Below are positions 1 through 41,176 of a DNA stretch of 41,176 bases, piece after piece; the first letter of the stretch is position 1, and every line of letters starts with the position of its first letter. The notes under the pieces are model-generated. The model was not told the DNA's origin. It saw only the letters and a program-made list of their open reading frames with translations, and ran no database searches. Position numbers and translations under genes: made by a program. This DNA comes from a virus: positions 1-41,176 of the IMG/VR virus record IMGVR_UViG_3300027852_000082; one strand, written 5' to 3'.

Positions 1-116
1 GGTTTATTTCCCTCAGTAACCTTAACCCATTCCCCTTCTCCAACTTTTTTATAATCGCCATCCGTTCTATGACTTATATGGCCAACTTCCAGTCTTTTCT
101 TTTCTATAGGTATCAT
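1..116 (-). CDS. Partial gene at left edge, unknown (late operon, downstream of portal)
   Basis: The first 38 codons of a gene that runs out of the window to the left. Its ATG at 116 overlaps the stop of the preceding small gene (ATGA, 116-113), so it is translationally coupled to it. The visible N-terminus begins MIPIEKKRLEVG and then carries HISHRTDGDYKKVGEGEW, a basic, Gly/Trp-containing stretch of the kind often found in phage head-morphogenesis or head-associated proteins. That is only a resemblance. By position downstream of the portal it could be a prohead protease, scaffold or minor head protein. Function not assigned. Confidence 0.6.
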   Translation of the reverse strand, partial: MIPIEKKRLEVGHISHRTDGDYKKVGEGEWVKVTEGNK

Positions 117-298
117 ATTAAAGTTTCAATTTCTTTAATTAACTTTTCAGGTGTCCATTCAACTTTGTCTGCTTTATCAATTATTTTATAAATATCTTCT
201 TCTAACAATTTAAAAAAAGCTAATAAGTCAAGAACCATAGGAGAAGAAAGACTTTCAAATTCTTTTGCTTTAATATTTATATTTACTGCATTATTCAT
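113..298 (-). CDS. Small late protein, unknown (61 aa)
   Basis: A 61-aa acidic protein starting MNNAVNINIKAKEFE and ending at a TGA at 113-115. I chose the ATG at 298 because it overlaps the portal stop in the arrangement ATGAATAA, typical of coupled phage genes. The frame stays open further upstream to an ATG at 385, but that extension lies wholly inside the portal gene and has no late-gene look. The C-terminal half is predicted helical (FFKLLEEDIYKIIDKADKVEW). No known motif. It sits between the portal and the next head gene, so a minor head or assembly role is possible but not shown. Confidence 0.6.
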   Translation of the reverse strand: MNNAVNINIKAKEFESLSSPMVLDLLAFFKLLEEDIYKIIDKADKVEWTPEKLIKEIETLI

Positions 299-1814
299 TA
301 TAATTGCTGTCAAACATAGAACTAATCCCTTGTTCTTCATTGCCCACACCACTAGTATTATCCGGGTTATCGTATTCTGGACCAAAAGGATATTTGTTAT
401 ACTTTTCTCTTATTTCATTTTTTGTCATTTCACCTGTTTGTAAAGATAACAAATCCAGTTCTTTTTCTTCCTTGTTGTTTTGAGCTTTTTCAAAAGTAAA
501 TATAAAACCTGAGCCATATCGATAGGGCAATATACTTCTTTGAATAATATTTTCTAAAGACTTTGCCAGAGGTGCGATCCCCCTACCTTGTTCTATTTCT
601 TCTTGCGCCTCGCTTGTACTTCTACCTGAAGTATGTGCACCATCGCTAAGATTCATTTCCATATTTGTTGTACTAAAAACCAAGGCCACCTCTTCCCTAA
701 TATCTTTTTGTCTTTGCATCTGAACACCCATTGTGTTTTCACGAGACAAATCTAAAATTTGCGCCGATGAACCGGAAAAAGTCATAATGGATCCTTTAAC
801 AGGTTGATTAACTTTTTCTTCTATTCTTTTTTGTTCCGCCTCGTCTAAAGGTATGTCCGTTTTTTCTGTACTGTCCATAGAGCCAAAAGGATTATTATCA
901 GTTACAATTATTATCTTTTCTGGAGGTTTTGTGCCATCAGCTTGATTGGCCATTAATGAATCAAACATTAAACTTTCCGCCACCTTGTTGATTAACGCCT
1001 CCAAAGGAACCATTCCATAATTTCTACTTGAAGTTGGTGCATAATCCATGTAAGCTATCTCATCATGAAAGTATACTTGTGGTTCAGATAAACCAGGGAT
1101 CACTTGAACGTATCCAGAAACACTACTGAAATAAGGTGCTTTGATTTTATAAACTGATCCACCTGGGAGCAAGTCAAAATTCTCTAACTTGTTATTTTCT
1201 ACATCTTTGTATATAGCAATAGAACCATGAATCAACATATCAAAAACAAACTTTTTAACAAACTCCTCCCATGAAAGACCATTGTTCGGTTCAATTAACC
1301 AAGCCATAACTTCTTCTATCTTTGAAGCATTAAAATTTTTTAAACGTCGTTTCCATCGAAGTAATGCCGACTCAAAATTACTTAAATCTAATTTAATATC
1401 GGGCAAAGTTTCTTTTATTAACTGCACCATTTTAGCTTTAAGCGTTAAGTCTGATAAATCTAAACTTTCTTTTAACTCCTTATACACGCTTTCATAATCC
1501 TTTAAGGAATTAACTATTTGATCTTCTTCCTTTTTTTCAAAGGATACATTAAATTCTAAACCTGAAAGTCTATTCATCCTTGAAGCAACAACACCAAAAA
1601 TGGGAGAAGATAATCTAAACATATCAAGTCGTTGTTTCAAAGACAAATAAAAATAAGGTTGTTCCCATCCCCAGGACATCAACTTACCTTCTTTATCTCT
1701 TCCAGTAATTTGTTGAAGCTGGGTTGGACTGTAAACCATTAACCCTCTTTTTTTCTGATTATCTTTATCAGAAAAATTCATGTAAGATGATTCATTTGTA
1801 TATTGAGTTATCAT
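291..1814 (-). CDS. Portal protein
   Basis: A 507-aa protein in the usual place directly downstream of the terminase genes. Portal proteins form the dodecameric ring at one capsid vertex through which DNA enters and to which the tail attaches. Supporting features: N-terminal region with SPIFGVVASRMNRLSG, a central alpha/beta region with FDLLPGGSVYKI and IAYMDYAP, then MVPLEALINKVAESL, a Ser/Thr-rich stretch (SDGAHTSGRSTSEAQEE) followed by a long helix near the C-terminus, and an acidic tail. Length is normal for the family (about 400-600 aa). The ATG at 1814 overlaps the preceding stop as TAATG. Assigned by overall pattern and gene order; no single catalytic motif exists for portals. Confidence 0.85.
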   Translation of the reverse strand: MITQYTNESSYMNFSDKDNQKKRGLMVYSPTQLQQITGRDKEGKLMSWGWEQPYFYLSLKQRLDMFRLSSPIFGVVASRMNRLSGLEFNVSFEKKEEDQIVNSLKDYESVYKELKESLDLSDLTLKAKMVQLIKETLPDIKLDLSNFESALLRWKRRLKNFNASKIEEVMAWLIEPNNGLSWEEFVKKFVFDMLIHGSIAIYKDVENNKLENFDLLPGGSVYKIKAPYFSSVSGYVQVIPGLSEPQVYFHDEIAYMDYAPTSSRNYGMVPLEALINKVAESLMFDSLMANQADGTKPPEKIIIVTDNNPFGSMDSTEKTDIPLDEAEQKRIEEKVNQPVKGSIMTFSGSSAQILDLSRENTMGVQMQRQKDIREEVALVFSTTNMEMNLSDGAHTSGRSTSEAQEEIEQGRGIAPLAKSLENIIQRSILPYRYGSGFIFTFEKAQNNKEEKELDLLSLQTGEMTKNEIREKYNKYPFGPEYDNPDNTSGVGNEEQGISSMFDSNYNE

Positions 1815-2029
1815 TATCTATAACTAACTTTTTTCGCCAATCTTTTCAATTGTCTTAATATAATAATGTTAGCCTCTTCTAACAACTGAATTCTTTCTTT
1901 CAATGTTAATGCTTTATCCACTATCTCTTCATCTACTATCTTTTCAGATATCTTTAAATCATCCACTATTTCAGAAGATTCTTTTGATTTAATTGTTGAT
2001 AAATTATTTTTTAAAATGTTATTTTGCAT
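1814..2029 (-). CDS. Small coiled-coil protein between terminase and portal (71 aa)
   Basis: A 71-aa charged protein with a Ser/Glu/Ile-rich N-terminal half (SEIVDDLKISEKIVDEEIVD) and a heptad-like C-terminal helix (LKERIQLLEEANIIILRQLKRLAKK), so a short coiled coil is likely. It lies 11 bp after the terminase stop and its own stop overlaps the portal start. Small helical proteins at this site are common in phage head modules and sometimes act as head-completion or portal-associated factors; no specific family is recognised here. Confidence 0.6.
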   Translation of the reverse strand: MQNNILKNNLSTIKSKESSEIVDDLKISEKIVDEEIVDKALTLKERIQLLEEANIIILRQLKRLAKKVSYR

Positions 2030-2040
2030 ATTACGCTCCT

Positions 2041-3633
2041 TTACATAAATTTTAATATTTTTTCTGCAAGACTTGCATATACTTCTGCAAAAAAGAAATG
2101 ATCAGGTCTATTTGACAACCAAGAAAAAACTTTTCTATCTTCATCCCAAACTCTTGTAGGTTCTTGTATATGAGACATATATTCATCCATAGTTAAAATA
2201 TTTTTTGGAAAAAGAATCTGTTGTAAAGTTAATTTTTCTTTAAAATCATCAATAGCCATTAAACGAGATACAGTTAAAACTTTTTCTTTTAAATTTACAC
2301 TATCAGTTTTATCAGCACCAAAAAAACATCTAAAGTAACCAATAGAATAATGTGAAAACTTTCGCGCCAACCTAATTTCTGGCAAAGCGTCTATAACTGC
2401 TACAACTACATTATAATTTCTACAAAGAGAAAAAAGTTCTTCTAATTCTAAAACTGTGCCAATATAAACTGATTGTTTTCTTTTATCGTGTAAAATTTTA
2501 TTTATTTTAACGTGTATAATTTTTCCTACATCCACTCCCATGATACATGGTTCTTTTGAAAAGGAGGGCATTAAATAATCTCCCATAGAATCTTCAATAA
2601 GTCTACGAGACACTTTACTTCCTTCCATCGTAAAAGGCTGCCCTAACTGAGAATTATAAAACCTTTGCATTTTATAATCATTTTCTAATGCCTTAGAAAA
2701 ATCTAAAACTATATCAGATAAAGGTCCAATGCCGCTGAATAATCTTGAAATAGATTTTCCCGATAATGTGGAAGAAAATTTATTTACATACTCACCATCA
2801 CCAAAACGATCAAAAGGTTTAGAACATTTATCACAAATGGGTTTAACGTCACCTCCGTTTCCAAACTCAAATTCTTTGTCAAGTATAACATAATTATTTT
2901 CACTTTCTTGTCTCAATACATGTTTAAAAAAATCTATTTGAATTTTATGACCACATTTGGCTTTTATAAACCATTCACCTTGAGAAGATTCTTTATATTT
3001 TTCATCTAAAAAAGAACCTTGATAAGTAGGGTTGCCGACATAGATTTCGTGTGGATTTTCTGAATGACCTAATCTTTCTTTTGCCATCTCTAATCGTTTT
3101 GGATCACATTGATCCGCTTCATCCACAATTAACCAATCCGCTGGTATTTCTACAAAAGGAATGTCAGTATAACTTCCGGCAAAACTAATAACTCCTCGCC
3201 CTATATCTTTCAAAGAACGATTGTCAATAATATCTTTTCTAAACGTTTCAGCTTTACCGGTTGATTTTACTTTTCTATAAAAGGCAGAATTCATTAAACT
3301 TTTTTCAAAACGATTTGAAACAAATCTTGCCATCAAATTATGCGTTGGTAAAACATAAAAAACAGTCGCACCATTAGAAGCTGCCGACCAACTCATAATA
3401 ATTAAACATTCAGAAATTCCTCCTTGAGTAGATTTCATTATTACTCGATGAGAAGACTTATCCATTAAAATTTCTTTTAAAAATAAATGATTTTTAAAAG
3501 TCATTTTTTTATTTGTAAATGTTTTATGATGATTTACACATAACCATAAATTATACTCATTCGTTTTTAAAAAATAATCAAAGTTGTTTATCGTCGGACT
3601 TAAAGCAACCTTTTTTTCCAAGGAGACGTTCAT
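2041..3633 (-). CDS. Terminase large subunit (GpA-like)
   Basis: A 530-aa DNA-packaging motor: an N-terminal ATPase that translocates DNA into the prohead and a C-terminal nuclease that cuts concatemers. Visible motifs are a degenerate Walker A (KSTQGGIS, residues 67-74), Walker B LIVDEAD (168-174), the coupling-like segment EIYVGNPT, a possible zinc site made of KCGHK and CDKCSKPFD, and nuclease-type acidic motifs in MGVDVG and VAVIDALPE. The Cys pairs and spacing resemble lambda gpA-type terminases. The start overlaps the TerS gene by 56 bp and no strong ribosome binding site precedes it, so the exact start is uncertain. Confidence 0.85.
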   Translation of the reverse strand: MNVSLEKKVALSPTINNFDYFLKTNEYNLWLCVNHHKTFTNKKMTFKNHLFLKEILMDKSSHRVIMKSTQGGISECLIIMSWSAASNGATVFYVLPTHNLMARFVSNRFEKSLMNSAFYRKVKSTGKAETFRKDIIDNRSLKDIGRGVISFAGSYTDIPFVEIPADWLIVDEADQCDPKRLEMAKERLGHSENPHEIYVGNPTYQGSFLDEKYKESSQGEWFIKAKCGHKIQIDFFKHVLRQESENNYVILDKEFEFGNGGDVKPICDKCSKPFDRFGDGEYVNKFSSTLSGKSISRLFSGIGPLSDIVLDFSKALENDYKMQRFYNSQLGQPFTMEGSKVSRRLIEDSMGDYLMPSFSKEPCIMGVDVGKIIHVKINKILHDKRKQSVYIGTVLELEELFSLCRNYNVVVAVIDALPEIRLARKFSHYSIGYFRCFFGADKTDSVNLKEKVLTVSRLMAIDDFKEKLTLQQILFPKNILTMDEYMSHIQEPTRVWDEDRKVFSWLSNRPDHFFFAEVYASLAEKILKFM

Positions 3634-3979
3634 ATTCTTCTATCAACCTACTGTCACTTTTTGTATCTTCTTCAGGAATCATAACACCACCACGCTTAAA
3701 GAAATCTGGATATAAAATATTTGCTATATCCATAGTTGCTTTAAAAGCAATTCTTTCATCCTCAGAATCCATAAACACTCTTAAATTTTGAATTATATGT
3801 TCCCGCTCCTCAATTAAAAATAAATGAAGCCTTTCTTGAAACTGATAATCATTATTGAGCAAATTAATCTCATCTAAAGTTAATCCCACTTTCGAGTAAG
3901 CCATATCTTTATCAAAAGTTTTTGAATAGCTTAAAACGATTAGTTCCTTCTTTTCTTCTAAATCGGTAGTATTCTCCAT
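3578..3979 (-). CDS. Terminase small subunit
   Basis: A 133-aa protein directly upstream of TerL. Small terminases bind the packaging start site and stimulate the large subunit. The N-terminal half looks like a helix-turn-helix region (LSYSKTFDKDMAYSKVGLT, then a helical stretch), followed by a helical oligomerisation segment and AFKATMDIANILYPDFFK, a sequence style common in TerS proteins. I favour the ATG at 3979 (MENTTDLEE). An in-frame TTG at 4015 would add 12 residues, but it lies inside the preceding gene. Assignment rests on order and fold pattern. Confidence 0.7.
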   Translation of the reverse strand: MENTTDLEEKKELIVLSYSKTFDKDMAYSKVGLTLDEINLLNNDYQFQERLHLFLIEEREHIIQNLRVFMDSEDERIAFKATMDIANILYPDFFKRGGVMIPEEDTKSDSRLIEEYERLLGKKGCFKSDDKQL

Positions 3980-3989
3980 TTCATTTATA

Positions 3990-4142
3990 TCAACCCTTGT
4001 CGAGTAACGATTCAAGTTTCTTAGGATCCATCACTACCCTATCATTAAACTCTTCTTTTTTGGCCTTATTCCATTGGTTAATAGGACGAAAGTAACCTAC
4101 TACCCTTGAGTAAACTTCAACCGGAACTTTTTTAATTTGCAT
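3990..4142 (-). CDS. 50-aa protein resembling the glycyl-radical C-terminus of anaerobic ribonucleotide reductase (NrdD)
   Basis: First gene of the minus-strand late operon. The protein begins MQIKKVPVEVYSRVVGYF, continues RPINQWNKAKKEEFNDR, and ends at TGA (3990-3992). This closely follows the C-terminal tail of class III ribonucleoside-triphosphate reductase (Pfam NRDD), where the RVxGY segment holds the glycine that carries the catalytic radical and is followed by a W-N-x-G/A-K-x-E-E/L pattern. Here the candidate glycine is Gly16. The catalytic barrel and the CxxC zinc site of full NrdD are absent, and no full-length nrdD is in the window. It could be a spare radical domain like GrcA/YfiD, or a reused fold with another role. 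The start is the first ATG after the regulatory region. Confidence 0.7.
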   Translation of the reverse strand: MQIKKVPVEVYSRVVGYFRPINQWNKAKKEEFNDRVVMDPKKLESLLDKG

Positions 4143-4176
4143 TTTTAATTTTTATCTGTTTATACGTTAAATGTAT

Positions 4177-4204
4177 ATAGTACAATAATAGTAATACATT
4201 ACAA
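4177..4204 (-). promoter_or_regulatory. Candidate late promoter (leftward)
   Basis: On the minus strand, TTGTAA (4199-4204) and TACTAT (4177-4182) are separated by 16 bp, about 35 bp before the first leftward gene. An AGTAAT-AC-ATTAC palindrome (4190-4202) overlaps the -35 side. In such A+T-rich DNA similar boxes arise by chance, so this is a weak call supported mainly by position. Confidence 0.3.
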
Positions 4205-4287
4205 AATACAAGTAATTTTTTATAAAAATAGTCATAATTGTTTAAATGCATATATATGTATATTACAAACTTTATAAAATACTATAA

Positions 4288-4364
4288 AAGGCCCTGTACG
4301 GCGTTTTATATCGTTTTAGGTATAAAAGTGTTACATTGTACTATAAAACGCCGTACAGGGCCTT
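4288..4364. repeat. 23-bp perfect inverted repeat with 31-nt loop in the divergent control region
   Basis: Arms at 4288-4310 and 4342-4364 (left arm starts AAGGCCCTGTACGGCG) are exact reverse complements. The G+C-rich core stands out in very A+T-rich surroundings. The left arm also lies inside a smaller TATAAAA/TTTTATA palindrome (4283-4310). It sits between divergent operons where no terminator is needed, so a protein-binding site, packaging or replication element, or a leader structure is more likely than termination. Confidence 0.7.
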
Positions 4365-4461
4365 AGAAGAGGTGTCTTGCTACTTAACATCCCTATAAAA
4401 TTATTAAAAGAAAAAATAACGAAGAAAAAGCAACTTTTTTCTCTTTTTTTAAAAAAAGTCC

Positions 4462-4495
4462 TTGTTTTTTATTTAGTAATATAGTATATTACTAA
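4462..4495 (+). promoter_or_regulatory. Candidate early promoter with palindromic operator over the -10 box
   Basis: TTGTTT (4462-4467) and TATATT (4485-4490) are separated by 17 bp, a good sigma-70 fit, about 45 bp upstream of the first rightward gene. A palindrome with 10-bp arms (4473-4482 and 4486-4495, TTAGTAATAT / ATATTACTAA) covers the -10 box, as expected of a repressor or autoregulator site. Confidence 0.55.
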
Positions 4496-4535
4496 TAGTT
4501 AAACAGTAAAAATAAAAAATAAAAGGAGAAACAAA

Positions 4536-4706
4536 ATGACAAAAGAAAAAATCATCAAAATACTTCATCAATACAATTTACCATCTTCTTTTGATCCAAC
4601 AAAACTTTCAAAAAAAGAAATTACTAAATATATGGATTGTCCTGTTTATGTATCTGAAAAACAGTTTAGAAAAAATTGTTTTTGGAAAACGGGATTTAAA
4701 GTGTAA
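4536..4706 (+). CDS. Small early protein, unknown (56 aa)
   Basis: A 56-aa basic protein (start MTKEKIIKILHQYNLP, end FRKNCFWKTGFKV), preceded by AAAAGGAGAAAC five bases before the ATG. It is the first rightward gene after the divergent control region. A helix at the N-terminus and a Lys-rich C-terminus would fit a small nucleic-acid-binding or host-takeover protein, but there is no recognisable motif. The leader, from AATAAAAGGAGAAACAAAATG, is repeated almost exactly before the next gene. Confidence 0.7.
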   Translation: MTKEKIIKILHQYNLPSSFDPTKLSKKEITKYMDCPVYVSEKQFRKNCFWKTGFKV

Positions 4707-4743
4707 TTAAAAATTTAAAAACAAAAATAAAAGGAGAAACAAA

Positions 4744-4968
4744 ATGAAAAAATCAACAAAAACAGAACAACTACAAAGATGGGCGCAAAACTACAACTAC
4801 AAATCTCTTAACTGTTTTGCAAAAAGATTATATGGTCAAGTGACGCAACAAAACAAAAGAAATGTTATGACTTTAATTTATAAATTAGAAAGAAAAAATC
4901 TTATTACTTTTTCAAAAATGAATAGTGGTGTTCTTCTTACACCGGCCGGTTATAAATCATTTAAATAA
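4744..4968 (+). CDS. Small winged-helix-like protein (74 aa)
   Basis: A 74-aa basic protein with an AAAAGGAGAAAC ribosome binding site. The C-terminal half reads as helix, recognition helix and wing: NVMTLIYKLERKNLI, then TFSKMNSGVLLTPAGYKSF, the pattern seen in small winged-helix DNA-binding proteins. The N-terminal part is Lys/Gln-rich. It lies directly downstream of the promoter-operator at 4462-4495 and is followed by a terminator hairpin, so it could be the autoregulator of this short early operon. That role is an inference; the fold call is from pattern only. Confidence 0.6.
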   Translation: MKKSTKTEQLQRWAQNYNYKSLNCFAKRLYGQVTQQNKRNVMTLIYKLERKNLITFSKMNSGVLLTPAGYKSFK

Positions 4969-4979
4969 CTCTTATAGTT

Positions 4980-5001
4980 GCTCCTCATTAAGTTGAGGAG
5001 C
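4980..5001 (+). terminator. Hairpin after the winged-helix-like gene
   Basis: GCTCCTCA (4980-4987) pairs with TGAGGAGC (4994-5001) around a 6-nt loop, 12 bp after the stop codon. No T run follows, so it may be a weak terminator, an attenuator for the gene at 5054 or an mRNA-stabilising structure. Confidence 0.45.
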
Positions 5002-5053
5002 CTCTACAAGGGTTATTATTAAGCCCTAAAAAATTATATAAGGAGGCCATAAA

Positions 5054-5515
5054 ATGGCAAAGAACCAAAAAGATGTTGAAAGTACAGATGCAGTTGAAAG
5101 TACAACAGATGTTGTAGTTGAACCTACTAAAAAGGAGCAGAAAAAAGTAGCTTACATTACTATCAAAGAATTGGTTGACGCTCAAGAAGACACAAAATAT
5201 AGAGAAGCCTTACAATTGGTAAGGCCTTCTTTGTACGGTATGCAATCGCCGGGAAGTCAATCAAAATTCATAGCGTTGATGTTAACTCAAAACGAAGTTC
5301 ATGAAAATGACATTTTCATAGAGTTAAAGATGGGTAGGAAAGAAGCCTATGGAAACATTAAAAAGCAACTAAAAAAAGCTCAACCTGACAAGCGAGTTTG
5401 GATATCTTTTGAACCTTCAACCGGTATTTACAAGGTAGAAGGTGTGGGTGCTGAACCTCCCAAAAATTGGAAAGGTTACGTTCCTATTGAAACGGAAGCT
5501 ATCGAATTACTGTAA
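5054..5515 (+). CDS. Unknown early protein next to the iteron region (153 aa)
   Basis: A 153-aa protein with a strong AAGGAGG site 7 bases before the ATG. The first 40 residues are acidic and Thr/Val-rich (likely disordered, with an imperfect repeat of VEST). The rest contains a basic helical stretch (MGRKEAYGNIKKQLKKAQPDKR) followed by a beta hairpin (WISFEPSTGIYKVEG), which could be a DNA-binding helix and wing. It stands alone between two terminators and directly upstream of the GTTAAC-rich region. An origin- or operator-binding role is therefore conceivable, but no family is recognised. Confidence 0.65.
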   Translation: MAKNQKDVESTDAVESTTDVVVEPTKKEQKKVAYITIKELVDAQEDTKYREALQLVRPSLYGMQSPGSQSKFIALMLTQNEVHENDIFIELKMGRKEAYGNIKKQLKKAQPDKRVWISFEPSTGIYKVEGVGAEPPKNWKGYVPIETEAIELL

Positions 5516-5535
5516 TACTATCCCACTTAACAATA

Positions 5536-5568
5536 ATCCCTATGGCTCACCGTCATAGGGATTTTTTT
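5536..5568 (+). terminator. Rho-independent terminator
   Basis: ATCCCTATG (5536-5544) pairs with CATAGGGAT (5554-5562) around a 9-nt loop, followed by seven Ts ending at 5568. A clear intrinsic terminator that closes the single-gene unit at 5054-5515 before the long non-coding region. Confidence 0.9.
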
Positions 5569-5628
5569 GTACTCCAATAGAATTACACGCCCTTTTCCTA
5601 CACAAATTTGTATACTAAAGCTAACTTT

Positions 5629-5870
5629 GTTAACAGTGTTAACAAGTGTGTTAACAACTTAAATTGCTTAACCCTTGCCCTGGCGCTATATAAGGCGTTA
5701 TTTTGTATTTGTTAACAATGTTAACACTGTTAACACTACATATTTCAAATACCACTTTAGCCCTTACTAACAAAAAAATATACGAGTGTTAACAGTGTTA
5801 ACATTGTTAACAAGATACGATAAGCCCGACAGGGCGTAACAAAACGAAACGGCTTGTTAACACTGTTAAC
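5629..5870. repeat. Iteron-like array of GTTAAC palindromes
   Basis: GTTAAC starts at 5629, 5638, 5650; 5711, 5720, 5729; 5788, 5797, 5806; 5856 and 5865; one more lies at 6044. Within clusters the period is 9 bp (12 bp once), close to one helical turn. The second cluster (5709-5737) and the third (5785-5813) are exact 29-bp inverted copies of each other. Flanking bases are also conserved (AGTGTTAACA / TGTTAACACT). Confidence 0.85.
5820..5850. repeat. 31-bp direct repeat, copy 1
   Basis: Begins ATAAGCCCGACAGG and ends CAAAACGAAAC. It matches 28 of 31 bases with copy 2 at 5952-5982. It lies between the third and fourth GTTAAC clusters and is G+C-richer than its surroundings. Confidence 0.8.
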
Positions 5871-5951
5871 ACTAGGTTACAGGGTAGGTTACAAACGCCG
5901 ATTTTGACAAAAAACCGTAATAACAGCACTTAAAAACAGTAACAAATCGCA

Positions 5952-5982
5952 ATAAGCCCGACAGGACATAGCAAAACGAAAC
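5952..5982. repeat. 31-bp direct repeat, copy 2
   Basis: Same orientation as copy 1 (5820-5850), 132 bp further on, with three substitutions in the middle (the ends ATAAGCCCGACAGG and CAAAACGAAAC are identical). Confidence 0.8.
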
Positions 5983-6008
5983 ACTAATTTAATGTTAATA
6001 TAACAAAA

Positions 6009-6020
6009 TTGTATATACAA
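6009..6020. repeat. TTGTATATACAA palindrome, site 1
   Basis: A perfect 12-bp palindrome. It recurs at 6142-6153, and looser forms (ACAAATTTGTATAC) occur at about 5602-5615, so it may be a second type of protein-binding site in the putative origin. Confidence 0.5.
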
Positions 6021-6141
6021 AACACAAAAAGACACAAATGCTTGTTAACACTAGTACAAGTTATAAAACTACCCTTTAGTGCGTGCTTTTTAATATATAA
6101 AATCTTTATTATGTATACTTATTAAATCCTTTTTTACAAAT

Positions 6142-6153
6142 TTGTATATACAA
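6142..6153. repeat. TTGTATATACAA palindrome, site 2
   Basis: The same palindrome as at 6009-6020, here overlapping an ACAAATTTGT palindrome (6136-6145 region) and enclosed by a 10-bp inverted repeat (AAATCCTTTT 6124-6133 / AAAAGGATTT 6152-6161). Confidence 0.5.
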
Positions 6154-6387
6154 AAGGATTTTCTAAAAATGATTACTAAATTTTGTATAAAGTTATATAC
6201 AATTTTCATTTTTTAAACACTATAATTTTAATAACCATTTAGTCTTTTATATACAGGCATATTTTTTGTATTTTTTATACTTTTTTAAAAAAGTTCTTTA
6301 CTTACTATAATAGTATTTGTATACTTATATACAATATATAAATTATAATAATAATAAAAATAAAAATATAATAAAAGGAGAAAAGCT

Positions 6388-6564
6388 ATGAAGTCACATG
6401 AAAGAAAAAAGACACCTAATTATTTTCTCACTTACGATGAGTTACCAGAAAGACAAAAACGGCACTGGTCGAGGGAAGGAAGAGAAAACTATCTTTTAAT
6501 GCAACCATCTGGAGAAATAGAAAAGATAGAATTATTTGGAAAAGTATATGAAGTAAGTGTTTAG
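6388..6564 (+). CDS. Small early protein, unknown (58 aa)
   Basis: A 58-aa basic protein, MKSHERKKTPNYF to GKVYEVSV, with AAAAGGAGAAAAGCT before the ATG. It is the first gene after the putative origin and probably starts the main early operon. A TATAAT hexamer at 6306-6311 could be its -10 box, though no good -35 box is visible. No motif recognised; the second half looks like a small beta sheet (ENYLLMQPSGEIEKIELF). Confidence 0.65.
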   Translation: MKSHERKKTPNYFLTYDELPERQKRHWSREGRENYLLMQPSGEIEKIELFGKVYEVSV

Positions 6565-6627
6565 TTTTTATTGTTATCTTACTTTGAGATAACAGGAGTG
6601 AGTGATTATAAAAAAGGAGAAGAAAAT

Positions 6628-6945
6628 ATGAATGATTTTAAAAAATATTCTGGAGCTCTTGCCCTGGAATTAGACAAGTTGAAAGCTGGAGTAGATGCAC
6701 CAACTGAAAAATGGTTAGAAGATACTTTTGGCCCAAAAAGTATCACTAATCAAATTCAAGTAATGGAGAATGAAAGAAAGAAAAGAGATAAAGAAGTGAA
6801 AATAAAAAGAAAAAGAAAGCTCGCTTTTAATCGCGAAATGGAAAGAAGAAGAACTTCTAAAGTATGGCGATTTTTATATAAAATACAGACTAAATTTTTT
6901 AGTTCGTATTTGGTATATCGTCAAAAAACAACTTTAGATTTTTAA
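6628..6945 (+). CDS. Basic helical protein, unknown (105 aa)
   Basis: Starts at the ATG at 6628 after AAAAAGGAGAAGAAAAT. The frame is open further upstream to 6571, but only this ATG has a ribosome binding site. The central part is strongly basic and helical (ENERKKRDKEVKIKRKRKL, then NREMERRRTSK), and the C-terminus is aromatic. It could bind nucleic acid or a membrane surface. No family recognised. It is followed by a terminator hairpin. Confidence 0.65.
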   Translation: MNDFKKYSGALALELDKLKAGVDAPTEKWLEDTFGPKSITNQIQVMENERKKRDKEVKIKRKRKLAFNREMERRRTSKVWRFLYKIQTKFFSSYLVYRQKTTLDF

Positions 6946-6950
6946 TATTT

Positions 6951-6986
6951 AAAGGAGAATATCTTTCATAGGTATTCCCCTTTTTT
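6951..6986 (+). terminator. Probable intrinsic terminator
   Basis: AAAGGAGAATA (6951-6961) pairs with TATTCCCCTTT (6973-6983) with one A-C mismatch and an 11-nt loop, followed by a T run to 6986. It lies just after the stop at 6945. The left arm contains an SD-like AAAGGAG with no gene behind it, which fits a hairpin rather than a ribosome binding site. Confidence 0.6.
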
Positions 6987-7026
6987 ATGTAAACAATAAA
7001 AAATTATAATAAAAGGAGAACGAAAA

Positions 7027-7473
7027 ATGTATCTAAATAAACAAGTACAAAATATTTGGGATAACAAATGCACATCAGATGAAACAATTGATTTTATGGT
7101 ACAACAAGGGATTAAATTTATTGATATTTGTAATAAGTATATTTGTTGTCACACTTTTAAAGGTAAATATAAATTTGTTCTTCCGCCCTTAATAAAAACG
7201 GAAAATGGTCTTGAAACATGGGAAACAATTAAACATCCATTTTTTATTACTGGTTGGGATAGAATAACCGTTTTTTACACTTATAGAAGAGAAAATTGTT
7301 ATTCTGGATGGGTATTGTATTCTCATCCTGTACTTGGATTAAAAGCAGAACATGATAATCACTTGTATACTGATCTCGCAGGACATGGGTATGGCTATAA
7401 ACTTTTGTCCGCTTCAAATATGAAAAAAATGGCTGAAAAATTGTCTCTTGAAAAGGAGTATCCCTTAATTTAA
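7027..7473 (+). CDS. Unknown early protein (148 aa)
   Basis: A 148-aa protein, MYLNKQVQNIWDNK to KEYPLI, with AAAAGGAGAACGAAAA before the ATG. Rich in aromatic residues and Cys (CNKYICCHTF, ENCYSGW); the centre looks like a beta-rich domain (ITVFYTYRRENCYSGWVLY). No signal peptide. It precedes the lipoprotein gene by 13 bp and shares its AAAAGGAG leader style. Family not recognised. Confidence 0.65.
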   Translation: MYLNKQVQNIWDNKCTSDETIDFMVQQGIKFIDICNKYICCHTFKGKYKFVLPPLIKTENGLETWETIKHPFFITGWDRITVFYTYRRENCYSGWVLYSHPVLGLKAEHDNHLYTDLAGHGYGYKLLSASNMKKMAEKLSLEKEYPLI

Positions 7474-7486
7474 AAGGAGTAATATT

Positions 7487-7948
7487 ATGAAATTTCTTAT
7501 TGCTTTATGTTTATTGCTTTTTGGTTGCTATGAAGCTTATGATGAAGAGAATAATTACGCTTTTTTAAATATTATTGAAGTAACTTCATCCGAAGATGCT
7601 TTACATTTTGTATATGACTATCTAACTTATAAGTCAGATAAAGAAATACATCATCAAGAAGATTACTGGCAATCTCCTGAAGAAAGTTATTTTTTAAAGA
7701 CAGGAGATTGTGAAGATTATGCTATATTTTTTATGTACTTGTTACATGAAAAATTAAATATTGATTCACATCTTATTTTGTTAAGAGGTAAAAATGATCT
7801 AATACGGGGCCATGCTCTTTGTTTTGCAGAGGGTAAATTTTATGATCCCTCGATAAACCAAATAGTCGATTTAGATTTATTGTTGAACCGATTTTATATA
7901 TATAAATTTATTTTTTATCGTGAAGTACTATTATTGTGCGCTAATTAA
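7487..7948 (+). CDS. Transglutaminase-like cysteine protease-fold lipoprotein
   Basis: A 153-aa protein with a short lipoprotein signal: MKFLIALCLLLFGC, lipobox LFGC with the lipidated cysteine at residue 14. The mature part carries a transglutaminase-like catalytic triad pattern: Cys75 in TGDCEDYAIFF, His109 in RGHALCF and Asp120 in FYDPS. Bacterial transglutaminase-like cysteine peptidases use this GDCEDY motif. It should be exported and anchored in the host membrane, facing the periplasm or cell wall. A phage lipoprotein made early could block superinfection or modify envelope proteins; both are inferences. Ribosome binding site AAAAGGAGTAATATT. Confidence 0.75.
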   Translation: MKFLIALCLLLFGCYEAYDEENNYAFLNIIEVTSSEDALHFVYDYLTYKSDKEIHHQEDYWQSPEESYFLKTGDCEDYAIFFMYLLHEKLNIDSHLILLRGKNDLIRGHALCFAEGKFYDPSINQIVDLDLLLNRFYIYKFIFYREVLLLCAN

Positions 7949-7971
7949 AAATAAAATTAAAGGAGAATAAA

Positions 7972-8307
7972 ATGGCGTCTATTTATTTAGGTAATAGTGT
8001 ATATGTTAAAAAATTAGATTCTGAAATCAAAATTTGGATTGATAATGAAACAGGCGAGTACAATTTTATTTATATGAATAGCTTTGTAATAAGGCAATTC
8101 ATCAAGTTTTATAATAACTGGGAAAATGGAATTTGCCCATCAAAAAGAACTTATCTCGGCTCAGGTGTATGTGCTAAAAGATATAATTTTGGAGTTGAAA
8201 TATGGCTTGAGGATATAAATGGTGAATATAATCATGTTGTTATGGGAAATGCTGCAAGTAAGTGGTTGATTGAGTTTTGTAAAAATAAAAAAAGGAGTAT
8301 AGTATGA
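7972..8307 (+). CDS. Protein with two tandem copies of a ~50-aa beta domain (111 aa)
   Basis: An internal duplication is plain: residues 4-49 (YLGNSVYVKKLDSEIKIWID ... GEYNFIYM ... FIKFYNN) align with 62-106 (YLGSGVCAKRYNFGVEIWLE ... GEYNHVVM ... LIEFCKN). Each copy reads as three beta strands followed by a helix. Short single-copy phage and bacterial proteins with the pattern YLGxxVYA...I.L.T.....I.L....LEAL look similar, but I cannot name a family with certainty. Ribosome binding site AAAGGAGAATAAA. The stop overlaps the next start (ATGA). Confidence 0.65.
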   Translation: MASIYLGNSVYVKKLDSEIKIWIDNETGEYNFIYMNSFVIRQFIKFYNNWENGICPSKRTYLGSGVCAKRYNFGVEIWLEDINGEYNHVVMGNAASKWLIEFCKNKKRSIV

Positions 8308-8603
8308 AAAATCAAGAAACAGTTAAACCGGTTACTAAAAAATTAACGCTTACAGATTTAAAGGAAATGGAGCCAGGGCAAATTATTGCAAAAGGGCAAA
8401 GCTTTATTCCTGAATTCTGGAGAAATGGAGATTTAAAATGGGTAGCGGTGCGAGGAGGGGCAGAAGATTGGGCTTTATATTATGGTCTTGTTCATTATGA
8501 TTACGACTATATCAAGCGTTGTGGTGACAAAGCATTTACCGAAACAATAATTCGTAAATTAGTTCCGTGCTCAGATGAGGCATGGAAAATGTACAGGTTT
8601 TAA
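8304..8603 (+). CDS. Unknown early protein (99 aa)
   Basis: A 99-aa protein starting at the ATG that overlaps the previous stop. It begins MKNQETVKPVTKKLTLTDL and has a compact middle with KGQSFIPEFWRNGDLKW and AVRGGAEDWALYYG, mixed alpha/beta and rich in Trp and Tyr. No catalytic motif seen. It is coupled to the duplicated-domain gene, so the two may act together. Ribosome binding site AAAAAGGAGTATAGT sits inside the previous gene. Confidence 0.6.
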   Translation: MKNQETVKPVTKKLTLTDLKEMEPGQIIAKGQSFIPEFWRNGDLKWVAVRGGAEDWALYYGLVHYDYDYIKRCGDKAFTETIIRKLVPCSDEAWKMYRF

Positions 8604-8625
8604 AATAAAAGGAGGAATTAAAAAA

Positions 8626-8790
8626 ATGGATAAAAGAGCCCAAAGAAAACACCGCAAAGAACTCAAAAGAAAGAAAATTCGGCATAATATAAGGCTGTAT
8701 GGAAAACAAATTCCTCGTGAACCTGAAGCTGATATTTTAGATTTTGAAGAGTTAGCCAAAAAAACAGGTTTTGGGCCATTAAAAAGATAG
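8626..8790 (+). CDS. Very basic small protein (54 aa)
   Basis: I take the ATG at 8626, which has AAAAGGAGGAATTAAAAAA before it; the frame is open further upstream, but that stretch overlaps the previous gene. The first half is extremely basic (MDKRAQRKHRKELKRKKIRH), the second half acidic and then FGPLKR. It probably binds RNA or DNA. Unknown family. Confidence 0.6.
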   Translation: MDKRAQRKHRKELKRKKIRHNIRLYGKQIPREPEADILDFEELAKKTGFGPLKR

Positions 8791-8829
8791 AGGACAAAGG
8801 ATGAAGTAATAAAAACTGGAGGTGAAAAC

Positions 8830-9075
8830 ATGAAATTTATAAAATGTGATATTTGCGGAAATGAAATAGATTATACAACAAAAGAGAAACGGGAAAAAGA
8901 ATTCAAAGTGTCAAATAATGCTTATGTCAATATACAAACAAGATTGATTCTACTTGACAAAGATATTTGCGAAAATTGTTATGACAGGATAGAAATTGAA
9001 GCGATTATGGAATATTTACAAATTCTTTTTAATAAATTAAAAAAGGAGAAAAATTATGACAAAAAACAAATTTAA
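8830..9075 (+). CDS. Small zinc-ribbon-like protein (81 aa)
   Basis: Two Cys pairs, CDIC (residues 6-9) and CENC (47-50), are spaced as in a treble-clef or zinc-ribbon site, followed by a C-terminal helix (IEAIMEYLQILFNKLKKEK). Ribosome binding site GGAGGTGAAAAC. Its end overlaps the next gene by 20 bp. Such small Zn proteins in early phage regions often bind nucleic acid or host proteins; no target can be inferred. Confidence 0.65.
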   Translation: MKFIKCDICGNEIDYTTKEKREKEFKVSNNAYVNIQTRLILLDKDICENCYDRIEIEAIMEYLQILFNKLKKEKNYDKKQI

Positions 9076-9280
9076 TATGAACAATGAACAAAACGAATTA
9101 AGGATGAAATTGGAACGTCTTATGGATGAATTAGTTGAGAATATCATTAATACTCCAGATACTGAGATTTTAAAAGAAATTGAAGAAGAATATGGTGATA
9201 TATCATTGGTTTCAAAAAAATTTAATGAAATACTTAAAAAAAGTCAGTTTGAAGTAGATAAAGCCAGATTAAAATCTTAA
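9056..9280 (+). CDS. Small acidic helical protein (74 aa)
   Basis: A 74-aa mostly helical protein with an acidic middle (NTPDTEILKEIEEEYGD). The ATG lies inside the end of the previous gene and has AAAAAGGAGAAAAATT before it, so translation is coupled. The stop at 9280 is followed one base later by the next ATG. Unknown family; heptad-like spacing suggests helix packing or dimerisation. Confidence 0.6.
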   Translation: MTKNKFNMNNEQNELRMKLERLMDELVENIINTPDTEILKEIEEEYGDISLVSKKFNEILKKSQFEVDKARLKS

Positions 9281-9281
9281 A

Positions 9282-9692
9282 ATGAAAAGTTTATCCCGTA
9301 AATTATCAAAAATAAAAAGCAAAATTCAACAAAAAGAATGGAATAAAGCCCAAAAATTTTATACTAAAAAATATAAAATAGCTTTAGAAGGCATAAAGTT
9401 GGATTTTGCAAGAGAATTAAAAGACAGCCTTGATTTGCAAGAGCAGAAGAATTTAAGGATTCTCAAACAAAAGGCGAAAGAAATAAATGATTTCAAAAAG
9501 CGTCTTTTAGTAATAGAAAAAGAACATCAACAATATATGAAATTAAAAGAAAGATTAGAATTTGTCAAAAACAAACTTATCTTTACTTCCGATCAATTGT
9601 TTTCAACGATGGGAAAATTAAAGGGTTGTTTTGACGAAATCGAACTTGTAGATTTCAAGCATAAACAAATAAAGAAGGAGAAAATAATATGA
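9282..9692 (+). CDS. Coiled-coil protein (136 aa)
   Basis: A 136-aa Lys/Glu-rich protein with long heptad-like helices (EQKNLRILKQKAKEINDFKK, then KLKERLEFVKNKLIF). Its ATG follows the previous stop by one base (TAAAATG), so it depends on coupling. No domain recognised. It resembles structural coiled coils rather than an enzyme. Confidence 0.6.
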   Translation: MKSLSRKLSKIKSKIQQKEWNKAQKFYTKKYKIALEGIKLDFARELKDSLDLQEQKNLRILKQKAKEINDFKKRLLVIEKEHQQYMKLKERLEFVKNKLIFTSDQLFSTMGKLKGCFDEIELVDFKHKQIKKEKII

Positions 9693-9736
9693 AAATAAAA
9701 TTATTGCCTGACGAATTTACTAAAATAAGGAGGTAG
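9689..9736 (+). CDS. Possible 15-codon leader micro-ORF
   Basis: ATG at 9689 overlaps the previous stop (ATGA), and the frame MKIKLLPDEFTKIRR ends at TAG (9734-9736), one base before the next gene's ATG at 9738. Its AAGAAGGAGAAAATAAT leader is a good ribosome binding site. The last codons (ATA AGG AGG TAG) are themselves the ribosome binding site of the next gene, so translating this peptide would carry ribosomes into gene 9738. It may be only a coupling device. Confidence 0.4.
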   Translation: MKIKLLPDEFTKIRR

Positions 9737-9737
9737 T

Positions 9738-10169
9738 ATGAAGCCTGAAGAAATTACCAATAAAACATGGTCTTATAGGCCAGAAAAATGGTGGCACGAA
9801 GGTCAAGCAAATTATATTTTACAAGAATGTAAGAAAAATAATATTAGTGTTTGTTATTACTTTGATAAAATATTTGTTTTGTCAAAAAAGAAAGCTCCTG
9901 TTTTTATGACATTAGTGAATAAGTCTTTTACGTATAGTCGACAAGATTATCTAAAAGAAAATTTTACTTTACCAAAAAAATATTATGTGGATAAGTCTTT
10001 TTTAGCCTTATATATTAAAAAAAATGGCGAGACATTTTGTTACACTTTAGAAAAAAATTTTAAAAAACTTATGTATTATATTTTTATTAGACGTTTATCA
10101 AAAGTTAATCACTATAAGATATTTAGTACACAAAGAGAATTAAAACAAAATTTAGATATGGAGAATTGA
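9738..10169 (+). CDS. Unknown early protein (143 aa)
   Basis: A 143-aa basic, aromatic-rich protein (start MKPEEITNKTWSYRPEKWW). AAGGAGGTAGT before the ATG is a strong ribosome binding site. Alternating strand-like segments (ISVCYYFDKIFVLSKKK, FCYTLEKNFKKLMYYIFIRR) suggest an alpha/beta fold. No motif known. It ends one base before the next gene, the helix-turn-helix protein in front of the primase. Confidence 0.6.
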   Translation: MKPEEITNKTWSYRPEKWWHEGQANYILQECKKNNISVCYYFDKIFVLSKKKAPVFMTLVNKSFTYSRQDYLKENFTLPKKYYVDKSFLALYIKKNGETFCYTLEKNFKKLMYYIFIRRLSKVNHYKIFSTQRELKQNLDMEN

Positions 10170-10170
10170 T

Positions 10171-10482
10171 ATGGAAATAAAAAAGAAGGAGGTTATTACT
10201 TCCATCAATATAGAGGGAGAAGAATACTTCTCCCTAAGAGATTTTGCTTATTTAGTTAATAGATCAGAAGCGAATGTTCGCCATTTATTCAATAAAGGAA
10301 ATAAATTAAGAAAACTTCGTGTAGCTTACTTTGGAAAAACGGCTTTTATCCCTGCAAAAGAACTGTTAGAATTTCCTTTTTTACTTAGAGGAAAAAATCC
10401 TTTTAACATAAATGGCATCGTAGAAAAATATCGTTTAGAAAATGGAGAACTTCAAAAAACGGAGGAGGTTTATGATAAGTGA
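10171..10482 (+). CDS. Helix-turn-helix protein upstream of primase (103 aa)
   Basis: Residues about 19-70 read as a MerR/excisionase-like winged helix: YFSLRDFAYLVNRSEANVRH, then the wing and AFIPAKELLEFPFL. These small proteins recognise short DNA sites. The stop overlaps the GTG start of the primase (GTGA), so the two are made together; an origin-recognition or loading role is plausible. The ATG follows the previous stop by one base, with GGAGAATTGAT before it. Confidence 0.65.
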   Translation: MEIKKKEVITSINIEGEEYFSLRDFAYLVNRSEANVRHLFNKGNKLRKLRVAYFGKTAFIPAKELLEFPFLLRGKNPFNINGIVEKYRLENGELQKTEEVYDK

Positions 10483-12086
10483 ATCTCAACCAAATCCAAG
10501 TGCAAGAATTTAAAAATTATTTTTCAGGTTCACAGCACAATTTTGGAGAGTTCACTTATAATTTTAATAAAATAAATTCAAAGAAAAAGACGGAAGGTGT
10601 AGGCAAAACGGCGACTAATCAGTTAATCACCATTAAAAATTACCAAAACCACTTGGAAGGAATAAAAGGGCTCGGCGTCATCCCTTTAGATGAAAATAAT
10701 AAAAGTTCTTTTTTTGTTATGGACATCGATCTGTATGATGTAGATTACACTTTGTACATTCAGGGAATAGAACGAGGAAATTTCCCTCTTGTTCCTTTTC
10801 GTAGTAAAAGTGGTGGATTACATCTTTATTTGTTTTTTAAATCTCCAGAATCTAATGTGCAAAAAGTTATAGAATTCATGCAAAAATTGGCTTTTTTGCT
10901 TTCTATAGATTCTTTAGTAAAGGAAAAGAAAAAATCTCGTTTAGAAATTTTCCCAAAACAAACTTTTCTTAATAAAAAAGAAAATGCAGTTGGGAATTGG
11001 ATAAATTTACCTTATTATAATGTACAAAACACTCAACAATATGCTATTCAAAATGATAAAGCATTATCTTTAAACGAGGCTTTATCACTAATAAAAGAAA
11101 AAAGAACAACTTTAGAAAATTTAGAGAAATTTATTGACGAATTAAATTTTAATGATGCGCCACCTTGTCTGCAAAAAATTTATATTTTGAATTCATTAAA
11201 TGAAGATTCAGGTAGAAACAATTTTTTATTTTCCTTTGGCGTTTATTTAAAAAAGAAGAATGAAGACTTATTTGAATTTAATTTAAAAGAGGTAAATGAA
11301 ACATTGAACTTTCCTTTACCTGTTAAAGAGATTGAAACAACTATTTTAAATTCTTTAAGAAAAAAAGATTATATTTATAAATGTAAAGAAGATCCTTGTT
11401 TATCTTTTTGTCATAGAGGTATTTGTAAACAAAGAGAGTTCGGTATAGGTAAAGACGAAGGTTACTTTTCTTCTGTAGAATTTGGTCAACTTTATCAGTA
11501 TAAAACAAAACCACCATACTATGAATGGAATATAAGGCCACAGAGCGCAGATCCATGGTCTAAAGTAAGGTTTAAATCAGAAGACGAGATAATTAAACAG
11601 GATGCAGTTTTAAGACTTTGTATGCGAGAATTAAGAGTTGTGCCTTCAAAGTTAAAACAATTTGAATGGCTTAAAATTTTAAATCAATTTTTAAAAGAAA
11701 TGAAAATTGTAGAAGTTAGTGACGAGGACGATACATCGGCCTTTGTATTATTTAAAATTTATCTATTAGAATTTTTAACTGGTCGTATTATGGCACAAAA
11801 AAAGTCTCATATTGCTATGGGGAGGGCCTACTTTGAATCTGAAAATGAGATTTATTACTTCCGGATAAAAGATTTTATTCGGTTTTTGTATAACGACAAA
11901 CAATTTAGATTTATGTCGCCGCAAGACACTCATGGAGCTTTACGAGAATTAAAAGGTTTTTCCAAAACTATAAGAACAGAAGATAATAAGCACATGAGAA
12001 TAGCATGCTTATATAAAAAAACTTTGGATCAATTAGCCGATGATAAGTTTATCGATCCTGTTTTTTCTAACGAAGAACAATTCTAA
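10479..12086 (+). CDS. DNA primase of the archaeo-eukaryotic (AEP) superfamily
   Basis: A 535-aa protein starting at GTG (GGAGGAGGTTTATGATAA before it). The N-terminal 200 residues carry the AEP signature: MDIDLYD with metal-binding Asp82 and Asp84, then SKSGGLHLYLFF (sxH-type motif, His115) and LEIFPKQ followed by GNWINLPYY. This order resembles TOTE-type primases. A Cys cluster around residues 295-310 (CKEDPCLSFCHRGICK) may bind zinc. No helicase motif is fused to it, so the replicative helicase must be another protein. It would make primers for the family A polymerase encoded downstream. Confidence 0.8.
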   Translation: MNLNQIQVQEFKNYFSGSQHNFGEFTYNFNKINSKKKTEGVGKTATNQLITIKNYQNHLEGIKGLGVIPLDENNKSSFFVMDIDLYDVDYTLYIQGIERGNFPLVPFRSKSGGLHLYLFFKSPESNVQKVIEFMQKLAFLLSIDSLVKEKKKSRLEIFPKQTFLNKKENAVGNWINLPYYNVQNTQQYAIQNDKALSLNEALSLIKEKRTTLENLEKFIDELNFNDAPPCLQKIYILNSLNEDSGRNNFLFSFGVYLKKKNEDLFEFNLKEVNETLNFPLPVKEIETTILNSLRKKDYIYKCKEDPCLSFCHRGICKQREFGIGKDEGYFSSVEFGQLYQYKTKPPYYEWNIRPQSADPWSKVRFKSEDEIIKQDAVLRLCMRELRVVPSKLKQFEWLKILNQFLKEMKIVEVSDEDDTSAFVLFKIYLLEFLTGRIMAQKKSHIAMGRAYFESENEIYYFRIKDFIRFLYNDKQFRFMSPQDTHGALRELKGFSKTIRTEDNKHMRIACLYKKTLDQLADDKFIDPVFSNEEQF

Positions 12087-12102
12087 TAAAGGAGATTATA
12101 AA

Positions 12103-12276
12103 ATGGACGATTATAAAATGAATGAATATTTATTGTACATTACAATTTATACAAGTACAATTCTTGCTGTAATTATTTTTTTAGTGATATGTTTTCATCA
12201 TAGAAAAATAAGTACACGTTTAGAAAAAGAACTTAAAGAAACTAAAAAAGACGTTATGTTAAAGAGACTAAAATGA
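12103..12276 (+). CDS. Small single-span membrane protein (57 aa)
   Basis: I take the ATG at 12103 (AAAGGAGATTATAAA before it). One transmembrane helix at about residues 9-32 (YLLYITIYTSTILAVIIFLV) is followed by a basic cytosolic-type tail (HHRKISTRLEKELKETKKDV), giving an N-out/C-in topology by the positive-inside rule. Its end overlaps the helicase start by 4 bases. A membrane anchor inside a replication operon could tether the replication complex, but this is speculation. Confidence 0.65.
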   Translation: MDDYKMNEYLLYITIYTSTILAVIIFLVICFHHRKISTRLEKELKETKKDVMLKRLK

Positions 12277-13718
12277 CTAATGTAAATATGATTTTTGGCG
12301 CACCAGGATGCGGAAAGACTACCCGACTCCTTTTTTTATTAGAGAGTTTATTACAGGTTGGGTTGCCCCCAGAAGAAATAGCCTTTGTCTCTTTCACAAA
12401 AAAAGGTTGCTATGAGGGCAGGGATAGGGCTATACAAAAATTTAATCTTACAGAAAAAAACTTTCCTTATTTCAGAACATTACATTCTTTAGCATTTAGG
12501 GAATTAAATGTAAGTAAGTATGAAATGATATCTAAAAAAGACTATAAGAAATTTGGGCAGGCGTTGGGTATGTCGTTTGCTGGATACTTTACAGAAGATT
12601 TTATAAATAGTAAAGACGACAAATATTTATTCTTTTGTTCCCTTGAAAAAAATAACCCTGCTAAAGCTAACCAAATCAAAGATTTAGATTTGGAAGGTAA
12701 AAAGTTTTCATGGGTAAAAGAAAATTATGCGAGGTATAAAAAAGAAATAGGTATACTTGATTTTGACGATTTACTGTTAAACTTTGTGCAGAGAAATTTA
12801 ACTATTCCAGTGAAAGTTGTTTTTATAGACGAAGCACAAGATTTAACTACTTTACAATGGCGTTTTTGTGATACAGCTTTTAAGAATTGCAATAAAGTTT
12901 ATGTTGGTGGAGATGATGATCAGGCTATTTATGAATGGAACGGCGCTGATGTACATCATTTTTTACAGTTATCTAAAATAAGCAGATCTATAGAAATTTT
13001 AGATAAATCTTATAGACTGAAAAGTAATATTTTAAAAATAGCCAAAGGTATTTCTAAACAAATTAACTATAAAATTGAAAAAAACTTTTCTCCTGCATCT
13101 AATGGAGGAGTACTTTTATTTTATAATGACTTTAAACAAGTACAAATAAATAATGAAGAAAGTTATTATTTTTTGTCAAGAAATACTTATCACTTAAATC
13201 AATTTAAAAGTCACCTTATGAATCTTGGAGTTGTATTTTTTTATAAGAATAAAATTAGTGTAAGTATAGCTTTATATAAAGCTATTTTACTGTATGAAAA
13301 TTTAAGAAAAAGAGATGTATTTGCCGTGGATAGAGAATTAAAATTATTACCCTACTTGAAAAAAGATAGAGTCAAAGGTGCTTCATGGAATAAAGCCTTT
13401 GCTCTTACTATTGAAGAAAAGGATTATTATTTTAATTTGTTTAATAACAATGTCACACTTACAGATATACATAACTGTAAAATACGTGTCTCTACAATAC
13501 ATGGCGTTAAAGGTGGAGAGGCAGACAATGTTATATTTACTTTAGATATAACTAAAAGAGTGTATGAAACGTTAAATAAAAGTGAGGAGGATTATGATTC
13601 TGAGTTAAGATGTATTTATGTTGCGTTAACAAGGACAAAAAAGAATTTATATATTATAGATTCTAAATCTAAATTTGGTTATGATTCAATAATAAAGGAG
13701 GCTTATAATTGTGAGTGA
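12273..13718 (+). CDS. UvrD/PcrA-like superfamily 1 DNA helicase
   Basis: A 481-aa ATP-driven 3'-5' type helicase. Motifs in order: Walker A GAPGCGKTT (9-17), motif Ia AFVSFTKKG, motif II DEAQD (186-190), motif III GGDDDQAIYEWNGA (212-225), motif IV/R YRLKSN, motif V STIHGVKGGEADNVI and motif VI YVALTRTKKNL near the C-terminus. It is shorter than cellular UvrD (about 720 aa), lacking most of the 1B/2B inserts. Coupled by overlap to the membrane protein before and the glycosyltransferase after. It is the most likely candidate for fork unwinding in this phage. Confidence 0.9.
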   Translation: MTNVNMIFGAPGCGKTTRLLFLLESLLQVGLPPEEIAFVSFTKKGCYEGRDRAIQKFNLTEKNFPYFRTLHSLAFRELNVSKYEMISKKDYKKFGQALGMSFAGYFTEDFINSKDDKYLFFCSLEKNNPAKANQIKDLDLEGKKFSWVKENYARYKKEIGILDFDDLLLNFVQRNLTIPVKVVFIDEAQDLTTLQWRFCDTAFKNCNKVYVGGDDDQAIYEWNGADVHHFLQLSKISRSIEILDKSYRLKSNILKIAKGISKQINYKIEKNFSPASNGGVLLFYNDFKQVQINNEESYYFLSRNTYHLNQFKSHLMNLGVVFFYKNKISVSIALYKAILLYENLRKRDVFAVDRELKLLPYLKKDRVKGASWNKAFALTIEEKDYYFNLFNNNVTLTDIHNCKIRVSTIHGVKGGEADNVIFTLDITKRVYETLNKSEEDYDSELRCIYVALTRTKKNLYIIDSKSKFGYDSIIKEAYNCE

Positions 13719-14628
13719 AGTTTATAAAAAGTTACAAAATAAAAATTATTTGATTGGAGTAGCAACAAGAAATAGATCTTATTTAATCACAAATAGAAAA
13801 GGTCTTTGGCGATATTTTGATCCAAAAGAGTCCTTTTATCCAATTAAATTATTTATTAGAGAAATAGAACTAAAAAGTTATGAAAAAAGTTTTCCAAAAG
13901 AAAATATTGAACTTGTTCCAAATAATTTTTTACTTCCAGACAAGAGACAATTTATGGTAGATTATTGTGTTTCTCGTAATATAGAATATTTATTTATGCT
14001 TGACGATGATATAACTTTGTTCTATAGAGATAAAAATTTGGCTTCTAAATATTGTTCTAATTATGAAAAGTTTATGGAAAAAGATAGTCTTAATAAGTTA
14101 CTTTTAGAAAGTATTCTTTTATGTAATGAACAATATCCCATAGGTGGAGTTGCCTTAAAATTTGGAAGTTTTACTAAAAGTTTTATGTTTGAAAAAAATT
14201 CTTTTGTTATGCAATATATTTGTATTTATATTCCAACTTTACAAAAAGAAAATTTAGATTTTAGAGGACTCAAGACTCAATTTATGAGTGATAGATATAT
14301 TAACATAGCTTTATTGAGTAAAGGATACAATACTTTGATTAATTGTAGATATGCCGTAGACGATGGCGGAATTGGTAGAAAAGGTGGTTGTCAAGATTTT
14401 GAAAAAGAAAGAATTGAATTTCTTCATAACGAAGCTGCAAAAAAATTGCAGCAAGCCTTTCCTAATTACGTTTCTTTAGTAAAGAAAAATACGGCTATAA
14501 ATTATTGGAAAAAACCACGTTTGGATAATACTGTACATTGGAAAAGATTTTTACGATATAAAGAATTAAAGTATATACCAAAAAAAGAAGGTTTACGAAT
14601 TCTTAAAAATGGAGGTATTTCTTTATAA
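13711..14628 (+). CDS. TAGT-like DNA base glycosyltransferase, copy 1
   Basis: A 305-aa protein starting at GTG (AAAGGAGGCTTATAATT before it). It has a GT-A-type layout: an N-terminal Rossmann-like strand (LIGVATRNRSYL), a DDD metal/nucleotide-sugar motif at 98-100 (LFMLDDDITLFYRD), and a C-terminal part with SDRY (192-195) and NCRYAVDDGGIGRKGGC. This order matches the TET-associated glycosyltransferases found by Iyer, Aravind and colleagues in phages with hypermodified DNA. It would transfer a sugar to a modified base in DNA. Closely related to the next gene. The carboxylate usually expected before DRY is Ser here (MSDRY versus MEDRY in copy 2). Confidence 0.6.
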   Translation: MSEVYKKLQNKNYLIGVATRNRSYLITNRKGLWRYFDPKESFYPIKLFIREIELKSYEKSFPKENIELVPNNFLLPDKRQFMVDYCVSRNIEYLFMLDDDITLFYRDKNLASKYCSNYEKFMEKDSLNKLLLESILLCNEQYPIGGVALKFGSFTKSFMFEKNSFVMQYICIYIPTLQKENLDFRGLKTQFMSDRYINIALLSKGYNTLINCRYAVDDGGIGRKGGCQDFEKERIEFLHNEAAKKLQQAFPNYVSLVKKNTAINYWKKPRLDNTVHWKRFLRYKELKYIPKKEGLRILKNGGISL

Positions 14629-15506
14629 TGAAAAAATTATTATCAGAATTTAATTATTGTATATTTGTTCCTTCAAGAGCAAGAAAAGATTTTATAGAAA
14701 AAAGAATAGGTGTTTGGAGATACATATCAAAAGAAAATCCTCAATATCCATTCAAATTAGTTTTACGAGAAAAAGAAATTGATGATTATTATTCTGTTGG
14801 TTATGCTGGAAAAATTTTAACAGTTTTAAATAGTTCTTCTATTGCAGATAAAAGACAAGCCATAATAGATTTTTGTATACAAAAAGAAATAAAATATGCT
14901 GTTGTAATAGATGATGATGTTTCTTTTCACTATAGGGATGAAAATTTGTCTTCTAAATACACTTCTAAATTTGAAGAAATTGTAAAAAGAAATATAGTAG
15001 ATAAAATTTTATATGAATCTCTTCAATTATGTGGAGAAAAGTATCCTCTTATTGGATTACCATTAAAACAAGGAAGCTTTGGATTAAAATATACTTTTCC
15101 AAAAAATATTCCTATTATTCGTTTTGCATGTTACTGTATACCAATTATAAAAAAAGAAAAAATCTTCGCCAATGGATTAAATTCACCAATCATGGAAGAC
15201 AGATATTTACAACTTTCTTTATTAAATAAAGGATATCGTTCCTTAAGTAATTGTAGATATGCCGTAGAAGATATGGGGAGCAATATTAGAGGTGGGTGCA
15301 GTGTTACGAGAACAATAGAAATTCAAAATAATGCTGCGCGGGAATTAACAAAAAGTTTTTCGAATTATGTTAAATTAAAAGTAAAAGATGATGGGCATTG
15401 GAAAGAACGTAGATTAGATTGTAGAATATCTTGGAAAAAATTTTTAAAGGCAAATGAATTGCCTTACCTTCCTAAAAGTGAAGGTTTAAAACTTATAGGA
15501 GAATAA
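14628..15506 (+). CDS. TAGT-like DNA base glycosyltransferase, copy 2
   Basis: A 292-aa paralogue of copy 1, start overlapping its stop (TAATG). Motifs: IFVPSRAR at the N-terminus (12-19), DDD at 95-97 (VVIDDDVSFHYRDENLSSK), MEDRY (189-193), NCRYAVEDMGSNIRGGC (208-224). The PSRAR motif, missing in copy 1 (ATRNR), is the more typical TAGT form. Shared blocks run over the whole length, so this is an in-place gene duplication, and the differences suggest different acceptors or sugars. It belongs to the modification cassette with the next five genes. Confidence 0.6.
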   Translation: MKKLLSEFNYCIFVPSRARKDFIEKRIGVWRYISKENPQYPFKLVLREKEIDDYYSVGYAGKILTVLNSSSIADKRQAIIDFCIQKEIKYAVVIDDDVSFHYRDENLSSKYTSKFEEIVKRNIVDKILYESLQLCGEKYPLIGLPLKQGSFGLKYTFPKNIPIIRFACYCIPIIKKEKIFANGLNSPIMEDRYLQLSLLNKGYRSLSNCRYAVEDMGSNIRGGCSVTRTIEIQNNAARELTKSFSNYVKLKVKDDGHWKERRLDCRISWKKFLKANELPYLPKSEGLKLIGE

Positions 15507-15507
15507 T

Positions 15508-16401
15508 ATGGTAGAAGAAATAAATCAAGATGAATTTGAAAAAAATTTATATAAATTTTTAAACACCGCCATAGAACGTCATAATATTTATATAAATAAA
15601 GAACGAGGTGTACAAAAACCATGGACTACTGATGAAGTGTATAAACAATTTTTCTTTTGTAACGTATTTCGTCAATATGATAAATGTAGTAAATGGATTA
15701 TAGAAAATATTATACCCATTGTTGAAGTTCAAGAAAGATGGGATTTAATTATATTGTTTAGGTTTATATCTACAATGAACCTTTTTCTTGAAATTCAAAA
15801 AACTTGTAATTTATATGACTTACAAGGCATACAATCTTTTTTGTGTAACAAAAAAGCAAGAGGGGAAAGATTATTTTCAAGTTGTTTTATAAGAAATCCC
15901 AGGATAGTTGGTGGTTGGACAGATACTTACAAGGTCCCCTTTCATTTAATTAAAGCTATTAAAATGAATGGAGCTATGGAAAAACAAATTCGGAAAAATT
16001 CTTTAGAAAGTTTGGTAGATTATTTAAAACAATTTCCAGGAGTAGGTGGATTTATGGCTTATGAATATGCTTGCGATTTAGAATATTCAAATCACTTTAA
16101 CCCTACCGATAAATTAACATGGGCCAATCCTGGTCCAGGAGCGCGAAAAGGATTAAGTTTACTTTTACATGGTTGTATTAAAAAAATAAATTTAAAACTT
16201 TGGTCAGAATACACACCTATAATCTTTAAAGCTATGGAAAAAAGATTTAAAAAAGAGTTTCCAAAGAAAATTATTACAATGAGAGAAGTTGAACATTGGC
16301 TTTGTGAATTTCAAAAATATGTCAAATATAAAAACTTTATGAATGGTGAAAATAGGATCAAACATAGAAAATATAATGGAGTTCTAAATGATACCCAATA
16401 A
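15508..16401 (+). CDS. 5-hmdU DNA kinase helical domain / aGPT-Pplase2-like DNA hypermodification protein
   Basis: A 297-aa helical protein with the features of the family first named alpha-glutamyl/putrescinyl thymine pyrophosphorylase (DNA-glycosylase-like fold) and later the helical domain of 5-hydroxymethyl-dU DNA kinases. Visible signatures: FFFCNVFRQYDKCSKWI (48-63), LFRFISTMNLF, FLCNKKARGERLF, a helix-hairpin-helix-like LKQFPGVGGFMAYEYACDL (173-191) and TWANPGPGARKGL (204-216). Members act on 5-hmdU in phage DNA during thymidine hypermodification. There is no P-loop here, so the kinase half is absent or encoded elsewhere. Ribosome binding site AGGAGAATAAT. Confidence 0.75.
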   Translation: MVEEINQDEFEKNLYKFLNTAIERHNIYINKERGVQKPWTTDEVYKQFFFCNVFRQYDKCSKWIIENIIPIVEVQERWDLIILFRFISTMNLFLEIQKTCNLYDLQGIQSFLCNKKARGERLFSSCFIRNPRIVGGWTDTYKVPFHLIKAIKMNGAMEKQIRKNSLESLVDYLKQFPGVGGFMAYEYACDLEYSNHFNPTDKLTWANPGPGARKGLSLLLHGCIKKINLKLWSEYTPIIFKAMEKRFKKEFPKKIITMREVEHWLCEFQKYVKYKNFMNGENRIKHRKYNGVLNDTQ

Positions 16402-17455
16402 AGAAATAGTTTTTCAACTACGAAAAAAACATTTATTAGTGTTTGATGAACCTAATCAAGTGAGATTAGAAATCGTAAAAGGATGTAATTTAAATTGTTC
16501 TTTTTGTGGTGTCACTAAAGATACAATTCAATTTATGACAATAGAAACGCTTAATAATATTTTAAATGGACTAACTAATAAAGTAAAAAGAATTGAATTT
16601 GCTTTACATGGAGAACCTTCACTTCATCCAAAATTAAATTTATTTGTAGAAAAAGTAAAAAAGGTTTTTCCCCATGTTCAATTGTATATGATAACAAATG
16701 GAGAAATTTATAAAAAAATAGGATTTGAAAATATTTTAAGTATTTTTAAATCTGGAATAAATTTTCTACAAATAGATTTATACAATGAAACTTCTTATAA
16801 TTGGTTTCAAGAGAATTTAATAAAGTTTTCTAAAAAATTAACTACAGAAAATATTGTCATTAGCAATTACGAAATAGAAAATTCTCTACCACATTCTTAT
16901 AAAAGTGGTACTGTAAAAGTACTTCTTTGGGGAGATAGAAGAATGGCTTTTAACGCTCCAAAAAACATTACAAAAAATCCTCATAATTGGGGAGGGAATC
17001 TACCATTAAAACAATGGTCTAAACTATTTTTAGATAAGTTAAAAGATTTTCCTATTGTTAAAAGATGTGCTGAACCTTATAAATATATGACTATTCTTTA
17101 TAATGGAGACGTTCTTATTTGTTGTCATGATGGAGCAAAAACTACAATATTAGGAAATTGTAATGAACAAAGTACTATTGAGATTTGGCAAGGTGAAAAA
17201 TTTCAACAACTCAGACTTCTTCTTAGAAATGGTTTAAGAAAAAATTTACTACCTTGCTTTTTATGTAATACCAAAAGTTTAAGAGTAGGACTTTATCCTT
17301 ATTGGGGAAAAGAATATTTTTATGAAGAATGTCTAGATACTATAAGTGAAATTAGTGTTATAAATATAAAAGAACCTCTATATTTTAATTTAATAGAATA
17401 CCATGAAAAAATTAAACTTTTACCAAAACATATTTTAAATATATTAAGGAGATAA
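16388..17455 (+). CDS. Radical SAM-SPASM enzyme of the modification cassette
   Basis: A 355-aa protein. The radical SAM cluster motif CNLNCSFC gives Cys33, Cys37 and Cys40 for a 4Fe-4S cluster that splits SAM; FALHGEPSLHP (72-82) is the SAM-binding GGEP-type motif with the first Gly replaced by His. The C-terminal half has a SPASM-like Cys set (Cys227, Cys245, Cys246, Cys258, Cys290, Cys293) with the ILYNGDVLICCHDG segment, giving auxiliary cluster(s). It overlaps the preceding hypermodification gene by 14 bp. Radical SAM enzymes in related phages rearrange the amino-acid side chain of a modified thymidine; the same type of step is the likely role. Substrate unknown. Confidence 0.8.
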   Translation: MIPNKEIVFQLRKKHLLVFDEPNQVRLEIVKGCNLNCSFCGVTKDTIQFMTIETLNNILNGLTNKVKRIEFALHGEPSLHPKLNLFVEKVKKVFPHVQLYMITNGEIYKKIGFENILSIFKSGINFLQIDLYNETSYNWFQENLIKFSKKLTTENIVISNYEIENSLPHSYKSGTVKVLLWGDRRMAFNAPKNITKNPHNWGGNLPLKQWSKLFLDKLKDFPIVKRCAEPYKYMTILYNGDVLICCHDGAKTTILGNCNEQSTIEIWQGEKFQQLRLLLRNGLRKNLLPCFLCNTKSLRVGLYPYWGKEYFYEECLDTISEISVINIKEPLYFNLIEYHEKIKLLPKHILNILRR

Positions 17456-17458
17456 GTT

Positions 17459-17983
17459 ATGGAATTACAAGATTACTTACACAAAAATGTCGCGTTAAGA
17501 AACATTAAAAGATTTAGTATGGAGACTGTATTGCATCCACAAGATTTAGCAAGTCACAATTACGGCGTTGGAACTTTGTTTTATTTGTTATGTAAAAATG
17601 CAAATATAGAAGTCACATCTGAAGAATTATTTTTTGTTTTGCAACATGATTTTATAGAAGTTTATACAGGGGATTATAATAAAAAAATAAAAAATAAACT
17701 TAAAGTGATTGAAAAGGCTTGGGCTACAATAGAAAAAAATACTGTTCCTAAAAATTTACGTTGCTATACGGATAAAGAAATAGAATTTATTTTGAGTAAG
17801 GATCAAGTGATTATATTTAAACTTGCTGATGCATTAGAGGCTTTTCTTTATTGTAAAGTTGAAATGTTTAGCGGCAACCGTTTTTTTGAAAATATTTTCC
17901 TGTATTATAAAAAAATTGTGTTTGATTTAATAACGCAATTAAAAAAATTAAATATAGCGACAGGAGTAGAGGAATGGATTTAG
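17459..17983 (+). CDS. HD-domain 5'-deoxynucleotidase (YfbR-like)
   Basis: A 174-aa metal-dependent phosphohydrolase. Metal ligands are visible as His33 (ASHNY), His63-Asp64 (LQHDFIEVYTGD) and Asp124 (FKLADALEAFLYC), the order seen in YfbR-type dNMP 5'-nucleotidases; length is also right (about 190-200 aa for YfbR). It would dephosphorylate a deoxynucleoside monophosphate. In phages with replaced bases such an enzyme removes the normal nucleotide (for example dTMP or dCMP) so that the modified one is used. Ribosome binding site AAGGAGATAAGTT. The stop overlaps the next start. Confidence 0.75.
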   Translation: MELQDYLHKNVALRNIKRFSMETVLHPQDLASHNYGVGTLFYLLCKNANIEVTSEELFFVLQHDFIEVYTGDYNKKIKNKLKVIEKAWATIEKNTVPKNLRCYTDKEIEFILSKDQVIIFKLADALEAFLYCKVEMFSGNRFFENIFLYYKKIVFDLITQLKKLNIATGVEEWI

Positions 17984-18750
17984 TTAAAAATAATTTAAAT
18001 GACATTTATTATGAATTATTAAAATCTTTATTGTACGAATCTGAATATATGTCCACAACTAAAAAAGGCGACCTCATCAATGAGTTTATAAATATTTCCT
18101 TTGTATTGAAAAATCCTATAAATTGTTTTGCTACAATAAGAAATATGTCTTTCGATTATTTAAAAGGGGAGATTGAGTTCTATTTAAGTGGTAGTCCTTT
18201 TCTTAAAGATATAGTTAAGTATGCGAAGTTCTGGGAAAATGTAACCGACGATGATAGAAGTGTTAACAGTAATTATGGAAAACTTTTATTACATGATAGA
18301 AATTTACATAATTACACTCAATTTGAATATGCAAAAGATATGTTGTTAAAAAATTCAGATAGTAAGAAAGCAGTAATGACAATTTATAGTAAAGAAAACG
18401 CTTTTAAATCAAATGATAATCCTTGTACAATGTATTTGCAATTCTTTATTAGAGATTTTAAATTAAATTTATTTGTAAAAATGCGTTCTTCTGATATTTG
18501 GTTTGGAATACCTTATGATGTTCCTTTTTTTGTTTTAATTCAAAATAAAATGCTTATAGAATATAATCAAGAAATAAAGGATTATAAAATAATGTTGGGT
18601 AATTATTTTCATCAAGCAGGAAGTTTGCATTTATATCAAAGAAATTTTGTTTCTGCTCGTAATATAATAAATACGAATACGGATGTTATTTTTACACATC
18701 AAAAAGATTTATTTAATGAATATATTATAAAACCTTTATTACAGAAATAA
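17974..18750 (+). CDS. Thymidylate synthase/dCMP hydroxymethylase family enzyme (pyrimidine hydroxymethylase)
   Basis: A 258-aa protein that aligns by eye with T4 dCMP hydroxymethylase (gp42) and thymidylate synthases. Landmarks: NSNYGKLLL (98-106), catalytic Cys151 in NPCTMYLQF, MRSSDIWFGIPYD (170-182) and GSLHLYQRN (216-224). The residue that reads the pyrimidine 4-position is Asp182, where thymidylate synthases have Asn and T4 gp42 has Asp; this points to dCMP as substrate. The phosphate-binding Arg pair is Lys131-Lys132 (SDSKKAV) instead. Expected reaction: hydroxymethylation of dCMP (or dUMP) with methylene-tetrahydrofolate. It supplies the modified nucleotide for the cassette. Confidence 0.8.
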   Translation: MDLVKNNLNDIYYELLKSLLYESEYMSTTKKGDLINEFINISFVLKNPINCFATIRNMSFDYLKGEIEFYLSGSPFLKDIVKYAKFWENVTDDDRSVNSNYGKLLLHDRNLHNYTQFEYAKDMLLKNSDSKKAVMTIYSKENAFKSNDNPCTMYLQFFIRDFKLNLFVKMRSSDIWFGIPYDVPFFVLIQNKMLIEYNQEIKDYKIMLGNYFHQAGSLHLYQRNFVSARNIINTNTDVIFTHQKDLFNEYIIKPLLQK

Positions 18751-18754
18751 AAAC

Positions 18755-19198
18755 ATGTTAAATTTAAATAAATTATTTAAAGAAACTTGGTTACAAGCTG
18801 AAGAATCAACTTGTTTAAAAAAGAAGGTTGGTGCTTTATTAGTGTCTTTTGATTCTGGCGTTATTTTAGGAAAGGGTTGTGGCATGCCTGACACACCTTG
18901 CAAAGTTTGTGTAAGAAAAACGTATACATGGACTCAGGATGGGTGCTGGTCGATACATGGAGAAGTCCGGGCTATTTTTGATGCATTAGAAAAACAAAAT
19001 ATTTTTACATCCAATTCATATTTTTCAGATTGTTTTATGCTTACCACTCATGGTCCTTGCGATCAGTGTATAAAATACATGGTTCATTTTAAGATACCAC
19101 TTATTATTTATGAGGAAGAATATAAAACAAATTATTTTAAATGGAAAAATAAAATTCTTATTTATCAAAAAAATTACTATATGGAGAACATATTATGA
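18755..19198 (+). CDS. dCMP/cytidine deaminase-like zinc enzyme
   Basis: A 147-aa member of the deaminase superfamily. Zinc/catalytic motif HGE (His68, Glu70 in SIHGEVRAI) and PCDQC (Cys102, Cys105) are intact. Extra cysteines (Cys42, Cys49, Cys52) could form a second zinc site, as in phage dCMP deaminases. It would convert dCMP to dUMP. No good ribosome binding site precedes the ATG four bases after the previous stop, so translation is probably coupled. Its partner before it is the hydroxymethylase and its stop overlaps the polymerase start. Confidence 0.8.
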   Translation: MLNLNKLFKETWLQAEESTCLKKKVGALLVSFDSGVILGKGCGMPDTPCKVCVRKTYTWTQDGCWSIHGEVRAIFDALEKQNIFTSNSYFSDCFMLTTHGPCDQCIKYMVHFKIPLIIYEEEYKTNYFKWKNKILIYQKNYYMENIL

Positions 19199-21024
19199 TT
19201 TTAACTTATTATAATTATGACAAAGAAAACATAGCCATAGACATTGAAACTAAAGATCCTTTTTTAAAAGAAAAAGGTAATGGAGTTTTTAGAAAGGACG
19301 GTTATATCTTAGGTGTATCATTTTCTAATGGTCGTTTAGCAGAATATTATCCTATTAATCATCAGGACACTGAACCAGAACAAAAGGAAAAAAATTTAAA
19401 GTATATTACAGAACAATTACAAAATTACAATTCTAAAATCTTTGCTAATGGTCTTTATGATTTGGATTGGTTTATCAATTTTGAGAATTTAACGGTTAAT
19501 GGTTCTTTTGAGGATGTTCAAATAGCCGAACCCTTGTTAGACGAATATAAAAAATCTTATTCTTTAAATAATTTATCACAAACTTACTTGGGTAAAATAA
19601 AATTTGATACTGAATTAAAAGAATATAGTAAAAAAATGGAGTGGAAAGATACAACTAAAAATTTATGGCGCATGCCGGCTTACATAGTAGAAAAATATGC
19701 TGCTCTGGATGCGCAACTGACGTTTCAAATCTTTCAAAAACAAAAACCTTTATTGAAGAAGGAAGGTTTAGAAGATATATATAAATTAGAAATGGACCTA
19801 TACCCATTATTATTACAGATGAGAAGGGAAGGTGTGTATCTTGACAAAGATAAATTACTGAAAGCAGGTTTAGAATTATCAGATATAGCTTATGACTTGC
19901 AACAAGAATTAAATACTTTAGCGGGATTTGATATAAATGTAAACAGTGGAAAGCAATTAGCGTCACTTTTTAGTAAGTTAGGCCTGCCTATTGTCTATGG
20001 AGAACCTACTGATTTGATGATGCAAAAAGGTATTATGAGAGGCAATCCAAAATTTGATAAGGCGACATTATCAAATTTAAATAATAACTTTGCTAAAAAG
20101 ATTTTAGAGGCAAGGCATATAACCACTCTATTAAATATGTTTATTATACCCTACCCGGAATTACTTTGTGATGAAAAAATACACTGTAATTTCAACCCTT
20201 TAAGAAGTGATAATTATGGAACTGTAAGTGGAAGATTTTCTTCTTCTAACCCTAATCTGCAACAAGTTAGTGGTAAAAATGAAGATGAGTATATTCATTC
20301 TGACAGCGAAATTTTAAATGGTTTAGTTGTCAGAAAATTATTTGTTCCAAAAGAAAATTGTGACTGGATAAGATATGATTGGAATCAAATAGAATATCGT
20401 TTAATAGCTCATTATGCTATAGGCCAAGGTGCTGATGATATTAGGTCCAGATATTTAAAAGATCCAAATACAGACTATCACACTGAATTAGGTGAAATGA
20501 CCGGGATCGCTAAAAGAACAGACATTAAGCGTTTAAATTTTGGAACAGCTTATGGAATGGGTTATCAAAAAATGGCCAGTCTTTATGCTTGGAATTTAGA
20601 AGAAGCCTATGCAGTTTATCAAACTTATCATAAAAAAGTTCCCTTTATAAAAGAAACATCTTCTCGAGTAGCTTTAAAAGCAAAAAGAAAAGGTTATATT
20701 CAAACCATATTAAAAAGAAAAGCCCGTTTGCCGTCAAGGGATAAGGCTTATGTTATGTTTAATCGTTTAATACAGGGGAGTGCAGCAGACTTAATGAAGA
20801 AAGCTATGGTAGACGCTTACAAACAAGGTATATTCAATGTACTCGCACCACATTTAACTGTTCATGATGAGTTGGATTGCAGTAAACCCAATACCAAAGC
20901 AGGTGACGAGGCAAGTTTAGCGTTAAAAAATGTAATGGAAAATTGTGTTAAATTACAAGTTCCCATAATAGTGAGTTGTGAAGTAGGTCCGTCCTGGGGA
21001 GAGTTAACACCCTTGGAATTTTAA
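19195..21024 (+). CDS. DNA polymerase, family A (replicative)
   Basis: A 609-aa PolA-type enzyme with proofreading. Exo motifs: Asp16/Glu18 (AIDIETKDP), NGLYDLDW (85-92) and Tyr168/Asp172 (YAALD), all present, so 3'-5' exonuclease should work. Polymerase motif A is YDWNQIEYRLIAH with catalytic Asp395 (DWNQIEYR rather than the usual DYSQIELR), motif B is RTDIKRLNFGTAYG (Arg441, Lys445, Phe449, Tyr453) and motif C is VHDE (His557-Glu559). No 5' nuclease domain, as in T7 polymerase. The start overlaps the deaminase stop by 4 bases. The Phe in motif B predicts discrimination against dideoxynucleotides. Confidence 0.93.
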   Translation: MILTYYNYDKENIAIDIETKDPFLKEKGNGVFRKDGYILGVSFSNGRLAEYYPINHQDTEPEQKEKNLKYITEQLQNYNSKIFANGLYDLDWFINFENLTVNGSFEDVQIAEPLLDEYKKSYSLNNLSQTYLGKIKFDTELKEYSKKMEWKDTTKNLWRMPAYIVEKYAALDAQLTFQIFQKQKPLLKKEGLEDIYKLEMDLYPLLLQMRREGVYLDKDKLLKAGLELSDIAYDLQQELNTLAGFDINVNSGKQLASLFSKLGLPIVYGEPTDLMMQKGIMRGNPKFDKATLSNLNNNFAKKILEARHITTLLNMFIIPYPELLCDEKIHCNFNPLRSDNYGTVSGRFSSSNPNLQQVSGKNEDEYIHSDSEILNGLVVRKLFVPKENCDWIRYDWNQIEYRLIAHYAIGQGADDIRSRYLKDPNTDYHTELGEMTGIAKRTDIKRLNFGTAYGMGYQKMASLYAWNLEEAYAVYQTYHKKVPFIKETSSRVALKAKRKGYIQTILKRKARLPSRDKAYVMFNRLIQGSAADLMKKAMVDAYKQGIFNVLAPHLTVHDELDCSKPNTKAGDEASLALKNVMENCVKLQVPIIVSCEVGPSWGELTPLEF

Positions 21025-21048
21025 TACTAATAAAAAAGGAGTGTTACT

Positions 21049-21714
21049 ATGAAAAAAGAAAAATCTTGTTTAATTACACAGGCGTTGGTGTCCAGTATAG
21101 ATTGGCGTTTTACTGCACCAAACACTGTAATTGCTCCAGAGCGAGGCGGAAATGGTGTAATAACTTGGTCAGAACAAGCACATATTGATTTATATAATAT
21201 GTTAAGTAGAACACCTACACCTTTTCCAGAACCTGCAAGACAAGGTGTAGAATTTGAAAAAATGGTTTACAAGCGTGCTAATGATACCAATTTAAAAGGC
21301 TCAGAATCTTTTCAAAAAGTTTGTAAAGAAGTGAAGGGCTTTTCCTTCTATCAAAAGAGAGGCGTCAATTTAGAAATAGCACATGAAAATTGTTATCTTT
21401 ATGGAAAATTCGACGCCATCAAATTACCTGTTATTAAAGACATTAAAACTACTGCGTCTTACAAAACGGGAAAATATTTAAACGGTTTTCAGCATAAACT
21501 TTATTGCTATATCACCAAAGCAGAAAAGTTTGCGTACATTATAGTTGAATGGGAACTTTTCCCTAAAATTAAAAATGTTTATAAAGAAAGTTTTATAGTT
21601 GTAGATCAAAAATCTTTGGAGAAAGAAGTTATAGAGACTGTGGAACAGTGTTTTCAAAATTTAAAATCTTTAAATCTTTGGGATGTTTACAGAGAAAAAT
21701 ATTGCTTATATTAA
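21049..21714 (+). CDS. PD-(D/E)XK nuclease, RecB/Cas4-like exonuclease
   Basis: A 221-aa protein with the core of the RecB-family fold: GVEFEKMVY (Glu70), LYGKFDAI (Asp122), VIKDIKTT (Asp131, Lys133) and the QxxxY motif in FQHKLYCY (Gln148, Tyr152). It probably degrades or resects linear DNA during replication or recombination. Ribosome binding site AAAAAGGAGTGTTACT. The only Cys residues are scattered, so the four-Cys Fe-S cluster of Cas4 is not evident. Confidence 0.75.
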   Translation: MKKEKSCLITQALVSSIDWRFTAPNTVIAPERGGNGVITWSEQAHIDLYNMLSRTPTPFPEPARQGVEFEKMVYKRANDTNLKGSESFQKVCKEVKGFSFYQKRGVNLEIAHENCYLYGKFDAIKLPVIKDIKTTASYKTGKYLNGFQHKLYCYITKAEKFAYIIVEWELFPKIKNVYKESFIVVDQKSLEKEVIETVEQCFQNLKSLNLWDVYREKYCLY

Positions 21715-21743
21715 GAAAAAATAATGAATAAGGTGTATATAAA

Positions 21744-22028
21744 ATGTGTGAATACAAAACAATACCCACATCTGTAGAGGTTTGGGCGGTTATAAAAGCT
21801 AAACATCATGATCAATTAAAAGTGTATAGTAGTTACTCAGCTCCAGAAGGTGATTTTTTTGGAAATTTAAACGAAGGTAAAATGGTAACTGAATATGCAT
21901 TAACAGGCGCGGATTATCCTTTGATGGGCGCAGAGACACGATGGACTATTAATCATGAAAAACCTTATGAACGTATTAATGAACAACATAAATATTGGTT
22001 ATGTTTGCCTCTTAATTCAAACATATAA
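21744..22028 (+). CDS. Unknown protein (94 aa)
   Basis: A 94-aa protein (MCEYKTIPTSVEVWAVIK to CLPLNSNI), beta-rich and aromatic. The ribosome binding site is weak (AAGGTGTATATAAA). It lies between the RecB-like nuclease and the SNF2-like helicase and may help either. No family recognised. Confidence 0.55.
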   Translation: MCEYKTIPTSVEVWAVIKAKHHDQLKVYSSYSAPEGDFFGNLNEGKMVTEYALTGADYPLMGAETRWTINHEKPYERINEQHKYWLCLPLNSNI

Positions 22029-22075
22029 CCTAAATTAAATATAGATTGTCTATAAAGAAAAAGGAGGAAACGATT

Positions 22076-23698
22076 ATGAAAATTGTTCCAGACTTATACG
22101 ATCATCAAAAAGAATGTTTCACTTTTATTAAAGATAAAGATCAATTTGCCTTATTTATGGAAATGGGAACTGGAAAAAGCAAAGTAATTATAGAAAAGGT
22201 TTTTTATTTATGGCAACAATCTAATATAGATTGTGTTATTATTATAAGTCCAAATGCAGTCAAGTCTCAATGGGTAGATGAACAATTTGAAGCGCATTAT
22301 CCATTAGAACAATGGAGCGGGTATACTTGGAATGGAGCTAAAACAAAAAGAGACCGGTTGCTTTTTGCTAACTTAACAAAAAATAAAGAAAAATTATTTG
22401 TTTTTTCAGTTAATGTAGAAGCGTTTCAAAGTGAATCTATTGATCTCTATATAAATCAACTAATTCAATATAGAAAAATATTTGTTGTTATTGACGAAAG
22501 CACTCGTATAAAGAATGGTAGAAGAAAAACGAGGGGAAAACGTAACGGCGCGAAAAGAACAAATAAAATTTTAGACTTGTTTTTACAAACAAAGTATAAA
22601 GCTATATTGACAGGCACGCCAACACCAAATAACCCTTTTGATTTATGGAGTCAATTTGAATTTTTGCAGCAAGATTTTTTTAAGATGGATTATTTTTTCT
22701 TTACCCATCACTATGGAATTATGATTCAAAAAGCTACAACCGAAGGTCGAAAATACACTACTGTTTTAGACGAAAAAAGTTTTGCTGTTGTTAAATCTAA
22801 ATTAAAACAAATAGAAAAACTGACACCCATCGACGTGGAAAAGTTGGCTTTATATTCAGGGTTAAAGACAAAAGACATAATGCAAATTTCTAATATGGAT
22901 ACTTATTCAGGTTATAAAAATCTTGATAAATTAAAAGAAAAAATTAGTAAAATTACTTTTTTTGTTAAGAAAAAAGATTGTTTGGATTTACCTGATAAAG
23001 TTTATGAGAAATTATATTGCACTATGGACAAAGAACAAAAAGATATTTACACATCTTTAAAGAAAACTATGACCGCAACATATATAGATAAAGAGATAAC
23101 TGTCACACAAAAGTTAGTTATGTTTTTAAGATTACAGATGATTACAGGTGGATTATTTCCTTTTGAAGAAATAGATATGATTCATCATAAAGATAAAAAC
23201 TTTAATTATCAAGTTATAGAAAATAGTTGTAAAATAAAAATTTTACTTGAAGATTTAGAAGAAGTTTCTAATCAAACTTCTATTATTGTTTGGGCAAGGT
23301 TTAGAGGAGAAATAGATTTAATTTATAATGAATTGGTTAAAAATAATTACACTTGTGAAAAATATTATGGAGGTAGTGAATTTTCTATTATTAAAGATTT
23401 TCAAAATAAAGATTTTCAAATTCTTGTCAGTAACCCTTTAAAAGGTGGAGAAGGCCTTAATTTACAAATAGCGACTTTACATTATTTCTACAGTAATTCT
23501 TTTAAAGCTGATTCAAGATTACAAGCCGAAGATAGAAGTCATCGTATTGGACAAACTAATAAAGTTTTGTATAAAGATTTACTCTGTAAAAATACAGTGG
23601 ATGAAAGGATTTATCAAGTGTTAAAAAATAAAGAAAATTTAATAAATTATTTTAGAGAAAAACCAAAAGAAGTTTTTATGAGAGACCTTGAAATATGA
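22076..23698 (+). CDS. SNF2-like superfamily 2 DNA helicase/translocase
   Basis: A 540-aa protein with ATG at 22076 after AAAAAGGAGGAAACGATT; the frame also opens 10 codons earlier at a TTG, but that spans the ribosome binding site itself. Motifs: EMGTGKSK (29-36), SPNAVKSQW (58-66), DEST (140-143), TGTPTPNNP (179-187), then C-terminal GGEGLNLQ and QAEDRSHRIGQ, the SNF2 signature. SNF2-like phage enzymes remodel DNA or protein-DNA complexes and can drive branch migration or origin opening. It overlaps a small nuclease gene by 4 bp. Confidence 0.88.
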   Translation: MKIVPDLYDHQKECFTFIKDKDQFALFMEMGTGKSKVIIEKVFYLWQQSNIDCVIIISPNAVKSQWVDEQFEAHYPLEQWSGYTWNGAKTKRDRLLFANLTKNKEKLFVFSVNVEAFQSESIDLYINQLIQYRKIFVVIDESTRIKNGRRKTRGKRNGAKRTNKILDLFLQTKYKAILTGTPTPNNPFDLWSQFEFLQQDFFKMDYFFFTHHYGIMIQKATTEGRKYTTVLDEKSFAVVKSKLKQIEKLTPIDVEKLALYSGLKTKDIMQISNMDTYSGYKNLDKLKEKISKITFFVKKKDCLDLPDKVYEKLYCTMDKEQKDIYTSLKKTMTATYIDKEITVTQKLVMFLRLQMITGGLFPFEEIDMIHHKDKNFNYQVIENSCKIKILLEDLEEVSNQTSIIVWARFRGEIDLIYNELVKNNYTCEKYYGGSEFSIIKDFQNKDFQILVSNPLKGGEGLNLQIATLHYFYSNSFKADSRLQAEDRSHRIGQTNKVLYKDLLCKNTVDERIYQVLKNKENLINYFREKPKEVFMRDLEI

Positions 23699-24045
23699 CA
23701 GAATCAGAATTTTATCAAAATGAAATAAAACCTTTACTTAAAAAAAGAAGAGTAGCTTTTTGTAGAGTGGAATTATTCGGACTGCCAGATATTTATGTTG
23801 CACGAGATAATAAAGTTTTATGGATAGAGTTAAAGTGTCTTGGTAAAAGATCAAAACTCGTAAAACCACAATGGCGTCTTGGCCAATTAGCCTGGATAAA
23901 ATACCAAAATTTATTTGGTAACGATAATATTTATTTAGCCTTGAAGTATGTCAACAAAACTTATTTTTTAATGCCAAGAGAAACGTATCTTGAGTCTGAA
24001 TTAAATTGTCAGAAAGAAGTCTTTTTTGAAAGATTAAAAATATAA
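23695..24045 (+). CDS. VRR-NUC-type PD-(D/E)XK endonuclease (116 aa)
   Basis: A compact nuclease: GLPDIYV (Asp32), WIELKC (Glu45, Lys47) and a following Gln-containing helix (RLGQLAWIKYQ) match the VRR-NUC domain, known to cut branched DNA. ATGA overlap with the SNF2 gene means both are co-translated; an SNF2 plus VRR-NUC pair is a recurrent phage arrangement and suggests joint processing of forks or junctions. Length is normal for stand-alone VRR-NUC proteins. Confidence 0.75.
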   Translation: MTESEFYQNEIKPLLKKRRVAFCRVELFGLPDIYVARDNKVLWIELKCLGKRSKLVKPQWRLGQLAWIKYQNLFGNDNIYLALKYVNKTYFLMPRETYLESELNCQKEVFFERLKI

Positions 24046-24104
24046 AATTTATTAAGGAGGGAAAAATTTTTCTGTTAAAAAATCTAAATTAAAAAGAGGT
24101 TACT

Positions 24105-24635
24105 ATGAACGAACCATTATTTGAATCAAAAGAACCAATGAATCAAGACACATTATCACAATTACAAGAACTTTGTGATTCTTATCTAAAAACAAAATTT
24201 GAAATAGAAAAAATGGAGGATTATTTAAAAAGAGAAAAACAAATTTTAGAAAACTTATCAAGAAACTTAATTCCATCTTTATTAGGGGAGTATAATTTAT
24301 CCGAGATAAGACTTTCTTCAGGGGATAAGGTAATAGTTCAAGATAAACTTAAAGCCAGTATTCCTCAAAAAACTATTAACTATGTTTATAAAAATATGGT
24401 AGATAGTGAAGGTCTTGATAAAACTGAGGCTCTTTTCAAAACAAGTGTAGAGATTGATTATCGTGTAAAAGAAGTAATTAACTTGCTTGTAGAAAATGCA
24501 ATTCCGTATGAATTTAAAACATCAATACATTGGCAAACTTTAAATAAGTATTGTCAAGAAAAGTTAGGTCAAGGTGAACAAATACCGGATGGAATTAGTG
24601 TTTTTCAATATCAAGAAACTAAAATAAAAAGATGA
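24105..24635 (+). CDS. Unknown protein upstream of SSB candidate (176 aa)
   Basis: A 176-aa protein with an N-terminal coiled-coil helix (SYLKTKFEIEKMEDYLKREK, then NLSRNLIPSLL) and an alpha/beta C-terminal part (KVIVQDKLKASIPQKTINYV). Such two-part proteins often sit next to phage single-strand binding proteins. Weak ribosome binding site (AAAAAGAGGTTACT). 12 bp to the next gene. The 59 bases before it contain an SD-like AAGGAGGG with no start codon in range. No named family. Confidence 0.6.
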   Translation: MNEPLFESKEPMNQDTLSQLQELCDSYLKTKFEIEKMEDYLKREKQILENLSRNLIPSLLGEYNLSEIRLSSGDKVIVQDKLKASIPQKTINYVYKNMVDSEGLDKTEALFKTSVEIDYRVKEVINLLVENAIPYEFKTSIHWQTLNKYCQEKLGQGEQIPDGISVFQYQETKIKR

Positions 24636-24647
24636 GGGTAAAATAAA

Positions 24648-25472
24648 ATGAATAAAAAACAATTTAATCCAATTGAAAACAAAAGTGATAGTATTAAAAA
24701 TGGGAATAAATTACAATCTCCTATGCACAAAACTGATACTTCTGTGGCTTTAAACCCAGAAGATATTCAACTTTTTACGCAAACAGATTTAGATACTGGT
24801 TTTGAAGGAACGGATATACAAACCTTTAAAACGCCTTTTCTTAGAATTTTACAAACATTAAGCCCAGAATTAAAAAAGTCAGATCCTAAATTTATATCCA
24901 ATGCAGAAGAAGGGATGTTTTGTAATTCAGCCACGCAAGAATGTTATGAACAAATATCTATTATTGTTCTTAAAATAGAACATTCTTTAATTATATGGAA
25001 ACCTGATCGTGGTGGATTTATTGGTCGTTACCCTAAATTTAAGGAGGAAGAAATAGTTTCCAGTAGAGATGGATTATATAAATTTGACGCTGAAGGTAAT
25101 TCTATAATAGATACAATAGAATTTTATTGTTTAAACTTAAAAAATCCTTTAGACATATTTATTTTTCCTATGTCAACGGCTTCTTTAAAACATGCTAAAT
25201 CTTTTGCAACAAGATTAAGAATGTTGAAGGTTCAAGGTAAACCGGTAGGAGTTTCTTGGGCGGGTATTTGGAATATAGATACTGTAGAAGAATCTAACGA
25301 TAAAGGTTCTTGGTTTACAATTGGCTCTACACCTGAATTTGTAAGATTGATTACAAAGGAAGAAAGAAACAATTGGGTTTTTCCCGCTAAAGAAATGTTA
25401 AAAAATGCTACTACTGATTATTCTACTATCGACGCAGCAAAAGATCAAGAAGATCAAGCGACAGCTTTTTAA
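24648..25472 (+). CDS. Candidate single-stranded DNA-binding protein (274 aa)
   Basis: A 274-aa protein with a disordered polar N-terminus, then a beta-rich core (QTFKTPFLRILQTLSPELKK; SIIVLKIEHSLIIWKP; GIWNIDTVEE) and an acidic C-terminal tail ending KDQEDQATAF. An acidic tail closed by Phe is the mark of phage and bacterial SSBs that use it to recruit partners. Phage proteins of this style (LPFLxILQxxSPxL near the N-terminus) occur in replication modules. The position next to polymerase and helicases agrees. The OB fold itself cannot be proved from sequence alone. Confidence 0.55.
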   Translation: MNKKQFNPIENKSDSIKNGNKLQSPMHKTDTSVALNPEDIQLFTQTDLDTGFEGTDIQTFKTPFLRILQTLSPELKKSDPKFISNAEEGMFCNSATQECYEQISIIVLKIEHSLIIWKPDRGGFIGRYPKFKEEEIVSSRDGLYKFDAEGNSIIDTIEFYCLNLKNPLDIFIFPMSTASLKHAKSFATRLRMLKVQGKPVGVSWAGIWNIDTVEESNDKGSWFTIGSTPEFVRLITKEERNNWVFPAKEMLKNATTDYSTIDAAKDQEDQATAF

Positions 25473-25488
25473 CAAATTTAATTACTTG

Positions 25489-25526
25489 ATAACATTCAAA
25501 AGAAGTAAAACTCTTTTGAATGTTAT
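25489..25526 (+). terminator. 14-bp stem-loop after the SSB candidate
   Basis: ATAACATTCAAAAG (25489-25502) pairs perfectly with CTTTTGAATGTTAT (25513-25526), loop 10 nt. Only a poor T run follows, so partial termination or mRNA protection is possible; it would lower expression of the gene at 25553 relative to the SSB candidate. Confidence 0.6.
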
Positions 25527-25552
25527 TGCTTTAAAACAAAGGAATCTTTATT

Positions 25553-25954
25553 ATGGAAAAGTTGCAAAGAGATAAATGTAAATCTTTTGATAGTTGCGGC
25601 GCACCCTTATGTCCTATGGAAATATCCAGTTTTATTGGAATATGGTATCCTAATGAAGAAATTTGCACTAATCGAATAGGTTCTACTTTGGCCTGGATAA
25701 AAAGACAGCGCAAAATTGCAAAGGGTGGTAGTGATCCTGAAAAATATTTCACGTATGACATGCTATATAGAAATAGTGTAATAAAAAAAGGTATTAAAGG
25801 ATTAGATCCAGATCAACCAGAAGAGGTTCAATTAAAGAAATGGTTTAAGACTCATCCATTAAAAAGATTATGGACAGAAAAAGAAAAACAAGAACAGCGA
25901 GAATTACTTAATAAAAATTTAGGTAGGGTAAAAATAAGTACAAATTGTAAATAG
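25553..25954 (+). CDS. Cys-rich protein, unknown (133 aa)
   Basis: A 133-aa protein whose N-terminus has four or five Cys (Cys9, Cys15, Cys20, then Cys38) in CKSFDSCGAPLCPM and IWYPNEEICTN, consistent with a zinc or Fe-S site. The rest is basic and helical (WIKRQRKIAKGG, WTEKEKQEQRELLNKNL). Phage proteins starting with this Cys/WYP pattern are common but uncharacterised. Ribosome binding site AAAGGAATCTTT, weaker than its neighbours. Bounded by hairpins on both sides. Confidence 0.6.
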   Translation: MEKLQRDKCKSFDSCGAPLCPMEISSFIGIWYPNEEICTNRIGSTLAWIKRQRKIAKGGSDPEKYFTYDMLYRNSVIKKGIKGLDPDQPEEVQLKKWFKTHPLKRLWTEKEKQEQRELLNKNLGRVKISTNCK

Positions 25955-25957
25955 TTT

Positions 25958-25990
25958 AAACAACCCTGTAACCTATTTACAGGGTTGTTT
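25958..25990 (+). terminator. Rho-independent terminator
   Basis: AAACAACCCTGTAA (25958-25971) pairs exactly with TTACAGGGTTGTTT (25977-25990) around a 5-nt loop; the T-rich end of the stem serves as the run. It is a strong 14-bp stem that ends the long early/middle operon before the ligase. Confidence 0.8.
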
Positions 25991-26003
25991 TAAAGCCTTT
26001 TAT

Positions 26004-26130
26004 ACATAGGAACTTAATAACAAAAAGTACTTTAAACATAGGTTTTTAAAGGGTAGCTTAATGTTTTAACCCTTTTGTACTAAAAGCCGGCTTTTTAACA
26101 AAAAGTACTTTAAACATAGGAACTTAATAA
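26004..26130. repeat. Direct repeats upstream of the ligase gene
   Basis: A 24-bp exact repeat starting AACAAAAAGTAC occurs at 26019-26042 and 26097-26120 (78-bp period). A 17-bp repeat ACATAGGAACTTAATAA occurs at 26004-26020 and 26114-26130, flanking them in the order A-B ... B-A. Between lie AAAGGGT/ACCCTTT arms (26048-26054/26069-26075) and an AAAAGCCGGCTTTT palindrome (26082-26095). It is probably a regulatory region for the ligase promoter; no good promoter boxes stand out. Confidence 0.65.
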
Positions 26131-26213
26131 TTAAAATGTTTAACACTCAGGTTTATAAATATGTATACAAATTTATATAAACAATAAATTTTAATTGTAA
26201 AGGAGATGGTTAA

Positions 26214-27473
26214 ATGACAACTGAAGAATTATTGCAAGACTTAACCGATATGGCCATAAAATTAAAAAACAGTGAAGGCGCACTAAACAAGATTTGGATA
26301 TTACAAGAATATCCTTCTTGTAGAACAATTTTAAAACTTGTTTATGATCCACAAATTAAATTTAACGTTACTACTGAAGGTCTTTTAAATTATAGAGATA
26401 ATAGTGACTATGAAGGTCAAATTATAAAAGACACTTTAATAGAATTTTTCGATAATCTTTCTAATTTGAGTGGACACAAATTATATAATTATTGTTTAGA
26501 TTTTATTTATACATATTCTAAACACGAGACTTTAATTTTATTGTTATTGGATAAAAAATTAAAGTGTGGTGCTTCTGTTAAAACAATTAACAAGGCTTGG
26601 CCAAAGTTAATCCCTGAATTTAATGTTCCATTAGCAAAAAAATATGAACATGGATTATATGACTTTGAAAAAAATGACTGGTATGTAAGTCAAAAAGTAG
26701 ATGGGATTAGATGTTTGGCTTTTATTTTTATGTCTGGAGAAATTGAATTTTTTTCAAGACATGGCAAAGAACTGTTTACTTTAGACAAAGTTAAAGTAAC
26801 CCTTAAAGATTCCTGGAAAGGTTGTAAAGGGATTATTTTAGACGGAGAAATTTTTAAAGATTCTTTTAAAGTCATTAGCAGCGAGATAAGAAGAAAAAAT
26901 CATACTATACAAAAGCCTGAATTTTTAATATTTGATTATTATACAATCCAAAGTTTTTATTTAGGAGAAGATTATTTAGATGATCATTTAAATTATGACT
27001 ATTATACAAAGTATCTATATTTAAAACGTAACTTATTAGAAACGGATACAGTAAAAATTTTGCCGCAAACACTAATATATTCAAAAGACCACTTCCAAGA
27101 GATTTTTTCTAAAATACCTTCAAACTGGGAAGGTCTTATGTTAAGGAAAGATGAGGCTACAGATTTTAAAAGAAGTAATAATCTTTTAAAAGTAAAACGT
27201 TTTCAAAAAGACACGTTTAAAGTTAAAGATATAAAAGTAAGTAAAAAAATAATAAATGGCGAAGAAAGAACTTGTTGCGGTTCTATAGAAATTTTATACA
27301 AAGGTCAAGTAGTAAGTGTCGGTAGTGGTTTAAGTGATTTACAAAGAATTACATGGTATAATCGCCCCAATCTTATTACAAACAAAAAAATAATTGTAAA
27401 ATATTTTTCTGAAAGTTTTGATAAAAATGGTAAAGTTAGTTTGTTGTTTCCTACTTTGTATGAAGTTTTATAA
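26214..27473 (+). CDS. ATP-dependent DNA ligase
   Basis: A 419-aa ligase joining nicks at the fork. The adenylation motif KVDGIR gives nucleophile Lys161; further motifs are LDGEIF, FLIFDYY (IIIa), WEGLMLRKDE (IV) and LLKVKRF (V), then an OB-type C-terminal domain. The first 140 residues form an extra helical N-terminal region. Ribosome binding site AAAGGAGATGGTTAA. Transcribed as its own unit after the repeats; its last 6 bases overlap the convergent fibre gene with no terminator between. Confidence 0.9.
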   Translation: MTTEELLQDLTDMAIKLKNSEGALNKIWILQEYPSCRTILKLVYDPQIKFNVTTEGLLNYRDNSDYEGQIIKDTLIEFFDNLSNLSGHKLYNYCLDFIYTYSKHETLILLLLDKKLKCGASVKTINKAWPKLIPEFNVPLAKKYEHGLYDFEKNDWYVSQKVDGIRCLAFIFMSGEIEFFSRHGKELFTLDKVKVTLKDSWKGCKGIILDGEIFKDSFKVISSEIRRKNHTIQKPEFLIFDYYTIQSFYLGEDYLDDHLNYDYYTKYLYLKRNLLETDTVKILPQTLIYSKDHFQEIFSKIPSNWEGLMLRKDEATDFKRSNNLLKVKRFQKDTFKVKDIKVSKKIINGEERTCCGSIEILYKGQVVSVGSGLSDLQRITWYNRPNLITNKKIIVKYFSESFDKNGKVSLLFPTLYEVL

Positions 27474-28997
27474 CTCAGTCATTTGCAAAGATGTCATTAC
27501 TCTGTTTCCTGTTCCAGTTCCTTCAGCTACTGCAACAAAAAGACCGTTTTCATAACAAACAGAATACCAATTATTAGCTATTGTTGATGTTCGTACTGTC
27601 CACACGATACCGTTGAGAGATGTCATTACTCTGTTTCCTGCACCACTTTTTGCTACTGCAACAAAAAGACCGTTTCCATAACAAACAGAACGCCAATCAT
27701 TATTCGCAGCAGATACTTGTATAGTCCACACGATACCGTCGGGGGATGTCATTACCCTGTTTCCTGTGCCAGAATTAGCCACTGCAACAAAAAGACCGTT
27801 TCCATAGCAAACAGAATACCAATCTTCATTTGCTGCCGATGTTCTTGTAGTCCATGTTATTCCGTTCAGGGATGTCATAACTCTGGTGCCCGTTCCTGTA
27901 GAAGCCACCGCAACAAAAAGACCGTTTCCATAGCAAACAGAGCGATAATCATTATCTTCTACGGGAGTTGTTCGTATTGTCCATGTAATTCCATCCGGGG
28001 ATGTCATTACCCTATCTTGTGTTCCTGATACAGCTACTGCAACAAAAAGACCGTTTCCATAACAAACAGAGTACCAATTATTATCTTCTACGGGAGTTGT
28101 TCTTGTAGTCCATGTAATTCCATCCGGGGATGTCATGGCTCGTGTTTGTGTTCCTGAAAAAGCTACCGCAACAAATAGTCCATTTCCATAGCAAACAGAA
28201 TTCCAATTATTATCTTCTACGGGAGTTGTTCGTATTGTCCATGTAATTCCATCCGGGGATGTCATTGCCCTGTTTTGTGTGCCACTAACTGCCACTGCAA
28301 CAAAAAGACCGTTTCCATAGCAAACAGAATTCCAATTTTCATCTGCTGCCGATGCTCGTATTGTCCAATTTGAATAAAAAGATTCTATTATTTTTTGTAA
28401 ACTAAAAATTGGTTTTTGTACTTGTGATTTTAATAAAAAATAAAATGTTCCACTGGCCGTTCCAACAAATTCTCCTAATACAATATCATAATCAGTAGGT
28501 GATGTGGAGTTTACTATTATTTCAAAGGAAGGTATTTTTTCAATAACATAAGAACCGGCTTTTTTTGCCCTTGCCCTTGTGGCTGAATCCGTTTCTTTAT
28601 ACCGTGCTTTGACAAAGTTGGGAGTTGCTCCATCCAGTGTGGCTGAAGCTATGGCCATATTTGTTTGTTGCGTCCATTCTACTAAAACAGATTCTAAATC
28701 TGCTGCTATTATTGTCGCTGGTAAAACAGTGGAGTCGTTTGGTATAGTTACTTCAAATTTAGCACATCCTTTTCCTGGAGTAATATTCAAAGTGTCCCCT
28801 GTGCCTTTTGACACTTCTCCTCCTTCAAGAAGCATAGGAATAGATCCCCCTAAACTTTTAACAATTTGTCCTATTGAATCTCTATGAAAATTAAAGTCTC
28901 TCCCTAAATCTTGAGCGTAATAACGATCGCCGGTTGCTAAAGGAATAGAAGGACTTGCTCCATCGTAATCGTGATTATGATGTTTGTCTACACTCAT
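27468..28997 (-). CDS. Tail fibre / receptor-binding protein with seven-bladed beta-propeller
   Basis: A 509-aa protein, last gene of the late operon. Residues 1-205 form an attachment and neck region (MSVDKHHNHDYDGA, likely metal-binding His-rich start). Residues 210-509 hold seven repeats of about 42 aa with core SVCYGNGLFVAVA, followed by RxMTSPDGITWTxRT. The strand SNWTIRASA before repeat 1 supplies the strand missing after repeat 7, a classic velcro closure of a seven-bladed propeller. Such propellers bind sugars or proteins at the host surface. The start ATG overlaps the preceding stop (ATGA). Confidence 0.8.
   Translation of the reverse strand: MSVDKHHNHDYDGASPSIPLATGDRYYAQDLGRDFNFHRDSIGQIVKSLGGSIPMLLEGGEVSKGTGDTLNITPGKGCAKFEVTIPNDSTVLPATIIAADLESVLVEWTQQTNMAIASATLDGATPNFVKARYKETDSATRARAKKAGSYVIEKIPSFEIIVNSTSPTDYDIVLGEFVGTASGTFYFLLKSQVQKPIFSLQKIIESFYSNWTIRASAADENWNSVCYGNGLFVAVAVSGTQNRAMTSPDGITWTIRTTPVEDNNWNSVCYGNGLFVAVAFSGTQTRAMTSPDGITWTTRTTPVEDNNWYSVCYGNGLFVAVAVSGTQDRVMTSPDGITWTIRTTPVEDNDYRSVCYGNGLFVAVASTGTGTRVMTSLNGITWTTRTSAANEDWYSVCYGNGLFVAVANSGTGNRVMTSPDGIVWTIQVSAANNDWRSVCYGNGLFVAVAKSGAGNRVMTSLNGIVWTVRTSTIANNWYSVCYENGLFVAVAEGTGTGNRVMTSLQMTEL
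27480..28370. repeat. Seven tandem coding repeats, 126-129 bp period
   Basis: The conserved GGGATGTCAT-type start of the unit recurs at about 27490, 27619, 27745, 27871, 28000, 28129 and 28258. Neighbouring copies (for example 28000, 28129, 28258) are nearly identical, which points to recent duplication or gene conversion. Confidence 0.8.
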
Positions 28998-29665
28998 TCT
29001 ATAACTCCATCAATATATATTATAAAAACGTCACTTGTATTAACATACCCTAAAAAAATTCTAAAGTATGCTGGACAAATATCTTTATCAAAATCTTCTA
29101 CAATTTGTAAAATTTGTGCACTTGTCAAAACAGGTGTATAAATTCCTTCATGGCAATTTATATATACATTTCCTGCAATTTCGCCTTCATCACCTTTTCC
29201 TAAAAGACTTATACCTAAATAATCATCTATATCATCATAACCCAAAGAAGTATTGTAATAACTACTTGGGCAGGTATATTCATCTCCAATTAAAAGCCAG
29301 TCATCGTGTTGTTCATCTGTAAGCCTATAAAGAACGGCGTCTAATCCTGTAATAGCATCTATTCTCGGCTTGACATCGGTTAACCATAAACTTCTTTCTT
29401 TATGTCCTTGTACGGCGTCTCTTATTTTTAATCGTTGAGTCAATTCAGAATCTTTGTTTTTTATTTCAGCTTTTAATAAGTAGTCTGATTCTATTAAAAA
29501 TGTAGCCGGTATTCTTAAAGGACTTTTTAAAAAATATTCTTCTAATATATCCGCCGATACTTCAGAAAGTAAGGCGTCTACTTTATCTATAAAAGCCTGT
29601 CCTTTATAAGAAATATCGTTTTTTAATAGAACGGAAATATGATCTATAAAAGGTAAAGGTAGCAT
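28994..29665 (-). CDS. Baseplate protein, tail-protein-I-like position (223 aa)
   Basis: A 223-aa protein between the J-like baseplate protein and the fibre, the place of P2 gpI-type proteins that link baseplate and fibre. The sequence itself (start MLPLPFIDHISVLLKNDISYKG, then helical ALLSEVSADILEEYF, later beta-rich) is not clearly recognisable. Its start overlaps the J-like stop by one base (TAATG) and its stop overlaps the fibre start. Role by position. Confidence 0.5.
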   Translation of the reverse strand: MLPLPFIDHISVLLKNDISYKGQAFIDKVDALLSEVSADILEEYFLKSPLRIPATFLIESDYLLKAEIKNKDSELTQRLKIRDAVQGHKERSLWLTDVKPRIDAITGLDAVLYRLTDEQHDDWLLIGDEYTCPSSYYNTSLGYDDIDDYLGISLLGKGDEGEIAGNVYINCHEGIYTPVLTSAQILQIVEDFDKDICPAYFRIFLGYVNTSDVFIIYIDGVIE

Positions 29666-31425
29666 TAAGTGATCTCCGTAAAGTTAGTTCCCACTAATAC
29701 AACCGTGGAAATTTCATCTTCTGCCAATTCCACTGCAAAGGCCGGTGACGTAATTTCTAAATAATCAACGCCTTCTATCAAAGGGAGTGTAGCACTGAAT
29801 ACGGAAGACTCTTGAAAAAATGTATTAAAATCTACTGGAACAGTTTCTTTTAAGAAAATTTCAATTTGATCGTAGTCAGATTCTCCAAAAGTAAAACTAA
29901 AAGCATTATTGATAAAATCTATTGCACTCACTAATCCATTTTGCCAATAATCTTTTTGACATTCGTAAGTTAATTCAGAAAAAACTAATCCAAAAATTAA
30001 CATAACATATTCTTTAATGTCAGCAAAAAGATAACTACTTAAAGGTTTAATCTGTACAATAGGCGTAATTGTTTCGTATACTGGATCAACTACACGAATA
30101 TCCATTTCTTCTAATAAAGTCCTGTTTATTAAGTATTCTTGAAAATCAGTTTTTAAAGTTGTTGAAGGATTGCCGCCTCCAGAAGGAACAATAGGAACTT
30201 TACTACTTAAAGAACCATAAGCATTTTTTATAATATTAAGTCTTTCAATACCTTCATAGGATAAACCCAAAGTCTTTCCATCCGAAGAAGTTACAAATCT
30301 ATCCCTGGTCTTTAATAACATAGGGGCGATAATTTTTGCATACTCTATATTTTCCACTTCAGACCCTTCAGTGAAATTAGCGGCATTAGAAACATTTAAA
30401 ACATCCGTATCCGATCCGGCGTATGTATTAATTTTATTTAAAACAGTAACGTTAGAATTTAGCCCTCCACCAAAGGCATATTGAACATAAATATCAAAGT
30501 TATCGGGTATCTTACCATAAGTATTATTTCCAAATAAAATATAAGAAGAATTATCTGTATTGTATTTTAATAGAAAATGTGTGTTCGTAGCCAAAGAATC
30601 TAACAAACTATCAACTCTTGTCCAGTTAACACTATTGATCGTTACTTCAATGGTCTCTTTTATTATATCTAAATTTTGTAAATTGAATTTTTGCCAGGAC
30701 GTAATTCCATCGCTTTTACCTGCGACATATTGCTCTACACTGTCTTGCTGATAACAAATTTTTTGAACAGAAAAAAGTTGTATTGTGTGCGTCCCTGTTC
30801 CATCATCAGTTAAACTTATTTCTGTATTTTTATAAGCATTTAAAATACTATTAGCTAATCTAATTTCAGTGTCAGATATTTTTATAACGTAATAATCTGT
30901 ACTCACTTGTAATGGTGCAGGCAAAACACTTGTAGAGCTCACTCTAACTTTTTCACCGGTTAAATATACCCTTACAACATCTAAATTATTGTCAACTGCA
31001 TAGTTAGTTGTAAAATTTTCAGACGTATCTACAGCAACTATATCTGACCTTGCTTCAAATTTTAAAGAAGATATTTGAATGTCCCCTTGAGATCTTGCAT
31101 AGGAATTTCCTTGCAAAATGGTTTTTGGAAAAGAAACCGTATCCGCATTAAGATAATACAATAATGTACCATAAGAGGTTTTTTTCGGACTTAATTCATA
31201 ATCTATTAAAGCTAATAAATCTGCAACCGCTTGTCTTGTAAATGCCGTTCTTAAAAAAGATTGATTAGCTATGGCGTTTTCATACATAGATAAAACATCG
31301 TGTGAACCGGCTATAAGTCTTTTCCACCATTCAGGCGTATCTCTTAATTCTTCATTATCATTTATATCATTTAGAATAGAATTATATGTTCTCGATGTAT
31401 ATTGAATTGGATTTTTAATAGTCAT
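29665..31425 (-). CDS. Baseplate J-like wedge protein
   Basis: A 586-aa protein. The N-terminal part (PEWWKRLIAGSHDVLSMYE, NQSFLRTAFTRQAVADLLAL) and ELSPKKTSYGTLLYYL, the central beta domains (SFPKTILQGNSYARSQGDIQ), and SSYILFGNNTYGKIPD followed by SNVTVLNKI match the J-like/gp6-type baseplate family. These proteins form the wedge ring that changes shape on contraction. Length is large for P2 gpJ (about 300 aa) but usual for Mu gp47-like or larger J proteins. Confidence 0.8.
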   Translation of the reverse strand: MTIKNPIQYTSRTYNSILNDINDNEELRDTPEWWKRLIAGSHDVLSMYENAIANQSFLRTAFTRQAVADLLALIDYELSPKKTSYGTLLYYLNADTVSFPKTILQGNSYARSQGDIQISSLKFEARSDIVAVDTSENFTTNYAVDNNLDVVRVYLTGEKVRVSSTSVLPAPLQVSTDYYVIKISDTEIRLANSILNAYKNTEISLTDDGTGTHTIQLFSVQKICYQQDSVEQYVAGKSDGITSWQKFNLQNLDIIKETIEVTINSVNWTRVDSLLDSLATNTHFLLKYNTDNSSYILFGNNTYGKIPDNFDIYVQYAFGGGLNSNVTVLNKINTYAGSDTDVLNVSNAANFTEGSEVENIEYAKIIAPMLLKTRDRFVTSSDGKTLGLSYEGIERLNIIKNAYGSLSSKVPIVPSGGGNPSTTLKTDFQEYLINRTLLEEMDIRVVDPVYETITPIVQIKPLSSYLFADIKEYVMLIFGLVFSELTYECQKDYWQNGLVSAIDFINNAFSFTFGESDYDQIEIFLKETVPVDFNTFFQESSVFSATLPLIEGVDYLEITSPAFAVELAEDEISTVVLVGTNFTEIT

Positions 31426-31436
31426 TTAATTTTTCT

Positions 31437-31820
31437 TTATACACTTAATAAAAAATTTGCAGTTTTTGGCGTTTGATAATCACTATATAAAAAATAATTT
31501 ACGCCTATATCTAAATTACTGTCTTTTGTTTGAAAACTTATTGAATGCTGACTTACGATTATTCTTCTATCGATAGAAGAGTCTTCTCCGTTTGACACTA
31601 ATGTATTTCTATATGCTATTGTAGAGGCTATTTCAAACCTTGCTAAAATTTGTAGACTTAATCCATTAGGGTTATTTTCATATTCAATTATACCGGCAGA
31701 ACCTTTTCTATAGTAATAAAAAGATCTTTTTGGTTGTAATAAAATTTCGTAAAGATCATAGACCGATTCTTCATGTAAATTTCCAGTTCCATAATGAAAA
31801 AATGTGTCCCAATAACTCAT
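31437..31820 (-). CDS. Baseplate gp25-like protein (127 aa)
   Basis: A 127-aa protein between spike and J-like genes, the standard place of gp25/W-like baseplate wedge proteins. Motif-like segments are the N-terminal LLQPKRSFYYYRKGSAG, the helix LSLQILARFEIASTIAYRN and the C-terminal strand SQHSISFQTKDSNL. Classical gp25 has an EPR motif before the helices; it is not seen here, so the assignment leans on order and length. Confidence 0.5.
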   Translation of the reverse strand: MSYWDTFFHYGTGNLHEESVYDLYEILLQPKRSFYYYRKGSAGIIEYENNPNGLSLQILARFEIASTIAYRNTLVSNGEDSSIDRRIIVSQHSISFQTKDSNLDIGVNYFLYSDYQTPKTANFLLSV

Positions 31821-31821
31821 A

Positions 31822-32451
31822 TCATTTCCCCTTTATATCTGAACTTAAAATATCAGTTGGGGATAAAAATCCTGACGTTGGCCCAGTTGAGCCAGGACCT
31901 GTGGTTACTCCAGTATGTACATGATCATTTAATGTCTCGATAAAAGTGTCAAAAAAACTTTGTAAAGCGTCTCCTAAAACAAAAGATTCATCCCCTTCTA
32001 ATAAAGTTATTTTTTCACATAAAACATTAAGTTCTTTTTTTAAAGAAACTTCCAATGTACCAACTGCATCATCATACTTTATATAATCTTTATTATTCGG
32101 GCTCTCGTATAATATTTGATCTGATACAATACCTTTATAACTTTCAGGCGTGTTATTAGTAATTTCTGCAACAGGATAATTATAAACAGGGCTTGATCTA
32201 TCTCCATTTATAAAGTAAACTTCTGCATATTGTCCTATTCTTGGAATACATAATTGCATACCCTGTCTCGGAAAACACCACAAAGCTAAATCTGGCTTAT
32301 CCATACCTATTTCGGGCAACGTTATTTTTAGTCTTCCCTTATTAAGAATATCTTTATTGTCTACAATTTCTCCAATATAATGTCTGAGAAACACAGTTTC
32401 TTCTTTAATAAGAGTTTGTATTATTTCTAGCAAATCTCTATTTTCACTCAT
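31822..32451 (-). CDS. Baseplate spike protein (gpV-like, OB fold)
   Basis: A 209-aa protein: short N-terminal helix, an OB-fold region (DNKDILNKGRLKITLPEIGM, then ALWCFPRQGMQLCIPRIGQY and VYFINGDRSSPVY) and a C-terminal DHVHTGVTTGPGSTGPTSGF, the tail segment common in gpV/gp5-type spikes. It forms the trimeric puncturing tip below the hub. Overlaps the hub stop by 4 bases. Confidence 0.75.
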   Translation of the reverse strand: MSENRDLLEIIQTLIKEETVFLRHYIGEIVDNKDILNKGRLKITLPEIGMDKPDLALWCFPRQGMQLCIPRIGQYAEVYFINGDRSSPVYNYPVAEITNNTPESYKGIVSDQILYESPNNKDYIKYDDAVGTLEVSLKKELNVLCEKITLLEGDESFVLGDALQSFFDTFIETLNDHVHTGVTTGPGSTGPTSGFLSPTDILSSDIKGK

Positions 32452-33695
32452 ACAAAAGAACCTCCAAAAAGAGTAAAGGAATCTTGAATTTCTATATCAC
32501 ACTTATATCCGGTGTTATCTATCGTATGAGCAACTTTCTTTCCATAATAAAGAGCTAATTTTTCCTTATCTTCTTTTGGAGTAAACCATACAGGAAAACC
32601 TTTGCCAAAAATAATTCTTAAGGGCGCTGACAATAAAGGGTTGCCTAAAGTTTTTACATTCATACTATACCCTAATCCTTGTGCTGCGGTGGATTGTTCC
32701 GATGCAGTGAACGCCCACTTAACAGATTCAAAATCTTTTTTTCGTAAAAAATCTTTTTCTAATACCCATTTTTCAGCGAATGTTTCTTTACTTTCTAAGG
32801 CTTTTCTAATTGCATCCATGTTTAATTCATAAACAGTGATTTTATCATCTTTAGTTACATAACGTAAAAATGTTATCGTACCATCCGAATTTATTTTTGT
32901 TATTACATTATCACCACTTCCATTATCCCCTGCATGATTTTTCCATGAATACTCTAAAACATTAGAAACACCTTGTCCGTATTCTAAAAAAGCCGTCGTT
33001 CCTGATAATGCTCCGGAAGATAAAGTAACTACTGAAGGAGCTTCTAAATATTTAGGTGATATAAAAATACCGGTCATTTCTCCCCTTGCAGTATAACTAA
33101 TTCTAAAAAAAGTTCCCCACTCTTTAGCTAATCTTGTTAAAAATTTCATTTCAGTTTCATTTTGCATAATAGGAGTGTTTTCGCCAATCAATTCAGTACC
33201 TTGTGCAAAATTAACTTCCATTAAACTACAACCCATTTCCCTAAACGTTTCTCTTATTAAGTCGCCTTTAGTTTTTCCTGAATGAACAAAATAATTTTTA
33301 GTATTAAGAACTTCTTTCCCATAAAAACTACAATTAAAAATTGTAACACCTTTATTATTGCTGGTTCCAGATGGATTCATTACATACGCCTTAATTCCTT
33401 TTCTAACAAAAGAACCAAAAACTTGAGTAGAATTCTTTTTTGTTATTAACAAAGCATTTTCTGATAAATCTGGTTGCTTGTAGCCGAAAGAAATGTTTAA
33501 AGAAATTCCTACTTGTAATATTTTTGAATAAACATGCAAAGGATCATAAAAACTTAAAACACCGGAATTTATTCTTTGTAATTCTTCAATATAAGAAAAA
33601 GATATAATATCTTTAGTAGAAATTTCACTTTCTATATCTGAACTTTCTACACTGAAAAAGGAACTGTCTTGATTGGTTACTCCTGCAACTATCAT
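32448..33695 (-). CDS. Baseplate hub protein (gpD/gp27-like)
   Basis: A 415-aa protein, N-terminal beta domain with IISFSYIEELQRINSGVLSF and a gpD-like middle (TKGDLIRETFREMGCSL, ETEMKFLTRLAKEWGTFFR). This helix-and-strand pattern is typical of late-control gpD/gp27 hubs that connect tail tube and spike. The C-terminal part contains LLSAPLRIIFGKGFPVWFTP and CDIEIQDSF. Start overlaps the preceding stop by 4 bases; length normal for the family. Confidence 0.75.
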   Translation of the reverse strand: MIVAGVTNQDSSFFSVESSDIESEISTKDIISFSYIEELQRINSGVLSFYDPLHVYSKILQVGISLNISFGYKQPDLSENALLITKKNSTQVFGSFVRKGIKAYVMNPSGTSNNKGVTIFNCSFYGKEVLNTKNYFVHSGKTKGDLIRETFREMGCSLMEVNFAQGTELIGENTPIMQNETEMKFLTRLAKEWGTFFRISYTARGEMTGIFISPKYLEAPSVVTLSSGALSGTTAFLEYGQGVSNVLEYSWKNHAGDNGSGDNVITKINSDGTITFLRYVTKDDKITVYELNMDAIRKALESKETFAEKWVLEKDFLRKKDFESVKWAFTASEQSTAAQGLGYSMNVKTLGNPLLSAPLRIIFGKGFPVWFTPKEDKEKLALYYGKKVAHTIDNTGYKCDIEIQDSFTLFGGSFV

Positions 33696-33964
33696 AATGG
33701 TATTTTTATAAAAGTTATATTATTCAAGTTAAACTTTTCTTCAAAAAGATTAACCTTATTAAAATCTACAATTTTAAAAGAAAGATATTCACCATCGTCA
33801 CCATAAATTTCTTCCCTGGAAGCTATTTCATCTATATTATCGTTAGAGTTTATTTTTAATTCTCCCAACAAAACATAATCAGGATATTCTCTCATATCTT
33901 TTATTTCAAAAGATTGCCCTGATTTAGTTTGAAAACTTATATTATTAACTGTTGTGTATCTCAT
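33692..33964 (-). CDS. Small baseplate/tail protein, unknown (90 aa)
   Basis: A 90-aa acidic beta-rich protein (MRYTTVNNISFQTKSGQSF ... DDGEYLSFKIVDFNKV). It stands between the tube-adaptor and hub genes, where many myophages have a small LysM-like or gpX protein, but no LysM motif is visible. The stop overlaps the hub start as ATGA. Assigned only as a tail-module protein. Confidence 0.5.
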   Translation of the reverse strand: MRYTTVNNISFQTKSGQSFEIKDMREYPDYVLLGELKINSNDNIDEIASREEIYGDDGEYLSFKIVDFNKVNLFEEKFNLNNITFIKIPL

Positions 33965-33969
33965 AATAT

Positions 33970-34563
33970 TTAATAAGAAGGTGCGCCTGTTCTTTGTGCT
34001 TGTATAGTATCATAAGTTCCTAATGCCATACCTGCCAAAGATGCAAATTTTCTGTAAATTTCTTCAGCTCTATATAATACATTAGTTTCATCAAGCCATA
34101 ATTCTAATTCAATGTTGGTATATTTTGGATTGCCTATTTGATTTATCCATCCGCCTTCATGAACAAAGTCACATTTTTTTACCCAATAAATTAATGGAAT
34201 GGATCCCGCTCCCCAATAATAAAGTACCTTTGGGTTAGATGTAAATTGACTTGAATTTAATCCAAAAAATCCAAAAGACTGGTTTCTTAAATTTTCAAAT
34301 TGTTTTAATAATAAAACATTTCCTACAGAATTATTTCTTTTAACAAGGGGCAAAGTAAACGATATTTTTCTATTAGCGCCACCACCATACATTATGGGTT
34401 GGTAATTTAACCCAGGAACAGGTGTTTCAGATAAAATTATATCTTTTCTATCGGAAATATTTCCTGGTATTGTTACACTTGTTATCAGTTGCTTATTACC
34501 TATATCAAAAAGAAACCAAGGAAGATGATAAGAAAATTTTGGTAAGTTTAAAGATAGACTCAT
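33970..34563 (-). CDS. Tube/baseplate adaptor-like protein (197 aa)
   Basis: A 197-aa protein directly after the tape measure gene. It is beta-rich with YQPIMYGGGANRKISFTLPL, a helix LLKQFENLRN, and WVKKCDFVHEGGWINQIG followed by YTNIELELWLDE, like the CIS-tube/LysM-adaptor proteins that join tail tube and baseplate in contractile systems. Family membership is likely but not proved; LysM itself is absent. Confidence 0.5.
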   Translation of the reverse strand: MSLSLNLPKFSYHLPWFLFDIGNKQLITSVTIPGNISDRKDIILSETPVPGLNYQPIMYGGGANRKISFTLPLVKRNNSVGNVLLLKQFENLRNQSFGFFGLNSSQFTSNPKVLYYWGAGSIPLIYWVKKCDFVHEGGWINQIGNPKYTNIELELWLDETNVLYRAEEIYRKFASLAGMALGTYDTIQAQRTGAPSY

Positions 34564-35889
34564 TTAACGTCCCCCTGCCAATACCATTTGATTCTTTAAA
34601 AGTGATCTTAAAGTATTGGATACGTTATTAGCTACATCAATATTTTCTTTACTATTATCTATATTTATATCAATTTTATTATTAAAAGTAGCATTAGAAA
34701 TATTGGAACTTTTTGTATAAACCGGTTTATTAATTTGTGTTGAACTGTTCAAAGATGTTTCCGGGTTTACAAGTTTATCATTACCACGATCTTTTTGAAT
34801 AGGCGTTATAGTCTTTCCATTATCGTTACTTTTTTCAAAAGGTTTTTTAGATTTCTTTTTCGTATCAGTAAAAATATCATAAGTTTTAGAACCAAAACCT
34901 GAAATATCTTGAAAATGTCTTTCCGATCTACTACTTGAACGTTCTTTTAACCGTTCTCCTTTAGACACAATATTCTTTCGTGCTTCTTCTATGGCTTTTT
35001 TATCCTTTGTAATATAAGCAAAAAACATTTTCACCAAGTTAATACTTACTCCAAGACCTGTTAAAATGTGATCAATAAGAGAAACAATACCTCTTAACGC
35101 AACTCCCAAAGTTGTTCCAATCAATAATCCCAATGTTTTAAAACTTTTTCCCAGCATACCTGATTCTATATTAGTTTTTCCCATCCAATCAAAAAGATCT
35201 TTAAAAAGACTAATAAGATATTTTAATTCAGGCGTCAAATTACCTACACCTTCTATTACACCACTAAAAAGATTAGATGAAAATTTGAGTAAACTCCCTA
35301 TAACATTTCCAAAAAGTTTTCCAAGAGGTTCTAAAGCTAAAGAAACAAATGCTATAACAGTAGCGATTTTAAATATAATTAAATTTACCGTATCCGTTAT
35401 CTTATTTGTAGTTCTACCAAAAATATGTTCTAAATGTCCAGATAATGTTTCCCAGAAACCTTTAATAAATTTCCAAACACCCTTTACAACTTCTGTAATA
35501 ATTTTAAAAACCTTAACGACTACCGTCCCCCAACGCAAAAACATCGTTCTATTTGCAGTAACCCATTTTAAAAGTCTTTGTAAAATCGGAACTAAAGTTT
35601 TTCTCAAAGGCCAAAGTAAATTTTTACTCATAATGTCACCCACTATTGAAAAGGTTCGTCCAATTTCGGGGATAGTGGACAAAGTTTTTTTCAACATACC
35701 ATAAGCCATCGCCAATGGTGCAAATACCTTGACTAAATTCATAGCAGATAAATTGGCCTGGCCTAATTTTTTTGTAGAAGTCTCGGAAAATTTTGTAAAG
35801 TTCGTGTTTAAATTCCCTAATCCTTTTTCAATAGCAGTAAAACCTTTTGCAAAAGATGATGGATCAAATGTTAAGGTTACGTCTTCCAT
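34564..35889 (-). CDS. Tail tape measure protein
   Basis: A 441-aa mainly helical, hydrophobic protein. The N-terminus (FAKGFTAIEKGLGNLNTNF) and long amphipathic helices are typical; hydrophobic segments at about 170-200 and 245-290 could insert in the host membrane. A Ser/Lys-rich linker leads to a C-terminal VYTKSSNISNATFNNKIDI and NVSNTLRSLLKNQMV, usual for tape measures. At about 1.5 angstrom per residue it predicts a short tail of about 65 nm. Start immediately follows the GT frame stop, downstream of the tail chaperone as expected. Confidence 0.8.
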   Translation of the reverse strand: MEDVTLTFDPSSFAKGFTAIEKGLGNLNTNFTKFSETSTKKLGQANLSAMNLVKVFAPLAMAYGMLKKTLSTIPEIGRTFSIVGDIMSKNLLWPLRKTLVPILQRLLKWVTANRTMFLRWGTVVVKVFKIITEVVKGVWKFIKGFWETLSGHLEHIFGRTTNKITDTVNLIIFKIATVIAFVSLALEPLGKLFGNVIGSLLKFSSNLFSGVIEGVGNLTPELKYLISLFKDLFDWMGKTNIESGMLGKSFKTLGLLIGTTLGVALRGIVSLIDHILTGLGVSINLVKMFFAYITKDKKAIEEARKNIVSKGERLKERSSSRSERHFQDISGFGSKTYDIFTDTKKKSKKPFEKSNDNGKTITPIQKDRGNDKLVNPETSLNSSTQINKPVYTKSSNISNATFNNKIDINIDNSKENIDVANNVSNTLRSLLKNQMVLAGGR

Positions 35890-36956
35890 TTATAATTCCT
35901 CAATTTGTTGAGAATGTAATTCTTGTATTCTTTCAGCTTCTTTAAGAAAAAGATGAAAGTAACTTAAATCCATATTTTCTAACATAGTTAAATTCAAACC
36001 TCCTTTGGAGTAGTACATAATTAAAAAAGCTTCTTTTACAAAAATTTCTTTTGTATAATCAATATAACATAAACTTTCAGACAACCAGTGTAAAATAGAA
36101 TTCCGTGCTCCAATATATTCAAAAACATTTATTGGAGCACGGAATCGAAAAAATTTAACGTATTTATAAAAGGATACCAGATTTTACCGCATTCTTTACA
36201 AGTTTTTTGTATTTCTGGATGGACTCCAAAATTATTTATATAAGAAGAAATTGCACCTATATCTTTACGAACTTCTTCTATATTATAAAACAACTTTAAA
36301 CCATAAAGTCTTCGCCATGCATCATCTACATCTTTATTGTTTACTTTTTTTATAGCATTAGCATAAACAGCATATTGTAATTTTGTTTCATTTTGTATTT
36401 CTACGGAAGAGTAGGCTTTTACATAATCCTCTATTGTAGGAAAACTCATTAACAATTCTGTTATGTCTTCTTCTCCTAAAGTAGTTTCTATCGTAACTGG
36501 TTTAGATAAAATTATTGTAAATAATAAATTTTCAGGATCCTCCATAAAAGTAACTTTTAAGTCTGAAATTCGATCTCGTTCATCCAATTCTAAATCATCC
36601 ATTAAAATTTTTTGTGCGATAATGGTAGTATTACAACGAGGACAGGTGTATACACCTTCTACAAAATCTTCCCCATCATAATATAAAATCATTATTTCTT
36701 GTGCAAGATACTCTAAGTTCTTATTACTCATAAAATTAAACGAACGTTTTATCGCAGATTCTTCTACAATTTCATTTGTCTCAGAAATGATCCTTATGGT
36801 GCATCCAGCGACAAAGGTTTTCATAGCAACATAAGAATTATATTTTCTAATAGCTTCTTGTGTATCCAATAAAACTTTGCCGCTGGGCTTTTTAATCTCT
36901 ACTTCATTATATAAATGAGAACTTGTTTGATAAAGAACGGGTAATTTTTTAATCAT
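35890..36956 (-). CDS. Tail assembly chaperone, frameshift product (GT-type, 355 aa)
   Basis: Made when ribosomes slip back one base on A AAT TTT (36150-36156). The first 269 residues are those of the zero-frame product; translation then continues FRFRAPINVFEYIGARNSI, LHWLSESLCY and on through IYYSKG-type helical sequence to a TAA at 35890-35892, adding 86 residues. The extension frame has no ATG at its head (only a TTG at 36084) and no ribosome binding site, which supports frameshifting over independent start. The stop abuts the tape measure start. Confidence 0.8.
36100..36156 (-). promoter_or_regulatory. Programmed -1 ribosomal frameshift signal
   Basis: On the minus-strand mRNA: slippery heptamer A AAT TTT (36156-36150) in the right phase, 4-nt spacer, then a perfect 16-bp stem (arms 36145-36130 and 36115-36100, core CCGTGCTCC / GGAGCACGG) with a 14-nt loop. 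The zero-frame stop TAA lies at 36131-36129, at the edge of the stem and loop. Confidence 0.85.
36129..36956 (-). CDS. Tail assembly chaperone, zero-frame product (G-type)
   Basis: A 275-aa protein immediately before the tape measure, ending at TAA (36129-36131). N-terminal beta strands (SGKVLLDTQEAIRKYNSYVA), two Cys pairs forming a possible zinc site (YTCPRCNTT and KTCKECGKIWYPF), and a helical centre. In many phages the two genes before the tape measure are tail chaperones joined by programmed frameshifting; the signal is visible here (see separate entry). It binds and solubilises the tape measure during tail assembly. Longer than lambda gpG (140 aa). Confidence 0.7.
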   Translation of the reverse strand: MIKKLPVLYQTSSHLYNEVEIKKPSGKVLLDTQEAIRKYNSYVAMKTFVAGCTIRIISETNEIVEESAIKRSFNFMSNKNLEYLAQEIMILYYDGEDFVEGVYTCPRCNTTIIAQKILMDDLELDERDRISDLKVTFMEDPENLLFTIILSKPVTIETTLGEEDITELLMSFPTIEDYVKAYSSVEIQNETKLQYAVYANAIKKVNNKDVDDAWRRLYGLKLFYNIEEVRKDIGAISSYINNFGVHPEIQKTCKECGKIWYPFINTLNFFDSVLQ

Positions 36957-36986
36957 AGCAAACCTATTTAATTAGGACTAAAAATT

Positions 36987-39900
36987 TTATAAATCAGTTA
37001 ATCGCACCATATCTAAATCTGGAATTATTTTTGTCGCATTGATATATCCAAAATACTTTATATTAAATCTTATAGTTGATCCTCTAACTATATCAAAATA
37101 AAGTAAACCTGTATCAGAATTATAAACACCATTTTTAACCTCGCCCGAATGAAGTTTTCCGACATAATCATAAGGTAATATTAAAATAAAACAAGAAGCA
37201 TCTATACTTTCAACCGGCGTCAAGCCATCAGCTTGAAACGCATAATCATAAACACGACAAGCATCAGCCGACCCAGGCGTCCCAATCGTTACAGTTGTTC
37301 CTGTATAATTTTTTGTCTCTGCGATAGTGACTACTAAAGTTTGATTTGAAAAATTATATCCAGCTTTATGAATTCTTATTGTATAAGTTCCATCATCTAT
37401 ATTGTGTGATGTATCGCCGTTTGAATCTGTGCTTTCACGTTCGTAAAAAGTAGTATTAGCTTCATCCCAAATTTCAACTACACATTCAACAACATTATTA
37501 TTGGATTCATCTTTTATATTTATTACTATTGCATTACTTCCAGATAACCCAGCACCAGTTATCCAATCAGTATTTCCTGTATTGATTATAGCTTTAAGAC
37601 TATCTGTGTCTGTATCAAAATTGATTCCTTTTGCATCATCAAGCGAATTCCCCATCGTTTCTTGATCCCAAATAATTTCTAACATACTATCTTCAATGTA
37701 AGGCAACCCAATAGAAATCCCACGTCTCTCATCAGAAGATAAGGTATGATCGTAAATTCTTATGTCATCAACTTGCCCTGTTATTTGATTTACAAATTCA
37801 CCAATTTTCATAAAAAGAAGTGTAGTTGAAATTCCTGGCGTTCCTGTCCAGGCTACAGTATTTTGAGAAACTAAATCAACAAACAATTCCCCTCCTCCTG
37901 AATCTACTGTAAAAATAATATGATGCCACAAGCCATCATTGACAACCCCACCATCGTTAGCATCCGGAGTCATATTGATATAATCAGATCCGTCTACCGC
38001 GTATAACGCTTTTAACCTTCCGGCATTAATATAAAAAGCGAATCCATTATACGGCGCTGTCGTGGGACCAAGACTGACTATTCCTCTGTCTGCTCCAGAA
38101 TCTGTAGTCTTAATCCGACATGAAATTGATATAGGATATTGATTCACAACATTTGCCTGTTGCGCTTTCATGGCCACATCAGGAATAGTTATCAACCCGA
38201 TACTATCATCCAGCCCTGCTGTTTTATAAGAAGAATAATATATCTTAGCTTCTGTTCCGTCTAACGAGTACCAGCCGGCATCTGCAACATACGTCCCATC
38301 CCAATCCGCAGATGTTAAACTTTTTTCAATTATCGGGTTGTAATTTATTGTCCAATTTATCCGGTCTGTTGAATAGGCGACATATAAATATATGCTGGTA
38401 AAAGAAGTGCTGAAAAGCATGTAATAAACATCATTATATTTCTTTACTACACCTTTGTAGTATGCCCCTCCGCCTAAAACAGGAGTAGTTTGATATCTCG
38501 TCCAGGTTACGCCGTCTGTGGATGTTGCAAGCCCTATTCCTCCGTAAGTTAGCGTGTCGTCATATCCAGAATACCACATATAATATGTTCCGCTTTCCTT
38601 CAACACGGTCATATATGTCACGCCTGCCTCATCAAAAGCGCCTGGCGCGCCATGCTCAAACACAATTCCTTGTTTTGTCCAGACCTCGCCATCCGGAGAA
38701 GTCGCATAACCTATTTCACTTGTAACATCATCGTCACTTCCAGCGTACCACATTTTATATGTTCCGCCATCTTCAATAACACATACATCATGCGCTCTTT
38801 TAGAATCCCAACCACTTGCTGAAGTATCTAAAACAATCCCAAAATAAACAAACGTCTTCCCACCATCAGCCGATTTCGATAATCCTGTTCTAATATCATC
38901 ATCTGCGCCAACTACAGAAAAATACATCCATATTTCATCGCCAATATCAATTAAATTTGGAAAATACGCCCCCTTTTGTCCTGTTTGTCCTGCGACAATC
39001 GGATTTTCAGAATACTTTGATTCGTCCCACCAGGCCCTGCACTCAATCGATTCACTTCCTGAAAAATTTAAAGCCTTGCCCTTCACGCCCTCAACAAAAG
39101 TTATATCTTCATCTAATATTCCTTTGAATCCAGCGTGTAATTTATCATAAATGTATCTTCCGGAAGATTCATTTATTCTAAAATTTAAATTTAATCCTCC
39201 TTGTAAACCAACAAAAGAAGCAGCCGATCCGCCCCATGCTGCATCACCTCTGTTTCTTATAGCTTCGTTAGAATCAGTATTTTCAACAAATCCAGTTCCT
39301 TTGACTTCAGTTAAATGAGTTATCATTATATCCTGTTTCGCTTCCGTTGCATCTCCGCCTGTTCCACTCGGTGCTTGTTCCAGTGCATTTTCCGTATAAC
39401 GTGAAACACCTCCGTCACTTTCTATCAATTCATTTAATAAAGCTGTAGCAACACCTGGCTTACTGGTAGGATCATAATCTACTGCAAATAAATGATCTAG
39501 ATGAATGTCGGATAAAGCGTCATCGGCTTCTGATTTAACATTGCCTGCCGTGAGAATGGATCGACTTGATATTGTTGCGTTTATATTATCAACAAGCAAT
39601 TTGCCAATTGATCCGGCTGCTGTTAATGCAGAAGTTAGTCTATCCCATACATCAGCAACCAATGTCCCAAAACTAGTTAATGTTCTTGCACCAACACTCC
39701 ATATATCAGCAGCGGCATGGCTTGATCTACTTGAAACATTTGCGTCTAATCTTGCCATTTCAGTGTCATACTCCCCGGCAGGGCCAAACCCAACTGCAGT
39801 CGCCCAATTGCCTTGATTTGTTTGCAATTCGTTAGTATCTTCAACTATCGCAGCCAATTGGGTAGAATTAGAATCCATTTCGGTTCTTATTTGGGTCACA

Positions 39901-41176
39901 TCAATTCTTGCATCGTCACTTAATGTGAGGTTTGTAATTCCCGAAGTAGTAAAATTTCCACTAACAAGAACTGTCCCACTCGTACAAGTTCCTTCTGTTA
40001 TTTGACCGAAGCCCTCAATTTCTGCAGTATCTGTACCAGTATCCCCCATGCTTTCGATTTGGATGTCACCTGACCACAATCTCATGTTCAGGTTTGTATT
40101 GCCAATGGCGTCTCCAAAATCAAATATCGCAGACCCTCCTGCTATACGAGACATACAATGATTAATAAACCAGTCTCCAGTACCAGAGTTCGTAATTGTG
40201 CCAAACAAAAAACATCTTCTAAAAATTGCAGGCGGAAGCGTAACATTACCAATAGGACAGTCTTCAAAAACAGGAGCATTACCAGATGTTGTGCCTATTC
40301 CTGATACTGTAGCACCAAAGAAAAACGCTCCATCAATAGATTGACTATTTAATGCAGCTGAATATGCTTGTCCCACTATTTCATAATTATCGCTATTACC
40401 AGTTAATGTAATAGCAGATCCGGCTTTAACTCTAAATCTATCCAAACCAAGAGCAGTATTTAAAGTTAAAGCTGCCGCCCATGTACTTACAGGATTATCC
40501 GCTACTCCATCAACATAACTTTCAGTATTAGTATTAGAGGCATTAGTGTCAACCCATATAGCCCCACCGGCGTAACCCACAGATTGAGCTACTACAGCAT
40601 AAGCGCAGGTAATTCGATCTGTTGCTATCTTTGTGCCATCCGTGGAGTAAAACCGCAACCGCACTTCCCCTAAATTTGCGCCTGTACCTACCTGAGCATT
40701 TGTAAGATCGAATGTTTCAGTAGTGATTGTAGACCCGTTTGCTCCATCAATCGTGCCCACCTGTTCCCATACACTTATATTCCAATTGTATGCATAAACG
40801 CTCCAGGTATCGCCATTTAAATTAACATAACCATGCCATGTGACAGATACCGGAACACCATTGCCCCCCACAGAAAAAATGTAATAGCAATCTGTTGTTC
40901 CTCCATTATCCTCAAGATCGTGAGTTACTCCGTCTAAAGCATGGGTGCTGTCTTCATCGTTGGCCTCGCTCAGCCCTGTAGTAACGACAAACCCATTAGG
41001 GGCGGCCACAGGAACAGTATTGATTGCGGCTGATCCACTTGTAAGATTCCCAATTTGCTCTTGTGTTGCTGGTGCAGCATCATCAGTATAGCCAGTGCCA
41101 TCATACATATCCTCAAGATTTCCTGCGGCCGCAGAAGAAACTGTCCTTGCTTCAAATTCTGCGGTTATCGGGATAT
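36987..41176 (-). CDS. Giant tail fibre / receptor-binding protein, partial at right edge
   Basis: At least 1395 residues; the frame is open to the edge without a start, so the gene begins outside. Counting from the ATG at 41108: beta-rich stalk and a likely right-handed beta-helix (about 178-390), a coil and Ala/Asp-rich stalk (about 400-640), a five-bladed propeller resembling GH32/43-type folds (about 713-971; IGYATSPDGEVWTKQG, IGLATSTDGVTWTRY), a LamG/concanavalin-like domain (about 976-1130; DDIRIYDHTLSSDE), an Ig- or carboxypeptidase-regulatory-like domain (about 1189-1272) and a beta-rich end. It should bind, and perhaps trim, host surface sugars. It is clearly G+C-richer than its neighbours. 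Confidence 0.8.
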   Translation of the reverse strand, partial: IPITAEFEARTVSSAAAGNLEDMYDGTGYTDDAAPATQEQIGNLTSGSAAINTVPVAAPNGFVVTTGLSEANDEDSTHALDGVTHDLEDNGGTTDCYYIFSVGGNGVPVSVTWHGYVNLNGDTWSVYAYNWNISVWEQVGTIDGANGSTITTETFDLTNAQVGTGANLGEVRLRFYSTDGTKIATDRITCAYAVVAQSVGYAGGAIWVDTNASNTNTESYVDGVADNPVSTWAAALTLNTALGLDRFRVKAGSAITLTGNSDNYEIVGQAYSAALNSQSIDGAFFFGATVSGIGTTSGNAPVFEDCPIGNVTLPPAIFRRCFLFGTITNSGTGDWFINHCMSRIAGGSAIFDFGDAIGNTNLNMRLWSGDIQIESMGDTGTDTAEIEGFGQITEGTCTSGTVLVSGNFTTSGITNLTLSDDARIDVTQIRTEMDSNSTQLAAIVEDTNELQTNQGNWATAVGFGPAGEYDTEMARLDANVSSRSSHAAADIWSVGARTLTSFGTLVADVWDRLTSALTAAGSIGKLLVDNINATISSRSILTAGNVKSEADDALSDIHLDHLFAVDYDPTSKPGVATALLNELIESDGGVSRYTENALEQAPSGTGGDATEAKQDIMITHLTEVKGTGFVENTDSNEAIRNRGDAAWGGSAASFVGLQGGLNLNFRINESSGRYIYDKLHAGFKGILDEDITFVEGVKGKALNFSGSESIECRAWWDESKYSENPIVAGQTGQKGAYFPNLIDIGDEIWMYFSVVGADDDIRTGLSKSADGGKTFVYFGIVLDTSASGWDSKRAHDVCVIEDGGTYKMWYAGSDDDVTSEIGYATSPDGEVWTKQGIVFEHGAPGAFDEAGVTYMTVLKESGTYYMWYSGYDDTLTYGGIGLATSTDGVTWTRYQTTPVLGGGAYYKGVVKKYNDVYYMLFSTSFTSIYLYVAYSTDRINWTINYNPIIEKSLTSADWDGTYVADAGWYSLDGTEAKIYYSSYKTAGLDDSIGLITIPDVAMKAQQANVVNQYPISISCRIKTTDSGADRGIVSLGPTTAPYNGFAFYINAGRLKALYAVDGSDYINMTPDANDGGVVNDGLWHHIIFTVDSGGGELFVDLVSQNTVAWTGTPGISTTLLFMKIGEFVNQITGQVDDIRIYDHTLSSDERRGISIGLPYIEDSMLEIIWDQETMGNSLDDAKGINFDTDTDSLKAIINTGNTDWITGAGLSGSNAIVINIKDESNNNVVECVVEIWDEANTTFYERESTDSNGDTSHNIDDGTYTIRIHKAGYNFSNQTLVVTIAETKNYTGTTVTIGTPGSADACRVYDYAFQADGLTPVESIDASCFILILPYDYVGKLHSGEVKNGVYNSDTGLLYFDIVRGSTIRFNIKYFGYINATKIIPDLDMVRLTDL

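Follow-up and report, generated by a model that had tools for sequence, protein, structure and literature searches.

The window analyzed here is the whole of a linear 41 kb viral record (IMG/VR IMGVR_UViG_3300027852_000082; 41,176 nucleotides) that carries no completeness estimate and may be a fragment, and the absence of a gene from the window alone is therefore weak evidence. Seven ORFs on its plus strand, spanning positions 13711-19198, overlap or abut one another to form one tight block, and the helicase and family A DNA polymerase (PolA) ORFs that border the block on its 5' and 3' sides, respectively, each overlap its ends. The features are as follows:

12273-13718, plus strand: UvrD/Rep-type helicase, upstream border (PF00580, 1.8e-28; phrog_1967, 3e-66)
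13711-14628, plus strand: TAGT_a, GT-A glycosyltransferase (GTG start; DDD motif at aa 98-100)
14628-15506, plus strand: TAGT_b, GT-A glycosyltransferase (DDD motif at aa 95-97)
15508-16401, plus strand: stand-alone HMUDK_hel protein, no P-loop (PF18723, 7e-45)
16388-17455, plus strand: radical SAM enzyme with SPASM domain (PF04055, 2e-8; PF13186, 1e-13)
17459-17983, plus strand: YfbR-like HD nucleotidase / dNTP hydrolase (PF12917, 6e-14; phrog_7076, 7e-12)
17974-18750, plus strand: dCMP-hydroxymethylase-type enzyme, thymidylate synthase fold (PF00303, 6e-17)
18755-19198, plus strand: dCMP-type deaminase (PF00383, 3e-10; HGE and PCDQC zinc motifs)
19195-21024, plus strand: PolA, downstream border (PF00476, 3e-58)

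A first-pass annotation, made from the sequence, had placed seven overlapping or abutting genes between the helicase and the polymerase, assigned them to two TAGT-type glycosyltransferases, HMUDK_hel, radical SAM-SPASM, HD, hydroxymethylase, and deaminase families, and interpreted the block as a DNA-hypermodification cassette. The ORF calls bear out this arrangement, profile matches uphold the family calls, and the hypermodification reading is supported. Four other contigs (L002, L005, L006, and L086), one of which derives from a Thermoplasmata MAG, have the block genes in this order with parts swapped, again flanked by the helicase and PolA, and the block proteins are ~40-60% identical to their counterparts there. 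Because the same gene order and borders are kept in these four contigs, the block is beyond chance. Promoters and terminators within the block showed no clear excess relative to shuffles.

The nature of the modified base is best approached through the hydroxymethylase (catalytic C151, T152, and D182), whose best solved chain is the T4 dCMP hydroxymethylase gp42 (1b49, 6e-23), followed by the CMP hydroxymethylase MilA. At the positions corresponding to 147 and 177 of Escherichia coli thymidylate synthase (TS), it carries Thr and Asp, as does T4 gp42, and this T147/D177 pair is found in all five members of the window's clade and in 76 of 78 other relatives. By comparison, Asn occupies both positions in all 71 readable enzymes from a survey that covered 80 HMUDK_hel loci besides the window's, and in three reference phages with such loci; SPO1 and M6 have Asn at 177. 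An earlier study found that positions 147 and 177 best set apart cytosine-modified phage contigs, in which T147/D177 is the signature (PMC8670742, eLife 2021), and these residues offer a test for cytosine versus thymine chemistry. Judged by its residues, the window hydroxymethylase is a dCMP-type enzyme like T4 gp42. Given this T/D signature, as opposed to N/N in the survey, the parent base is probably 5-hydroxymethylcytosine (hmC) rather than a thymine derivative. The first-pass annotation had this enzyme make a 5-hydroxymethyl pyrimidine nucleotide; its family call stands, and the dCMP-type residues point to hmC more than to a thymine derivative.

The adjacent deaminase (1e-4 against deoxycytidylate deaminases in the PDB) adds a further line of evidence. 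The deaminase gene adjoins the D-type hydroxymethylase in nearly all relatives, is fused to it in L008 and L009, and is near HMUDK_hel in none of the 80 surveyed loci; a second lineage (L081-L083) combines HMUDK_hel, a D-type enzyme, and a deaminase. Alternatively, the two paired enzymes may form a route to hmdU, a possibility that counts against the hmC reading. In such a route, which would be new, dCMP would be converted to hmdCMP and the linked deaminase would convert the latter to hmdUMP, with HMUDK_hel and the TAGTs acting on hmdU as in other HMUDK_hel loci. The distribution of the deaminase, including the second lineage, is consistent with this possibility, as is the observation that HMUDK_hel in the main survey pairs with dUMP-type enzymes only. 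Moreover, P-loop scanning of the window and three relatives showed no dNMP kinase, and a host thymidylate kinase might handle hmdUMP. However, T4, with these same two enzymes, makes hmC, the TAGTs of the window's clade form their own branch apart from the hmdU-linked TAGTs, and dCMP deaminase domains accompany the D177-type enzyme in cytosine-modified contigs (PMC8670742). An hmdU end product is for these reasons considered rather unlikely, and hmC is preferred as the parent base.

The HMUDK_hel protein is a strong member of its family, that of the helical partner to the 5-hmdU DNA kinase (PF18723, 154 bits versus a cut-off of 25). Its AlphaFold2 model (pLDDT 92.8) matched HMUDK_hel, aGPT-Pplase1, and amino acid:DNA transferase (ADDT) proteins in a BFVD fold search and nothing in a fold search of the PDB. 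At the sequence level, hhalign gave one short motif only between HMUDK_hel and ADDT, such that the link between them comes from the BFVD fold search alone. The invariant residues of the family (F182, D190, G209, G211, G215, C266, E267, and K270) are identical in proteins with and without an accompanying kinase, and all are kept in the window protein. Among the 80 surveyed loci, HMUDK_hel without a kinase is common: 11 encode an M6-type kinase, 37 encode a TAGT or SPASM protein (a TAGT in 28), and none encodes both, an exclusion with P ~0.002 after clustering. Some of the further kinase-less loci encode other glycosyltransferases or methyltransferases, and the kinase label switches at least five times along the HMUDK_hel tree. 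A gene fusion of TAGT and HMUDK_hel, sought as direct proof of partnership, occurred in none of the surveyed ORFs. From these data, HMUDK_hel appears to be a DNA-acting subunit without a fixed partner, or a protein of transferase fold, that is independent of the kinase, and it is probably not the builder of a side chain, the role previously proposed for it at this locus. Based on association and fold, it is perhaps a shared DNA-docking subunit, with a kinase as its partner in some loci and a glycosyltransferase in others. Elsewhere, HMUDK_hel is linked to dUMP-type enzymes and hmdU, which counts against the hmC reading, and no precedent is known for its acting on cytosine.

Neither the 5-hmdU kinase (PF18748) nor ADDT (PF18724) was matched in the window, in L002, L005, and L006 (contigs of 41, 54, 59, and 66 kb), or in the complete genome of Brevibacterium phage LuckyBarnes, while the M6 control was positive for both. 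Likewise, TET/JBP (PF12851) was not matched in these five sequences, among which there was no positive control for this family. A crude P-loop pattern scan of the window and the three relatives, contigs that may be fragments, yielded no candidate for a 5-hmdU kinase or for a dNMP kinase of the T4 gp1 type. The profile and P-loop scans of the whole contig thus bear out the earlier remark that a P-loop 5-hmdU kinase and TET/JBP are absent from the window. T6 TAGT functions without TET. The hmdCMP of an hmC pathway would need a dNMP kinase, and the lack of a P-loop candidate in the window and three relatives counts against hmC. It could be argued that the locus belongs to an ordinary thymidine hypermodification system of the M6/ViI type whose kinase and ADDT are encoded on a missing part of the genome, since the window is a linear, possibly fragmentary contig and HMUDK_hel belongs to the M6 set. 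This is highly improbable given the unmatched profiles in four clade contigs and in a complete genome, the P-loop scan, and the dCMP-type hydroxymethylase.

The two glycosyltransferases are 41% identical to one another and both carry the DDD metal motif (DxD-type). Matches to PF20691 (TAGT) are weak (TAGT_a, 7.7e-5 and 23.2 bits; TAGT_b, 5.9e-4 and 20.3 bits) and fall under the Pfam cut-off of 27.5 bits, a further observation against the hmC reading; relatives in L002 and L006 exceed this cut-off. Matches to the T6-type family phrog_842 are strong (TAGT_a, 2e-19; TAGT_b, 8e-27), and the profile search that had been proposed for the two DDD proteins thus places them among T6-type TAGTs. The AlphaFold2 model of TAGT_b (pLDDT 93) resembles the UDP-sugar GT-A enzymes LH3, TarP (6H1J), and RmlT in Foldseek; T6 TAGT is likewise GT-A and forms a sister group to GT2, the latter represented by a TarP entry. 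The resemblance to wall teichoic acid and collagen glycosyltransferases would suit targets other than DNA, namely virion glycans or the host surface, for the glycosyltransferases and the radical SAM enzyme, leaving nucleotide metabolism to the hydroxymethylase, the deaminase, and the HD protein alone. Membership in the T6-type TAGT family, a gene order locked to the hydroxymethylase and polymerase in five contigs, and the linkage of TAGT to HMUDK_hel in the survey make such targets very unlikely.

The radical SAM enzyme carries the CxxxCxxC motif as CNLNCSFC (aa 33-40) and a SPASM domain with its cysteines (1e-13). Its nearest solved chain is BtrN, a sugar-alcohol dehydrogenase that oxidizes a secondary alcohol (9e-12, a match that covers the SPASM part only), and it had no match among 50,697 phage records. 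A radical SAM enzyme is present in all five clade members, in two different classes, and a B12 radical SAM enzyme is present in two relatives. The HD protein falls in a family annotated as dATP triphosphohydrolase (phrog_7076) and matches YfbR (5e-5) and DatZ (1e-3) in the PDB. A simple T6-like glycosyl-hmC, with HMUDK_hel and the radical SAM enzyme as relics or in unrelated roles, would agree with the T6-like glycosyltransferase family and T4-like hydroxymethylase but has little probability given that every HMUDK_hel signature residue is retained and that the radical SAM enzyme, albeit of two classes, is present throughout the clade.

On balance, the evidence leans modestly toward a block that makes a glycosylated, radical-SAM-tailored hmC in the phage's own DNA. 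In such a pathway, the hydroxymethylase, as its residues suggest, would convert dCMP to 5-hydroxymethyl-dCMP, the deaminase would share out the dCMP pool in the manner of T4 cd, and the HD hydrolase would trim a canonical nucleotide. A kinase borne by the host or encoded on a missing part of the genome would then convert hmdCMP to its triphosphate for incorporation by PolA. Following this, HMUDK_hel would bind DNA and present the hydroxymethyl base to the TAGTs, one of which may place a sugar on the hydroxyl while the second adds another or serves a different subset. Finally, the radical SAM-SPASM enzyme may modify either the added sugar or the carbon linking it.

Several characterized and predicted systems share parts of this block. 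Thymidine hypermodification in Pseudomonas phage M6 (5-NedU) has in common with it HMUDK_hel, a radical SAM enzyme, and a thymidylate-synthase-fold hydroxymethylase; M6 also encodes a P-loop 5-hmdU kinase, ADDT, and a PLP enzyme, its hydroxymethylase is of the dUMP type, and its radical SAM enzyme comes from another family. In the window, TAGTs, a deaminase, and a dCMP-type hydroxymethylase take their place. The glucosyl-hmC pathway of T-even phages (T6) shares the dCMP-hydroxymethylase signature, dCMP deaminase, and a TAGT-family glycosyltransferase (PMC13390438, PMC13216743). In T6, the first glucose is added by a GT-B alpha-GT (PMC13216743) and the second, on glucosyl-hmC, by a T6-type TAGT (PMC13390438, PMC13216743). 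The window instead encodes two TAGTs, HMUDK_hel, and a radical SAM enzyme. T-even phages are not known to carry either of the latter two. The block is thus a mix of T4-like and thymine-modifying phage enzymes not known together in this form, and it most likely replaces cytosine with a sugar-decorated, further-tailored base.

The exact combination was unfamiliar to the first-pass annotation, but it is not unique, since TAGT and HMUDK_hel, with or without a SPASM radical SAM enzyme, recur without a kinase in many uncultivated phages and in LuckyBarnes. Six uncultivated loci (L144, L155, L156, L170, L172, and L180) encode HMUDK_hel, a TAGT, and a SPASM radical SAM enzyme beside a hydroxymethylase, with PolA near and without a kinase; they differ from the window in having a dUMP-type enzyme and no deaminase, and where measured, identity to the window is ~27-28% for the radical SAM enzyme and ~25-28% for TAGT. 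These observations suggest that the domain named for the kinase is not bound to a kinase. They also point to a second large class of HMUDK_hel loci for hypermodification, distributed among uncultivated phages and centered on glycosyltransferases together with radical SAM enzymes or methyltransferases. A more speculative extension, advanced only tentatively, is that HMUDK_hel serves as an all-purpose docking subunit on DNA with hydroxymethyl pyrimidines and has exchanged its catalytic partner several times between kinase and glycosyltransferase, that in the window's clade it moved from uracil to cytosine, and that the sugar or linker is rebuilt by the radical SAM enzyme, yielding an undescribed kinase-free glycan hypermodification of hmC. 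The radical SAM enzymes are candidate DNA-tailoring enzymes without a relative in the phage collection searched. In LuckyBarnes, four consecutive genes (38-41) encode a hydroxymethylase-fold protein, two TAGTs, and an HMUDK_hel that stands alone; its enzyme is of the N/N (dUMP) type, with no adjoining deaminase or radical SAM gene. As in the window, no kinase was found in its complete 50.8 kb genome, making this phage a cultured, kinase-free test case.

On sequence evidence, the seven abutting or overlapping genes at 13711-19198 form a real, conserved hypermodification block, the product of which would most likely be a glycosylated, radical-SAM-tailored 5-hydroxymethylcytosine (hmC). The block encodes two TAGT glycosyltransferases, HMUDK_hel, a radical SAM-SPASM enzyme, a YfbR-like HD protein, a hydroxymethylase, and a deaminase, family names proposed in the first-pass annotation and backed for all genes by Pfam and PHROGs; the TAGTs fall under the Pfam cut-off, yet clearly match a T6-type PHROG. 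It is bordered by a UvrD-type helicase and PolA in a linear IMG/VR virus record of 41,176 bases, the early block of which (primase, helicases, PolA, and ligase) is flanked by TerL, portal, tape measure, and baseplate genes.

Four related contigs (L002, L005, L006, and L086), recovered by searching with the HMUDK_hel and hydroxymethylase proteins, have the block in the same position, flanked by the same helicase and PolA. Together with the window, these form a single branch of the HMUDK_hel tree (support 100/100), and their TAGTs also group on their own branch. Besides the bordering helicase and PolA, the elements shared by the whole clade are one TAGT, HMUDK_hel, YfbR, hydroxymethylase, and deaminase. 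In L002 and L086 the SPASM enzyme is replaced by a B12-binding radical SAM enzyme, L005 has one TAGT, and in L006 TAGTs and SPASM enzymes number two each. The scaffold that carries the L086 block (DQIQ01000064.1, 1-7433) was assigned to a Thermoplasmata archaeon MAG, which points either to an archaeal virus with this block or to mis-binning.

Among solved structures, the window hydroxymethylase is closest to those of T4 dCMP hydroxymethylase and MilA, a CMP hydroxymethylase. As read from alignment with E. coli TS numbering, all clade members have C146, T147, and D177. T4-type gp42 likewise has T and D at 147/177; the dUMP hydroxymethylases of phages M6 and SPO1 have C, N, and N, as do 71 of 71 readable enzymes in a survey of HMUDK_hel loci (80 loci and three reference phages). 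Positions 177 and 147 are the best two separators of modified-cytosine phage contigs from others, and dCMP deaminase domains co-occur with the enzyme in modified contigs (PMC8670742). The T147/D177 signature, taken with these observations, suggests that hmC is most likely the parent base. A deaminase adjoins the D-type (dCMP-type) hydroxymethylase in most relatives, and at the 80 surveyed loci no deaminase was found near HMUDK_hel; this distribution is explicable by T4-like pool sharing. The main rival, in which the deaminase serves a route from dCMP through hmdCMP to hmdUMP, would explain it too.

In each of two further contigs, a single ORF lying between helicase and PolA (L008:10001-11206 and L009:3034-4272) encodes a hydroxymethylase fused to the deaminase; no glycosyltransferase or HMUDK_hel was recognised nearby, the hydroxymethylase being the sole block gene besides the fused deaminase. 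A second HMUDK_hel lineage with a D-type hydroxymethylase, distant from the clade, has HMUDK_hel, hydroxymethylase, and deaminase in a row behind a dUTPase-like gene (L081:4906-6900, also L082 and L083), with no glycosyltransferase recognised near the row.

In Pseudomonas phage M6, ADDT, a PLP enzyme, a radical SAM enzyme, a P-loop 5-hmdU kinase, and HMUDK_hel are separate genes in one stretch. Profile searches for the kinase (PF18748) and ADDT (PF18724), which recovered M6 as a control, found no match in the window or in the L002, L005, and L006 contigs (54, 59, and 66 kb). A P-loop pattern scan of the same sequences returned helicase, packaging-type, or spurious matches and zero kinase candidates, bearing out the earlier remark that no such kinase was in view. 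Four consecutive genes of the cultured Brevibacterium phage LuckyBarnes encode a hydroxymethylase-fold protein, two TAGTs, and HMUDK_hel, and no kinase was found in the complete genome of this phage (50.8 kb).

The survey classified the 80 IMG/VR HMUDK_hel loci most similar to the LuckyBarnes protein (best 80 of 550), covering 9 kb each side on contigs of which many are fragmentary. Among these best 80, TAGT occurred at 28, SPASM radical SAM at 15, and an M6-type kinase, by a profile seeded with M6 only, at 11; the kinase co-occurred with TAGT or SPASM at none (P ~0.002, after redundancy reduction at 90% or 70% identity). nACB2 has a P-loop candidate of a different kind. Some of ten unassigned neighbour genes at the remaining loci match GT4-type glycosyltransferases, FkbM/other methyltransferases, or DUF932, and others gave no match. 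Loci with such genes and HMUDK_hel without kinase (L118, L121, L123, L140, L142, and L167) probably represent further sugar-type base modifications.

The HMUDK_hel-defining residues are identical with and without kinase. A PDB search with its confident predicted structure gave no match, and the similarity seen was to predicted proteins of the HMUDK_hel, aGPT-Pplase1, and ADDT types; ADDT-family chains have solved structures, one deposited as a glycinyltransferase. We infer that HMUDK_hel binds the hydroxymethyl pyrimidine in DNA and presents it to a kinase or glycosyltransferase, and it may also catalyse directly. The window radical SAM-SPASM enzyme had no match among 50,697 phage records. The nearest solved match to its SPASM part is BtrN, a radical SAM dehydrogenase acting on a sugar-like alcohol, and it is therefore plausible that the enzyme would act on the attached sugar. 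The model of TAGT_b, one of the two glycosyltransferases, is GT-A, nearest to UDP-sugar enzymes, in line with what is reported for T6 TAGT (PMC13216743).

Other features of the window are as follows:
7487-7948, a short protein that begins with a signal/lipobox-like stretch and has a transglutaminase-like (DUF553/BTLCP) domain, unusual for an early phage region
10479-12086, a primase carrying a TOTE-type archaeo-eukaryotic (AEP) domain, alongside a family A polymerase
27468-28997, a likely tail fibre or adhesin ORF containing tandem repeats around 'SPDGITWT' and 'SVCYGNGLFVAVA'
36987-41108, a very long (1373 aa) tail-associated ORF at the contig edge, possibly recently acquired, within which GC at 38001-40000 is clearly raised (about 0.41 versus 0.26-0.35 elsewhere)
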